47,962 bases of DNA from Candidatus Methanoperedens sp. GTDB taxonomy: Archaea > Halobacteriota > Methanosarcinia > Methanosarcinales > Methanoperedenaceae. Both the position numbers and the translations under genes were made by a program. The stretch spans positions 1 to 47,962 of the forward strand of contig JAPMTX010000146.1 in assembly GCA_026552855.1 (NCBI GenBank), written 5' to 3'. Positions 1 to 47,962 of this stretch are shown here, one piece after another. The notes under the pieces were generated by a model, which had not been told where the DNA came from, did no database searches, and was given only the letters and a program-made list of their open reading frames with translations. The first letter of the stretch is position 1. Every line of letters begins with the position of its first letter.

Positions 1-1
1 A

Positions 2-895
2 TTGAGCGTACTTGCCATCTGGCCCGTAGTTACCTGGCGCCCTACATATAAATTTGACAGGGAAACCGCATTAGAGTTAATAAGCTACGGGAAACAGGTC
101 GTAGGGGCTAACCTGCTTGTCTTTTTGATCTCGGTCGTTGATGTCACTTTCATCGGTCGCATTCTCGGTGCCGACGACCTGGGGTTCTATTCCATCGCCA
201 TGGGCGTTGCGGCTCTTTTAACATCGCAAATCTCACTCCTCGCGGGGCGGGTGATGTTCCCCATATATTCCACAATACAGGATAACAGGGCTACTCTGAA
301 GAAAGCTTATATCAGGACTATAAAATATGTTTCACTCGTGTCTATTCCTGCCACTTTAGGGATATTTATGATCGCAGGGGATTTTATAAAAGTGGCATAC
401 GGCTCCAAATGGCTTCCCGCCGTGGCTGCCCTCCAGGTGCTGTGCTTCTACGGGCTTAACAGGTCGCTTCTCGGCACGACTGAGCAGTTGTACCTCGCGG
501 CGGGAAAGCCGCAGGTGAGGACAAAGCTTAACCTTCTGCAGCTTGTCCTGATGCTGGCGCTGATGTATCCTCTGACGATGCGTTACGGCATACTCGGCAC
601 CAGCATTGCTGCAATGCTCCCATCGGCGCTGATTGTGTTTTTGACGTTCAGGGAAGCAGGGAAAATAATAGAGGAGAGTTTTATATCTATTATAAGATCG
701 TTCGCTCCCTGCATCACAGGTTCTTTGGTGATGGTAATGGCGATTTATGCATGGAATTACGTGTCAGCTTCTTTTAGCCCGATTCTGAGGCTGGCGGTTT
801 CTGTTATTCTTGGGGCATCAGTCTATGTTGCTTTTCTCTGGCTTGCCAGAAAGGAACTGTTTTATGAGGTCAGGGAGTTGATCGGGAGAAGATAA
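2..895 (+). CDS. Polysaccharide flippase (Wzx/MATE-like), C-terminal part, copy 1
   Basis: This is the C-terminal 297 residues of a multi-pass membrane protein of the MOP/Wzx polysaccharide flippase family, which moves lipid-linked glycans across the membrane. The reading frame is already open at the left edge, so the start lies outside the window. Visible family features are the repeated hydrophobic helices, the segment FIGRILGADDLGFYSIA (typical of the loop after helix 1 or 7 in this family) and a short basic tail. Its 3' half recurs twice downstream, at 1846-2619 and 3268-3516, in nearly identical DNA, so this may be the only complete copy. The stop is followed after 11 bases by the end of a toxin gene on the other strand. 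It is not closely similar to the second flippase at 36687-37964. Confidence 0.85.
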   Translation: MSVLAIWPVVTWRPTYKFDRETALELISYGKQVVGANLLVFLISVVDVTFIGRILGADDLGFYSIAMGVAALLTSQISLLAGRVMFPIYSTIQDNRATLKKAYIRTIKYVSLVSIPATLGIFMIAGDFIKVAYGSKWLPAVAALQVLCFYGLNRSLLGTTEQLYLAAGKPQVRTKLNLLQLVLMLALMYPLTMRYGILGTSIAAMLPSALIVFLTFREAGKIIEESFISIIRSFAPCITGSLVMVMAIYAWNYVSASFSPILRLAVSVILGASVYVAFLWLARKELFYEVRELIGRR

Positions 896-906
896 TCAAC
901 CTGTTT

Positions 907-1422
907 TCATTTCTTTGGCATCTCAACAAGATATCGATTAATCTCACTTTTAAATTCAAAATAATCGTATTTCTTCAGATCCGACTTTATCTGGCGTACC
1001 TCGCTTGAAGAGCCGATCAGCCCGCTCAGTATCGCATCATGAATGAGATTTTGTATATTGAGCGCCGTTAGTCCGATTTTTTCTGCTTCGCAAAGTGCAT
1101 CATTATCATTGCTCAGAAATATTCCATCAGATGCTTTTGCAAGTATAATAGCATCTGCTTCACTGCCCAGTCCTGCTGTGGTTTTGAGCTTTAAAGCTTC
1201 CGTCTTCAAAGTCTTTGGTAATTCTCTTATTTGTATCCAGTCATCTAAAGCCTTTTCAATTTCATCCACAAAACTCAAATTTAGCTTTTTACATTTGAGA
1301 ATTTCATTATACACACTGTCCGGAATAACAATTTCCATTTGGGGAAATTGCTTTTTGATCATATCCAGCCTTTTAATTTTTGCAAGCGAACTCAGGATAT
1401 CTGCGTCTAAGCATATAATCAT
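907..1422 (-). CDS. PIN-domain ribonuclease toxin
   Basis: This 171-residue protein has the PIN-domain layout. It starts with MIICLDADILSSLAKI, giving acidic residues Asp6 and Asp8, has a Glu near residue 41 (YNEIL), and a C-terminal acidic cluster in GLGSEADAIILAKA and LSNDNDAL. These residues bind Mg or Mn in PIN nucleases, so the active site looks complete. The length and the GSEADAI motif resemble DUF3368-type PIN proteins, which pair with UPF0175 antitoxins. Its ATG shares one base with the stop codon of the antitoxin gene at 1422-1763 (TAATG), so the two are translationally coupled. The expected activity is RNA cleavage when the antitoxin is lost. The module sits between copies 1 and 2 of the flippase 3' end. 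Confidence 0.85.
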   Translation of the reverse strand: MIICLDADILSSLAKIKRLDMIKKQFPQMEIVIPDSVYNEILKCKKLNLSFVDEIEKALDDWIQIRELPKTLKTEALKLKTTAGLGSEADAIILAKASDGIFLSNDNDALCEAEKIGLTALNIQNLIHDAILSGLIGSSSEVRQIKSDLKKYDYFEFKSEINRYLVEMPKK

Positions 1423-1763
1423 TAAGCTCGCCTGATTTCCTTTAATTTTTTAGTTCTTTCATTGAGCTGTTGAACGCTCTTATAACCCCTGCGAAGCGGT
1501 ATGCCTCTTTCTACCAGAACCTCTTTCATTTCCTCGATACTTAATCTGGCGATATCAGATGCCCCTCCAAGCGAGACTTCTCTTCGTTTATACATCTCAA
1601 CGGCTATTTCAGTCCTCAGATCAGCTCTTTCGTTAATAAAAGCCTCAATAGCATCCTTTATAAAATCACTCTCACTTCGATAATGACCGCTTCTAAGGAG
1701 AGCTTTTATTTCTTTTTTCAAAAAATTTTCGCCTGAAAGACTTTCTGTTAAATACATGTTCAT
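1422..1763 (-). CDS. UPF0175-family antitoxin
   Basis: This 113-residue protein is the likely antitoxin of the PIN toxin immediately downstream. Residues about 10-50 (SGHYRSESDFIKDAIEAFI) resemble a ribbon-helix-helix DNA-binding segment. Residues about 58-95 (KRREVSLGGASDIARLSIEE, then VLVERGIPL) match the UPF0175 pattern, in which a short helix-turn-helix reads a DNA or promoter site. The C-terminus is strongly basic. The stop codon overlaps the toxin ATG by one base, the usual antitoxin-first order. Such pairs normally repress their own promoter. An AT-rich stretch upstream, around 1765-1800, could hold it, but no clear operator was identified. Confidence 0.82.
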   Translation of the reverse strand: MNMYLTESLSGENFLKKEIKALLRSGHYRSESDFIKDAIEAFINERADLRTEIAVEMYKRREVSLGGASDIARLSIEEMKEVLVERGIPLRRGYKSVQQLNERTKKLKEIRRA

Positions 1764-1845
1764 ATATTATTCTTTATCTCGTAAATAATGTTATTGTCGG
1801 TTCTTCGAATTTTACTCTGGTTTTGTTGCCATCGGTCTCGTTGTT

Positions 1846-2619
1846 GTGCTTGAAGTTTTGAGCGTACTTGCCATCTGGCGTCGCATCCTCGGTGCCGACA
1901 ACCTGGGGTTTTATTCCATCGCCATGGGCGTTGCGGCTCTTTTAACATCGCAGATCTCAACCCTTGCGGGGCGGGTGATGTTCCCCATATATTCCATAAT
2001 ACAGGATAACAGGGATACTCTGAAGAAAGCTTATATCAGGACTATAAAATATGTTTCGCTCGTATCCATTCCTGCGACTTTCGGGATATTTATGATCGCA
2101 GGGGATTTTATCAAAGTGGTTTACGGCTCCAAATGGCTCCCCGCCGCCGCTGCCCTCCAGGTGCTGTGCTTCTACGGGCTTAACAGGTCGCTTCTCGGCA
2201 CGACTGAGCAGTTGTACCTCGCAGCGGGAAAGCCGCAGGTGAGGACAAAACTTAACCTTCTGCAGCTTGTCCTGATGCTGGCGCTGATGTATCCTCTGAC
2301 GATGCGTTACGGTATACTCGGTACCAGTATCGCTGCAATGCTCCCCTCGGCGCTGATCGTGTTCTTGACGTTCAGGGAAGCGGGAATGATAATAGAGGAA
2401 AGCTTTGCATCTATTATAAGATCGTTAGCCCCCTGCATCACTGGTTCTTTGATAATGGTAATGGCGATTTATGCATGGAATTACGTGTCAGCTTCTTTTA
2501 GCCCGATTCTGAGGCTGGCGGTTTCTGTTATCCTTGGGGCATCAGTCTATGTTGCGTTTCTCTGGCTGGCGAGAAAGGAACTGTTTTATGAGATCAGGGG
2601 ACTGATAACGAGGCGATAA
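1846..2619 (+). pseudogene. Flippase 3' fragment, copy 2, with internal deletion
   Basis: This stretch is nearly identical in DNA to copy 1 (2-895) from the shared segment TTGAGCGTACTTGCCATC onward. Relative to copy 1 it lacks 132 bases (copy 1 positions 24-155), a loss of 44 codons that keeps the frame, so FIGRILGAD becomes WRRILGAD. Upstream of the GTG at 1846 the frame stays open back to about 1795 and codes for hydrophobic residues (FVAIGLVVVLEVLSV), so the duplicated block probably starts there. Most of the N-terminal half of a flippase is absent, so it is unlikely to be functional. It ends with the same LFYEIRGLITRR tail as copy 3. Confidence 0.85.
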
Positions 2620-2683
2620 ATCTCCGCCCTTCTATTGGTTTGATTCTTAAATGTCCGTAACTTCAAATTTTTTAATATAATAT

Positions 2684-2956
2684 CTATTTCCCCAAACCCA
2701 TAATTTCTTTCAGGTTTTGTTTTAAAAGCTTCAATTTCGCTTGTCCTATTCTCCCAATTTTATTTTTTAGGCGTCTTTTATCTATTGCTCTAAGCTGGAA
2801 GACTAAAGCTACGGAATCCACCTCAAGATTATTGGATTGATCGGGTTTGATCGTGAATGTGAAAGGGAATCCAGCAGCTCCCAGCTTAGAAGTAAGAGGG
2901 ACTATCAGAACAGTTGGGAGTTTTTCTAATCCAACTGCATTATAGGGTATCCTCAA
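2684..2956 (-). pseudogene. MazF/PemK-type toxin, N-terminally truncated
   Basis: The 90 residues contain the C-terminal two thirds of a MazF/PemK endoribonuclease: VLIVPLTSKLG (core beta strand), a middle segment, then VDSVALVFQLRAIDKRRL, the conserved strand-helix element. The family normally begins with about 25-30 residues carrying the catalytic basic residue and the RPxVVLS motif. These are absent. Here the frame begins with a TTG inside the end of the antitoxin gene (16-base overlap), with no ribosome binding site of its own. The simplest reading is a deletion that removed the 5' end of the toxin and fused the remainder against the antitoxin. Expression of an active toxin is unlikely. 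Confidence 0.75.
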
Positions 2957-3149
2957 AGTTCAGAAGAGCTTCATCACTGAGGCTGTCCCATTCTTCAAAT
3001 TCCTTTTTCAGATCAAAATCATATTCTCTCTGGCGGATGATTGATTCTTTAAATATGCGGATAATCTTCATGAGATTGGCTATTTGTTCATCGGAAAGGT
3101 CTTTGATCTCGTTTGATATATCTTCCTTATATTTCTGTGAGGTTTGCAT
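2940..3149 (-). CDS. Antitoxin partner of the truncated MazF-like toxin
   Basis: This is a small acidic helical protein of about 69-71 residues. It has a central segment (DLSDEQIANLMKIIRIFKE) and an acidic C-terminus ending LLNFEDTL, which is the usual unstructured toxin-binding tail of a MazE-like antitoxin. There are two possible ATG starts, 3155 and 3149. The AAGGAGAG ribosome binding site lies directly against the first and about 6 bases before the second, so 3149 is preferred. The family is not recognised with certainty. The call rests on size, charge and position directly upstream of a MazF remnant. It appears intact although its toxin is not. Confidence 0.65.
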   Translation of the reverse strand: MQTSQKYKEDISNEIKDLSDEQIANLMKIIRIFKESIIRQREYDFDLKKEFEEWDSLSDEALLNFEDTL

Positions 3150-3234
3150 TTCCATCTCTCCTTTTGAATAATACCTTGTACTTAATCTCCTTTTGACCTG
3201 AAATACGCAATTATTTTTATCTGGTTTCTTTGGT

Positions 3235-3253
3235 TTATATAGTTAACATATAA
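3235..3253. promoter_or_regulatory. Palindrome TTATAT-AGTTAAC-ATATAA upstream of antitoxin
   Basis: An inverted repeat with 6-base arms and a central GTTAAC, about 80 bases before the antitoxin start on the minus strand. It contains TATA-like sequence in both directions, so it could be the promoter and autoregulatory operator of the toxin-antitoxin remnant. Only the symmetry and position support this. Confidence 0.35.
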
Positions 3254-3267
3254 GGTTGTATTTTTAG

Positions 3268-3516
3268 CGTTCAGGGAAGCAGGGAATAATGGAGGAGAGC
3301 TTTGCATCTATTATAAGATCGTTAGCCTCCTGCATCACTGGTTCTTTGATAATGGTAATGGCGATTTATGCATGGCAATACATGTCAGCTTCTCTTAGCC
3401 CGGTTTTGAGGCTGGCTGTTTCTGTTATTCTTGGGGCATCAGTCTGTGTTGCATTCCTCTGGTTGACCAGAAAGGAACTGTTTTATGAGATCAGGGGACT
3501 GATAACGAGGCGATAA
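3268..3516 (+). pseudogene. Flippase 3' fragment, copy 3
   Basis: This is a third, shortest copy of the flippase 3' end, corresponding to about the last 80 codons. It begins abruptly at TTCAGGGAAGCAGGG, in the middle of the gene, and near the junction is two bases shorter than copies 1 and 2, which breaks the frame. An ATG at 3289 reopens the correct frame (EESFASIIRSLA), giving a nominal 75-residue product. It has no promoter or ribosome binding site of its own and is a duplication scar. Confidence 0.8.
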
Positions 3517-3674
3517 AAGCCGCTATCCTTCCACAGTTATGTTTCAGCATCTTCGAACAAGAACTAATCATTTTGGGGTATTTTTGAACGTGATGAAGGC
3601 GAATCTTGATATATTGAGGCGACTTTTGCTTTTATTTCAGCCAGCTCAAATTCCATTTTCGAGAGCCTCTCATA

Positions 3675-4031
3675 TTATCTTCTGTCCGGAATCAAGACTC
3701 TTAAGAAACACCACAACTTCTCTATTCTTCCAAAATTTTCTTTCTGGACATCATCATATATAATATCAAAGAATTCATACTCACCTTCTGGAGGCTCATA
3801 TTCAACATCTATTTTTATGACTTTGATAATATTATCGTCTTTTGCCCATAGTAAATTTATGAAATTCTCTAAAATATTTTTTTCAGCTTCCGCGATTATT
3901 TTCACAGTTTTGCCATCCGGTAGGTTCTGTACCGTACCAGATATTTCCATTTTATTTGCGATTTGGGCAACAAATTCTCGATAGCCAACTTTCTGGACTC
4001 TTCCTTTTACTGTTATTGTTGCTCTCTGCAT
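3675..4031 (-). CDS. acyP: Acylphosphatase
   Basis: This is a 118-residue protein whose first 90 residues are an acylphosphatase domain, which hydrolyses carboxyl-phosphate bonds such as acetyl phosphate and 1,3-bisphosphoglycerate. The signature GRVQKVGYREFV near residues 10-21 supplies the phosphate-binding loop and catalytic Arg. SGTVQNLPDGKTV near residues 31-43 supplies the catalytic Asn. The family is usually 90-100 residues. The extra C-terminal 25 residues (KENFGRIEKLWCFLRVLIPD) are not part of the domain and may be a read-on. The gene is a minus-strand neighbour of the deacetylase at 4066 with a 34-base gap, so co-transcription is likely. Confidence 0.85.
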   Translation of the reverse strand: MQRATITVKGRVQKVGYREFVAQIANKMEISGTVQNLPDGKTVKIIAEAEKNILENFINLLWAKDDNIIKVIKIDVEYEPPEGEYEFFDIIYDDVQKENFGRIEKLWCFLRVLIPDRR

Positions 4032-4065
4032 AATTCGCCTTAATTATTCGATATTGCATCTTTTA

Positions 4066-5028
4066 CTATTTAGCAATTCTTCTGTACTCCTGCACTGTTA
4101 CAAATTCAAACCCCGCGTCTTTTGCACGGCGGATTACATCATCAAGGAGTTCAACAGCCTTAACGCCCAGGTTCCTGCTCTTTAATGCATGCCTCAGCAC
4201 ATCTGCAAATATATACTCTATTGGATTATCAGCCCTTCTGACAGGCGTAATGCCTGATGAGGCATCAAGACATTCATTAGGATGAAATAAAAACACTATC
4301 GGTTTTCCTGTCCTCCGGGATTCTACGAACAAAAATTTTTCCAGAACTTTTAGTATCAGGGGGCTTACCCGCATCGTTGTTCCGATATACGAAGGTATGA
4401 AAGCAGAGATCGGGATCTCAAGAACTTTTGAATCCCCCTTCTTAACAACCGAATCATAAGAAGGATGATAGGGATGTCTCGGGGCGACCAGCCACTTCAA
4501 TTTTCTCTTTGAACCGAATGTCAGGGGACCATCGAAACGCTGTGAGGCGATGGAACTGTCCGTGTTAAACCCTGTCTGCTCAAGCGCCCTTATGGTTGAT
4601 TCATTTATACGCAGCGCGGGCGCTCTGAAGTCATAAATCCTTCCTGCGATCTCCCCGATGACATTTTTTGCTTTTTCCAGTTCTGCTGTTTGTTCCATGA
4701 GGCTCATCGAATCGAAAGCACGGTCATGTGAATGGTCATACCCGTGACAGCCTATATCATGCCCGTGCTCTGTTACCAGTTCGACAGACTCAGGAACTAA
4801 TTCTGCCATCTCCCCCGTAAAATAGAAGGTACATTTTATATCATGTCTCGCATAAACATCGAGCAGACGTGGAAGCCCGATTTCATAGACTTCCCTTGCC
4901 GTATCCGGATCGAGTTTATTCTTTGTGATCGAAAAACTTTCGACGTCATTGGTCATGAGGAAATACATTTTATCACTTATAGTTAAATCTTGCAAAAGCT
5001 CCGCTGCATCAGCCGTTCCTCTTATCAC
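4066..5028 (-). CDS. Polysaccharide deacetylase (NodB homology domain)
   Basis: This 320-residue enzyme removes N- or O-acetyl groups from a polysaccharide, by the CE4/NodB family. Motif 1 is MTNDVES (the Asp pair of the family), motif 2 is CHGYDHSH (metal-binding His residues) and motif 3 is DFRAPALR. All metal and catalytic positions appear retained. No signal peptide is visible, so it probably acts inside the cell or on the cytoplasmic face on precursors. The nominal GTG start at 5028 has no clear ribosome binding site. Met21 (position 4968, MYFLMTNDVES) is a better family N-terminus and the start may be there. It lies downstream of the zinc-binding gene at 5049, which ends 20 bases before. 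Confidence 0.85.
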   Translation of the reverse strand: MIRGTADAAELLQDLTISDKMYFLMTNDVESFSITKNKLDPDTAREVYEIGLPRLLDVYARHDIKCTFYFTGEMAELVPESVELVTEHGHDIGCHGYDHSHDRAFDSMSLMEQTAELEKAKNVIGEIAGRIYDFRAPALRINESTIRALEQTGFNTDSSIASQRFDGPLTFGSKRKLKWLVAPRHPYHPSYDSVVKKGDSKVLEIPISAFIPSYIGTTMRVSPLILKVLEKFLFVESRRTGKPIVFLFHPNECLDASSGITPVRRADNPIEYIFADVLRHALKSRNLGVKAVELLDDVIRRAKDAGFEFVTVQEYRRIAK

Positions 5029-5048
5029 TGGTTCAATTCAGATGCGGC

Positions 5049-5411
5049 TTAAAGGAACTGTTGTACTGTTCTATCTGGGAGCTGGTAATATTTTTTAAGT
5101 ATGTTCAGGAAAATTTTTTCCTGGGAATATTTACTCATGGAATATGCGTCATCAAAGTCTTCGATCTTCTCAAGGTCTTTGGCAACAAGGCGCATTCTAA
5201 CGCTTGAGCCCGGTATTTGCAGGTACTTTTCTATCCGGGACAGAACATTGATGAAATATCCCCTGCCTGTGGCTCTGTCTGAGCCGATATTCTTAACCAT
5301 TCCGCACCGGGTGCAGAAAGGATGGGGTTTCAATCCTCCGGGATGCTCTCTTACTATATACGGCAGCCATACTTTTTCAGTATTTCCGCAGTCGATATGG
5401 TCGCATTTCAA
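5049..5411 (-). CDS. Zinc-binding protein of unknown function
   Basis: This 120-residue protein has four cysteines in two pairs at the N-terminus: MKCDHIDCG and, 25 residues later, PFCTRCGMV. They could form one zinc ribbon. The remainder is helical with no membrane segment. The start is a TTG (5411). The ATG at 5406 is out of frame. A TATA-like AAATATAAG lies about 40 bases upstream. It is first in a minus-strand run with the deacetylase and acylphosphatase. I do not recognise the family. The zinc ribbon suggests nucleic-acid or protein binding, but nothing more specific can be said. Confidence 0.7.
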   Translation of the reverse strand: MKCDHIDCGNTEKVWLPYIVREHPGGLKPHPFCTRCGMVKNIGSDRATGRGYFINVLSRIEKYLQIPGSSVRMRLVAKDLEKIEDFDDAYSMSKYSQEKIFLNILKKYYQLPDRTVQQFL

Positions 5412-5469
5412 TGTAATTCTCTTTCTGCATTAACAATACTAACTTATATTTATTTTTATCCATCAGTTA

Positions 5470-5545
5470 ACATAATCATAGTTATGATAGGTTAGGCATT
5501 GCGTATTTTTTATAAAGCAAGTTACAATCAAACATTTTATATATG
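5470..5545 (+). promoter_or_regulatory. Promoter region of the S8 protease gene
   Basis: ATAATCATAGTTATGAT at about 5471-5487 is a near-palindromic AT element of the same kind as those before the PEF-CTERM genes. TTTTATATATGAG (5534-5546) is a good archaeal TATA box about 30 bases before the ATG at 5575. The ribosome binding site AAGGTGG lies at 5562-5568. Confidence 0.55.
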
Positions 5546-5574
5546 AGATTGTTAATACTGTTTAAGGTGGAAAA

Positions 5575-7362
5575 ATGAATGTTAAATTAAACTTGATTTT
5601 CCTTTTGATGCTGGCTGCTGTGTTTTTCAATATTATTGGTATTGGTAATGCACTTAACTACGTATCCGAAGAAAATAATCAAATAATAGACCAAGAAGCA
5701 TCAAACGTTGTATATACAGAAAAAACAGTTAAAGAAAAACCAGTTAAAGTAGTTCCTCCACAAGGTAAAATAGAGCGTGCACTTGGAGACAGAATACAAA
5801 GCATGGGCAAGAGTGATAAGGTCAGAGTAGCTATTTGGATAAGATCGGATATTATCCAGGGCATAAGAAGACCTGAGATCTTAACAGATGGAGACCTTCA
5901 AGCATTAACGCACGACCGCCTTCAAAAAACTTTAGACATGCAGTTAGGGCAGATAAAGAAAAATGTTTCAGTAAAACAAAAGCCAGTCAGGGATTACCTG
6001 AGATCGAAAAGTATAAATCCACTATATGAAAGCTCGCTCGCCCCTGTCATATTTGCGGAGATCTCTAAAGATGATATCCATGAATTGGAGGCAAGGAACG
6101 ATGTGGCAGCCCTGTACCTGGGACGAGAGTATAAACCCTTAATGGACACTTCGGTGTCTACCGTTCTTGCGCCACCTGTCTGGTCTTATGTTCAAAACGG
6201 AACGAAGGTAGCTGTAATAGAGGCAGGGGGAATAGCCTTTGACAATCCGTATTTAAAAGATGGCATTTACTATAATGCAAGTAACCCAAACATTGGCTTC
6301 CATCCTACAGCGGTTGCAGGAATAATCGCCAGTACCCATACAACATATAAAGGAATCGCATATAAAGGACCTGCTCTTCTCAGTGGCAACGCGAATAGCT
6401 GGTGGGATTCGGACCTGATGGCAGCCACGGACTGGGCAGTTGCTAATGGCGCAAGAGTTCTGAGCAATAGCTGGGGTGCTGATAATGGGGGGGTACTAAG
6501 TCCTTTAGCATATTACTATGATTGGCTGGTTTACAACTATGGGGTAACGGTAGTATTTGCCGCAGGGAATGATGCTTCGGCTAGGGTTTATGACCCGGCA
6601 GTCGCTTACAATGTGATCGCAGTGGGTTCTTTTAGTGATTCTAACAGCGGCTGGAACTGGTGGGATGATAATATGTCTTCATTCTCCAGCTACCTGGATC
6701 CCCCGTCTACTGATAGGGAAGAACCTGATGTTGCAGCACCAGGAGAGGACATAATTTCCACGACCACAGCACCACCCTGGACAGGTAATGTCGGATCAGG
6801 CACAAGCTATGCTGTTCCGCATGTTTCAGGTTTAGCCTCATTGCTAATAAATAAAACTCCAGCCCTTGCAGTCTGGCCTGAAGCTGTCAGAGCAATAATA
6901 ATGGCATCAGCCGACCACAATATCGAGGGAAGCAGCAGACTGAGTGATAAGGACGGCGCTGGCGGCATAAATGCACTGGAAGCATATAAAATAGCGAGTA
7001 CCGCAACAAAATGGGGCGGTATCGAACTGGCATATAACGATGGTGCACCGTGGTATTCTCAAAATATTACAGCGAGTATGGGACAAAGGATAAGGGTTGT
7101 AGTAGCATGGGACTCCAATTCCACAGGCTACGGAGGAAGCGACGCTCTCAATGCTGATATGGATTTATCGATCGAAAGATTATCTGGAACAACATGGGTG
7201 CCGGAATTCAGAGCGGGCAGTTCGCAATCTCTTGATAACAATTATGAGATATTAGATTTCAATGTACCACTGTCCGGGAAATACAGGGCAAAGGTAGTGA
7301 AGTTCAGCTGGGCAGATACGAGTTATATCGAGCATCTTGGATACGCGGTGTACATCAAATAA
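5575..7362 (+). CDS. Secreted subtilisin-family (S8) serine protease with Glu in the Asp site
   Basis: This 595-residue protein begins with a signal peptide (residues 1-26). A propeptide-like helical region (about 60-185) precedes an S8 catalytic domain (about 195-460), and a C-terminal beta domain resembling pre-peptidase domains follows. The catalytic His is His243 (HPTAVAG), the oxyanion Asn is Asn332 (AAGNDAS) and the nucleophile is Ser411 (GTSYAVPHVSG). The position of the normal Asp is Glu216 (VAVIEAGG), so the triad would be Glu-His-Ser unless another Asp takes over. It has no C-terminal sorting tail or membrane helix, so it is probably released or loosely surface bound. Start ATG is supported by a good ribosome binding site. 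Its position beside the PEF-CTERM genes suggests a role in surface protein turnover or maturation, which is inference. Confidence 0.88.
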   Translation: MNVKLNLIFLLMLAAVFFNIIGIGNALNYVSEENNQIIDQEASNVVYTEKTVKEKPVKVVPPQGKIERALGDRIQSMGKSDKVRVAIWIRSDIIQGIRRPEILTDGDLQALTHDRLQKTLDMQLGQIKKNVSVKQKPVRDYLRSKSINPLYESSLAPVIFAEISKDDIHELEARNDVAALYLGREYKPLMDTSVSTVLAPPVWSYVQNGTKVAVIEAGGIAFDNPYLKDGIYYNASNPNIGFHPTAVAGIIASTHTTYKGIAYKGPALLSGNANSWWDSDLMAATDWAVANGARVLSNSWGADNGGVLSPLAYYYDWLVYNYGVTVVFAAGNDASARVYDPAVAYNVIAVGSFSDSNSGWNWWDDNMSSFSSYLDPPSTDREEPDVAAPGEDIISTTTAPPWTGNVGSGTSYAVPHVSGLASLLINKTPALAVWPEAVRAIIMASADHNIEGSSRLSDKDGAGGINALEAYKIASTATKWGGIELAYNDGAPWYSQNITASMGQRIRVVVAWDSNSTGYGGSDALNADMDLSIERLSGTTWVPEFRAGSSQSLDNNYEILDFNVPLSGKYRAKVVKFSWADTSYIEHLGYAVYIK

Positions 7363-7387
7363 TAATTGGGATTCGGAGCGGTTTTGT

Positions 7388-7460
7388 ATCATCATAATCA
7401 TAAAATATGATGATTATAATTATGTTGATTAAAATGTTTAGATAGCGATAAATTTATATA
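7388..7460 (+). promoter_or_regulatory. Promoter with Fur-like AT repeats, PEF-CTERM gene 1
   Basis: Symmetric ATCATNAT repeats occupy 7388-7422 (ATCATCATAATCATA, then TATGATGATTATAATTATG). They are followed by the core TAGCGATAAATTTATATA at 7443-7460, which recurs almost unchanged before four other surface genes. A 115-base leader follows, containing two copies of GTCAGGACT (7485 and 7543), and the ribosome binding site GGAGG at 7563-7567. Confidence 0.6.
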
Positions 7461-7575
7461 GAGGCTTAATTATTTCTATAATGAGTCAGGACTATCATGG
7501 TGGTCTGAAATCCCTGAGAAAATCGTTGACCATCATTAATCTGTCAGGACTTAGGAGAAATAGGAGGATGGAAAA

Positions 7576-8982
7576 ATGAGAGCAAATATTTTACATAAAC
7601 GAAGTTTAGGAATAGGGACCGTTGCGATCTTATTGATAATTTTAAACGCAACCATGGCATTAGCAGTGGATCCGGGCACAATTCCAGCAGATATGGCATC
7701 TGCACCAGTTCCGGACTATTCCACCTTATCTATCAATCCAGTTATTACAGAGACTGGCAAGATAAGTTTATCTGTGGATGGTCTTGGCACAATAGCTTCA
7801 ACTGGAGTTATCCAGGCAGAAAAACCTGCCGGCGCAACTGTCAGAAAAGCTTACATGGCGGCTGCGAGCATGGGAACCAGTTACCGTGTCCTGGCTAATG
7901 GAGATGTCAAGATTGACGGTGCTGATGTAATCTGGGATACGGCAAAGACAACGCCGTGCAGTCCGGTAGCAGGGCTCAGATGCAGCAATCACTGGGCTGA
8001 TGTGACATCAATCGTAAAATCCAAGATTGATGCAGCACCAGCAGGAAGAGTGGATTTTGCTATAACTGAGGTAGGCACATCTGGAATTGACGGTGAAATC
8101 CTGGCAGTGATTTTTGATGATCCCAGTCAGACAAATGACAATACTGTAGTGCTGCTTTTTGGTGCGCAATCAGTTACCGGTGATAATTTTGCCATCGCAC
8201 TGGCTAACCCCATCAATAAGGCTGATCCAAATCTGAAACTGGATATGTCCCTGGGTATATCGTTCGGCTATCAACCCTCCAGTCAGGACAGCCAGGTTGA
8301 TGTCAATGGTATTAGAATGACATCTTCAGCAGGCGGTCAGGATGATGGAGCAGGTGCTAACGGTGCGCTTCTTACAGTTGGAGGCCTGGATGACAGCGAT
8401 GCCAATCCGCCCAACCCTCTCGCTCGCGGTGATCAATTTAGCTGCCCCCGGTGTGATGATGAACTGTATAATCTCCTGCCGTTCGTCAATAATGGCGATA
8501 CCAGTATAAATGTTAATACAAAGAATCCATCAGGCGACGACAACGTTTTCTTTGCAGCGCTTAACCTCAGGTCTACTACAGCAGTCGTGGGAGAGGGTAT
8601 TCTGCTGGCTCCACTTGCTTCGGTCAATTTTGTTGGCGAACATCATACTGTTACTGCAACAGTACAGGATGCTAATGGAAACCCGATAGTAGGACGTGAT
8701 GTAACATTCACAATAATCTCTGGACCGCATGCCGGGCAGACAGGCACTGCTGCAACCGATGCCAGTGGAAAAGCGACTTTTACATACACAGGTACCTCAG
8801 TGGGCACGGATGTTATTGAAGCCAGTTTCGTTAACAGCCAGAAGCAAACTATAACCTCTAACAGAGTCACAAAAGAGTGGAAACCGCAACAAAATAATAT
8901 CCCGGAATTCCCAAGCATAGTATTGCCAGTAGCAGGTGCACTGGGTATAATGCTGTTGTTCTATAGAGGAAGAGAGAGATAA
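7576..8982 (+). CDS. PEF-CTERM surface protein with Ig-like (Big-1) domain
   Basis: This 468-residue exported protein has an N-terminal signal helix (residues about 13-31), then a beta-rich domain of unknown family (about 45-360) that includes a short Cys-containing segment (FSCPRCDDEL). Next is a bacterial Ig-like domain (about 365-450; TVTATVQDANGNPIVGRDVT is typical of Big-1/invasin folds). It ends with a PEF-CTERM tripartite tail: IPEFPSIVLP, a transmembrane helix, and the basic end YRGRER. The tail marks it as a substrate of the archaeosortase at 10210, which is expected to cleave it and attach it to a lipid. It is the longest of the six PEF proteins here. Start ATG 7576 is supported by GGAGG eight bases upstream. 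Confidence 0.88.
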   Translation: MRANILHKRSLGIGTVAILLIILNATMALAVDPGTIPADMASAPVPDYSTLSINPVITETGKISLSVDGLGTIASTGVIQAEKPAGATVRKAYMAAASMGTSYRVLANGDVKIDGADVIWDTAKTTPCSPVAGLRCSNHWADVTSIVKSKIDAAPAGRVDFAITEVGTSGIDGEILAVIFDDPSQTNDNTVVLLFGAQSVTGDNFAIALANPINKADPNLKLDMSLGISFGYQPSSQDSQVDVNGIRMTSSAGGQDDGAGANGALLTVGGLDDSDANPPNPLARGDQFSCPRCDDELYNLLPFVNNGDTSINVNTKNPSGDDNVFFAALNLRSTTAVVGEGILLAPLASVNFVGEHHTVTATVQDANGNPIVGRDVTFTIISGPHAGQTGTAATDASGKATFTYTGTSVGTDVIEASFVNSQKQTITSNRVTKEWKPQQNNIPEFPSIVLPVAGALGIMLLFYRGRER

Positions 8983-8998
8983 TTCCCTCTCTTTTTTC
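8970..8998 (+). terminator. Hairpin plus T-run after PEF-CTERM gene 1
   Basis: AGAGAG at 8971-8976 can pair with CTCTCT at 8987-8992, followed by a run of T that continues to 9009. The hairpin starts inside the last codons. Confidence 0.55.
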
Positions 8999-9037
8999 AT
9001 TTTTTTTTTGGATAAGCTATACTATAGAAGTCATAAC

Positions 9038-9277
9038 TTATGTCAATGAAGCGAACCTTGCTTTAAATGTTTTGTACATGTAGCGGAAACTCAGTACTAA
9101 TGCAGCCAGGTACGCAGCCGATAACTTTGATACCAGCCCGAAATCAAAATCTTTTTTCACAAATGTGATCATAACAATTAACATGAACAATATGACTAAA
9201 TAGAATAAAAAACTGAATACAAGCGCTTTCTTCCACGGCTTCATATGGATTTTGAGGTCAAGGTGCAGCTCTATCAT
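9038..9277 (-). CDS. Small two-helix membrane protein
   Basis: This 79-residue protein has two hydrophobic segments (about 18-41 and 50-65) separated by a short charged loop (VKKDFDFG), and a basic C-terminus. The ATG overlaps the stop of the M48-like gene (ATGA, 9274-9277), so it is translated together with it. No family is recognised. It may be a membrane partner of the degenerate M48-like protein upstream in the same transcript. Confidence 0.65.
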   Translation of the reverse strand: MIELHLDLKIHMKPWKKALVFSFLFYLVILFMLIVMITFVKKDFDFGLVSKLSAAYLAALVLSFRYMYKTFKARFASLT

Positions 9278-10098
9278 GCTATCTTTCCTGTTTTTATTAG
9301 ATTTTTAACGCGTATCTCCTTTGGGGGATGTGTATCGAAGAGATGTTCAAAAAAAGTCTCTTTTTGTGGGTCTACCAGGCAGAGGAATCCAAGTGATGGG
9401 TACCCTGTGACTTTGCTGTTCTCAAGACGCTCTATTGCCGAGATGAGCGCATCAGGGTTCCCGCATAATTCAGCGGCTTGCTTATCGTAGTCTTGAGTTG
9501 AAACTGAATGTATCATAGTTGCAGCCGGCGGTGCTGCCAGTCCGGTGATAAATGCTCCGAACAGCCTGGGTGCTGGATCGTTGTAATCGCCAAAACCTGT
9601 GAAGACCGCACCCCAGCGTACTGCGGAGGCAGCCATGGTAAAAATGCCTGTGATTAAGGCTGCAAGTGTTCTCAGATGTATGGTATTGTTTATCTGTACT
9701 ATATTATATGCAAGCGACGCTTCCAGTTCTTCGTCATTAAATGAATTCAGTAATCGTGCCGGTACGATGATCGCGGTTTTATCAGAACTATTGCCGATTA
9801 CAAGGCTGCCTGGCAGCATCAGTTCGGTGATGTGTATTGCAGGCATTGCAACCCCGGCGCGTTTTGAAAGCATCAGGGATTTATCCTTAATATTGGAGAA
9901 CTCTCCCGGCACGGTCGGACGTGCCCTGTATATGCGTAGCATAATCCTGCTCGCATTAATGCTAATTATTACGCATAGAATAGATGAAACTATCAGCCCT
10001 GCTATCGCACCATTTAGACCGAACAGACCTCCAGCAAGTATTATCGGTATAATTACAGGGGTAAAAAATAATATTATTTTTAAAAATATTTTAAACAT
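9274..10098 (-). CDS. M48/HtpX-like membrane protein with degenerate zinc site
   Basis: About 274 residues from the ATG at 10098 (MFKIFLK). An upstream ATG at 10161 would add 21 residues without a good context. The layout follows HtpX: two N-terminal helices, a segment SKRAGVAMPAIHI (normally part of the domain before the active site), then EELEASLAYNIVQINNTI where HtpX has DELEAVLAHELSHIKN. The HExxH zinc motif is therefore YNIVQ and cannot bind zinc. Two further helices and a QDYDKQAAELCGNPDALI segment, in the place of the ExDxxA third-ligand motif, follow. It is a pseudoprotease by sequence. It is divergently transcribed from the archaeosortase, 111 bases apart, which suggests a role in membrane protein handling or sorting. 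That role is inference. Confidence 0.8.
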   Translation of the reverse strand: MFKIFLKIILFFTPVIIPIILAGGLFGLNGAIAGLIVSSILCVIISINASRIMLRIYRARPTVPGEFSNIKDKSLMLSKRAGVAMPAIHITELMLPGSLVIGNSSDKTAIIVPARLLNSFNDEELEASLAYNIVQINNTIHLRTLAALITGIFTMAASAVRWGAVFTGFGDYNDPAPRLFGAFITGLAAPPAATMIHSVSTQDYDKQAAELCGNPDALISAIERLENSKVTGYPSLGFLCLVDPQKETFFEHLFDTHPPKEIRVKNLIKTGKIA

Positions 10099-10118
10099 TT
10101 TGGGTTTATAAGTTAATA

Positions 10119-10137
10119 AGCAAAGTATATATATCTT
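10119..10137. promoter_or_regulatory. Divergent TATA region between M48-like and archaeosortase genes
   Basis: AAAGTATATATATCTT (10122-10137) is a nearly symmetric TATA element lying 73 bases before the archaeosortase ATG and about 25-30 bases before the M48-like start. It could serve either direction. A GATTATCATTA element (10187-10197) lies just before the archaeosortase ATG and resembles the AT elements of the surface genes. Confidence 0.4.
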
Positions 10138-10209
10138 ATTACCGTTGAATGAACTGAGCAAGCCAGAATGGAACCTTGGTTTAATTGATTATCATTAAAA
10201 AGGGTAATA

Positions 10210-11046
10210 ATGACTATAACGGCTGACCAGAAATACAATATTCTTATTTTCTTATTTGTAATGGCATTTTTCACAGGCGCTACTATTCAGTTAAGTGAGG
10301 GTTCGGTACTGGTTGGAGTTATAATGTTCCTGATAGCCCTCGCGCTCACTACAAAAATAAAACTGAGCGGCACATATGTCACAAAAAACTCTAAATTTTT
10401 TATTATACTCGGCGCGTTCATTGTACTTGCAGATCTTGTTTACAATTTAAAAGCGGCAAACCAGCTCGGAACTGTGGATTCCATGACTTTTTTCTTAGGA
10501 ACCTCTTTTGTAGCATACGGTATTAGCCAGTACAAGAAAGCCGGCGAATTCGGTATATACACATCAGGTACGTTTATTATATTATACCTGTTTTTCTACT
10601 CGCTGTTGCCCTCTCTGAACAATGATTTCATTCACTATTTTGATCATTATTTAGTGCTGCTCCCGTCCCTTGCCATCATTAATGCGATTTCAAACATGGA
10701 TATACATGTGGTAGCTACAGAGACCGTACATTTCAAGGGCTTCGAGGACAGTACCGTCGTTATCGGCGGACCCTGCTCAGGTATCTATTCTATGATTCTG
10801 CTTATTGGTCTTATCGTGGGCTATACAAAAATGGAAAGCCTGACAGATAAACGCAAGGTGTCTCTATTAATAGTTCTTGCAATATTTGTGGCGTATATAT
10901 CTAATTTGATAAGGGTTTCCGTGCTATATTATGTCGGCTATTACTATGGAATAGAAAAAATGATGTTTGTCCACGTTTACCTCGGGTGGATCATCTTTAT
11001 AATAATATTCTCCGGGATCATGATGGTTTTGTATAAGACAAAGTGA
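10210..11046 (+). CDS. artC: Archaeosortase C (PEF-CTERM processing)
   Basis: This 278-residue integral membrane transpeptidase-like enzyme has about eight hydrophobic helices. The exosortase/archaeosortase signature is clear: Cys189 in GGPCSGIYSMILL, Arg235 in ISNLIRVSVLYYVG and His255 in MFVHVYLGWIIF, matching the catalytic Cys, Arg and third basic residue of the family. In the family scheme of Haft and colleagues the C type goes with PEF-CTERM substrates, and six proteins with that tail lie within 9 kb, the best support for the assignment. The expected reaction is cleavage near the PEF motif and transfer to a lipid at the outer face of the membrane. Start ATG follows AAAGGGTAATA. It converges on the VanZ/S-layer fusion with only 3 bases between the stops. 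Confidence 0.9.
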   Translation: MTITADQKYNILIFLFVMAFFTGATIQLSEGSVLVGVIMFLIALALTTKIKLSGTYVTKNSKFFIILGAFIVLADLVYNLKAANQLGTVDSMTFFLGTSFVAYGISQYKKAGEFGIYTSGTFIILYLFFYSLLPSLNNDFIHYFDHYLVLLPSLAIINAISNMDIHVVATETVHFKGFEDSTVVIGGPCSGIYSMILLIGLIVGYTKMESLTDKRKVSLLIVLAIFVAYISNLIRVSVLYYVGYYYGIEKMMFVHVYLGWIIFIIIFSGIMMVLYKTK

Positions 11047-11049
11047 AAG

Positions 11050-14000
11050 TTATCGTACTGGGTAGGCAAGATACTCGGCCGAGGATGTCCTTATCTTTAA
11101 GGCGTCATCCAGAATTGCTGTTTCTTTTCCTGGCATAAATTGCAGAGTTTTCGTGTTCCTCAGTGTTATCGTATCGCCAATCACGCTTTCGACCTCGAAC
11201 TCACCAAACATTCTACCGGGTGCGATCTCGAAAGGGATTTCATATTCTTTTATATTCAGCACTACGCTGCTGTTGCTTATAGCCTCCAGCTCTCCTGCGA
11301 GTGCTTTATATTTTAAATCTTCTTTGTGTTCTACCCAGTATTCAAATGCATCGCCTGTGCTTAGAATATTTGATTTCCTGAGATTGCCATCCCTGCCTGT
11401 AAACATCTCATAATATATATCGGGGAAAAATGTCGTATTGGATTTGATTGTTTCGTTCAGTAACTTCTGCTGGTCTTTTTCTGCGGTTTTTCTGATACTG
11501 AGTCTTATTTTATTATCACCTGCTCTCTGGAATGAGACTATGTATCGACCGTCAAAGTCTCCGGTTCCATTGTCATAGACCATTAATTTTTTAGTTGTAA
11601 TCACATTGCTGATATATCCCGCTTTATTTGGGTCCATCAGTTCATAGGTGTTCCCAAGAAACGAAAGAATGCCTGAATGTGCTCTGGCTCTATATACAGC
11701 CTGCCCTTTCTCAACAAAGCCATTATCAGAAAAATACATGCTCAGTTCCTCGTATGAGGTATTGGTCTCCAGATAGAAACCCGGGTAGTTCATGCCTGTG
11801 ATGTTCATCCATCTGCCGTAGTAGATGCTTTGAGGCGTTCCCCTTATCTGGACCCCCGATGCATATGGATACACCGTATCGTTCTGGAGGCTCAATCCTA
11901 CACTGCCGTTGAGAATTACAGTTCTGTTGTTCAGTTCAAACGGGTAAATATTTTTAAATACAAGTTCATCAGAACTTATATTGTCAGTTTCAAAATCTGC
12001 CAGAATAGTGCCCGTCTTCAGTGAAATGATAACATCTGAGTAAAGCTCTATATTAGTTAAATAGACATCATCACCGCTTATAGAATCTATTCTGGCTTTG
12101 AAAAGCGTTGCAGGTAATTTTCCTTTAGTCCTGTACTCATAAATTCCCCCTTTATTTATAAGTCTTGAATCCATGGCACTTCCACCTTTTCTAAGCTCAA
12201 GCATCGCCGAATCACTCTTTGAGCTTATCAGCTTAACCAGAAGGGAATACCCGTCCCCAAAACTCCATGCTTTACCAAGCGTAATCGTCTTGTTTGGATA
12301 CGTCTCTATTATCTTTGATATGTTTGAAGGATCTTTTCCAGCTATCCTGTAGCGAGAGCCCATCAGGTACAGGTCACTGCCGTTTACCCGCGCAATATAA
12401 GTGGCATTGCCAGCTTCTACCATATTATTATTTGAGACCTCAAGCCTGAGTTCTTCACCGGATTTGTTCTGGTTGATATCGTAATAAAAGCCAGGGAAGC
12501 TGAAGCCGTCAATTTTCATCGATCTATTCATCGCAACTGGCGCTCCCCTTGTATCGAAATTGAATTCATATGCTTTTGGAGCGGGTTTTGTTATGTTTTC
12601 TGTTCTAGTCCCGGCGGCATATGGTCTCAATTGTACGTTATCCAGCCAGACTGAGACATTACCGCTGGTGCCGTAGTTACTATATACCTGGAACGCCAGA
12701 GTATTGTTCCCCGATAACATTACTGGCACTTCTACATGCTCCCAGCTGCTATTTTTTCCCCCGATCCTGGATTCCCATACCGCCCGGTCGTCTATAAGCG
12801 CCCGTTTAAGAACATAGTATGAGGTGTTTGAATATTCAGAATCCCGGACATCAAAGGAAAGTACGGCACGGGCGTCTCCATAGGTTGTTAGGTTCTGATA
12901 GATAGTTCCCTGTGAGCCAGCTTTTCCTGTTGTAAAATTGATCTCATAAACTCTTGATGAAGAAATATTATTCGTATAACTTCCTATGGTCTCAGGACTT
13001 GCGGAAAACATCCAGCCCTCATCCGATTCCATGTCCCCGTTAATGAGGACTGGCAATTCTGCAAATCTCACTGAATCCAGACTTGTGTTTACCAGTAGAT
13101 GTACCGATCTATAGGATTGATTGTCTTTTAAAAGCAGGAATTCCAGTTTTGACTTATTTGTCCCTGCAAAAGCGATGGAGGTGGTCAATTGAGGTATGAA
13201 TGTCACGTTATCCAGCCACTTATCGTTATGATTAATGACTATATTCTGCTCTTTCAAAGTTCTCCCCCCGAGCTGCACGCGCAGCGTATAGTTGACAGGT
13301 GCATACTCATAATTTTCCACTCCTACCAGTATTGTAGCTGGTTCCCCGATGTTGACTCCCGGAAGGTAGTTCTCTGCTTTTCCGTTTGCTCCGAGTATAT
13401 AGAGGGTTGTGAATTTTTCAGGCTCTGTGGTAACTTTCGCATATATCAGCATGGCACTGACCAGTAATATCGCGATTATCATGGTTTTTATCAGCATCTT
13501 CTCAAGGGCAGGGTCGTATTCAGGTCCTGTTTCTGCCTCATTGCTCCTGATGGTATGATAGAAAGAAATTATATCCCTGAATGAGAAACCGTATCCTGTT
13601 TCCCCGCACCTCCACCTTTGAAGATATGCCGCTATCAGGAGGAATCCCATTATTGTGGATAGGCTGATCACTATGGAGTTCGGTCTGAAACCCCACGGGG
13701 TGTAGTTAAGGGCAAAGCCGTCAAAAACAAAGATTGCAATACTCAGCCCTATACTCAGCGTGAATCTCTCTATCGGGCCAAGTTCACCCCGTCTGGGGAA
13801 CATTACAGAGATGAAAAGATAGCCTGGCAGGAAGAGAAGCAGAGGCAGTGCAAGGATCATCCGCAGGAATGTCTGATTATAAGGCGGGACCAGTATGAAG
13901 ATTATTGACGCAACTATCAGGATTACAGCGAGTTTTAAATCCAGGATGGCTGCCATGCTTTTTTTAGAGGATATTGATAACCAGTTTCTTGTGTAGATAA

Positions 14001-14454
14001 GTGCCTGAGCTGTCAATATTCCAATACTGTCCGCGAGAAGATCCCATATATTTGTTTTTCTCCCGGGCACGAAAAGCTGGTGGAACTCATCAGTTGCACC
14101 AAACGCGGTGCCTATAATAAATGCGAATATGAATGCGTAATTTTTTAAGGTACGGTTTGAGGAATTCTTCAAGGTACGATAAAGTAAAAACCCAAATATA
14201 GCATATTGAATGATATGTTCTACTTTGTCAGGGTATTCATAGAATATATAAAATGGATATAATAGAAACCTTAAATCAGAGTACTCTAAGAACTCCAGGC
14301 TGCTTCTGAGGCTTTCCAGATGTAGAAACCTCAATATAATCTTTGGGTCACCGGCGCTGGATACTGATGATAGATAGAAGATTGATAGTGCATAGAGGAT
14401 TGTGAGTACTAAAAAAACTTTGAATCTATTACTCATTTTTTCTTGGGGGCACAT
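11050..14454 (-). CDS. VanZ-DUF1616-S-layer domain fusion protein
   Basis: This very large 1134-residue protein has three parts. Residues about 1-160 form a VanZ-like membrane domain (FGATDEFHQLFVPGRKTNIW and DLLADSIGILTAQAL are typical). Residues about 170-350 are a DUF1616-like membrane domain (LALPLLLFLPGYL, then LGPIERFTLSIGLS). Residues about 360-1134 are outside the membrane: a beta domain, a jelly-roll-like segment (about 470-620), and two Methanosarcina-type S-layer domains beginning MKIDGFSFPGFYYDI and MNITGMNYPGFYLET. Such S-layer domains normally stand alone in the main S-layer protein, so here they are tethered to a membrane anchor. A TATA-like GTTATATACC lies about 50 bases upstream. 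The protein probably links S-layer material to the membrane, as inference. Confidence 0.8.
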   Translation of the reverse strand: MCPQEKMSNRFKVFLVLTILYALSIFYLSSVSSAGDPKIILRFLHLESLRSSLEFLEYSDLRFLLYPFYIFYEYPDKVEHIIQYAIFGFLLYRTLKNSSNRTLKNYAFIFAFIIGTAFGATDEFHQLFVPGRKTNIWDLLADSIGILTAQALIYTRNWLSISSKKSMAAILDLKLAVILIVASIIFILVPPYNQTFLRMILALPLLLFLPGYLFISVMFPRRGELGPIERFTLSIGLSIAIFVFDGFALNYTPWGFRPNSIVISLSTIMGFLLIAAYLQRWRCGETGYGFSFRDIISFYHTIRSNEAETGPEYDPALEKMLIKTMIIAILLVSAMLIYAKVTTEPEKFTTLYILGANGKAENYLPGVNIGEPATILVGVENYEYAPVNYTLRVQLGGRTLKEQNIVINHNDKWLDNVTFIPQLTTSIAFAGTNKSKLEFLLLKDNQSYRSVHLLVNTSLDSVRFAELPVLINGDMESDEGWMFSASPETIGSYTNNISSSRVYEINFTTGKAGSQGTIYQNLTTYGDARAVLSFDVRDSEYSNTSYYVLKRALIDDRAVWESRIGGKNSSWEHVEVPVMLSGNNTLAFQVYSNYGTSGNVSVWLDNVQLRPYAAGTRTENITKPAPKAYEFNFDTRGAPVAMNRSMKIDGFSFPGFYYDINQNKSGEELRLEVSNNNMVEAGNATYIARVNGSDLYLMGSRYRIAGKDPSNISKIIETYPNKTITLGKAWSFGDGYSLLVKLISSKSDSAMLELRKGGSAMDSRLINKGGIYEYRTKGKLPATLFKARIDSISGDDVYLTNIELYSDVIISLKTGTILADFETDNISSDELVFKNIYPFELNNRTVILNGSVGLSLQNDTVYPYASGVQIRGTPQSIYYGRWMNITGMNYPGFYLETNTSYEELSMYFSDNGFVEKGQAVYRARAHSGILSFLGNTYELMDPNKAGYISNVITTKKLMVYDNGTGDFDGRYIVSFQRAGDNKIRLSIRKTAEKDQQKLLNETIKSNTTFFPDIYYEMFTGRDGNLRKSNILSTGDAFEYWVEHKEDLKYKALAGELEAISNSSVVLNIKEYEIPFEIAPGRMFGEFEVESVIGDTITLRNTKTLQFMPGKETAILDDALKIRTSSAEYLAYPVR

Positions 14455-14542
14455 TTTATATCAAACCATCGTTTAATTTCCGTTTTAACTAATCAACCTT
14501 TGGTATATAACACCTGCTTAACAGCATATTATACCGATCTTC

Positions 14543-14601
14543 TATGATGATGATGACCATAATAATATTTCCAAATTTAAAATAAACGATAAATTTATAT
14601 A
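14543..14601 (+). promoter_or_regulatory. Promoter with AT repeats, PEF-CTERM gene 2
   Basis: TATGATGATGATGACCATAA (14543-14562) precedes AAACGATAAATTTATATA (14584-14601), the shared core of the surface genes. An 83-base leader leads to the ribosome binding site AGGAGAGGTG at 14667-14676. Confidence 0.6.
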
Positions 14602-14684
14602 GCATATAGTTGTAACATATGTTAAATATCCATGGGATTAGGTGACATAACCAAAGAATCCTGGATAGGAGAGGTGTGACGAAT

Positions 14685-15215
14685 ATGAAAAATAAAATAA
14701 TAACGATAACTGCATTTCTTGCAGTGATGGTAGCAATGACAGGGATTGCGGCGGCTATTCCATACGATGCGTTTATATATAATGCCGCTGGAACTTCAGC
14801 TGCACCGCAACCTGTGAGCCTTAAACCAGGCGATAGTGTTATCCTAAGTTATCGCGGAGAGAATATAATTCCGGCAGCTTTTGGTGTTCCCTTGCCATAT
14901 TCCTCTACAGTTGTAGCATTAGGTGGCGGTGGAGTTGCAAGTGATATAACTGTTACTCTGCCAGTAAGCTTTACTCCAACGGCAGCTACATCCACAGATG
15001 TTGGCGCAATTAATATAGCCTTGAGCTCCTCTGCCCCGGTTGGAGCTTCGTACAGGGTGACTATTAAAGGTGGAGATGAGGCAGTAGATGTAGATTTCGG
15101 TGCTGCATCCAGAAATATATCAAGCATCCCCGAGTTCCCCACAGTAGCCCTGCCGGTAGCTGCAGCAATCGGACTGGTGTTCTTCTTCCAGCACAGGAAG
15201 AGAAAAGAAGAGTAA
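14685..15215 (+). CDS. Small PEF-CTERM surface protein A
   Basis: The protein is 176 residues from the ATG at 14685. A GTG nine bases earlier is possible, but it lies inside the ribosome binding site, and the related gene at 17737 supports the ATG. A signal helix (residues 5-25) is followed by a single beta-rich domain of about 110 residues with no recognised family (PVSLKPGDSVILSYRG; GASYRVTIKGGDEAVDV), then the tail IPEFPTVALPVAAAIGLVF with the basic end QHRKRKEE. It resembles a one-domain cell-surface adhesin or coat protein. Its signal peptide and tail DNA are almost the same as in the genes at 15278 and 17737, although the middle domains differ. Confidence 0.85.
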   Translation: MKNKIITITAFLAVMVAMTGIAAAIPYDAFIYNAAGTSAAPQPVSLKPGDSVILSYRGENIIPAAFGVPLPYSSTVVALGGGGVASDITVTLPVSFTPTAATSTDVGAINIALSSSAPVGASYRVTIKGGDEAVDVDFGAASRNISSIPEFPTVALPVAAAIGLVFFFQHRKRKEE

Positions 15216-15226
15216 TGTAAAAAATA

Positions 15227-15255
15227 AAAGAGCGGAGTTAGGCTCCCTCTTTTTA
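15227..15255 (+). terminator. Hairpin plus T-run after PEF-CTERM gene 2
   Basis: AAAGAG then GGAG (15227-15237, one bulged C) pairs with CTCC and CTCTTT (15243-15252) around a loop TTAGG, followed by T residues. The next ribosome binding site (CAGGAGG) follows 9 bases later, so it may attenuate rather than stop transcription into the next gene. Confidence 0.55.
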
Positions 15256-15277
15256 TCCCTCAGGAGGCATGATAGAT

Positions 15278-15913
15278 ATGAGAAATCTAAAATTAACGAT
15301 CATCGCATTCCTTGCAGTGATGCTAATGATCAGCGTAGCGAGTGCGGGAACATTTGATTTAACAAATTCAAATGTGAACCAATTGGCTGGGATAGATATA
15401 AGAGTGACTACTGATGGAGCCGCAAAGACTATATCCGTTGAACTGGTCAACAATCCGCTATCAAATACACCGCTGGGGATTGATGAGTTCTATTACCAGT
15501 TAGATGGTGTAACCTCTGTTTATAAAATTACTTCTGAGGATGATCCCAGTGGAGTATGGCATACTAACTTCGATGGGGGAACCGCAGATGGCTTTGGACC
15601 TTTTATAAGTTTAAAGAACAATAATCCTGGCGGTACTGGTGGATTAACAGGAAGCCCCATAACATTTACTTTGGCAAATTCGTTCTTGGATTCAAATATA
15701 TTGACGAACGGTCACAACGCAAAATTTGCTGCGCATATAAGATATGATGGAGGTTGCAGTGGATTTGTTTCAGATGGAACGACAACTCCTGGTGATAATA
15801 GCAACTGCAAACCAACAACACAGATTCCCGAATTCCCCACAATCGTCCTGCCAGCAGCAGCAGCAATCGGACTGGTGTTCTTCTTCCAGCACAGGAAGAA
15901 CAAGAAAGAATGA
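15278..15913 (+). CDS. PEF-CTERM surface protein B
   Basis: The protein is 211 residues from the ATG at 15278. The ATG at 15269 sits one base after GGAGG and is too close, while the second ATG is ten bases away. A signal helix ending in VASAG precedes one beta-sandwich-like domain (residues about 25-175; DLTNSNVNQLAGIDIRVT). That domain contains one pair of Cys near its end (GGCSGF and SNCKP), probably a disulfide. The tail is IPEFPTIVLPAAAAIGLVF then QHRKNKKE. It follows protein A without its own TATA core, so it is probably in the same transcription unit, separated by the hairpin at 15227. Confidence 0.85.
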   Translation: MRNLKLTIIAFLAVMLMISVASAGTFDLTNSNVNQLAGIDIRVTTDGAAKTISVELVNNPLSNTPLGIDEFYYQLDGVTSVYKITSEDDPSGVWHTNFDGGTADGFGPFISLKNNNPGGTGGLTGSPITFTLANSFLDSNILTNGHNAKFAAHIRYDGGCSGFVSDGTTTPGDNSNCKPTTQIPEFPTIVLPAAAAIGLVFFFQHRKNKKE

Positions 15914-15937
15914 AACCGCCGAAATATCAGAAAACAA

Positions 15938-15967
15938 GCTGGGCTCTGCCCAGCACCACCTTTTTTC
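15938..15967 (+). terminator. GCTGGG hairpin terminator after PEF-CTERM gene 3
   Basis: GCTGGG (15938-15943) pairs with CCCAGC (15949-15954) over a 5-base loop, then ACCACCTTTTTTCTT. The same structure with a longer stem and changed bases follows the gene at 17737, so it is conserved as a structure. Confidence 0.75.
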
Positions 15968-16006
15968 TTCAACGTCCAGAATTTTTCCCCATGATTGATG
16001 GATTGT

Positions 16007-16070
16007 TCTATGATAATCATAAGAATTCTAATCATCTATATTATTTTTGGAAAGCGATAAATATATATAT
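16007..16070 (+). promoter_or_regulatory. Promoter with AT repeats, PEF-CTERM gene 4
   Basis: TCTATGATAATCATAAGAAT and a following TAATCATC (16007-16036) precede AAAGCGATAAATATATATAT (16051-16070), the shared surface-gene core. The leader of 80 bases contains GAGGTGTGA (16118-16126). Confidence 0.6.
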
Positions 16071-16152
16071 CAGTCTGTCAGTTATTTAATGGATAGGTGG
16101 AAACCAGTGTGTATAGAGGTGTGAACAATAATGGCTTCAAGAAGTGATATGA

Positions 16153-17034
16153 ATGAGGACTAAAATATTGATAATAGCTGCGCTAATTGGTGTGATGTTA
16201 ATAATCGGGACAGCAAGTGCTGGAAAACCAGAAATCAAAGGGGTGAGCAAGCACTCACAAGATGCAACCGGGGATATACCGATCACAGTGAGCGCAACAG
16301 ATGATCACTCAGTAAAAAGCGTAAAAGCCAATGATCATGAATTAACACATAAGGATGGAGACATCTGGGAGGGGAAAATCCGCCCGGATGAAGAGATCAA
16401 AGATGTGACAATTGAAGCGCATGATGATAAAGAGACCAGTGAAAAACAAATTTACGGTCATGGAGGCTGTCCAAGCCGGGATAGTTATAATTCTCATCCG
16501 TATACGTATGCCTACGCACATGTAGACTTGCTGCAAGATCCTGACGAGAAAAATAAAACGAATTTTTCTCTGCATACCGAAGATAATCATCGACCCGGAA
16601 CTGGAGTTATTGGAATATGTGTATATCCTGAACCTGGTTTTGATCCGAGCAAAGGCGCTTTATTGAAGTTAATATATGACCCTAATTTATGGGAAATAAA
16701 ACACAATGCCGGTTGGGATTATTTTGGCTTTGGAAGACATGGAGGTTTAAACCTCATACCTCTGGATGGTGTTCGTGACATAGTTATCGGGAGCGCGGAT
16801 TATAAACAAAATACCAAATCAGAAAAAATATTGATACACATATTAGACTCAGAAGAATGCACAAAAGATACAGATGAACAAAAAAAGGATATGGACAGAG
16901 ATTCTCCTCAAAATACCTGCTGGAGAAGACCCGAAAAGCTTAACACAATACCCGAGTTCCCTATTATCGCTCTTCCGGTAGTATCGGCACTTGTATTGAT
17001 GTTCATATTCCAAAGAATGAAAAAGGAGGAATAG
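16153..17034 (+). CDS. PEF-CTERM four-cysteine surface protein, copy 1
   Basis: The protein has 293 residues. A signal helix (1-23, ending TASAG) leads to an Ig-like domain (about 25-95; ATGDIPITVSATDDHSVKSV) with a short acidic linker. A second domain (about 100-260) has four cysteines (YGHGGCPSR, GVIGICVYPE, SEECTK, NTCWRRPE), likely two disulfides. The PEF tail is IPEFPIIALPVVSALVLMF. The paralogue at 18326 is about three quarters identical along its whole length. The last codons contain AAGGAGGA, which is the ribosome binding site of the zinc-ribbon gene beginning 3 bases after the stop. No family is recognised for either domain. Confidence 0.87.
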   Translation: MRTKILIIAALIGVMLIIGTASAGKPEIKGVSKHSQDATGDIPITVSATDDHSVKSVKANDHELTHKDGDIWEGKIRPDEEIKDVTIEAHDDKETSEKQIYGHGGCPSRDSYNSHPYTYAYAHVDLLQDPDEKNKTNFSLHTEDNHRPGTGVIGICVYPEPGFDPSKGALLKLIYDPNLWEIKHNAGWDYFGFGRHGGLNLIPLDGVRDIVIGSADYKQNTKSEKILIHILDSEECTKDTDEQKKDMDRDSPQNTCWRRPEKLNTIPEFPIIALPVVSALVLMFIFQRMKKEE

Positions 17035-17037
17035 CTC

Positions 17038-17166
17038 TTGGAAATAGTTGAAGTTAAGTGTAGAAACTGCGGTAAAATTATCCACGTACTAGGAAGTCGC
17101 CTCAGAGAAAAAATGTTCTGTACACTCGGGTGTATGGATTTATATGCTAAAGCATCGAGACCCTGA
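17038..17166 (+). CDS. Mini zinc-ribbon protein, copy 1 (42 aa)
   Basis: This gene is too short for ordinary gene calling. It starts at TTG 17038, seven bases after AAGGAGGA, and codes for 42 residues. Cysteines lie in the pattern KCRNCGKIIHV and then FCTLGCMDLY, that is CxxC, 16 residues, CxxxC, a complete zinc-binding set in a ribbon. It has no signal peptide or membrane helix, so it stays in the cytoplasm although its upstream partner is exported. A copy with the same TTG start, spacing and cysteines follows the paralogous PEF gene (19196). Conservation at the protein level between copies supports a real gene. The function is unknown: a regulator, chaperone or metal sensor are all possible. 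Confidence 0.8.
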   Translation: MEIVEVKCRNCGKIIHVLGSRLREKMFCTLGCMDLYAKASRP

Positions 17167-17190
17167 GAGGTAAAAATTTTCACCTAGCGA

Positions 17191-17250
17191 GGATTGCACG
17201 GTTAATGCGGATTTTCACGGATACTGCTAATCCGTGTCATCGTGCAATCC
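17191..17250. repeat. Nested inverted repeat in the 570-base gene-free stretch
   Basis: Outer arms GGATTGCACG (17191-17200) and CGTGCAATCC (17241-17250) are perfect complements. Inner arms CACGGAT (17216-17222) and ATCCGTG (17230-17236) are also perfect. The stretch 17167-17736 has no gene. Besides this element it holds the CTCTGTG repeats and the promoter of the next gene. The sequence resembles dispersed intergenic repeats of many prokaryotes, from memory only. Confidence 0.65.
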
Positions 17251-17397
17251 GTGCTCTATCCATTTCTCTGCCGGGTACGTATGGATTTTTATGTTGCCTG
17301 ATTGTTTAGGCAAAAGACTATAATCAACTTTATATGCTACAATATCCTGTTGAACTGCGTATGAACCAAAACAGGACACGAAGATTTCTTAAACACT

Positions 17398-17424
17398 CTC
17401 TGTGTTCTCTGTGCTCTCTGTGGC
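17398..17424. repeat. Three CTCTGTG repeats, period 9
   Basis: CTCTGTG occurs at 17398, 17407 and 17416, giving CTCTGTGTT, CTCTGTGCT and CTCTGTGGC. This is a widespread type of short dispersed repeat in environmental prokaryotes. No function is known to me. Confidence 0.55.
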
Positions 17425-17560
17425 TCATTCGGAATTATACTACTGAATTGATTTTTCGGATAGGCTCTAAATAAGTAAAGAAACTAAGGGGTTTATTCAA
17501 CATAGCAACTATTGCCGGTCGCAAATCCAAATAAAAGACGGGATAAATCAGGTATGCCTA

Positions 17561-17650
17561 TAACTATTATGATTATTAATACCGTTCTAACATGGTGATG
17601 ATAATTATTGTTATCATTTTTTAAATTTTTCGAAAGCGATAAATATATAT
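17561..17650 (+). promoter_or_regulatory. Promoter with AT palindrome, PEF-CTERM gene 5
   Basis: TAACTATTATGATTATTAAT (17561-17580) and TGATAATTATTGTTATCA (17599-17616, arms TGATAA/TTATCA) precede GAAAGCGATAAATATATAT (17632-17650). The leader carries GGTAGGAGAGGTGCGACGAA, almost the same as before the gene at 14685. Confidence 0.62.
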
Positions 17651-17736
17651 GGTAGGGAGTCGTACCAACCTATAACATACCCAATGGGATAGATGGAAAC
17701 CTCAATAAAAACCTTGGGTAGGAGAGGTGCGACGAA

Positions 17737-18228
17737 ATGAAAAATAAAATAATAACGATTAATGCAGTTCTTGCAGTGATGGTAGCGATGATAGGAATAG
17801 CGGCTGCAACGACAGCAGACCTAAAGGTAACCAACGATCCCCTGACTCTTGATATTGGTGCTTCAGGAACCCAGGACGTAACACTTACGCTGGATCCAGC
17901 AGGAACCAATGACGTTAAAGCCATTGCAATTGTGGGTTTGCCGCCGGGTATTTCATCAAAAATTGACGGACATTCAGGTACACACTTAATCGGTCCGTGG
18001 ACTTCACCAAAGACCTGGAACGTTGAGTTTACAAACAACGGAGCAGCAAATGGTGAGTACACTATTACTTATGATGTGGTATACACGAATGATCAGCACA
18101 AATTAAGGTTAGCAACAATACAGGCAGGTATTACCACCATCCCCGAGTTCCCCACAGTAGCCCTGCCGGTAGCAGCGGCAATCGGACTGGTGTTCTTCTT
18201 CCAGCACAGGAAGAACAAGAAAGAATAA
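17737..18228 (+). CDS. Small PEF-CTERM surface protein C
   Basis: The protein has 163 residues. The signal helix is MKNKIITINAVLAVMVAMIG, almost the same as in the protein at 14685. One beta-rich domain (residues about 26-125; VTNDPLTLDIGASGTQDVTL) reads like an archaeal Ig-type or CARDB-like fold. The tail is IPEFPTVALPVAAAIGLVF with QHRKNKKE. Ribosome binding site and leader closely match those of the gene at 14685, so the two are related by duplication of ends with different middles. It is followed by the covarying GCTGGG hairpin and the second four-cysteine PEF gene. Confidence 0.85.
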   Translation: MKNKIITINAVLAVMVAMIGIAAATTADLKVTNDPLTLDIGASGTQDVTLTLDPAGTNDVKAIAIVGLPPGISSKIDGHSGTHLIGPWTSPKTWNVEFTNNGAANGEYTITYDVVYTNDQHKLRLATIQAGITTIPEFPTVALPVAAAIGLVFFFQHRKNKKE

Positions 18229-18252
18229 AACCACTGAAATATCAGAAAACAA

Positions 18253-18286
18253 GCTGGGTCCTGACCCAGCATTACCTCTTTTTCTT
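18253..18286 (+). terminator. GCTGGG hairpin terminator after PEF-CTERM gene 5
   Basis: GCTGGGT (18253-18259) pairs with ACCCAGC (18264-18270) over CCTG, followed by CTCTTTTTCTTT. Relative to the hairpin at 15938 the stem has one extra matched pair and altered loop, a compensatory pattern. The four-cysteine gene starts 40 bases later with no visible TATA core, so some read-through is likely. Confidence 0.75.
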
Positions 18287-18325
18287 TCAATGCGAAAAAC
18301 AATGGCTTCGGTAACGAGTGATAAA

Positions 18326-19192
18326 ATGAGGACCGGAATATTGGTAATAGCCGCGCTGATTGGTGTAATGTTGATAATCGGGATAGTAAGTGCTGGGAAA
18401 CCTGAGATCAAAGGGGTGAGTAAACACTCCCCAAATGATGCAACCGGGGACGTACCTATCACCGTGAGCGCAACAGATGATGACTCAGTAAAAAGCGTAA
18501 AAGCCAATGATCATGAATTAACACATAAGGATGGAGATATATGGGAGGGGAAAATTCGTTCAGATGAAGAGATCGATGATGTGAAAATTGAAGCACAAGA
18601 TAATGAAAATAATAATGATGAAGAATTATACGGTCATGGAGGCTGCCCAAGCCGAAATAGTTATGACGACCATAAGTATACATATACATATGCACGTGTA
18701 GATTTGAAGCAAGATCCAGACTTTAAAACGACCTTTTCTTTGCATACGGTAAATAATCCTGGAACTGGAGTTATCGGGATATGTGTATACCCGGATCCTG
18801 GTTTTGATCCTGGCAAAGGTGCTCTACTGAACTTATTATACGACCCTAAGTTGTGGGAAATAAAACACAATGCCGGTTCGGATTATTTTGGCTTTGGAAG
18901 ACATGGAGGTCTAAACCTTATACCTCTCGACGGCAGGGATACATTAATCGGGAGCGCAGATTATAAACAAAGCACCAGTTCAGAAAAAATACTGATGCAC
19001 ATATTAGATCCAGTAGAATGTGCAATAGATAAAGATAAACAAGCAAAGGATCAAGATACAGATTATCCTCAAAATACATGCTGGAGGAGACCTGGTGTAA
19101 CAATGATTCCAGAATTCCCCACCATCGCCTTTCCCATAGCGGCGGCACTTGCAATAATGCTCATATTTCAAAGAAGAAAAAAGGAGGAATAG
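18326..19192 (+). CDS. PEF-CTERM four-cysteine surface protein, copy 2
   Basis: The protein is 288 residues from the ATG at 18326. An upstream ATG at 18290 would add 12 polar residues before the signal helix, and the paralogue at 16153 supports 18326. It has the same order as copy 1: signal helix (ending IVSAG), Ig-like domain, acidic linker, four-cysteine domain (YGHGGCPSR, IGICVYPD, PVECAI, NTCWRRPG), and tail IPEFPTIAFPIAAALAIML. Differences from copy 1 are scattered over the length and mostly conservative, so both copies appear to be under selection. The end again contains AAGGAGGA serving the mini zinc-ribbon gene 3 bases after the stop. Confidence 0.87.
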   Translation: MRTGILVIAALIGVMLIIGIVSAGKPEIKGVSKHSPNDATGDVPITVSATDDDSVKSVKANDHELTHKDGDIWEGKIRSDEEIDDVKIEAQDNENNNDEELYGHGGCPSRNSYDDHKYTYTYARVDLKQDPDFKTTFSLHTVNNPGTGVIGICVYPDPGFDPGKGALLNLLYDPKLWEIKHNAGSDYFGFGRHGGLNLIPLDGRDTLIGSADYKQSTSSEKILMHILDPVECAIDKDKQAKDQDTDYPQNTCWRRPGVTMIPEFPTIAFPIAAALAIMLIFQRRKKEE

Positions 19193-19195
19193 CTC

Positions 19196-19348
19196 TTGCA
19201 ACTAGTTGAAGTCAAATGTAGCAGATGCGGCAAAATTATCCCAGTGCTAAGTGATTACCTCAGAGAAAAAATGTTCTGTACGCTCGGATGTATGGATTTA
19301 TACGCTAAGACAATCCGAAAGACGGAACGCTTTACTGATCTTTTTTAA
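19196..19348 (+). CDS. Mini zinc-ribbon protein, copy 2 (50 aa)
   Basis: TTG start with AAGGAGGA seven bases upstream inside the end of the PEF gene. The 50 residues share VEVKCxxCGKII and REKMFCTLGCMDLYAK with copy 1 and differ in the middle and at the C-terminus, where eight residues are added (TERFTDLF). The CxxC and CxxxC pairs are retained. The stop lies just before the TATA region of the glycan operon. As with copy 1, the link to a surface protein by tight spacing is the only functional clue. Confidence 0.8.
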   Translation: MQLVEVKCSRCGKIIPVLSDYLREKMFCTLGCMDLYAKTIRKTERFTDLF

Positions 19349-19360
19349 GTTTTTCTCAAA

Positions 19361-19375
19361 TAAATATATATATTA
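19361..19375 (+). promoter_or_regulatory. TATA region of the glycan precursor operon
   Basis: TAAATATATATATTA (19361-19375) lies about 35-45 bases before the GTG at 19408. The ribosome binding site AGGTGA is at 19399-19404. Confidence 0.6.
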
Positions 19376-19407
19376 AATTCTCCTTATTGAGTCTCTTAGG
19401 TGACTGA

Positions 19408-20370
19408 GTGAATTATATTTATTGGCAGATTCTTGAGATAGGTCTTGTATTCCTTCTTCCTTTTTTCATTATAGTACTCACTACGCCCTACCTCATACGA
19501 AAACTCACCAAAAAAGGTCTGGTGGTTAGGGACTACTATAAGAAAGGAAATAAAATGGTGCCCACGGGCGGCGGGATCGCCATAATGCTTGCAGCCCTTT
19601 TCTCCATGTCCCTAAATTCGCTGTTCTATAAGTTCGATGCAGCGAACTATATCGCATTAAATGTGATCCTGCTGTTTGGTTTGTTCGGCATTCTTGATGA
19701 TATGATCGATATCGGAAGACCGGCAAAGCTTCTCCTTATGTACTACAGCTCATACCCGTTAATGCAGTATGCATCTCATTCAAATGTGCTGTTCCCCTTA
19801 ATCGGTCATGTTGAATTCGGGATTATTTACAGCCAGCTTATCGTCCCCACTTTTGTTCTTGTGGCAGCCAATCTTGTGAACATGCATTCAGGCTTTAACG
19901 GCATGTCATCCGGGCTTTCACTCATAGTTCTGGTCTCCCTGCTGATCAAATCCGTGATTGAGGGCTCGATCGATAATATCATAGCTATCGTTGCCATCAC
20001 AGGTGCCACCCTCGGCTTCCATTTATTTGAACGCTACCCCTCCCGCATATTCTGGGGGAACATAGGCTCGCTGACCGTAGGCTCAGCCATCGGCGTGCTG
20101 ATAGTCATGCAGGGATTCATAGTTAGCGGGTTTATCATGCTTATTCCGCATACCATTAATTTCCTGATGTATGTCTACTGGAGAATCAGGAAGTATCCTC
20201 AGGTGAAGTTTGGAAAGATAAGAGAGGACGGCACTATCGAGGCACCAAATCCCCTCACCCTGAAGTGGGTGCTTCCTTTTTACGGGAGAGCTACCGAGAG
20301 GCAGGCAACCTATGCTATGTACGCGGTTACGGCTGTATTCTGTATTATCGGGATATTAATTCCAGGATAG
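19408..20370 (+). CDS. aglH: UDP-GlcNAc:dolichyl-phosphate GlcNAc-1-phosphate transferase (GT4/MraY family)
   Basis: This 320-residue protein has about ten transmembrane helices and transfers a sugar-1-phosphate from a UDP-sugar to the polyprenyl or dolichyl phosphate carrier, the first committed step of archaeal lipid-linked glycan synthesis. Conserved family motifs are visible: [16 protein letters not shown] (the Asp-Asp magnesium site), [17 protein letters not shown] (Asn and nucleotide-binding loop) and [13 protein letters not shown]. The start is GTG. Four sugar-modifying genes follow in the same direction and tight spacing, so it opens the operon. By analogy with Methanococcus AglH the substrate would be UDP-GlcNAc. 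The diacetamido sugar made downstream would then be added later. Confidence 0.85.
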
Positions 20371-20455
20371 GTGGTTAAATACGGATGGAAAACAAAGGCA
20401 ATTCAAAATATACGGCAGAAGCTGCACCGGGAAGAATGCTGTAATCGGTGAAGGG

Positions 20456-21037
20456 GTGATGATAGGCTATCCGACCGCTGATATTTTGAGGAAAGCAGCC
20501 TCATCCGGAATAAACATAGAGGACATGGATTTCAGGGGCGCCGTTATCGGGGATGATGCTGTGATCAGATCAAATTCAATTATATACACAAATGTCGAAA
20601 CCGGCAATAACCTGCGTACCGGGCACAATGCTCTGGTACGCGAAGATACTATCATCGGGGATGATGTGCTTATCGGTACCAATACTATTATAGACGGACG
20701 CACAGTGATCGGAAATAACATCAGCATCCAGGGGAACGTGTATATACCGCTGAATGTTACAATTGAGGATAATGTTTTCATAGGTCCGTGTGCCGTGCTT
20801 ACAAATGATAAATACCCTGTAAGAAAGAAATCAGACCTGAAAGGTCCTGTTCTGCGCAAAGGTGCATCTATTGGCGCAAATGCGACCTTACTGCCGGGCG
20901 TTGAGATAGGTGAGGGCGCGATGGTGGCTGCAGGCGCGCTTGTGACAAAGGACGTACCTCCGTGGAAGCTGGCGATGGGGGCGCCTGCAAGAATAGTGGA
21001 TTTACCTGACGACTTAAAGATAACAAACAGGCTTTAA
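20456..21037 (+). CDS. Hexapeptide-repeat N-acetyltransferase (WbpD/WlbB type)
   Basis: This left-handed beta-helix acyltransferase has repeated hexapeptides such as [26 protein letters not shown] and ASIGANATL, and the C-terminal APARIVDLP typical of sugar N-acetyltransferases. With the three genes that follow it would acetylate the 3-amino group of a UDP-3-amino-uronic acid using acetyl-CoA. The visible start is GTG 20456, but the same frame continues upstream to about 20399 with family-like sequence ([18 protein letters not shown]). The best ribosome binding site (GGATAGGTGG) serves an ATG at 20385 that is one base out of frame. A single missing base near 20388-20400 is the likely explanation. 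Confidence 0.82.
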
Positions 21038-21063
21038 TATTAAAACACCTTTAGATAGCAGTC

Positions 21064-22155
21064 ATGATACCCATAGCAAAACCTCATATCGGGGAAGATG
21101 AGAAAAATGCCGTGATGAAAGTCCTTGAATCCGGGGTTATAGCAGAGGGGACAAAAGTCCTGGAATTTGAAAAAGCGTTTGCACGATCCGCAGGTGCAAA
21201 GTATTCCATTGCGGTCAATTCCGGTACTGCAGCCTTGCACGTGGCTATGCTGGCGCACGGGATAGGTGGCGGTGATGAAGTGATAACTTCGCCTTTTACT
21301 TTTATAGCTACTGCAAACTCGGTATTGTTCACCGGAGCAAAACCTGTATTTGCGGATATTGAAGAGGATACATTCAACATCGATCCTGATAAAATTCTTG
21401 AAAAAATAACTCCCGGAACAAAAGCTGTTCTCCCTGTTCACCTTTTTGGTCACCCGGCAAACATGAAAGCCATAAGTGAAATAGCAGAGGATCATAACCT
21501 TATTATCATCGAGGATGCGTGCCAGGCGCATGCAGCAAAGTTCAATGGGAGCTGTGTGGGGACATTTGGGACAGGTGCTTTCAGTTTTTACCCGACAAAA
21601 AATATGACAACAGGTGAAGGGGGAATGATCACAACCGATGATCCGCAAATTTACGAACATGCTAAATTATTGAAATCCCACGGGTCAAAGCAAAGATATC
21701 TGCACGAGATACTGGGATATAATTTCAGAATGACGGACATAGCTGCTGCGATCGGTATAGAACAGCTTAAAAAGCTGGGAATGTTCACTAACGCACGCCA
21801 GGAAAACGCTGCTTACTTAAATTCGGGATTGAAAGATATTTCAGGAATTGTAATTCCATGCATACGCCAGGATTGTGAACATGTATTCCATCAGTATACA
21901 ATCCGGGTAACTGAGGATTGCAAAGTGGACAGGGATGCGCTTATTAAGGTATTAAATGAAAACAGCATCGGAACAGGAATCTACTACCCTCTGCCTGTTC
22001 ATAAACAGCCGCTTTACAGGGAATTGGGTTACACTGACAGCCTGCCGGTCGCAGAAAAAATGTCCCGGGAGGTGGTCTCGCTGCCAGTCCATCCTTCCGT
22101 CACAGAGACTGATCTTGATTTCATAATCAAAACAATAAGAGGTATATGCGAATAA
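21064..22155 (+). CDS. DegT/DnrJ/EryC1 sugar aminotransferase (WbpE type)
   Basis: This 363-residue PLP enzyme of fold type I makes an amino sugar from a 3-keto UDP-sugar, using glutamate. The PLP lysine is Lys179 in YPTKNMTTGEGGM. Other landmarks are SGTAALHVAMLAHGI (phosphate cup), IIEDACQAHAAKF (Asp binding the pyridine nitrogen) and GIYYPLPVHKQPLY near the C-terminus, typical of the WbpE/ArnB family. Overlap of 10 bases with the next gene indicates coupling. The substrate is inferred from the neighbours: UDP-3-keto-GlcNAcA to UDP-GlcNAc(3NH2)A. Confidence 0.9.
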   Translation: MIPIAKPHIGEDEKNAVMKVLESGVIAEGTKVLEFEKAFARSAGAKYSIAVNSGTAALHVAMLAHGIGGGDEVITSPFTFIATANSVLFTGAKPVFADIEEDTFNIDPDKILEKITPGTKAVLPVHLFGHPANMKAISEIAEDHNLIIIEDACQAHAAKFNGSCVGTFGTGAFSFYPTKNMTTGEGGMITTDDPQIYEHAKLLKSHGSKQRYLHEILGYNFRMTDIAAAIGIEQLKKLGMFTNARQENAAYLNSGLKDISGIVIPCIRQDCEHVFHQYTIRVTEDCKVDRDALIKVLNENSIGTGIYYPLPVHKQPLYRELGYTDSLPVAEKMSREVVSLPVHPSVTETDLDFIIKTIRGICE

Positions 22156-23087
22156 AAGTAGGTGTTATTGGTACTGGTGCGATGGGTCAGCACCATGTGA
22201 GGATATATAGCGAATTTCCTGATGTAGAACTTGTCGGGATCGCTGACATAGATTCAGTGCGGGTAAATGAGCAGGCAGCACGATATAAAACAAAAGCATT
22301 TACAGATTACAGGGAATTACTAAAGCAGGACTTAGACGCAGTGAGTATCGTCGTTCCCACTATGATGCACAAAGAGGTCGCTCTTGCAGCCATTGAGGCT
22401 GGCGTGAACGTTCTCATCGAAAAACCGATAGCTGATACGCTGGAGAGCGCCGCGGAAATAATCGAATCCGCAAGCAGTTCAGGTCTGAAATTGATGATAG
22501 GGCACATAGAGCGCTTCAATCCTGCCGTCATGAAACTGAAAGAAATAATCGATTCAGGTGCGCTCGGGAAAGTTGTCTCGATATCTACGCGCAGGGTTGG
22601 ACCCTACAATCCAAGGATCAGGGATGTGGGCGTTATTATGGATATAGGGGTGCATGACGTCGATGTTATATCGTACTTATACGGTATGAAAGTGAGCGAA
22701 GTCTATGCTGTGGCAGGCGCTGATATCCATTCCTTCGAAGACCATGCTGCTATTATACTTCGCTTCGGTCACGAATACTCAGGTATCGTTGAGACAAACT
22801 GGCTGACCCCCCATAAAATCCGGAAGCTGACAGCGATCGGTCTCAAGGGCGTAGCATATCTGGATTATATAGACCAGACTGTTGAACTCCACGATGAAGG
22901 ATGGATACGAAAGGCAAAAGTAGAGAAGAGCGAACCTCTGAGGAACGAACTGCAATATTTTATACGCTGCATTTCTAAGAACGAACAACCATTTCCTTCA
23001 GGAGAAGATGGAAAATATGCTCTTGAGGTTGCTACGGCTTCTATTGAATCCTATCGGTACGACAGGGCGGTCAAGGTGAGGAAATGA
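22146..23087 (+). CDS. Gfo/Idh/MocA family UDP-sugar 3-dehydrogenase (WbpB type)
   Basis: This 313-residue NAD-dependent oxidoreductase has the Rossmann start VGVIGTGAMGQHHVRIY and the conserved EKP motif in VLIEKPIADTL. It also has the substrate segment RRVGPYNPRIRDVGV and the conserved Asp/His pair MDIGVHDVDV. It is expected to oxidise carbon 3 of a UDP-N-acetyl-hexosaminuronic acid to the 3-keto form, which the aminotransferase upstream uses. It overlaps its upstream neighbour by 10 bases and its downstream neighbour by four (ATGA), so the three are one translational unit. Confidence 0.9.
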   Translation: MRIKVGVIGTGAMGQHHVRIYSEFPDVELVGIADIDSVRVNEQAARYKTKAFTDYRELLKQDLDAVSIVVPTMMHKEVALAAIEAGVNVLIEKPIADTLESAAEIIESASSSGLKLMIGHIERFNPAVMKLKEIIDSGALGKVVSISTRRVGPYNPRIRDVGVIMDIGVHDVDVISYLYGMKVSEVYAVAGADIHSFEDHAAIILRFGHEYSGIVETNWLTPHKIRKLTAIGLKGVAYLDYIDQTVELHDEGWIRKAKVEKSEPLRNELQYFIRCISKNEQPFPSGEDGKYALEVATASIESYRYDRAVKVRK

Positions 23088-24424
23088 AGATATTTGGATT
23101 AAAGGAAGAAGAGATACTGAAGTTGTTTGAAAGATCGGAAATCACATTTGCTGTATATGGACTTGGGAAAATGGGTCTCCCCTTAGCAGCGGTTATAGCT
23201 GATAAGGGAGGTAAAGTAATAGGCGTGGATATCAATAAGAAGGTCGTGGAGAGCATAAACAGAGGGATATGCCATGTAAGAGGTGAACCCGGGCTGGAAG
23301 AGATGGTAGCCCGGCATGTTAAAGATGGCAGAATGACTGCAACAAACGACCTTGTTAAAGCGGCAGAAGATTCGGATGTTAAGATCATTCTTGTTCCCAC
23401 ATTCCTGGACTCGATGAACAACCCGGACCTTTCCATTATCAAATCGGTGAGCAGGAGCATTTCAAGAGGGCTCAAGCACGGGGATTTTGTGATTACCGAG
23501 AGTACCCTGCCCCCGCGCACTACCAGCGATATCATATTACCAACACTGCTCGAATCCGGTTTGAGCCGTGGGGATTTCGGACTTGCACATTGTCCTGAGC
23601 GGACAATGTCCGGAAGAGCTATACAGGATATCACAGGCGCATATCCGAAAATCGTGGGGGGCATAGATGAAAAAAGTACAAAGACCGCTGCAGCTATCTA
23701 TCTGGGAATAAATTCAAAGGGAGTAATCAAGGTATCGGATGCCACCACAGCCGAAGCTGTGAAGGTCTTTGAGGGCCTGTATCGCGATGTGAATATTGCA
23801 CTTGCTAACGAGCTTGCAGTCATCTGCCATGAACTCGGTATTGATGCGGTCGAGACGTTTAACACAGCGAATACACAGCCATATTCTCACCTGCATATGC
23901 CCGGATGCGGAGTTGGCGGGCATTGCATACCTGTGTACCCTTATTTTATCACAAGAACGGTCAAAAGCCCGACCAGGCTACTTTCTCTGTCACGCCAGAT
24001 CAACGATGGCATGGCTGGATACACGGTATCGCTGGTCGAAAAGGGACTTAAGGAGGCTGGCGCAGGTATAGCAAATTCAAACGTGCTTATACTGGGTGTC
24101 GCATACCGTGGCGATGTAGAAGAGACAAGATGCAGTCCTGCAATTCCGATAATTGATATTTTAAAAAGAAAAGGAGCAAAAGTCTTTGCTTATGATCCCA
24201 TGCTCGGCGACAGGGTCGAGGATTTCGGTGCAAATCCGGGGTCGTTTGAAGATGTATCTGATATCGATGCTATTGTTATTACTTCGGATTTTAAGGAGTT
24301 TAAAACTATTGACTGGGGAAGGCTTAATTTGAGACATAAAGTACTGGTGGACGGCAGACAGGTGGTTGACCCTGAAGATATACGAAGAACCGGTTTCATC
24401 TTTTATGGGATAGGTGTAAAGTGA
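23084..24424 (+). CDS. UDP-N-acetylhexosamine 6-dehydrogenase (WbpA/WecC type)
   Basis: This 446-residue enzyme of the UDP-glucose/UDP-mannose dehydrogenase family oxidises C6 of a UDP-HexNAc twice to give the uronic acid. Domains in order: an NAD Rossmann domain (YGLGKMGLPLAAVIADKG), a central domain with the conserved DATTAEAVKVFEG, and a C-terminal UDP-binding domain. The catalytic nucleophile is Cys281 in GVGGHCIPVYPYF. The product feeds WbpB, WbpE and WbpD, giving UDP-2,3-diacetamido-2,3-dideoxy-uronic acid, a sugar known in archaeal N-glycans. It ends the operon and converges on the MinD-like gene. Confidence 0.9.
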   Translation: MKIFGLKEEEILKLFERSEITFAVYGLGKMGLPLAAVIADKGGKVIGVDINKKVVESINRGICHVRGEPGLEEMVARHVKDGRMTATNDLVKAAEDSDVKIILVPTFLDSMNNPDLSIIKSVSRSISRGLKHGDFVITESTLPPRTTSDIILPTLLESGLSRGDFGLAHCPERTMSGRAIQDITGAYPKIVGGIDEKSTKTAAAIYLGINSKGVIKVSDATTAEAVKVFEGLYRDVNIALANELAVICHELGIDAVETFNTANTQPYSHLHMPGCGVGGHCIPVYPYFITRTVKSPTRLLSLSRQINDGMAGYTVSLVEKGLKEAGAGIANSNVLILGVAYRGDVEETRCSPAIPIIDILKRKGAKVFAYDPMLGDRVEDFGANPGSFEDVSDIDAIVITSDFKEFKTIDWGRLNLRHKVLVDGRQVVDPEDIRRTGFIFYGIGVK

Positions 24425-24484
24425 AATTTCCCGGTCAGGGCTCCCGCCATTCTTGTATTTTGTCAAGATAACCTGATCCTGGAA

Positions 24485-25594
24485 TTATTTATCCTTTTCT
24501 AAAGAGATGACACTGATATTCGCGGAGTCTTGTCTGGATCCCGATAAAAAGGCAAGATTTGCCTGTAGTAAAGTTGCTTCAGACGCAATCTCGTTAGCCA
24601 GTCCCATGATCTCCTTAGATGGCGCGCTCTCAGCCTCAGCGACAACGAAGCACTCTTCGTTCTCAAGCGCCCTCTTGACAGTCCTGCTCTCTGGAATGAC
24701 AGCTACCACGCTCGTCTCAAGCATCCTCTCTATCTCGTCTATCCACCTCTCGTCGCGGTCAGCCCTGTTGAGCACCGCGCCCAGTATTTTCACGCCTTTC
24801 TTCTCAAGTAGGACCTTCATGTTAAGACCATCCAGCACCGAGGCTTTATCGGGGTTCATGATGATCAGTGCTTCCATATTGTCCCGGAGCGCATCCACAG
24901 CCTCCCTGCCCGGGGGCATGTCGAGTATCACGTAATCGCTTTCTACAGGAAGTTCTTTCAGCAGATTCCTTATCTTCTCAGTGTTCCCCCCGCTGTAGCC
25001 GTCGAGCATAACCCCCGGAGGTATCACTGTTGTGCCCGCAGGTCCCGCATAGGTGACGCGCTCAATCCCGAGCCTGCCCTCCAGCACGTCTATTAAACCA
25101 ACTGGCGGACTCCTAAGACCCGTGATTATCTCCAGGTTCGGCATCGCAAGGTCCATATCGACGATAGTGACCCTGCTGCCCAGCTTTGAGAGCGCCACGC
25201 CCAGGTTGGCGGCTACTGTGGTTTTCCCCACGCCGCCTTTGCCGCTGGCGATAGCTATGATGCGCCGCTTCCCTGCCTGCGGTATCTTTTTCATAACCTG
25301 CTTCTGTTCCTCTTCTTTCTCCTCTCCCCTCAGGTATTCGATGAGATGCATCACAACCCCTATGACCAGGAAATAGTACCCATATGTTGCAAGGTTATTG
25401 GCAAAGTCTTCGTTATTTGCTACAGCCAGTGCCGCTCCGAGAAGGAGCAGCAGCGCTGCAGCTACAGGGAGCCTGGTATCTATCCTGTATGCTAAAGCCA
25501 CGAAGAAGTAAAGGAATACCAGCCTGCTTATGGTTTCCTGGATAACGTTTTGAAGGAGAAGGAGCAGTATCAGCCCGGCGGCAACTATAAGCAC
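24485..25594 (-). CDS. Membrane-anchored MinD/ParA-type ATPase
   Basis: This 369-residue protein fuses an N-terminal membrane domain (residues 1-88, three or four helices) to a cytoplasmic P-loop ATPase. The deviant Walker A is SGKGGVGKTTVAANLG (residues 117-132). VDMDLAMPNLEI and YVILDMPPG are the A' and B motifs. MinD proteins normally bind the membrane through a C-terminal amphipathic helix. Here the anchor is permanent and at the other end, with an acidic linker EEKEEEQ between. The start is GTG, with GAGGAG about 11 bases upstream. A role in positioning surface or glycan machinery would fit the location but is inference. Confidence 0.85.
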   Translation of the reverse strand: MLIVAAGLILLLLLQNVIQETISRLVFLYFFVALAYRIDTRLPVAAALLLLLGAALAVANNEDFANNLATYGYYFLVIGVVMHLIEYLRGEEKEEEQKQVMKKIPQAGKRRIIAIASGKGGVGKTTVAANLGVALSKLGSRVTIVDMDLAMPNLEIITGLRSPPVGLIDVLEGRLGIERVTYAGPAGTTVIPPGVMLDGYSGGNTEKIRNLLKELPVESDYVILDMPPGREAVDALRDNMEALIIMNPDKASVLDGLNMKVLLEKKGVKILGAVLNRADRDERWIDEIERMLETSVVAVIPESRTVKRALENEECFVVAEAESAPSKEIMGLANEIASEATLLQANLAFLSGSRQDSANISVISLEKDK

Positions 25595-25752
25595 CTGTCT
25601 ATACTCCTCGGTCGCCCTCCTGATCTGTATGGGGAGAATTCTCTCACCTCTGCCTTACTTACTGGATAGGGAAGAATATATTTATATCTTTTCAAAGAAA
25701 AAGCAGATATAATTTTGCTGAACAGGAGGAAGTTATTAATATTCCTAATCAG

Positions 25753-25787
25753 TTATAGTGTAAGTAATAGTATAAATAACACTATAA
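25753..25787. promoter_or_regulatory. Inverted repeat TTATAGTGT-N17-ACACTATAA
   Basis: Perfect 9-base arms at 25753-25761 and 25779-25787 around AGTATAAATA-containing spacer. It lies in the 339-base gene-free stretch between the divergent MinD-like and LamG-like genes and could be the operator of either. A short GCAGATGAGCGCAGATGAT repeat-like stretch follows at 25793-25811. Confidence 0.5.
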
Positions 25788-25830
25788 ATAACCGCAGATG
25801 AGCGCAGATGATATTAACACTCCTGGGCAT

Positions 25831-25912
25831 CACCTGCGCGGGTGCAGTTACGGGTACTTATCCGGGTTGGAACTATCGGATAGAAAAACATTGCATGCGG
25901 CAAAAAAGCCGC
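25831..25912 (+). other. Hairpin-rich leader of the LamG-like gene
   Basis: Three consecutive potential hairpins precede the ribosome binding site: CACC/GGTG (25831-25844), TATCCG/CGGATA (25859-25882) and GCGGC/GCCGC over six A residues (25897-25912). I do not recognise a known riboswitch class. Confidence 0.35.
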
Positions 25913-25933
25913 CGGGAACAGGTCGGAGGTAAA

Positions 25934-27337
25934 ATGTCGGGTCAAGAGAGGGAAAAGATAATGGAGAAGCGCTCCTCAATGAGGAGCTGGCGCGAGAGGG
26001 GAGGGAAGGTGCTTCCCAGGGGAGAGCTTATCGGTGTATCTCTTATAGCATTGATTTTTATCGGTCTCATAGCCTCCTCCTTCTTCGGCGTGCCGCAGGA
26101 CGGCAACTCAACATCTCCCGAACAGCTGAATAAGACGGCTGCCCCGACGCCAGCCAAAGCCTCAAATCCCGTTCTCCAGGCATCCATACCTGCGCCCAGT
26201 ATAAGGATTAACTCACCGGAGAACACGACTTACAATACAAGCACGCCTCCGCTGGATTTTATTGTGGCGGGGAGCGGGCTGGACAGTGTCTTGCTCTCGG
26301 TGGATGATGGCCCTCAAATAGCGGTTCCGCATGATGGGACTGTTGCTAAGATAGATTTTGCCAGGTTAAATCCGCTGTTTATTGATGATTTCAGCGGGTC
26401 AAACGAAGGGTTGTGGACAGAGAGCGGTAGCTGGAGGATAGATGGCGGGAAATATATCACAACAGGAGGGGTGTCATCTTTCGGCAATTCAGATTGGGAT
26501 AATTATATTGTCGAGGTGAAAACAAGACTTATTTCTGGAAATGATATATCCATAGACCAGAAATGGAATAGTCTCAGCAATTTCTACGCTTTGAAAACTG
26601 GAGATGCTTACGATACTTTCGTCTTGAATAAAGTGGATGATATAGGCTTCACTAATTTGTTTAATACACAGCTTTCCAACATCGATTCTGCTGGCTGGCA
26701 TAATTGGAGAATCATAGCTAACGGCAGCAAAATACAGGCGTTCATTGACGGAACCCAATATATTGATTATACAGACAACAATAACCCCTATCTAAAAGGG
26801 AATCTACGTCTACGTGTAACGAATTCAAATGCTGAATACGATTACATTCATATTTACAAACCCCTCTTAGATGGAGAACACAAACTTACTATATTTGCCA
26901 ATAACACTGCTGGTAATTCTTCCAGCCAAATCGCTTATTTCACTATTAACACAACCTTGGCAAAAGTTGATGAGAATATAGTTGGGAAAATCGGTGTTCC
27001 TTTTGTTAAAAACGGATTTGAAGTTACTGTAAAGAGCGCAACACCTTGGAACCAGTATACAAATGTCTGGCTCTCTATTAAGAATCTCGGGAATGAAGAC
27101 AAAATTCTTAAACTTGGACCGGGTAATATCGTTATAGATAGCAAGGGACAGCAGTATGAAAGCATTAATATTCCAAAAAGCAAAGAAATAACCCAGACTA
27201 ATTTATACCCTCAGGCAATGGTAGAAGGAGGAATATATTTTGATAAAATTACCGACGGCAGCAGGAGTTTAAAGAGACTTGTGTTATATGTAAACGGAGA
27301 GAAGCTTGAATTTGCGCTTGATGTAAGTAAGTCCTAA
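25934..27337 (+). CDS. Membrane-anchored surface protein with LamG-like domain
   Basis: The protein is 467 residues from the ATG at 25934, preceded by GGAGGT. An earlier ATG at 25808 would run through the structured leader. A basic cytoplasmic N-terminus (about 30 residues) precedes one membrane helix (LIGVSLIALIFIGLIASSFF). The outer part has a Ser/Thr/Pro-rich linker and a beta-sandwich of the LamG or 3-keto-disaccharide-hydrolase kind (about residues 155-315; DDFSGSNEGLWTESGSW, then WHNWRIIANGSKIQAFIDG). A final Ig-like domain of DUF4352 type (about 345-460; GVPFVKNGFEVTVKSA) follows. Topology is N-in, so it is tail-outside without archaeosortase processing. It probably binds carbohydrate, from the domain type only. 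Confidence 0.78.
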   Translation: MSGQEREKIMEKRSSMRSWRERGGKVLPRGELIGVSLIALIFIGLIASSFFGVPQDGNSTSPEQLNKTAAPTPAKASNPVLQASIPAPSIRINSPENTTYNTSTPPLDFIVAGSGLDSVLLSVDDGPQIAVPHDGTVAKIDFARLNPLFIDDFSGSNEGLWTESGSWRIDGGKYITTGGVSSFGNSDWDNYIVEVKTRLISGNDISIDQKWNSLSNFYALKTGDAYDTFVLNKVDDIGFTNLFNTQLSNIDSAGWHNWRIIANGSKIQAFIDGTQYIDYTDNNNPYLKGNLRLRVTNSNAEYDYIHIYKPLLDGEHKLTIFANNTAGNSSSQIAYFTINTTLAKVDENIVGKIGVPFVKNGFEVTVKSATPWNQYTNVWLSIKNLGNEDKILKLGPGNIVIDSKGQQYESINIPKSKEITQTNLYPQAMVEGGIYFDKITDGSRSLKRLVLYVNGEKLEFALDVSKS

Positions 27338-27454
27338 CACGAGGTGTTGGTTTTAAATGGTATACTTTACAATTATTCTCAGACTCTATAAGTGATAAGA
27401 TTACTTGTTCTTTCAAAAAAGAAACAAATAAAGGACGATTACAATAAAAGATCA

Positions 27455-29536
27455 CTAATTCTTTTGCGTGATTATTTTTCTATCTAAGTCCAAGTAAATT
27501 GCAACTAATACTATGAATGCAAGCAGGGAGATTATATAGGAGGGAAGATAAATCCCATAAAAACGCCAATATTTTATCTCTTTGCTATTTGTTTTATTCA
27601 CTTCATATACATTTACCACCCCATAAGCCATCAATGGCTTTTTACCATCCAATTCCCAGCTATCTGAATAAGGTTCTGTGAAAATTAAATACTTTTTGGA
27701 TATATTCTCTGTCAGCTCATATTTCCCCTGGCTTTTCTTATCGTATTTCAAAACTTTTCGCTCTAAATTTTCTTGAGCGTTTAATAACGAATCACCGATA
27801 AAATAAACTCTTTGTGTGATGTCTTCATCTTTGCTCCTTTCGAGAAGTTCTCTCCAATCCTTAATGTAAGTAATGCCATCGACTTCATATATTTTCGAAA
27901 CCTCATGCTTATTCTCAAAAACATAGAAGTTCTCAGTTTCTTTCACAAGCTTAAGGTCGCTCTGGTTGAAAAGAAAGGAATACCCCTTATAATCCACCTC
28001 TTTGACGAGAAGAACATATTTAATGTTAAGCGGTACTATTAGTTCGCCGAAATTTGTAATGTTCTGTTTCTCTTTAAGTAAGAAATCAATATATCGCTGG
28101 TCTGAAGAATTAACTTGGTTATAAATTTCACCAATCTCAATATTCTTTCCACTTATGACCCCTTTATCAAAGAAATACTGCGCTGGATTTGCTATCCGTT
28201 TATCTTTATTGAGGATCCAGTGGAAATTCATATACATGTGCCAGGGTAAAAAAAGTACCTTGAAATCCTGAGTATCATTATTTAAAAACTGATTTACTTC
28301 ATACCAGTCAGTTGGGTAATCAATTGGTTTAATCTGTCCAGCAAATCCATTGAAAAACGTGAATGAGTATATAAAAGGTGTTACTAAAGCTAAAGAGATA
28401 AATGCGAATAAGAAATATCTGTTCCTGCGTTCCTCAATTCTAATTCCTTCGGAAAGATTCTTCACACCCAATGCTCCAAGATAAGAGTAGGCTAAAACTA
28501 AAAGAGTTACGAACTTGTGCGAGTCTCTCATCCCTTTTAACGGCGTATGGTTAAACAGCCAGAGGAAATTCCCAGATAAAGGGCTCCATACTCCTGCTGC
28601 AAGTATGAGCCCAACGATCGCAATAACTCCAAAGCTCTTAATATAAACTCCAATTTCTTTATCCTTATAATAAGAAATAAAGCCATAAACTGATAAAAAC
28701 AAAATAAAGGAGAATAAAACTTCCCAGATGGGTAGAAAATCTTTTGCATAAATATATCCGTCTCGCCAGAAGCCGTACATACTTGAGATAGTAAAAACTG
28801 CGTTGAAGCTGGCGGTAGTGGGAGAGAAAGAGTATACATCGGATTGAGAGATATTATCTAAAAGTTTATTTTTAGCTGTGAGTAAGGGTAGCAGCCAATA
28901 TGAACTTAACAATAAAACAAAAATTATTAATACAAAAAAATTTTTTATAAGTTTGAAATCTTGCTTTTGCGATAGTTTAAAAATTAAGAGTATAAAAATA
29001 ATTATCAAAGATAAAAGTAGCATATGGATGTTGAATATCCCTACTAATGTTAACAAGAATATAGCTTCTATCATATTATATTTTTTTTGTTCATTCAAAA
29101 AATTGATAAAACTTTTTATTGCAAAAGGTAAGACCGCATAGCCTAGTAAAAACATCCATTGTCCAGCAAGAAATCGCACATAGACAAATGGATTAAGCAT
29201 ATAAATAATACCTGCAAAATAACATGGAATTTGTGATTTGGAGTTTATAAGAGAATGTCCTGCAATTCCTGATATACAAAGAGTAAAAAGCAGAATTAAT
29301 TTTTCAACAAATTGAACACCAGCAATGAAGGTTAATAGCTTAGTAAAACTGAGAAAAACAAGAAATCCTCCATATTCTGGTTGTGCAAATCCATAAAAAA
29401 GTTCAGATGTTCGAATATTTATAAAATTATGCGAGAACGGCATATCTAGCAGTATCACATAACCCGGGTTAAAAATAAAATATAAAACTGAAATAGACAA
29501 AACCAAATAGAACAGAGGGTATATTTTTTTTACCAT
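27455..29536 (-). CDS. Large multi-pass membrane protein, GT-C-like glycosyltransferase
   Basis: The 693 residues comprise about ten to twelve transmembrane helices (residues 1-400), then a soluble outer domain of about 260 residues and a final helix (YLPSYIISLLAFIVLVAIYL). This is the layout of GT-C enzymes and YfhO/arabinofuranosyltransferase-like proteins that use lipid-linked sugars on the outer face. Motifs supporting the class are the early Asp in LLDMPFSHNF and a conserved-looking loop MLNPFVYVRFLAGQW. No WWDYG motif of AglB was found, so it is not the oligosaccharyltransferase. It shares layout with the gene at 31201. It is the last gene of the minus-strand glycan cluster, AT-rich in base use. 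Confidence 0.65.
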   Translation of the reverse strand: MVKKIYPLFYLVLSISVLYFIFNPGYVILLDMPFSHNFINIRTSELFYGFAQPEYGGFLVFLSFTKLLTFIAGVQFVEKLILLFTLCISGIAGHSLINSKSQIPCYFAGIIYMLNPFVYVRFLAGQWMFLLGYAVLPFAIKSFINFLNEQKKYNMIEAIFLLTLVGIFNIHMLLLSLIIIFILLIFKLSQKQDFKLIKNFFVLIIFVLLLSSYWLLPLLTAKNKLLDNISQSDVYSFSPTTASFNAVFTISSMYGFWRDGYIYAKDFLPIWEVLFSFILFLSVYGFISYYKDKEIGVYIKSFGVIAIVGLILAAGVWSPLSGNFLWLFNHTPLKGMRDSHKFVTLLVLAYSYLGALGVKNLSEGIRIEERRNRYFLFAFISLALVTPFIYSFTFFNGFAGQIKPIDYPTDWYEVNQFLNNDTQDFKVLFLPWHMYMNFHWILNKDKRIANPAQYFFDKGVISGKNIEIGEIYNQVNSSDQRYIDFLLKEKQNITNFGELIVPLNIKYVLLVKEVDYKGYSFLFNQSDLKLVKETENFYVFENKHEVSKIYEVDGITYIKDWRELLERSKDEDITQRVYFIGDSLLNAQENLERKVLKYDKKSQGKYELTENISKKYLIFTEPYSDSWELDGKKPLMAYGVVNVYEVNKTNSKEIKYWRFYGIYLPSYIISLLAFIVLVAIYLDLDRKIITQKN

Positions 29537-29627
29537 ATGATTTCAAATCTCATCAAGGTCATTAAATCTCATCAGTCTACTTTTTAATCTCAAACTAATC
29601 AGAGTCCTATTCAATTCACATAATATA

Positions 29628-31220
29628 TTAAATTGTCTTAAATTTCTTTAATTTTCTTATTTGTTGTCTAATCTTATATTTTTCGTCATCGATATTATGG
29701 TTCGTAATAAAATACTTTGGAAGAACACTTGTATCTTCAAAAATTTCTTCTATTACTCTACCATCTAAATCTTTAGGAAGAGGGCATTTGAAGATGTGCA
29801 AAATTGTTGGAGCCAAATCGTATATTTTGGTCCCATTAATTTTGAGTCCTTTTTTAATGTTTTTACCATATGCAAGAAAAATGCCGTGCATTTTGTGAGT
29901 TCCAACCCACTTATTTTGAGTAGTCTCTGCTTTACATGATTCCCACATTACAGGGGCACTAGAGAGAGAAAGTATCAGATCTACTTCATATCCTTCGTTG
30001 GTTAAAATCACTAAATCCGGTGCATCATCTAGATAATTACCCTTGTAAACTTCTTCTTTCTTGAAGACTTTTTTAATGATGTTTTCTTTGGTTACAGGAT
30101 GTATAATTTGTTTCAACCCATACGATATATCATCTCGTATTTTCTCATATTCGCTATCCGTTAACTTGGCTTTATTGATATAGATGGGCCCTTGTTTTAA
30201 GGCGACAGTTAAACTTTTATCGAAATCAATGATTTTCTCAGCACCCTCTTCATTAAATTCACCCGCTTTTGTTGGTATAATCTTCTTTAATTTTATCAAT
30301 AAGGATCTATCAACTTTGTCTAAAATAATAGGAAATATTTTAGTTTTCTTAGTAATATTTATTAGATTATCTTGATTTAAGAACAGTTTATTCAAAAATT
30401 TGATTTGAGCTTTTTTTTTGAACAAATAGTTTTTTTGATATAGCCATTCATTGATATAGAAAGTATCTTTTAGACCTGTAAATCCGTGATCACTCATCAA
30501 AAATATTGTGGAATTTGATCTATCTTGTTCAATCAATTCTCGTATTCCTGAATCTATTATTTTATAAAATTTTAATAGTAAGTTTTTATCATTCCAAAAA
30601 AAATGCATGATATCATCAATATAAAAAATTGTTAAATGTAGAAAGTCTACATAACCCAAATATTTTTTAGCGACTTTAAACCTGATATTTATTAGTTCTT
30701 CAATATCTTTTAACGCCTCTTCTTTATATACATGGATATGGTGTTTAGGATTTACCCTATACTGAAAATCTTCCAAAAGTTCTAGTTTCAATTCTTTTGG
30801 ATAGGTGTAGTCATTAACCTCAAAAGCTGGAAATCCCGCTATCATAAATCCACTAACTTCTTTCGGTGGGAAAGTGGATGGCATATTAATAACACCAACC
30901 TTATAATCTTTTTTGCTAAGATAATCCCATAATTCATCACTTTTAAAAGATTTTGAATCATGAATTTCGAATTTTCTTTTTTTAAAATTTACTTTTGACC
31001 ACCAATAAACTCCTAGCTTCCCTGGGTTTTTCCCTGTAGAATAGCACTTCCATGCAGGAAATGTCACAGGAGGAATGCAGCTCTGTAAGTCCCCATATAC
31101 TCCATTCTCTAACAAATATCGAAAAGTTGGTAATTCATTTTTTTGAATTAGTGGACATATAATATCCCATGTAGCTCCGTCTAGACCGATGACGATCACT
31201 TTACTTTTTTTGCCTGACAT
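29628..31220 (-). CDS. Alkaline-phosphatase-superfamily phosphodiesterase/nucleotide pyrophosphatase
   Basis: This 530-residue protein matches the type I phosphodiesterase branch of the alkaline phosphatase superfamily. The first metal ligand is Asp14 in VIGLDGATWD, the catalytic Thr is Thr53 in PPVTFPAWKCYSTGKNPGKL, and the second metal group is MSDHGFTGL near residue 245. A late His lies in GTHKMHGIFLAYG. No signal peptide is visible, so it probably acts in the cytoplasm. Such enzymes are frequent in archaeal surface-glycan clusters, where they may transfer or remove phosphate-linked groups. The 5' end overlaps the upstream gene by 20 bases. Confidence 0.8.
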   Translation of the reverse strand: MSGKKSKVIVIGLDGATWDIICPLIQKNELPTFRYLLENGVYGDLQSCIPPVTFPAWKCYSTGKNPGKLGVYWWSKVNFKKRKFEIHDSKSFKSDELWDYLSKKDYKVGVINMPSTFPPKEVSGFMIAGFPAFEVNDYTYPKELKLELLEDFQYRVNPKHHIHVYKEEALKDIEELINIRFKVAKKYLGYVDFLHLTIFYIDDIMHFFWNDKNLLLKFYKIIDSGIRELIEQDRSNSTIFLMSDHGFTGLKDTFYINEWLYQKNYLFKKKAQIKFLNKLFLNQDNLINITKKTKIFPIILDKVDRSLLIKLKKIIPTKAGEFNEEGAEKIIDFDKSLTVALKQGPIYINKAKLTDSEYEKIRDDISYGLKQIIHPVTKENIIKKVFKKEEVYKGNYLDDAPDLVILTNEGYEVDLILSLSSAPVMWESCKAETTQNKWVGTHKMHGIFLAYGKNIKKGLKINGTKIYDLAPTILHIFKCPLPKDLDGRVIEEIFEDTSVLPKYFITNHNIDDEKYKIRQQIRKLKKFKTI

Positions 31221-33330
31221 GATTAAAACTCCAGTATAATATATATATAACTAAAAATGAGTATGCGCTGTATGATATTATTGATCCCCAAAAGTATAAT
31301 GCACCATACGCATGTTTTATTTCTACAACCGACCCGGTGTTATTTATTTTAAATCCATTAAGACCTAATATGTTTTCTGATTTTATGCATTTAGAATCTA
31401 TGCATGCTATCCAATTGGAACTATATGATTGGGAAAGTATTAATAAATCAGTATTATTATCAGATACTTTGTAATATGTTGGATTAATCTTAGTATATAT
31501 TACTTTTTCATAATTTGAAATTATATATGCTGGGTTAACTTCAAGTAACGAGTTATTGTTTAGTTTAACTCCATATACACCCCCAAATGGCGGATATCTC
31601 GATTTGAATATAACAAAATTGTCATTTTCAAAGATTATACTATAATTATTCATTTTAAAAAAATCTATGAAATTTTTAGGATTACCTGTGATATATGGGG
31701 CGCCTTGCCAATGATCCATAACATATATTTTAGATAAATTATTTTTTACATCTTTGCGGATCATATATGCTTCAATACTCAAAATCCTTGAATAGTTTTC
31801 CATCGTAGAAATATCATGATTTGATATGGATTGATAAAATTTTTTTATATTAATTATAATATGATTATCATATTCTAAAATACCGCCTTTTCTAATTCCT
31901 ACTACTTGAGGCAATACTGGAATAAGCATATTTTGAATATCTCCACCTGTGCCTCCAGCTTTAAATTCATTTAATTCATATAATTCGTATGGAAATATTG
32001 CAACTCGCCCTGTCAAATTCAAATCATTTATTATATTAGGAAGCGATCGGTATGGCTCTGCTACGCTTAGCTTTTCAATCGAATTAGAGGAGTGAAATTT
32101 ATCTAACCCCCCAAATGTTCCCAATATGGGAAAAAAAACATAAATCATAATACTAAAAAATAACAATACTAATAATATATTTAATGATGGCACATCTTTA
32201 TAATTTCTAAATTTTTCTATCGAGAAGGCAAAAGCCATTGAAAAAAAATAAAAGTAAACAAAATAAAGTTTGTCTGGATTTCTTAGAATACTCCATGAAC
32301 TGAGATCGTTCAAATTCTGAATAGATATTGAGTGAATATACATCAAAATCAAAACTATATTCAATGTTATTAATATACAGAGGAGGAAGCACACAAAATG
32401 TGGATAGTTAGGTTTCCTAAGAAGAAAAGAACTGAAGGTAAATACAAATAATCCAAAATATACCCATTTGTATGAATACTGAGAATTTATATTAATGCTA
32501 TTATAAACAAAATAATTACCATAGTTGCCGCTGATGGATATTATATCTAACGCCGACATATTTGAGTACGCAAATTTAATATCATTTGTTACTTTTTTAT
32601 CGTATGAAGGGTCATTTATTGCCGTTAATCGTGAATCTACAAAACCTAATGTATTTATAGAGAGGAGTGCACCTAGAAGTAGAATCCCTAATAGTGCCCT
32701 GAAATTTTTTGGCTCAGACAATTTTTTTATTGTTATTATAGAATATATAAAAATAAATAAAAAAATTATTATAAAAACTTGAGGTAATAAAGCTATCTCT
32801 AGAGAACTACTTATGATTAAAATAGCAAGATGAAGAGGGTTTTTTTCATTTAAATATGCGTTTTCTGCATATAAGATTAATGGAATTATAGAATAAAAGA
32901 TTCCTGACACATAAGCATTTGTTCCGCCCCAAAAAAAATCAATAGTCATAGGATTTACTGCATATATAAAAGCAGACATGTAAGCAGATATCGGGTGTAT
33001 TTTATAGGTATTTCTCATTAAAAAGTAAAAGGTAACAAATGGAAGAAAAAAAATACTGATCATAAATATTTTCTGAATTACAAGAATACCAAATAAATTC
33101 GATAGCAATGAAAATACAAAATGCGGAAGTCTATATAATATATCATGACCCATTAAATCTTCATCCCATATATAAAAAAACATTTTAATATTTACGGGAG
33201 GAATTGTATTATCTTTATACGTGACGATATTGTTGTATCTGATGAAATCAAAAAGAATAATTAATAAAAATAGGATAAAAAGGAAGAAATTAAATAAATC
33301 TTGTTTGATATATTTCATATAAATCTTCAT
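31201..33330 (-). CDS. Large multi-pass membrane protein, GT-C-like
   Basis: This 709-residue protein has a strongly hydrophobic half (about residues 10-410) and a C-terminal outer domain (about 430-670). It ends with a last helix (ALYFWGSIISYSAYSFLVIY). It is arranged like the protein at 27455 and has a matching loop MSAFIYAVNPMTIDFFWGG, comparable with the loop before MLNPFVYVRF there, so the two are probably distant relatives. The likely role is transfer or assembly of lipid-linked sugars. The exact family is not recognised. Unusually many Ile, Asn, Lys and Tyr codons reflect very low GC. The gene follows the kelch gene with a 5-base gap. Confidence 0.62.
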   Translation of the reverse strand: MKIYMKYIKQDLFNFFLFILFLLIILFDFIRYNNIVTYKDNTIPPVNIKMFFYIWDEDLMGHDILYRLPHFVFSLLSNLFGILVIQKIFMISIFFLPFVTFYFLMRNTYKIHPISAYMSAFIYAVNPMTIDFFWGGTNAYVSGIFYSIIPLILYAENAYLNEKNPLHLAILIISSSLEIALLPQVFIIIFLFIFIYSIITIKKLSEPKNFRALLGILLLGALLSINTLGFVDSRLTAINDPSYDKKVTNDIKFAYSNMSALDIISISGNYGNYFVYNSININSQYSYKWVYFGLFVFTFSSFLLRKPNYPHFVCFLLCILITLNIVLILMYIHSISIQNLNDLSSWSILRNPDKLYFVYFYFFSMAFAFSIEKFRNYKDVPSLNILLVLLFFSIMIYVFFPILGTFGGLDKFHSSNSIEKLSVAEPYRSLPNIINDLNLTGRVAIFPYELYELNEFKAGGTGGDIQNMLIPVLPQVVGIRKGGILEYDNHIIINIKKFYQSISNHDISTMENYSRILSIEAYMIRKDVKNNLSKIYVMDHWQGAPYITGNPKNFIDFFKMNNYSIIFENDNFVIFKSRYPPFGGVYGVKLNNNSLLEVNPAYIISNYEKVIYTKINPTYYKVSDNNTDLLILSQSYSSNWIACIDSKCIKSENILGLNGFKINNTGSVVEIKHAYGALYFWGSIISYSAYSFLVIYILYWSFNHVRQKK

Positions 33331-33335
33331 CTTTG

Positions 33336-34481
33336 CTATTCATTTTTGGTATTATATTTTAATATCCAAGTTGCATTCAAAAACGTCATAGGGTCATGCC
33401 TCCCTCCAAAAAGGAGAAATAAATTAAGAGATGGGTCATATGGCATACCATAATAACCTCCTCTCGCAGGAGGGGTATTAAGAGTCTTTATTTTTGTCCA
33501 GTTTTTATTTGTTGTGTTATATATCCAAGTGTCATTGAATCTTTTACCGAATTGGGAAGTCACTCCTCCGAAAAGCACGAAAAATTTATGTTTTTCATCA
33601 TAAGTAAATGCAACTCTAGCTCTTTCTTCTGGAGCTAAAAAAGTATTAATTTCAGTCCATTTATTCGAAAATATATCATACTCCCATGTATCATTATAAT
33701 ATTCGTCAATCTGGGATTGTTCACCACCGAAAGACAGAACTATGTTTTTATCTGGATCGAAAGCAAGAGCAGCTGATCCTCTAATTGGTAAACCTCTATT
33801 TATCAAGGACCAATTGTCTGAAAGAGTATTGTATATCCATGTTTCTCCACCTGCAGTTCTCATTAAAAAATTGCTTTTTCCTATATATACCAAGCTACTG
33901 TCTGATTGTTTGTATGGACTATTTTTTGGTTTTTTTTCAATCCATTCTTTGGTAGTGACATTAAAAATCCAGGTATCATTGAGTAAATAACTTTTGTTCG
34001 GTTCGTTACACATTCCTCCAAATAAAAGCACTACATTATCGTCAAAATCATATGCCATTGGTATATGAACTCTCGGCAGGGGGGATTTAAGTGTATTAAC
34101 TTTTCTCCATTCGTTTAATGTAATATTATAAATCCAAGTATCGTTCCCACACCAAAAAGTTGTTGCTCTACCCGAATTTTTAACCTCTCCTCCAAAGATT
34201 AAAACCTCATTGTTGCCTATGTATGCCGTAGCATGTGTTGTTCTGGGAAGCGGGGCGATTTTCGGAAATCTTTGTTCCCAAACCATTGAAATTGTTTCTT
34301 GCTGTAAGTTGGTGGTTCCTATACTATTAGGGCCTTTTTTAGACATATCATACATTACCAAAAAAATAAATACAATAATGAAAAAAGCAACTACCATAAT
34401 GAAGAATTTTTTATTAAAAAAAGTATTTCGAATAGATTTGCTAGTAATCATATCATCCTCTGTGTATACTTTATATTTCAA
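33336..34481 (-). CDS. Membrane-anchored kelch-repeat beta-propeller protein
   Basis: The protein has 381 residues. An N-terminal cytoplasmic stretch and a single membrane helix (FFIMVVAFFIIVFIFLVMY) place the rest outside. Six kelch units follow from about residue 75, each with a GG pair and a Trp-Tyr motif such as NDTWIYNITLNEW, NDTWIFNVTTKEW and NDTWEYDIFSNKW. This is a full six-bladed propeller. It is a probable carbohydrate-binding or scaffold protein rather than an enzyme, since no oxidase residues are apparent. It lies between a GT4 gene and the two GT-C-like genes, in the same direction. Confidence 0.8.
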   Translation of the reverse strand: MKYKVYTEDDMITSKSIRNTFFNKKFFIMVVAFFIIVFIFLVMYDMSKKGPNSIGTTNLQQETISMVWEQRFPKIAPLPRTTHATAYIGNNEVLIFGGEVKNSGRATTFWCGNDTWIYNITLNEWRKVNTLKSPLPRVHIPMAYDFDDNVVLLFGGMCNEPNKSYLLNDTWIFNVTTKEWIEKKPKNSPYKQSDSSLVYIGKSNFLMRTAGGETWIYNTLSDNWSLINRGLPIRGSAALAFDPDKNIVLSFGGEQSQIDEYYNDTWEYDIFSNKWTEINTFLAPEERARVAFTYDEKHKFFVLFGGVTSQFGKRFNDTWIYNTTNKNWTKIKTLNTPPARGGYYGMPYDPSLNLFLLFGGRHDPMTFLNATWILKYNTKNE

Positions 34482-34546
34482 TTCTATAGATTTGAATATT
34501 AGTTAACTTTAAGTAGCATTGTAATTCGAAACATATTGCCCATGCT

Positions 34547-35836
34547 TTACGAATTTTTCCGCAAGATAGTATGGCTCGGAATTTCGCTACCATAGCTAAG
34601 AGAGTCTCTGGAATAATTATTAAGATTTCCATTGCTCACATTCTCGTAATAGGTATTTAAAGTCATCTTAGCCACTTCCTTCCAGCTTCGCTCTGAGTTT
34701 AATTTTTCAGAAAAATCTAAAATACGCTGTTTAATATTTTCATCGTTTAAAACATCTTCAATTTTTGCGGCAATTGCTTTTGGTCCATTATTAAATATTG
34801 CATCATTTAATGAAATGGATGATCCAAATGCTTCTGAAACTAGGAACGGCCTTTTATAAGCTATAGCCAATGCAAAAGGTCCGCTACTTGACATTTGCAT
34901 TGTGTACGGGAAAATAACAATATCCGCAGCGGAGAAATATAAAGGAATCTTATCTTCATCTACAAATCCTGTAAAAAAAATACTTTTTGATATTTCACTT
35001 GCCCTCTTTTTTAAATCGTGAATATGTTGTATATGTTCAATATTATTCTTTAATCTTGGATGTTCTCCTCCTGCAATAATAAGCATAAAGTTGGAATCCA
35101 AGAACCTAAAAGCTTCAATAAGATTGTTAAGGCCCTTATATCCAGAGAGATACCCGAAATAGAGAATTGTTTTTTTACCCTGTATATTTAATATTTCTTT
35201 TGCTTTTATACTCTCTATTATACTATTTTTCTCTTCGATACCATGTGGGATTACAGTAATCTTAGCAGGTGAGCATCTATATTCTTTGCAAAGTACATTG
35301 AAAAAATGGTTCTCATGTACAATAATTTTATTAGACAAACATACAATTGATTTTATAAGTAAATATAATCCGATTTTTTGTAGTAATGGTATTCCTTTAA
35401 TTGAGTTCTCCCTTGCGAATCTAAGATCTAATTTTGATATCTGAATTACCTGATGAAGAGTCACTAACGTTGGTGTATTTTGAATTCTAAATAGTAACAA
35501 TAGCAGAGGAAAGAGCAACGCTGAAGTAAAATTACCATATAAGAAAAACTCAAACTGTAAATGCATTATTTCAAATTTATGGTTTTTAATTTCTTGGATA
35601 ATCTGGAACGGATACCTAACATCAGGATCCCAGCATCTATGAACCGTGACATCGTTTTCTATATAATTAGACTTAACATTAGCAATTTTGTTTGCAAATA
35701 TTTCTATCTCTGAATTATCTCCATTCAGATTACTTTTTATACCATTAACAAGGTTCTTAGTATAGGAAGCTACGCCACCCGCTTTAGCATGTTTTAAATT
35801 TTTTGGGGGATATAATGAAATAATACCAATTTTCAT
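34547..35836 (-). CDS. Glycosyltransferase, GT4 (group 1) family
   Basis: This 429-residue GT-B enzyme has the N-terminal acceptor domain start KAGGVASYTKNLVNGI and a donor domain with TILYFGYLSGYKGLNNLIEA, then FFTGFVDEDKIPLYFSAADI. It also has the typical Pro-rich E-x7-E region MSSSGPFALAIAYKRPFLVS, in which Gly-Pro-Phe-Ala replaces the usual first Glu. It adds a sugar to a lipid-linked or protein-linked glycan. Donor and acceptor cannot be read from sequence. Its leader begins 26 bases after the GT2 gene, so it belongs to the minus-strand operon. Confidence 0.83.
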   Translation of the reverse strand: MKIGIISLYPPKNLKHAKAGGVASYTKNLVNGIKSNLNGDNSEIEIFANKIANVKSNYIENDVTVHRCWDPDVRYPFQIIQEIKNHKFEIMHLQFEFFLYGNFTSALLFPLLLLLFRIQNTPTLVTLHQVIQISKLDLRFARENSIKGIPLLQKIGLYLLIKSIVCLSNKIIVHENHFFNVLCKEYRCSPAKITVIPHGIEEKNSIIESIKAKEILNIQGKKTILYFGYLSGYKGLNNLIEAFRFLDSNFMLIIAGGEHPRLKNNIEHIQHIHDLKKRASEISKSIFFTGFVDEDKIPLYFSAADIVIFPYTMQMSSSGPFALAIAYKRPFLVSEAFGSSISLNDAIFNNGPKAIAAKIEDVLNDENIKQRILDFSEKLNSERSWKEVAKMTLNTYYENVSNGNLNNYSRDSLSYGSEIPSHTILRKNS

Positions 35837-35861
35837 AGTCGTAACAACCTTCCTCTAAGCA

Positions 35862-36629
35862 CTAAACTTTCATTTTTTTATAAACAGACGAAACTGCTGG
35901 ATTTGTGATTAGAAATCTAAACGGGCTATTTATTATTCTTAATCTGATTATAGTAAGGAACATGATCGGTATAATTTTGCCAAGCCTGACTTTAGAATCT
36001 TTTTTATCTGACCATTGGATTGGTACTTCTAATATTGAATAGCCTTTTTTATTCGCATTATATAACAAATCAATATCAAATCCCCAGTTAGTAGATTGTA
36101 AATTATCAACAATAGATTTTGCAACATGTTTCTTGAGGATTTTTCCACCACATTGAGTATCCTTGTAGGGTAACCCGATTAAGGAGCGCACTAGAAGATT
36201 GAATGTTCGGCTTGCAATTCTCCGTGAAAAGGACTGTTTTATCTTGATTTCTGCACCCTTGACGTATCGTGAGGCTATGACTCCATCGTCGCCGTTGAGG
36301 TTAGTAATGAGCCTATAAAGCCACTCAGCATTCACTGAACCATCCGCATCTGCGTAAGTTATTATATCTCCGCGGGCATGCCGGTACCCTTCAATTATAG
36401 CGCCGCCCTTGCCCCTTCTTCCAATATAGTGGTAATTAAAGACCTGGGGATGGGAAGCACAGTAAGACTTGACAATGGGAACGGTGTTATCTGTACATCC
36501 ATCAGTCATTACAAGTAGTTCATAATTGTCGCCATAACGGGCAGAAAAGAAGTTTACATATTCATCCAGCGTACCTTTAATGCGCTTCTCTTCGTTATAG
36601 GCTGGAATTATGATCGATAACTCAGGCAT
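35862..36629 (-). CDS. Dolichyl-phosphate hexose synthase (GT2)
   Basis: The 255-residue GT2 protein begins LSIIIPAYNEEKRIKGTLDE, has the DxD-type metal motif ADADGS (about residue 95) and the acceptor motif QCGGKILKKHVA. A C-terminal amphipathic or membrane-touching region (IIPIMFLTIIRLRIINSPF) ends it. These match dolichyl-phosphate beta-glucosyl/mannosyl transferases, which charge the lipid carrier with one hexose for later use by outer-face GT-C enzymes. The two GT-C-like proteins downstream are plausible users. Confidence 0.87.
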   Translation of the reverse strand: MPELSIIIPAYNEEKRIKGTLDEYVNFFSARYGDNYELLVMTDGCTDNTVPIVKSYCASHPQVFNYHYIGRRGKGGAIIEGYRHARGDIITYADADGSVNAEWLYRLITNLNGDDGVIASRYVKGAEIKIKQSFSRRIASRTFNLLVRSLIGLPYKDTQCGGKILKKHVAKSIVDNLQSTNWGFDIDLLYNANKKGYSILEVPIQWSDKKDSKVRLGKIIPIMFLTIIRLRIINSPFRFLITNPAVSSVYKKMKV

Positions 36630-36686
36630 ATTATTCCAACCACCGTTTTGAATTTTTTTAATCCGAAGCTACATATCCATTTTTCA

Positions 36687-37964
36687 TTATACATCGGCAC
36701 TATTATCGATACCATTTTTCCACCTCCAAGTATAAATTAAACTCACAAACAAAATCAAAGTATTAACAGCAAGCAATACCTCCACCATCTGCTGAACAGA
36801 AGAGTTGAACACAGAGAGCAAAAGTACCTCAACAAAGGTCAGTCCCACAAAAAGAGCGACATAACCCAGGTTCTTGATAGCTAGGTGATAATGCATCACA
36901 ATGACCGTGAGCGAGAAGAAGAACATAGCAAGCCCGTAGGGAGCCACGAGCGGCAGTGCAGCCGCGTAACTCGTGCCGAACACCTTTACCACAAGCTGCG
37001 GGAACAGCAGGTACGCAAGCGCCACCGGACCTGAGAGCGCTGCCGTATACGCCAGGCTCTTCTTCAATATGCCCTTGGTATCTTCTCCCCGCGCATGCCT
37101 CTCTGCTATCATTGGGAACATCACGGCGTATATCCCTGCCGGGAAAAAGAAAATAATCTTTCCGAGCACGCTGGCAGAGGTGTAAAGCCCTGCATCCGTA
37201 GCAGAGAAGAAGTACTTCGCCAGCACCACGTCAAGGTTGGCAGGCACAGAGAAGGCGAACATGGCAAGCATCACCGGGAGCGAATAGGAGTAGAAGGACG
37301 TGAACCTGAAGTCTGGTTCGTGCGGATTGTTGGGCTTGAAATAGGGCTTAAGAAAGATCAAAGAGATGGCAAGCGCCGCCAGCATGCCCGCAGCCACGCC
37401 CGCAAGCGCCCCGCTCACGCCGAAGCCCAGGATGACGAGCGCCACGCCGAAGACAAGCTTGAAAACGGCACTGGAGATATTCACGAATCCCAGCGCAGGG
37501 AAGCGCTTCACGCCGCGCAGCGCCCCGCTGCTTATAGGTGAGATCCAGGTCATGAGAAGTATAGGCGCAAGGATGAGGATAGGCTTGCGGTCGGGAAGCC
37601 GGAGAAGAGATGCCAGCCCGCCGCTTGAGGCAACGAATATCAACGAGACCAAAAGACCCACAAGAGCCATGCGCTTAAGGGATCCAGTAAGGAAGAAGCC
37701 TATTTGCTTGCCCTCACCCGTGAACCCGGAAACGAAGCGGGTTGCGCTTGTCCCCAGCGTCTGCGCGATTATGCCGATCATATAGAAGATGGCGAACAAT
37801 GCCCCGAAGATGCCGTATTCCTCAGGTCCCATTACCCTTCCCATATAGACCTGGTAAAGGTAGTTGAATGCTCCGGCAATGATTGTGGCTGCGAACATTA
37901 CCGCGCTGTTCCTTGCCAGTTCATCCTTCAAAAAAAATCTCTCAGACACACTAATTTTTTCCAT
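36687..37964 (-). CDS. Polysaccharide flippase (Wzx/MOP family)
   Basis: This 425-residue protein has about twelve helices. It starts with FFLKDELARNSAVMFAATI and continues NYLYQVYMGRVMGPEEYGIF, the conserved first-loop motif of MOP flippases. It should move a lipid-linked glycan to the outer face. It is the first gene of the minus-strand cluster. A TATA-like TTATAAAAT is centred near 37993, and GGTGG lies before the ATG. The coding sequence is visibly richer in G and C than the AT-rich genes downstream, so it probably has a different history. It is not close to the duplicated flippase at 2-895. Confidence 0.88.
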   Translation of the reverse strand: MEKISVSERFFLKDELARNSAVMFAATIIAGAFNYLYQVYMGRVMGPEEYGIFGALFAIFYMIGIIAQTLGTSATRFVSGFTGEGKQIGFFLTGSLKRMALVGLLVSLIFVASSGGLASLLRLPDRKPILILAPILLMTWISPISSGALRGVKRFPALGFVNISSAVFKLVFGVALVILGFGVSGALAGVAAGMLAALAISLIFLKPYFKPNNPHEPDFRFTSFYSYSLPVMLAMFAFSVPANLDVVLAKYFFSATDAGLYTSASVLGKIIFFFPAGIYAVMFPMIAERHARGEDTKGILKKSLAYTAALSGPVALAYLLFPQLVVKVFGTSYAAALPLVAPYGLAMFFFSLTVIVMHYHLAIKNLGYVALFVGLTFVEVLLLSVFNSSVQQMVEVLLAVNTLILFVSLIYTWRWKNGIDNSADV

Positions 37965-38119
37965 CGTTCATCCACCAGGCTACTCATTATTTTATAAGGG
38001 GTACTTATCATTTTCGATATAATTACCGTTATGCAGTTCATCAATATCATTGTAATAATTATTATAGTTGTAATAAACATTATCATAGTTTCAATTATAA
38101 ACCGAGGTCAAAAACTTTG

Positions 38120-38171
38120 GAAACCAACCGAAACCATCGAAACGATCGAAACTGTTGAAACTATGCGAAAC
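38120..38171. promoter_or_regulatory. Six phased GAAAC repeats
   Basis: GAAAC occurs at 38120, 38130, 38139, 38148, 38157 and 38167, with spacings 10, 9, 9, 9, 10. The spacing is close to a DNA helical turn, so a protein array could bind one face. It lies in the 271-base gap between the flippase and the YG-repeat surface gene, upstream of the latter's promoter. A stretch of NATWAT-like repeats lies just before it at 38042-38098. Confidence 0.6.
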
Positions 38172-38192
38172 GGTCACTGCTTTTAAATAATG

Positions 38193-38212
38193 TTAATGAT
38201 GAGTATCATTAA
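38193..38212. promoter_or_regulatory. Palindrome TTAATGAT-GAGT-ATCATTAA
   Basis: Perfect 8-base arms at 38193-38200 and 38205-38212. It follows TTTTAAATAATG (38181-38192), a TATA candidate, so the palindrome overlaps the probable transcription start and could act as an operator. The next GTG start is 23 bases on, with AGGAGG at 38223-38228. Confidence 0.55.
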
Positions 38213-38235
38213 ATTATGTCAGAGGAGGATTACAG

Positions 38236-40428
38236 GTGACAGTCAGGAGGGCTCAGGAAAAAAATTATACAGTAAGCGTACTGGTTACTCTTTTTATTGT
38301 AGCGATGCTGATGATCTCAGGACCCGCCCAGGCGGTGCAGGTAGCGGTAAACACAGGTGGAATAAATGACCTTCAAACCGGGGATGTTGGTTTCTTATAC
38401 GTGAACGTTACCATCGGCGCGAACGAAAGGATTCCCCTCGCCAATATCTCTGTGGAAGGTCTCCCTTCCCTGCCTGGATCGCCCGGCGGTGTACTGGTTT
38501 TCAATGTGAGCGATTTCAATTCGGTCGGGGATTCTATTATAAGGGACAGCTACAGTATATTATTGATGGAGAGGTACGGGTGGACAGGGGGTTACGGGTA
38601 CGGGTACGGGTATGCGGACAATGAAGAAAATGCTCCCTACTACGGCAAAGGGAACGGGTACCGGTTCTACGGCTATGGATATGGCTACGGCTATGGATAC
38701 GGGTACGGCGATCCCCGTACTTATACCCGGCTCAGGTATAAAGTGACGGTAGATACGGCGGGCGCAGAACCCGGTGAGTACGGAGTGACGGTAAAGGTCA
38801 ATACAGGTCAGGGAATCATATTCGAGGGATCAGAGAGTTTCAGGCTGAACCCTGATACAATACCGCCGGCAGGCATAACTGGCCTGCATAATATTTCTTA
38901 CGCAGAGACCTATATCAACTGGACGTGGAATGATCCGGCTGACAGGGACTTCGCCGCTGTGAAAGTATGGATAGATAACGCTTCAAGGGCAGATGTCCCG
39001 GCAGGCGTACAGTTCCTTAACGCGACTGGCTTTGCCCCTGGTACGGAACATACCATCGCCACAAGGACGGTGGATGCGGGCGGGATTGTCAACCTTACGT
39101 GGGTGAACCATACGGCTAGAACGGCGCCAGCAGCATCTCCTGTTCAGGTTCATATTAAGATCAACCCGCACCACATCAATCCGGGGAGCAAAGGGACAAT
39201 CAAAGTGACAGTATTTAACAACACCCCGCCAGGCTTTGATGTTTCAAGTGTAAACATCCCTACTTTGAGGTTTGGACCGGACGGCGCTGAGGTGAAAAAG
39301 AGCAAGATCGTACCTTCGCATCATAAGGACGGCGGGGATATATTTAGCTGGGATGAAATTCCGGGTGATGACAATGAGAAACTTATCGAATTCCTGGAAG
39401 AGAGTTTCGGTATAGACTGGGCAGGATCAGCAAAAATTAAAAAAACCGATGACGGTAAGACCATAAGAATGGATTCGGATGGAAACTCCCTGTCGCTCGA
39501 ACTTAACGATGAAGAGACCTTCGTGGACATGAAGATCGATGACGTTGAAACAGATGAATTCATTGCGGCAGAAGAATCCGGTAAACTGAAAATACGCGAT
39601 CACAGGAAACTGCTTCTTTACTTCGACACCGAAGATACGGGCATCAGGTGCGGCGACACCAGGGTGAACCTGACAGGAGAGACCTATGGCGGGCTTGGCA
39701 TCGAAGGATCGGGCGGCATCAGGACAGAAGGATGCAGGGGCGGAGATGATCATGGAGGCGATAGAGGCAGCGGCGGCGCAGGTGGTGGTGGCATAGGCAG
39801 TGAAGAGCCTTTTGATAACATAGATTTGTACGAGACCAGGGAAGGATACCCCAGGGCTGACCGTCCTGTATCATACAGGTTCACGAAAGCAGGGCTCTGG
39901 ATAACCGAGATAGTGATCACGGCAACAGAGAATGAGAACGAGGTCTCCATAAGGATTGAGGCGCTCAAAGGGAAATCAAGAAATGCTGCTGAACTTATGC
40001 CCGGTGCAAAATACATAAACATACTGGCAGGCACAAAAAAGATCAAGGAAGCCCAGATAAGGTTCAGGGTCGAGAACTCGTGGCTCTCGTCCGCTGGCTT
40101 TTCAGGCGACGGCGTGAGTATGTACAGGTGGGTCGGCAGCAAATGGGACCGGCTTGAAACCGCTGTGGTAGCAAAAGATTTGTCTTACACATATTACGAA
40201 GCAAATGCCCCTGGCTTCTCAAAGTTCGCAATAGCAGGATCTGGAGCCGGGGAGACAGAGTTCCCGGAAACAGCCGGGGAAGAATCTTCTCAAGCGCTTG
40301 CTGAGCCTCCAGAAGCTGCAGAGACGCCCTCAGGGAAAGCGCCGCCTGTAGATCTGGCAATTATATTGGGCATGGCTGTTTTAATTGCCGCTGTTGTAGC
40401 TGTGTTCATCAGGAGAAAAAGGAAATAA
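38236..40428 (+). CDS. PGF-pre-PGF surface protein with tyrosine-glycine repeats, 1
   Basis: The 730-residue protein has a signal helix (residues 14-35) and a beta domain. A (GY)n region follows at about residues 115-157, with two blocks of alternating Tyr and Gly (GGYGYGYGYAD and YGYGYGYGYGYGD). Next come a fibronectin-like domain (about 215-295) and a long middle part with an acidic helical insert. A Gly-rich linker (GGDRGSGGAGGGGIG) and a PGF-pre-PGF domain (about 535-670; EALKGKSRNAAELMPGAKYI, then VSMYRWVGSKWDRLET) lead to a final membrane helix with RRKRK. The end is not a PEF or PGF motif, so it may be simply anchored. GTG start with AGGAGG seven bases upstream. Confidence 0.83.
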   Translation: MTVRRAQEKNYTVSVLVTLFIVAMLMISGPAQAVQVAVNTGGINDLQTGDVGFLYVNVTIGANERIPLANISVEGLPSLPGSPGGVLVFNVSDFNSVGDSIIRDSYSILLMERYGWTGGYGYGYGYADNEENAPYYGKGNGYRFYGYGYGYGYGYGYGDPRTYTRLRYKVTVDTAGAEPGEYGVTVKVNTGQGIIFEGSESFRLNPDTIPPAGITGLHNISYAETYINWTWNDPADRDFAAVKVWIDNASRADVPAGVQFLNATGFAPGTEHTIATRTVDAGGIVNLTWVNHTARTAPAASPVQVHIKINPHHINPGSKGTIKVTVFNNTPPGFDVSSVNIPTLRFGPDGAEVKKSKIVPSHHKDGGDIFSWDEIPGDDNEKLIEFLEESFGIDWAGSAKIKKTDDGKTIRMDSDGNSLSLELNDEETFVDMKIDDVETDEFIAAEESGKLKIRDHRKLLLYFDTEDTGIRCGDTRVNLTGETYGGLGIEGSGGIRTEGCRGGDDHGGDRGSGGAGGGGIGSEEPFDNIDLYETREGYPRADRPVSYRFTKAGLWITEIVITATENENEVSIRIEALKGKSRNAAELMPGAKYINILAGTKKIKEAQIRFRVENSWLSSAGFSGDGVSMYRWVGSKWDRLETAVVAKDLSYTYYEANAPGFSKFAIAGSGAGETEFPETAGEESSQALAEPPEAAETPSGKAPPVDLAIILGMAVLIAAVVAVFIRRKRK

Positions 40429-40435
40429 GCATATG

Positions 40436-40477
40436 GAGAATGCGTCCGGGATCATTTTTGCTCTTCGCCGCATTCTC
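40436..40477 (+). terminator. Hairpin GAGAATGCG/CGCATTCTC after the first YG gene
   Basis: Perfect 9-base arms (40436-40444 and 40469-40477) with a 24-base loop containing TTTTTG. No T-run follows directly, so it may be a processing or stability hairpin. The 350-base gap 40429-40778 otherwise holds the next promoter and leader. Confidence 0.5.
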
Positions 40478-40592
40478 TCTGTCCGACCCGTAAAATATGG
40501 TGATGCTAAACTGACCGCGGATGTTGCCGGGGGCATCTGAGGTATTTTTGTAACTTGCATTGCCGCAGTTTAATCATGATCACAATTGTCAC

Positions 40593-40647
40593 GATAATAC
40601 TTATTATAATAATGATAATAATTTTTCCAGATGAATAAATTTATATA
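40593..40647 (+). promoter_or_regulatory. Promoter with NATWAT repeats before second YG gene
   Basis: GATAATACTTATTATAATAA then TGATAATAAT (40593-40622) resembles repeated Fur-box hexamers. GATGAATAAATTTATATA (40630-40647) matches the core found before the PEF-CTERM genes. Confidence 0.6.
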
Positions 40648-40705
40648 GATGTAAGTAATTTTAACCGAAACTTTCCGTCGTAAAAAATTATGGTGGCGAC
40701 TTGAA

Positions 40706-40739
40706 GATTTTATCAATGGTTAAAGCAATTGATAAAATC
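40706..40739 (+). other. Perfect 12-bp hairpin in the leader of the second YG gene
   Basis: GATTTTATCAAT (40706-40717) and ATTGATAAAATC (40728-40739) are exact complements around a 10-base loop. It lies after the TATA core and 39 bases before the ATG, so it would be in the mRNA leader. It could also be read as a DNA operator. Confidence 0.6.
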
Positions 40740-40778
40740 CCATGAAAACGGGAAAATTAAATAGAATAGGTGGTAAAA

Positions 40779-42365
40779 ATGGTGGAGAACAAAGGTGTTA
40801 AAAAAAGATCTGTTGTAGCGAGTACACTTGTAACGCTTATCATCGTTGCTATGCTTATAATTTCAGGACCTGCTCAGGCAGTGTCTGTTTCGATTTCCGG
40901 ACTTCAGACCGCTCCTTATACACAGGGTAGCAACGTTGAATTTCAGGTTACGATAAATATTACTGACCCTGACAGGTTCGTGCCTGTAACAAATATTTCC
41001 ATTAATGTAACAGGACCTTCCGGTATAAACAGGACTTTTGCTCCGGATGGAACGCCGCTTTCGGGCGATCCTGTCATCAGCATCGATCCTTTTTTAATCC
41101 CTCACCCGTCTGATTTCGGGTACGGCTACGGTTACGGTTATGACAGCAGGCTTGGCAGCGGACATAATTTCGGCTATGGATACGGTTATGGATACGGGTA
41201 CGGGGCAGGCGGAGGATCACTTACTTATATTTATAATGTCACAATAAATACAACTTCTTTGCAGGCAGGAAGTTACACTGCGGTCGCAAGCCTCAACACA
41301 GGGAAAGCGGCTAAACCGTCGTTTAGTTCACCGCCAGCAGATTTTACTATCACGACATCGCAGGTTTCTCCTGTCACTGTCAGCATGAGCGTTGATCCGA
41401 ACCGCATCAACCCTGGCAGCAAAGGTACAATTAAAGTAACCATCTATAACGATATTCCTCCGGGCTTTGATGTTGCAAGTATAAATAAATCAAGCGTAAA
41501 ATTCGGACGCAATGGTGCGGGATACAAGAATTATGAGACGCCGACTGGCAAGCTCATCCTTCACTTCAATACCGAAGACACGGGCATTCGGTGCGGAGAT
41601 ACACAGGTAACCCTGATAGGAAAGACCACATCAGGGCAGGATATCTCTGGAACCGCTAACATTGAAACCGTTGGTTGCGGCGGTGGTGGCGGTGGCGGAG
41701 GCTCCGGAGGCGGCGGGGTTGTCTCATCCGAGCCTCCTGAAAACATAGATAGCTATGAAACAAAGGAAAATGACCTCAGGGCAGACTACCCGGTAACGTT
41801 CACCTTCTCAGGAATTGGACACTGGGTATCAGAGATCATCATTACGGGCAGGGAAAATGAGAATGGTATCGCAGTGAGGATAGAGGCGCTCAAAGGTCTG
41901 TCCAAACATGTGAATACGCCCGCTCCCGGTACAAAATACATTAACATCCTGGCAGGCACAAAGAAAATCAAGGAAGCGCTGATCAGGTTCAGGGTTGAGA
42001 ATTCATGGATAGCATCTGAGGGCATCCTGAGCAGCGATGATGTGCGGATGTACAGGTGGGATGGAAGCAAATGGGATCAACTGGAGACCAGAGTGCTGGC
42101 AAAAGATTCAACCTATACATACTATGAAACGAAGACGTATGCATTCTCATCCCTTGCTATATCAGGATTGAAAGCTCAGGTGACCGCTTCACCGACGCCA
42201 GGAGGAGGTACTCCAGGAGGAACTCCAATCTCAGGTACCCCGGAAGCAACACCAGGACCAGTAGCTCCGCCGACAACGCTTATCGCTATAGTTGGCATGC
42301 TAGTCCTGATCTTTATAATCGTAGTGTTTATAAAGAGAAAAGAAATCTTCAAGAAGAAAGAATAA
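40779..42365 (+). CDS. PGF-pre-PGF surface protein with tyrosine-glycine repeats, 2
   Basis: The protein is 528 residues from the ATG at 40779 (AGGTGG five bases upstream). It has the same plan as the protein at 38236 but is shorter: signal helix, beta domain and two Tyr-Gly blocks (FGYGYGYGYDS and FGYGYGYGYGYGAGGG). Then come the shared segment NRINPGSKGTIKVTIYN, a Gly-rich linker, the PGF-pre-PGF domain (about 330-465), a Thr/Pro-rich stalk (TPGGGTPGGTPISGTPEAT) and a membrane helix with a basic end. The middle insert of the first protein is missing. The promoter belongs to the PEF-gene type, linking this family to the same control. Confidence 0.84.
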   Translation: MVENKGVKKRSVVASTLVTLIIVAMLIISGPAQAVSVSISGLQTAPYTQGSNVEFQVTINITDPDRFVPVTNISINVTGPSGINRTFAPDGTPLSGDPVISIDPFLIPHPSDFGYGYGYGYDSRLGSGHNFGYGYGYGYGYGAGGGSLTYIYNVTINTTSLQAGSYTAVASLNTGKAAKPSFSSPPADFTITTSQVSPVTVSMSVDPNRINPGSKGTIKVTIYNDIPPGFDVASINKSSVKFGRNGAGYKNYETPTGKLILHFNTEDTGIRCGDTQVTLIGKTTSGQDISGTANIETVGCGGGGGGGGSGGGGVVSSEPPENIDSYETKENDLRADYPVTFTFSGIGHWVSEIIITGRENENGIAVRIEALKGLSKHVNTPAPGTKYINILAGTKKIKEALIRFRVENSWIASEGILSSDDVRMYRWDGSKWDQLETRVLAKDSTYTYYETKTYAFSSLAISGLKAQVTASPTPGGGTPGGTPISGTPEATPGPVAPPTTLIAIVGMLVLIFIIVVFIKRKEIFKKKE

Positions 42366-42400
42366 AGGAATAGAGGGTTGCATCCCCTTCTATTCCTTTT
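42364..42400. terminator. Strong hairpin, bidirectional terminator
   Basis: AAAGGAATAG (42364-42373) pairs exactly with CTATTCCTTT (42390-42399), with further pairing of GGG and CCC inside, and T residues on the right. It lies between the second YG gene and the end of the minus-strand small gene. Confidence 0.75.
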
Positions 42401-42620
42401 ATTCAGTCTGTTCTCCCCTATCCAGGAGATTAAAGTTCACTCTAACAGGAGCAAAGGAGAAAGCGCTCCGCGAACAGGCGATCCTCTGCATTATCGCGTT
42501 TGTATAACTTTCACTACTTCCAAGTCCCAATGATATGGCAGTTGTAATTAGCAGCAGTAAAGCCATCAGTATCGGATAGCTGGACAAAAGCCAGTTTTCA
42601 GTATGGTCTTCGTCAGCCAT
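42399..42620 (-). CDS. Possible small membrane protein
   Basis: The 73 residues include one good membrane helix (YPILMALLLLITTAISLGLG) after a short acidic N-terminus (MADEDHTENWLLSS), then a polar tail. No ribosome binding site or family is recognised. It runs against the direction of its neighbours and shares its terminator with the YG gene. It may be a real exported mini-protein, or chance. Confidence 0.45.
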   Translation of the reverse strand: MADEDHTENWLLSSYPILMALLLLITTAISLGLGSSESYTNAIMQRIACSRSAFSFAPVRVNFNLLDRGEQTE

Positions 42621-42652
42621 TGTACCCGAAAGCCCTCACAAACTTATTTTAG

Positions 42653-43575
42653 CCTTTATCTGGGAAACCCTGCGGTCCTGTAGTTATCTCGGAATACGAT
42701 TTAATATTAACTCCAATTCCAAGGCAGGCAGTTCCAGGAAATACGATCAAGGCTGCAGTTAATGTATCTATAAAAGGTAATCCGAGTGATGCTTCAGGCG
42801 ATAATATCAAAGTTGAGCTTGTGAAAGGTACAAATACATTTTTGAGGGTACCGCCCAAAAGACCTCAACTGGTGTTTATGAAGTAAATATCCAACTACCA
42901 TCTGCTTCATCAGGCGATTACCAGATATATGCGGTAATTACAACTGACAGGACTATTATGGGGTATCCGGAAACTCTCGGAATTGCTGATGGCGGAACCA
43001 TTACAATAACCCGGCCTTCATCAGCCCCTCCTGCAGGCGGCGGTGGGGGCGGAGGCGCCCCGTCGGCTGAAGATTTCAAAAATATCGTAATAACGAGCAA
43101 TATTAATGCGGGTGATACTACAGTTAAAACCGAGATACTCCGCAACTCTTCGTCCCAGGTAAGCAATCCTCCTCCCGGGCTTGTATATAAAAACCTCAAT
43201 ATCATGGTAGGGACATCAGGTTTTGCCGTACCGAAGAATATAAAGGGAGCAGTCATAAAGTTCAGGGTCGATAATTCGTGGATCGAAAGCAACAACCTTG
43301 ACGACACTGATGTAAGGATGATAAAGTGGGATGGCAGCAAATGGATAAAGCTTGAAACAACAAAGAAAGATAAAGACGGCAAATATACCTATTATGAGGC
43401 ACAGACGAACGCTTTCTCAACATTTGCAATAACCGGGTTAAAAGGAGAATCTAACCCGACAACTGTACCTTTGCCTTCAGTAACATCCCCGGAAACTACT
43501 CCGGAAATAACAGGTACCAGGGTTATAGTAATAACGCCTGAAGAATTGCCGGAGACAACTTTTGTTCGAATTTGA
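42653..43575 (+). pseudogene. Decayed PGF-pre-PGF surface protein
   Basis: The frame is open from 42653 without a start codon and codes for a beta domain (VVISEYDLILTPIPRQAVPG; IKVELVKGTNTF). At the T5 run 42839-42843 the frame shifts by one base and continues as EGTAQKTSTGVYEVNIQL to the stop at 43575. The second part contains a Gly-rich linker (APPAGGGGGGGAPS) and a PGF-pre-PGF domain (EILRNSSSQVSNPPPGLVYK, DVRMIKWDGSKWIKLE). The C-terminal membrane anchor is missing (it ends TPEELPETTFVRI). It lacks a signal peptide, anchor and continuous frame, so it looks like a remnant. Confidence 0.75.
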
Positions 43576-43757
43576 ACTTTAGTTAAGAAGTATTGTATTG
43601 ATTTCTTTGAGTTCACCCGCATAGCTGGAAAAGACCGTACAAGAGCCTGATTTTTGGTTATAATTGTATGAAAAATCCGGCAGCATGCTAATGACACTAC
43701 AATTAAGGAGATCAAATGAATAGCAGATTTATCACATTTTGATTTGTTATAAACATA

Positions 43758-43770
43758 ACATTTAAATATA
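43758..43770 (+). promoter_or_regulatory. TATA box of the ChrB-like gene
   Basis: ACATTTAAATATA (43758-43770) ends about 20 bases before ATG 43791, which is the spacing of a leaderless or nearly leaderless archaeal mRNA. The 215 bases from 43576 to 43790 hold no other gene. Confidence 0.55.
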
Positions 43771-43790
43771 ATACAGTTGTTCTATTGTCT

Positions 43791-44312
43791 ATGAAATGGA
43801 TATTACTGATAATTAAATCAATAAATGTTTCGTCCAGAGACCGGATGTTCATCTGGCGAAATATAAAAAGCACTGGTGCGGTTTCGCTGTCTCATTCTGT
43901 TTATTTATTACATGATACGGAAGACAATAGAGTTACAGCATCAAATATTGCCAGAATAGTACACGAGAGAAAGGGTGAAATTTTACAATTTTTTGCAGAT
44001 ACTTTTAATGGAGAGCAGGAACAAAAACTGAATAAACTGATTGCGGAAGAAATTATTGTAGAGATTAAGGAATTTTCTAAAGAATGTGAAGACTTTATTG
44101 CAGATGCAACCAAAAGAATTTCAAATAAAAAATTCAGGATTTTTGAACTGGAAGAATTGAACGACGCTCTCTACAAGCTTGATAAGTGGAGAATAAAGCT
44201 GATTCAGAAGCATAAACTTGGTTCAGATAAAATTTCTATTTTATCTGAAGAAATCGGAAAATGTAAAGAAAAATTATACGAATTTGAAGAGAAAGTCCTC
44301 CAAAAAGGCTAA
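43791..44312 (+). CDS. ChrB N-terminal-domain protein
   Basis: The protein is 173 residues from the ATG (a TTG six bases earlier is less likely). Residues 1-90 match the N-terminal domain of the chromate-resistance regulator ChrB: MKWILLIIKSINVSSRDRMF and FIWRNIKSTGAVSLSHSVYL. The rest is a helical coiled-coil rich in Lys and Glu. The C-terminal domain of bacterial ChrB is absent. Without the second domain and without a chromate transporter nearby, chromate sensing is uncertain. It is followed by a Gate-domain membrane protein and a TGACCGGTCA site. Confidence 0.75.
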   Translation: MKWILLIIKSINVSSRDRMFIWRNIKSTGAVSLSHSVYLLHDTEDNRVTASNIARIVHERKGEILQFFADTFNGEQEQKLNKLIAEEIIVEIKEFSKECEDFIADATKRISNKKFRIFELEELNDALYKLDKWRIKLIQKHKLGSDKISILSEEIGKCKEKLYEFEEKVLQKG

Positions 44313-44313
44313 A

Positions 44314-44323
44314 TGACCGGTCA
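44314..44323. promoter_or_regulatory. Palindrome TGACCGGTCA
   Basis: A perfect 10-base palindrome between the ChrB-like gene and the Gate-domain gene, two bases after the stop. GC-rich for this region. Resembles TetR-type half-site pairs. Function unknown. Confidence 0.35.
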
Positions 44324-44334
44324 GTAAACAGTTT

Positions 44335-45267
44335 ATGCTCTATGATGCCTTTTACCAGTCACTTGATTATCTTTTTATTATAATTCCAGTCATGATGATA
44401 GGGGTTGTAGCAGCCGAATTTTTGGTAGAGATCGGCTGGATTCACAAAATAGGTTTTATAGTTTCACCATTGACAAGGTTTGCACATCTGCGCGAAGAAT
44501 GCAGCATAAGTTTCATCACAGCATTCGGTTCTCCGGCTGCTTCTAATTCAATGCTTAAAAAATTATATGATGACGGGCTGATTGAAAGAAAAGAGCTGAT
44601 CGTAGCCTCACTGATAAATTCATTTCCAGCCATCATAATGCACTGGAGAACGCTTCTGCCTGTTTTTATTCCTCTTCTTGGTACGGCAGGCATGATATAC
44701 CTTGGAATACTGACTGCTGTCGGACTTTTAAGAACGCTCGTCACTCTATTAATCGGACATTTTTTACTTGGCGAAAAGCGGTATGCACCGAGTAATACAA
44801 TTCATCAGGGCACTTCGTTTTTTAATTCTTTTAAAATAAGCATTAAAAAATCAAAAAAAACAATATTTCGAATCATCACTATGACTATTCCAGTTACAAT
44901 ACTGGTCTTTATCTCGATTGATGCGAAATTTTTTGACGTACTGGCGACTTTTTTAAAAAAACATGCTATTTTTGTACCGGTGCCGAGCGAAGCACTTCCA
45001 ATAATAGCAGCGCAATTTACAACTAACATTGCAGCTTATACCATTGCTGGAAACCTGTTATCAGCAGGTATTCTTAACACGAAAGAAATAGTACTATCCT
45101 TACTGGTTGGAAAGATTCTTTCAAGTATTGTGAGTATAAGAATCCTGATTCCATATTATGTGGGAATATTCGGTTCAAAGCTCGGTTCACAAATAATGAT
45201 ATACTCCGCAATACTCAGGGAGGGCATATTGATCGTTGCTACGGTTATTTTAGCACTTTCCTGGTGA
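44335..45267 (+). CDS. Nucleoside-recognition (Gate) domain membrane protein
   Basis: This 310-residue protein with about eight helices is built of two Gate-like halves: VAAEFLVEIGWIHKIGFIVS with FITAFGSPAASNSMLKKL, and later PSEALPIIAAQFTTNIAAYT. The family includes archaeal proteins related to sporulation membrane proteins and nucleoside or ion transporters. The substrate is unknown. It starts 22 bases after the ChrB-like gene and is probably co-transcribed. Confidence 0.78.
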   Translation: MLYDAFYQSLDYLFIIIPVMMIGVVAAEFLVEIGWIHKIGFIVSPLTRFAHLREECSISFITAFGSPAASNSMLKKLYDDGLIERKELIVASLINSFPAIIMHWRTLLPVFIPLLGTAGMIYLGILTAVGLLRTLVTLLIGHFLLGEKRYAPSNTIHQGTSFFNSFKISIKKSKKTIFRIITMTIPVTILVFISIDAKFFDVLATFLKKHAIFVPVPSEALPIIAAQFTTNIAAYTIAGNLLSAGILNTKEIVLSLLVGKILSSIVSIRILIPYYVGIFGSKLGSQIMIYSAILREGILIVATVILALSW

Positions 45268-45276
45268 ATATAGGTC

Positions 45277-45375
45277 TCACTTTGCCCCGAAGCCTCCCCG
45301 GAGGAAGCGCCACAGGTCCTCTTCATCGTCCGTATTTTCAAACTCTTTATCAGATTCTTCTTTTGCATAATTCAT
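45277..45375 (-). CDS. Small acidic protein (32 aa)
   Basis: ATG at 45375 with GAGGTAAGAAC directly upstream gives a 32-residue protein. A very acidic front (EESDKEFENTDDEEDLW) leads into RFLRGGFGAK. It is downstream of the mini zinc-ribbon gene on the same strand. The strong ribosome binding site and codon pattern support it. The function is unknown. Confidence 0.5.
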   Translation of the reverse strand: MNYAKEESDKEFENTDDEEDLWRFLRGGFGAK

Positions 45376-45439
45376 GTTCTTACCTCATACTGGAAGAAAA
45401 AGAAGCACAAATGAATAGTTGGAAGCACTTCCTTTTCAT

Positions 45440-45586
45440 TTATATTAACAGAGCCTCTTCTATAGCAAAAGCATCCCTGCCGCAGCCTCCGCACGACGCC
45501 ATGGCGATCCCTTTAATGAAATCCGCGCTTGTTATCTGTATAATTCGCTTGCAGTTGGGGCATTTGTATTGTCTGGTCGAGGTCAT
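45440..45586 (-). CDS. Mini zinc-ribbon protein (48 aa)
   Basis: The 48 residues carry KCPNCKRIIQI and then SCGGCGRDAF: two CxxC pairs about 22 residues apart, a complete zinc-ribbon set. The order KC-x2-C-x2-II resembles the mini proteins at 17038 and 19196 (KCRNCGKII), so they may be distant relatives. The ATG overlaps the stop of the small gene upstream (ATGA), indicating translational coupling. No signal peptide is visible. Confidence 0.72.
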   Translation of the reverse strand: MTSTRQYKCPNCKRIIQITSADFIKGIAMASCGGCGRDAFAIEEALLI

Positions 45587-45739
45587 ATCAACCACCATAC
45601 GTACTCCTGCATCCGGGCGCTGCCTGGAACTTTAACCGCTGCCATCCCGCTTTTCCGAAGCAGATTGGCGTCTCTTTTAGCTACATCTTTACCTATGCCG
45701 GGGGCAAAGTAAACCCCTTCTTTTTTCTTGTTGTGCCAT
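45583..45739 (-). pseudogene. Small conserved-looking gene with a frameshift in an A6 run
   Basis: The ATG at 45739 has GGTGAT five bases upstream, and begins MAQQEK. After the run of six A residues the correct frame continues as EGVYFAPGIGKDVAKRDANL, then SGMAAVKVPGSARMQEYVWW, and ends with an ATGA overlap on the zinc-ribbon gene. The downstream frame has no start codon of its own. Removing one A restores a 51-residue protein. Either the gene is broken or the A-run is misread. The family is not recognised. Confidence 0.55.
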
Positions 45740-45819
45740 TAAATCACCAGATATACTGATAGTTCCAGCAGGTATTCAAATAGAGTAAACAAGCAATATT
45801 TGATAAATCCATTCGGTTT

Positions 45820-46113
45820 TTAGCATTTAATCTGATATAAGCACTGCCTGGCATCCTGGAAATACTCCCGCTCTTCAAGAATATCCTCTTTTTTCAGCCT
45901 GCTCAGGGCATAGCGCACAGTCCTTGTAGGCAGACGGGTAATTTTTGCTATTTCTTTTTGCGTCAGAGGACCGCAATTTTCGAGTATATTGAGGATAAGC
46001 TTCATTGATGGTGAAAATCCTTCGATTTGTGCAGAACTGTAATTTTCCAATCCTTTACTCTCCCTGCTGCCTCCCGGATTCAGTCCATTACCTGCTGAAA
46101 AATGATCCCTCAT
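45820..46113 (-). CDS. Winged helix-turn-helix transcriptional regulator
   Basis: The 97 residues include a winged HTH in residues about 35-95: MKLILNILENCGPLTQKEIA (helix 1 and 2), KITRLPTRTVRYALSRLKKE (recognition helix) and ILEEREYFQDARQCLYQI (wing). It resembles MarR/TrmB-type archaeal regulators without a sensor domain. Its own ATG lies inside a palindrome at 46112-46132, so it very probably represses itself. It is divergent from the two-gene unit at 46273-46986, which it may also control. Confidence 0.8.
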   Translation of the reverse strand: MRDHFSAGNGLNPGGSRESKGLENYSSAQIEGFSPSMKLILNILENCGPLTQKEIAKITRLPTRTVRYALSRLKKEDILEEREYFQDARQCLYQIKC

Positions 46114-46132
46114 AGTTTATCACTTAAACTAT
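46112..46132. promoter_or_regulatory. Operator ATAGTTTA-N5-TAAACTAT over the regulator start codon
   Basis: Perfect 8-base arms at 46112-46119 and 46125-46132, overlapping the ATG of the winged-helix gene (46113). This is the placement expected for an autoregulatory site in a nearly leaderless archaeal gene. Confidence 0.65.
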
Positions 46133-46279
46133 CTGACAAAGTAATTCAAATGTTTAATCCATAAGGCAATTGTTGTCGTGACAGTTCTGATTCTGTTTAA
46201 ATAGTGACAAAACCTGCCTGAATATCCGGGGATATATATCATCCATCTATATAGAAGGGGTGGTGACAATAAATGCTAA

Positions 46280-46690
46280 ACCAAAGAAGGGATCGTTTTT
46301 GCCTTCCATGAGGAATGGGATGGCAAAGAATCATTACTGGATGAGGGTATAGAGGAAAAATCCGTATCAGAATATGAGAAATATGCAAAAGAGATCTTTA
46401 AAAGACCGCAATACCGGCGTTTAAGAATCAGCCTTGAAAGATTAGCCCGCTCACTTGCCCTTATAGAAGGAAGCTGGCAGCGTACGAGCAGGCACCATTC
46501 AACGAGAGAACTTGGGAACCTGCTGAACCGATTGCATGAGCTTGAAAATGAGGCAGAGAGCATTGAAGATGTTCTCCTGCGGGAATATATCTATGAGCAG
46601 CTTGATATGATTGCCTCTTCAAGGAGGTTTTTAGCCGAAGAAATCAGATGGGATATGGAATCCAGCAAGAAAAGTACAGGAATACTATGA
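46280..46690 (+). CDS. Helical protein of unknown family, start region frameshifted
   Basis: Frame open from 46280 to 46690: GIVFAFHEEWDGKESLLDEG, a long helical segment (YRRLRISLERLARSLALIEG; LNRLHELENEAESIEDVLLR) and the end MESSKKSTGIL. No start codon lies in this frame. The only well-placed ATG (46273, with GGTGGTGA six bases upstream and TATA GATATATATC near 46230) is one base out of frame, and dropping one A from CCAAAG at 46281-46286 joins them. Coding quality of the frame and the ATGA overlap with the next gene show that it is real. About 137 residues. I do not recognise it. Confidence 0.65.
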   Translation, partial: TKEGIVFAFHEEWDGKESLLDEGIEEKSVSEYEKYAKEIFKRPQYRRLRISLERLARSLALIEGSWQRTSRHHSTRELGNLLNRLHELENEAESIEDVLLREYIYEQLDMIASSRRFLAEEIRWDMESSKKSTGIL

Positions 46691-46986
46691 ACGAGACGGA
46701 TGTTTTTGTCCGGAAAACTGCCAACTATCGCATCTGGATAGATGAGGCTGGAGCCGGGAACATCCGCGTCCTGAAAAGGATAAACTTCAAGACGCTTGTG
46801 GCGCTCTTTGAAGAGCTTCACGGGGAAATAAGAAAGAGATCTTCAGATAATCCTGGAAAGGTTCATATTATTTTTTATATATCCAGGTCACTCTATGAGG
46901 AAATGTCTGTCAATGCAAAAGAATTCCTGGGGTTCTGTCAATCCTGCATGGGCATCAAATTCGAGCTTGTTTTAATGGAGATGTAG
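46687..46986 (+). CDS. Unknown protein, partner of the helical protein
   Basis: The protein is 99 residues from ATG 46687, which overlaps the upstream stop (ATGA). A start at 46648 would extend it into the previous gene without a ribosome binding site. The sequence looks like a compact alpha/beta fold: VRKTANYRIWIDEAGAGNIR, FKTLVALFEELHGEIRKRSS and VHIIFYISRSLYEEMSVNAK, with a Cys pair FCQSCMG near the end. No family is recognised. The tight coupling suggests that the two products act together. Confidence 0.65.
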   Translation: MNETDVFVRKTANYRIWIDEAGAGNIRVLKRINFKTLVALFEELHGEIRKRSSDNPGKVHIIFYISRSLYEEMSVNAKEFLGFCQSCMGIKFELVLMEM

Positions 46987-47093
46987 GTAACGGAAACGCC
47001 TATTAATTTTTATACACTGGAATAATTGCGTCAATCTCTGCCTCTTTCTGTAATTATATACGTTCGCCTGTATTATCTTCTGATAGTATTGAT

Positions 47094-47246
47094 ATGATCG
47101 AGGAAATGTGCAGTTCATCCCGAACAAGCAGTCCCTGTCGGATTAAAGCTGAAAATAAGAAACCCAAAAATGACATCGGATTTGACAAGATCGTAAAATT
47201 CCTGAACGCCCAGAAAGCAGCCATGGATTATGCAGGTCTGAATTAG
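47094..47246 (+). CDS. Possible 50-residue protein
   Basis: An ATG-started frame of 50 residues (IKAENKKPKNDIGFDKIVKF near its centre). The ribosome binding site is weak and no homologue is recognised. It sits just before the truncated transporter and could be a chance frame or a remnant. The rest of 46987-47279 holds nothing else I can identify. Confidence 0.25.
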   Translation: MIEEMCSSSRTSSPCRIKAENKKPKNDIGFDKIVKFLNAQKAAMDYAGLN

Positions 47247-47279
47247 CCGCATTTTTGCCGCATCTGTTCCATTCTTTGA

Positions 47280-47962
47280 ATGAATGCGGCAAGTTTCGTC
47301 AGGAAGTTCTCCCATATGCTTTCCACAACTGTATCCATATGCGGCGTCTCTGCAGCCATCGCCACCTTCGGCGCGATCAAAGGCGATAAAAAGCACCTTA
47401 ACATGACCCTTCTGCTGGTCGCGGTCTTTGTCATCCCAATGTTCCTGGGCATGCCCATTCTGGCTAAAGCCATCGGCATGAACCAGGCATGGGCTGGCGC
47501 GTGGTTCGGCGGGACTATCGACACCACAGCCGCGGTGGTCGGTGCAGGTTCGTTCTACGGGGATGAGGCTATGAAAGCTGCATCCGTCGTGAAGATGTCC
47601 CAGAATGTGCTCATAGGTTTTGTAGCGTTCCTGCTGGCGTTCTATTTCACAACAATAGTGGAGAAAAGCGGCGAAAAAGTGAGCCTACGCCAGATATGGG
47701 ACAGGTTCCCCAAATTCATACTCGGATTTGCGGCAGTTGTAGCGATAACATCTCTCGGACTGCTCTCTGCCGGAGCTGTCGATGCGACAAAACTGATACG
47801 CTCATGGATATTCGCCTTTGCTTTCGTGAGCATAGGTGCTGAGACATCCATTCGTGAATTCAGCAAGATCGGGAGGGCACCGGCGATAGCATTTACGGTG
47901 GCGCAGATGTTCAACGTAATCTGGACTCTGGTTATATCGTATATCCTGTTCTCTGCGATGGA
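47280..47962 (+). CDS. YeiH/UPF0324-type putative sulfate exporter, N-terminus missing, runs off the window
   Basis: The frame from ATG 47280 is open to the window end (about 227 residues). It matches the YeiH family: the conserved SICGVSAAIATFGAIKG is at residues about 20-37, followed by WAGAWFGGTIDTTAAVVGAG, then IWDRFPKFILGFAAVVAITS and IGAETSIREF. In full-length members about 100-150 residues with several helices come before the CG(V/A)SA motif. Here only about 19 residues do, preceded by a TGA. The gene is therefore truncated at the 5' end or starts in an altered frame. The 3' end lies outside the window. Confidence 0.75.
   Translation, partial: MNAASFVRKFSHMLSTTVSICGVSAAIATFGAIKGDKKHLNMTLLLVAVFVIPMFLGMPILAKAIGMNQAWAGAWFGGTIDTTAAVVGAGSFYGDEAMKAASVVKMSQNVLIGFVAFLLAFYFTTIVEKSGEKVSLRQIWDRFPKFILGFAAVVAITSLGLLSAGAVDATKLIRSWIFAFAFVSIGAETSIREFSKIGRAPAIAFTVAQMFNVIWTLVISYILFSAM

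Follow-up and report, generated by a model that had tools for sequence, protein, structure and literature searches.

A small predicted zinc-ribbon protein encoded with the archaeosortase C/PEF-CTERM surface system of Methanoperedens

The small four-cysteine protein encoded behind two PEF-CTERM surface-protein genes of a Candidatus Methanoperedens contig belongs to an uncatalogued family of ~45 residues that occurs almost exclusively in one archaeal order (Methanosarcinales), with its genes lying preferentially in the archaeosortase C (ArtC)/glycosyltransferase family 4 (GT4)/PEF-CTERM locus. In Methanoperedens, about one third of the ribbon genes that do not stand directly behind a PEF-CTERM gene carry the PEF-CTERM promoter element, and this shared element is the strongest new link of the ribbon to the PEF-CTERM system. 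The protein is predicted to be a cytoplasmic, FCS-like zinc ribbon, with zinc binding predicted from its cysteines. It is not tied obligatorily to ArtC or to any single surface protein; we propose, with moderate confidence, that it is a trans-acting cytoplasmic zinc adaptor or regulator that is co-expressed with the PEF-CTERM surface system.

Two surface-protein and ribbon gene pairs

The window, by which we mean the whole 47,962-nucleotide stretch of DNA that was analysed, is a Methanoperedens ArtC/PEF-CTERM/glycan locus. It represents one instance of the known archaeosortase C/PEF-CTERM system (TIGR03762/TIGR03024), with artC at 10210-11046 (TIGR03762, 265 bits, E = 7.5e-79) and PEF-CTERM genes around the pairs; two further archaeosortase C genes exceed the cut-off elsewhere in the same genome. 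The features lie on the forward strand, except for a membrane-protein gene with matches to VanZ, DUF1616 and S-layer domains (11050-14454, reverse strand). Beyond it are genes for a PEF-CTERM protein of 179 residues (14676-15215, TIGR03024 28.5 bits) and a PEF-CTERM-like protein of 214 residues (15269-15913) that scores 18.3 bits, under the cut-off of 23. The first surface-protein gene (16153-17034, 293 residues, four cysteines, 24.5 bits) is followed by its ribbon gene (17038-17166, 42 residues, TTG start), and the second (18326-19192, 288 residues from the ATG at 18326, 35.9 bits, with a longer alternative frame from 18290) by a ribbon gene of 50 residues (19196-19348, TTG start); between the pairs lies another PEF-CTERM gene (17737-18228, 163 residues, 28.6 bits). 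The second ribbon gene stands directly upstream of an ArtC-associated GT4 gene (PF00953, 19408-20370), named for its co-occurrence with artC, and sugar genes for a hexapeptide transferase, a DegT aminotransferase, a GFO/IDH/MocA oxidoreductase and a UDP-glucose/GDP-mannose dehydrogenase follow (20456-24424).

The initial annotation had described two pairs, each of a PEF-CTERM gene, three bases and a four-cysteine ribbon gene, and the open reading frames, the TIGR03024 scores and the identities between copies bear this out. In copy 1 the surface gene ends in TAG, followed by the spacer CTC and the TTG of the ribbon frame; copy 2 has the same 3-base spacing, and in both the 3' end of the surface gene is AAGGAGGA. 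The surface proteins, with N-termini that by eye resemble export signals, are 77% identical and each retains all four cysteines, while the ribbons are 74% identical. The substitution-rate comparison agrees with the earlier view that both genes are selected: purifying selection acts on the surface gene (dN/dS 0.24) and on the ribbon gene (0.38 over 41 codons only; 0.18 pooled over 12 ribbon pairs from other genomes). Each window ribbon gene would be the terminal gene of a PEF-CTERM transcription unit, and its translation is probably coupled to that of the surface gene because its ribosome-binding site appears to be the coding end of that gene. Two more ribbon genes lie elsewhere in this genome, one behind a third PEF-CTERM gene and the other not.

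A family of small four-cysteine proteins

The ribbon is a conserved protein-coding family, found in 95 of 185 genomes at E<=0.001. With one truncated row (G024:C16) left out, the spacing C-x2-C-x16-C-x3-C is conserved in 45/45 Methanoperedenaceae ribbons and in 40 of the 41 outside that family, the exception having 15 residues in place of 16. Retention of the cysteines, noted earlier for the two window copies, extends family-wide. The TTG start, likewise retained in both copies, is not a family trait, as 24 of 45 family ribbons start with ATG, 13 with TTG and 5 with GTG, and 3 have no start codon at the expected place. The proteins are close to neutral in net charge (median +1 in Methanoperedenaceae and -2 in the others), which offers no argument for nucleic-acid binding. 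Conservation and dN/dS rule out a chance frame or leader peptide. A mobile or viral origin was also rejected, viral contigs having given 101 pattern matches and 0 confirmed relatives.

The initial annotation knew of no described system of this kind, and the members whose scores were examined pass no curated family cut-off. Among the closest known types are zf-FCS/MYM-type domains (PF06467), which have a treble-clef fold with zinc. The ribbons have the same cysteine order and aromatic-Cys motif, and 37 of 45 members give FCS/MYM-like profile matches at E<=1 (best 6.7e-5). However, the 12 examined singly all fall under the PF06467 gathering score of 22.4 (17.8 and 14.3 bits for the window ribbons; of ten further members, six under the gathering score and four without a match at E<=0.01), and the ribbons are free-standing, ~45 residues long and found in one archaeal order. 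A profile search of PDB sequences with the ribbon family returned nothing below E 0.046, the nearest MYM-type chain being 2das (E 0.12). LysW-type carrier proteins have a conserved C-terminal glutamate motif, which is absent from the ribbons, whose C-termini vary in length and sequence; at E<=0.1 the LysW model matched 2 of 45 members, the better of them at 0.0051. TRASH domains act in metal trafficking or sensing and have their own cysteine spacing, and no TRASH-named family is among the best 25 of the 32 families matched by ribbons. The Haloferax C(P)XCG zinc-finger micro-proteins HVO_2753 and HVO_0758 are likewise archaeal, shorter than 70 residues, four-cysteine and many per genome, and according to their abstracts deletion affects swarming, biofilm and transcripts (PMC10716476, PMC11241148). 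They are set apart by their two C(P)XCG motifs, the second motif of the ribbon being C-x3-C in 86/86 members, and the same abstracts describe no tie to a sorting-signal promoter.

A promoter element in common with PEF-CTERM genes

The promoter element is a 26-bp imperfect dyad ~15 bp upstream of a BRE/TATA-like box. In the window it occurs upstream of surface copy 1 (16010-16067) and upstream of the PEF-CTERM gene at 17737 that heads the copy-2 unit (17592-17649), in diverged form upstream of the gene at 14676 (14531-14694, part of model building) and in weaker form upstream of a surface gene at 7576-8982 whose PEF tail is under the cut-off (7406-7461). A model built from four PEF-CTERM promoters of this genome was applied to loci of other genomes at a threshold of 6 bits, PEF genes being labelled here and in the pairing counts by a tail pattern, not by the curated profile TIGR03024. 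The raw counts were 10 of 13 PEF-tail-pattern genes, 11 of 34 ribbons not behind a PEF gene, 0 of 6 ribbons behind one and 2 of 414 other genes (p = 6e-12 for ribbons not behind PEF against other genes). A control model from four other promoters matched 0/13, 1/34 and 1/414 of the PEF-pattern, ribbon and other genes. L164, one of the two genes matched in the class of other genes, looks like an exported protein.

Re-reading of the loci adjusted these counts to 10 of 11 true PEF-CTERM genes, two of the three missed genes (L092 and L094) being false tail-pattern matches and the third lying behind another PEF gene, and to 11 of 33 ribbons, the G033 ribbon really standing behind a PEF gene that is truncated where the contig begins. 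The test left out 2 of the 42 family ribbons of other genomes, one at a contig end (G028:C60) and one truncated (G024:C16). Of the 11 positive ribbons, two are preceded by a decayed PEF gene and the remainder fall into only four groups; the other 22 of 33 score under 6 bits. In the window's own genome there is no match at the ribbon on contig C119 or at the PEF gene on C193. In three genomes (G004, G006 and G024) a PEF gene adjoins GT4 with no ribbon there, and unlinked ribbons carry the element, an arrangement that favours action in trans. The dyad itself gave 21 matches in 573,611 nt, a figure that includes overlapping pairs and the training promoters, against 2, 0, 1, 0 and 0 in Markov controls; promoters of PEF or ribbon genes account for 14 of the 21, the remaining 7 being elsewhere. 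Outside Methanoperedenaceae the model gave 11 weak matches in 427,244 nt, five of them 53-78 nt before a ribbon, which is only suggestive.

Gene neighbourhoods and the role of the ribbon

The pairing recurs outside this genome. The 87 ribbon loci examined include 12 PEF-to-ribbon pairs, with gaps of 3-68 nt and often with the ArtC-associated GT4 behind them; the pairs come from 9 genomes belonging to two families. The objection foreseen in the initial annotation, that no other genome might carry the pair, therefore falls away. In a third family the order is ribbon, PEF-CTERM, GT4 (G042 and G044). A non-PEF frame of 84 residues, 321 nt before the G004:C32 ribbon, was flagged by the pattern and excluded from the counts.

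These loci do not favor the earlier view of the ribbon as a cytoplasmic chaperone or regulator devoted to the adjoining four-cysteine surface protein. The tight coupling in both copies and the conservation of both genes speak for it. However, the bodies of the PEF-CTERM partners mostly show no relationship to one another, and cysteine is missing altogether from 7 of 12; a dedicated disulfide-protein chaperone was rejected on this diversity. Directly behind a PEF gene stand 10 of 46 family ribbons; the other 36 were not seen so, among them G028:C60, where the contig end is too near to tell. Ribbons remain intact where the adjoining PEF gene or PEF tail has decayed, and relatives of the C-terminal half of the surface protein (in G013, G007 and twice in G028) lie on contigs without a listed ribbon. 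We consider a dedicated partnership very improbable.

Both GT4 genes of the window's genome lie directly behind a ribbon, and across the order a strong ribbon occurs within 5 kb of 31 of 69 GT4 loci: 9/16 in Methanoperedens, 3/5 in family f3, 19/20 in genus g23 and 0/28 in all others (of 70 matches, a 78-residue fragment, G159:C224, was left out). Across 185 genomes, with kinship ignored, the ribbon co-occurs with artC (p = 1.4e-5) and GT4 (p = 1.7e-6), and artC with GT4 (p = 4e-31). No artC was found in 31 of 71 ribbon genomes, and a strict tie to ArtC was rejected on such genomes and on the ribbons beside decayed PEF tails. Ribbon and artC do not track in the 11 g19 genomes tested (3 with both, 7 with the ribbon only, 1 with artC only).

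The ribbon might be a small modulating subunit of a cytoplasmic-side surface-glycan enzyme, with the GT4 phospho-sugar transferase and sugar-nucleotide enzymes as the likeliest candidates. GT4 is its most regular neighbour in Methanoperedens, downstream and on the same strand for 10/10 ribbons that have one within 5 kb, and a sugar epimerase, as judged by eye, often comes next in g23 and g24. MtrR, a 49-residue protein of M. mazei that tunes the Mtr complex (PMC13370731), supplies an archaeal precedent. Against this, the ArtC-associated GT4 is without a match in 30 of 71 ribbon genomes, a strong ribbon is missing from 26 of 67 GT4 genomes, and no hidden ribbon of this kind emerged from 20 re-read GT4 loci, where an unrelated 87-residue frame matched a loose pattern; we regard a subunit role as unlikely. 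The contexts of the ribbon are also varied: some copies precede an ACT-domain/homoserine dehydrogenase pair (6 loci) or a methionine-synthase-like gene (2 loci), both named by eye. A tree of 86 rows and 46 columns, with long branches and 35 of 83 inner branches open, scatters the PEF- or GT4-linked copies (26 of 86 rows) over 19 label changes; it is poorly resolved, and some labels were set by hand, G028:C60 being labelled PEF though its upstream gene is off the contig.

Some unlinked ribbons have ~115 nt upstream and ~120 nt downstream in common despite different neighbours, as if a short cassette had been copied, with a conserved 3' stretch behind them; matches between the flanks of two G009 copies carry no meaning, since these flanks are in part one stretch of DNA. 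Such flanks, the varied contexts and the scattered tree would suit a general small zinc protein without a surface role, easily copied and landing behind strong promoters or ribosome-binding sites, those of PEF-CTERM units included. Yet the ribbon-GT4 neighbourhood is retained in three families, and ribbons with no PEF gene in front have the promoter element in common with PEF genes, so a hitchhiking protein seems doubtful to us. More improbable still is a TRASH/FCS-kind metal sensor or chaperone that informs the surface programme of zinc or redox conditions: the FCS/MYM-like similarity and the four invariant cysteines point that way, but none of the neighbours read by eye was conspicuous as a gene for metal transport or resistance.

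A regulatory role fits the shared promoter element. As a trans-acting adaptor or regulator, the ribbon would be synthesized in step with PEF-CTERM surface proteins and may act on the surface programme in trans, either on expression or on cytoplasmic steps such as glycan supply via GT4 and sorting. A narrower version, which we put forward only tentatively and think unlikely, places the ribbon in a regulon devoted to archaeosortase C. There it would be expressed together with the PEF-CTERM cargo from the dyad promoter and would provide feedback in trans, binding either a putative dyad-binding factor or the machinery of GT4 and sorting, so that the synthesis of cargo keeps pace with the capacity to anchor it. 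If true, a 45-residue zinc protein would operate a surface-assembly checkpoint.

ArtC and PEF-CTERM proteins shape the surface of methane-cycling archaea, Methanoperedens included, and the literature found holds little on their partners and control; its titles and abstracts describe no zinc ribbon, GT4 partner or common PEF promoter element. In the artA-pssA-pssD case, a gene neighbour of a sorting enzyme was found to act in the lipid-anchoring pathway, a precedent for neighbour evidence revealing anchor chemistry (PMC7157517). There a lipid enzyme adjoins ArtA, whereas the companions of ArtC here are GT4 and a zinc ribbon. Three testable candidates emerge: the small zinc protein family, the GT4 gene whose occurrence follows that of artC, and the promoter dyad common to cargo and part of the ribbon genes, the last being a direct route to its transcription factor. 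That the ribbon is often encoded beside surface-anchoring genes, and in part carries their promoter element, points to a candidate regulator or helper of the cell coat in methane-oxidizing and methane-making archaea.

Paired genes in an archaeosortase locus

Reading of the open frames reproduced the layout of the initial annotation, in which each PEF-CTERM surface gene (copy 1, 16153-17034; copy 2, 18326-19192) ends in a stop codon and is followed after 3 bases by a TTG-started gene for a predicted four-cysteine zinc ribbon (17038-17166, 42 residues; 19196-19348, 50 residues). Both surface proteins passed the PEF-CTERM profile cut-off. The pairs originated by tandem duplication with an offset of ~2.16 kb; identity is 77% between the surface copies, which retain all four cysteines, and 74% between the ribbons. 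The claim that both genes are under selection was borne out by dN/dS values of 0.24 for the surface copies and 0.38 for the window ribbons (41 codons). The pooled value for ribbons was 0.18 over 12 pairs picked as close relatives, one of which has no synonymous change. Dispersed repeats with many copies across the genome lie in the intergenic stretch between the pairs (17191-17475), which holds most of the 41 repeat matches listed for the whole region.

The archaeosortase C gene artC (10210-11046; TIGR03762, E 7.5e-79) lies ~5 kb upstream of the pairs. It is followed by a VanZ/DUF1616/S-layer membrane protein gene and five PEF-CTERM or PEF-like genes, both surface copies among them, and then by a glycosyltransferase family 4 gene (GT4, 19408-20370; Pfam Glycos_transf_4) and sugar genes. 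Given these neighbors, the pairs lie in an ArtC/PEF-CTERM/glycan locus. ArtC is reported to recognize PEF-CTERM and to occur in ANME-2a and 2d (PMC5244752), and its loss is reported in Methanimicrococcus blatticola (PMC9723798). At E≤0.1 the PEF-CTERM profile has 13 matches in the same genome, 11 of them exceeding the cut-off. Two genes of the genome match the window GT4 at E≤1e-5, each directly after a ribbon (59 and 2 nt).

The ribbon family and its neighbors

A profile of the ribbons from this genome gave 46 matches in 22 of 34 Methanoperedenaceae genomes, covering two of three genera, and the four cysteines are the sole invariant positions among 45 aligned ribbons. Across the order Methanosarcinales, profile search matched 95 of 185 genomes at E≤0.001. 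Matches were classed as strong in 71 of these (best E 1.8e-8 or lower); the best match in the remaining 24 was only 3e-6 or weaker, and FCS-like proteins of another kind may account for these. Sampling of the phylum gave matches in 49 of 392 genomes, all but two (both weak) inside the order. Ribbon members checked singly reached no Pfam or NCBIfam cut-off, the nearest models being zf-FCS and, in parts, other CxxC ribbons. Among the papers listed by literature searches on PEF-CTERM, archaeosortases, exosortase/GT4 and the archaeal TRASH domain, no title or displayed abstract describes such a ribbon, and passages from the Methanoperedens plasmid paper (PMC9674854) name no zinc ribbon or zinc finger.

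The pairing recurs in relatives. Ten of the 46 Methanoperedenaceae ribbons directly follow a PEF-CTERM gene with gaps of 3-68 nt, and two more (genomes G016 and G002) follow a decayed PEF tail. Outside the family the arrangement was found in 2 of 41 loci, picked from 63 strong matches by score and genus coverage. By our own arithmetic, based on 13 PEF genes, a 70-nt landing zone, 3.4 Mb and two strands, chance would place a ribbon directly after a PEF gene at about 1e-4 per ribbon, compared with three of four ribbons in the Methanoperedens genome studied here, two of these being the tandem copy. The PEF partners are diverse. Seven of 12 lack cysteine, and with 30 residues cut from each end the 12 partner bodies gave only five links at E≤1e-3 (the window copies, G001-G003, G025-G033, G022-G033 and G076-G090).

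Ribbons also precede an apparent ACT-domain/homoserine dehydrogenase pair at Methanoperedens loci L061, L062, L063, L065, L067 and L074, and a methionine-synthase-like gene at L057 and L082 (names assigned by eye). At loci L076, L078, L084, L085, L072 and L083, ribbons in different contexts share ~115 nt upstream and a conserved, A+T-rich stretch of ~120 nt downstream, a pattern resembling the copying of a short cassette; the conserved 3' stretch could be an RNA element.

A promoter element of PEF-CTERM genes

Alignment of the PEF promoters of the window revealed a common element (16010-16067 and 17592-17649). Its core is a 26-bp dyad, ATGATnATAAT-N4-ATTATnATCAT, which is perfect at two PEF promoters, one on contig C126 of the same genome and one in G025. 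A BRE/TATA-like box lies ~15 bp downstream of the dyad, and this arrangement was noted at both window sites and at C126:18865. The pattern TTTTTNNAAAGCGATAAATATATA, with up to 3 mismatches, had five matches in this 3.4-Mb genome, where its reversed control had none; four lie upstream of PEF-CTERM or PEF-like genes, and the fifth (contig C56) has no clear target gene.

A promoter model built from four PEF promoters of this genome was scanned, at a threshold of 6 bits, over 467 upstream regions from Methanoperedenaceae loci of other genomes. As these loci were chosen for holding ribbons or GT4, the counts are not a genome-wide rate: scores of at least 6 bits were obtained for 10 of 13 PEF-like-tail genes, 11 of 34 ribbons filed without PEF in front, none of 6 ribbons after PEF and 2 of 414 other genes. 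With a control model the corresponding counts were 0 of 13, 1 of 34 ribbons without PEF and 1 of 414. On re-reading, two of the 13 PEF-like-tail genes were false pattern matches, leaving 10 of 11 true PEF genes, with the one miss being a PEF gene that comes second in its unit; the G033 ribbon actually follows a PEF gene, leaving 11 of 33 ribbons with the element. These 11 comprise two after decayed PEF genes (G016, G002), a close-relative pair (G007, G028), two tandem copies in G009, a group of four (G030, G006, G024, G004) and a single case (G023). The dyad is common to PEF-CTERM promoters and to only part of the ribbon promoters.

GT4 association and the role of the ribbon

GT4 was present in 57 of the 62 genomes of the order with artC over the cut-off; over all 185 genomes, 57 had both genes, 5 artC only, 10 GT4 only and 113 neither, association counts that, like those for the ribbon, ignore kinship among genomes. 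This co-occurrence suggests that the window GT4 may supply a glycolipid or glycan used in PEF-CTERM anchoring, a part like that of PssA for ArtA. Of 69 GT4 loci, 31 have a strong ribbon no more than 5 kb away; these loci fall in three families. The gene order is PEF, ribbon, GT4 in Methanoperedens and ribbon, PEF-CTERM, GT4 in G042 and G044 of another family of the order (f3), while in genus g23 the ribbon is divergent from GT4, a neighborhood that is probably the result of one event. Seven Methanoperedens GT4 loci lacking a ribbon were re-read, and at four of them PEF lies directly before GT4, making the ribbon an optional part.

Five genomes of genus g19 (G091, G092, G093, G098 and G099) have no artC match at E≤1e-10. 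At their loci L150, L160, L159, L149 and L148 an intact ribbon lies just downstream of a PEF-tail remnant broken by stops or shifted frames. In G090 of the same genus, artC is present and the PEF tail is intact. In G004, G006 and G024 PEF stands with GT4 and no ribbon accompanies them; the ribbons of these genomes that carry the element are unlinked. The intact ribbons beside broken tails, together with these unlinked ribbons, therefore argue that any joint action of the ribbon with PEF proteins would take place in trans, and that the ribbon has a function that outlives ArtC.

The nearest functional likeness is to the small zinc proteins of Haloferax, for which swarming and biofilm phenotypes are reported, although the motif described for those proteins differs from that of the ribbon. 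The ribbon would bind zinc in the cytoplasm, may be co-translated with the surface gene, and would serve the surface program as an adaptor or regulator. The ribbons are a selected protein family with shared neighborhoods and partly shared promoters; functionally they probably belong to the PEF-CTERM surface program, and the chances that their role in it is regulatory are about even.
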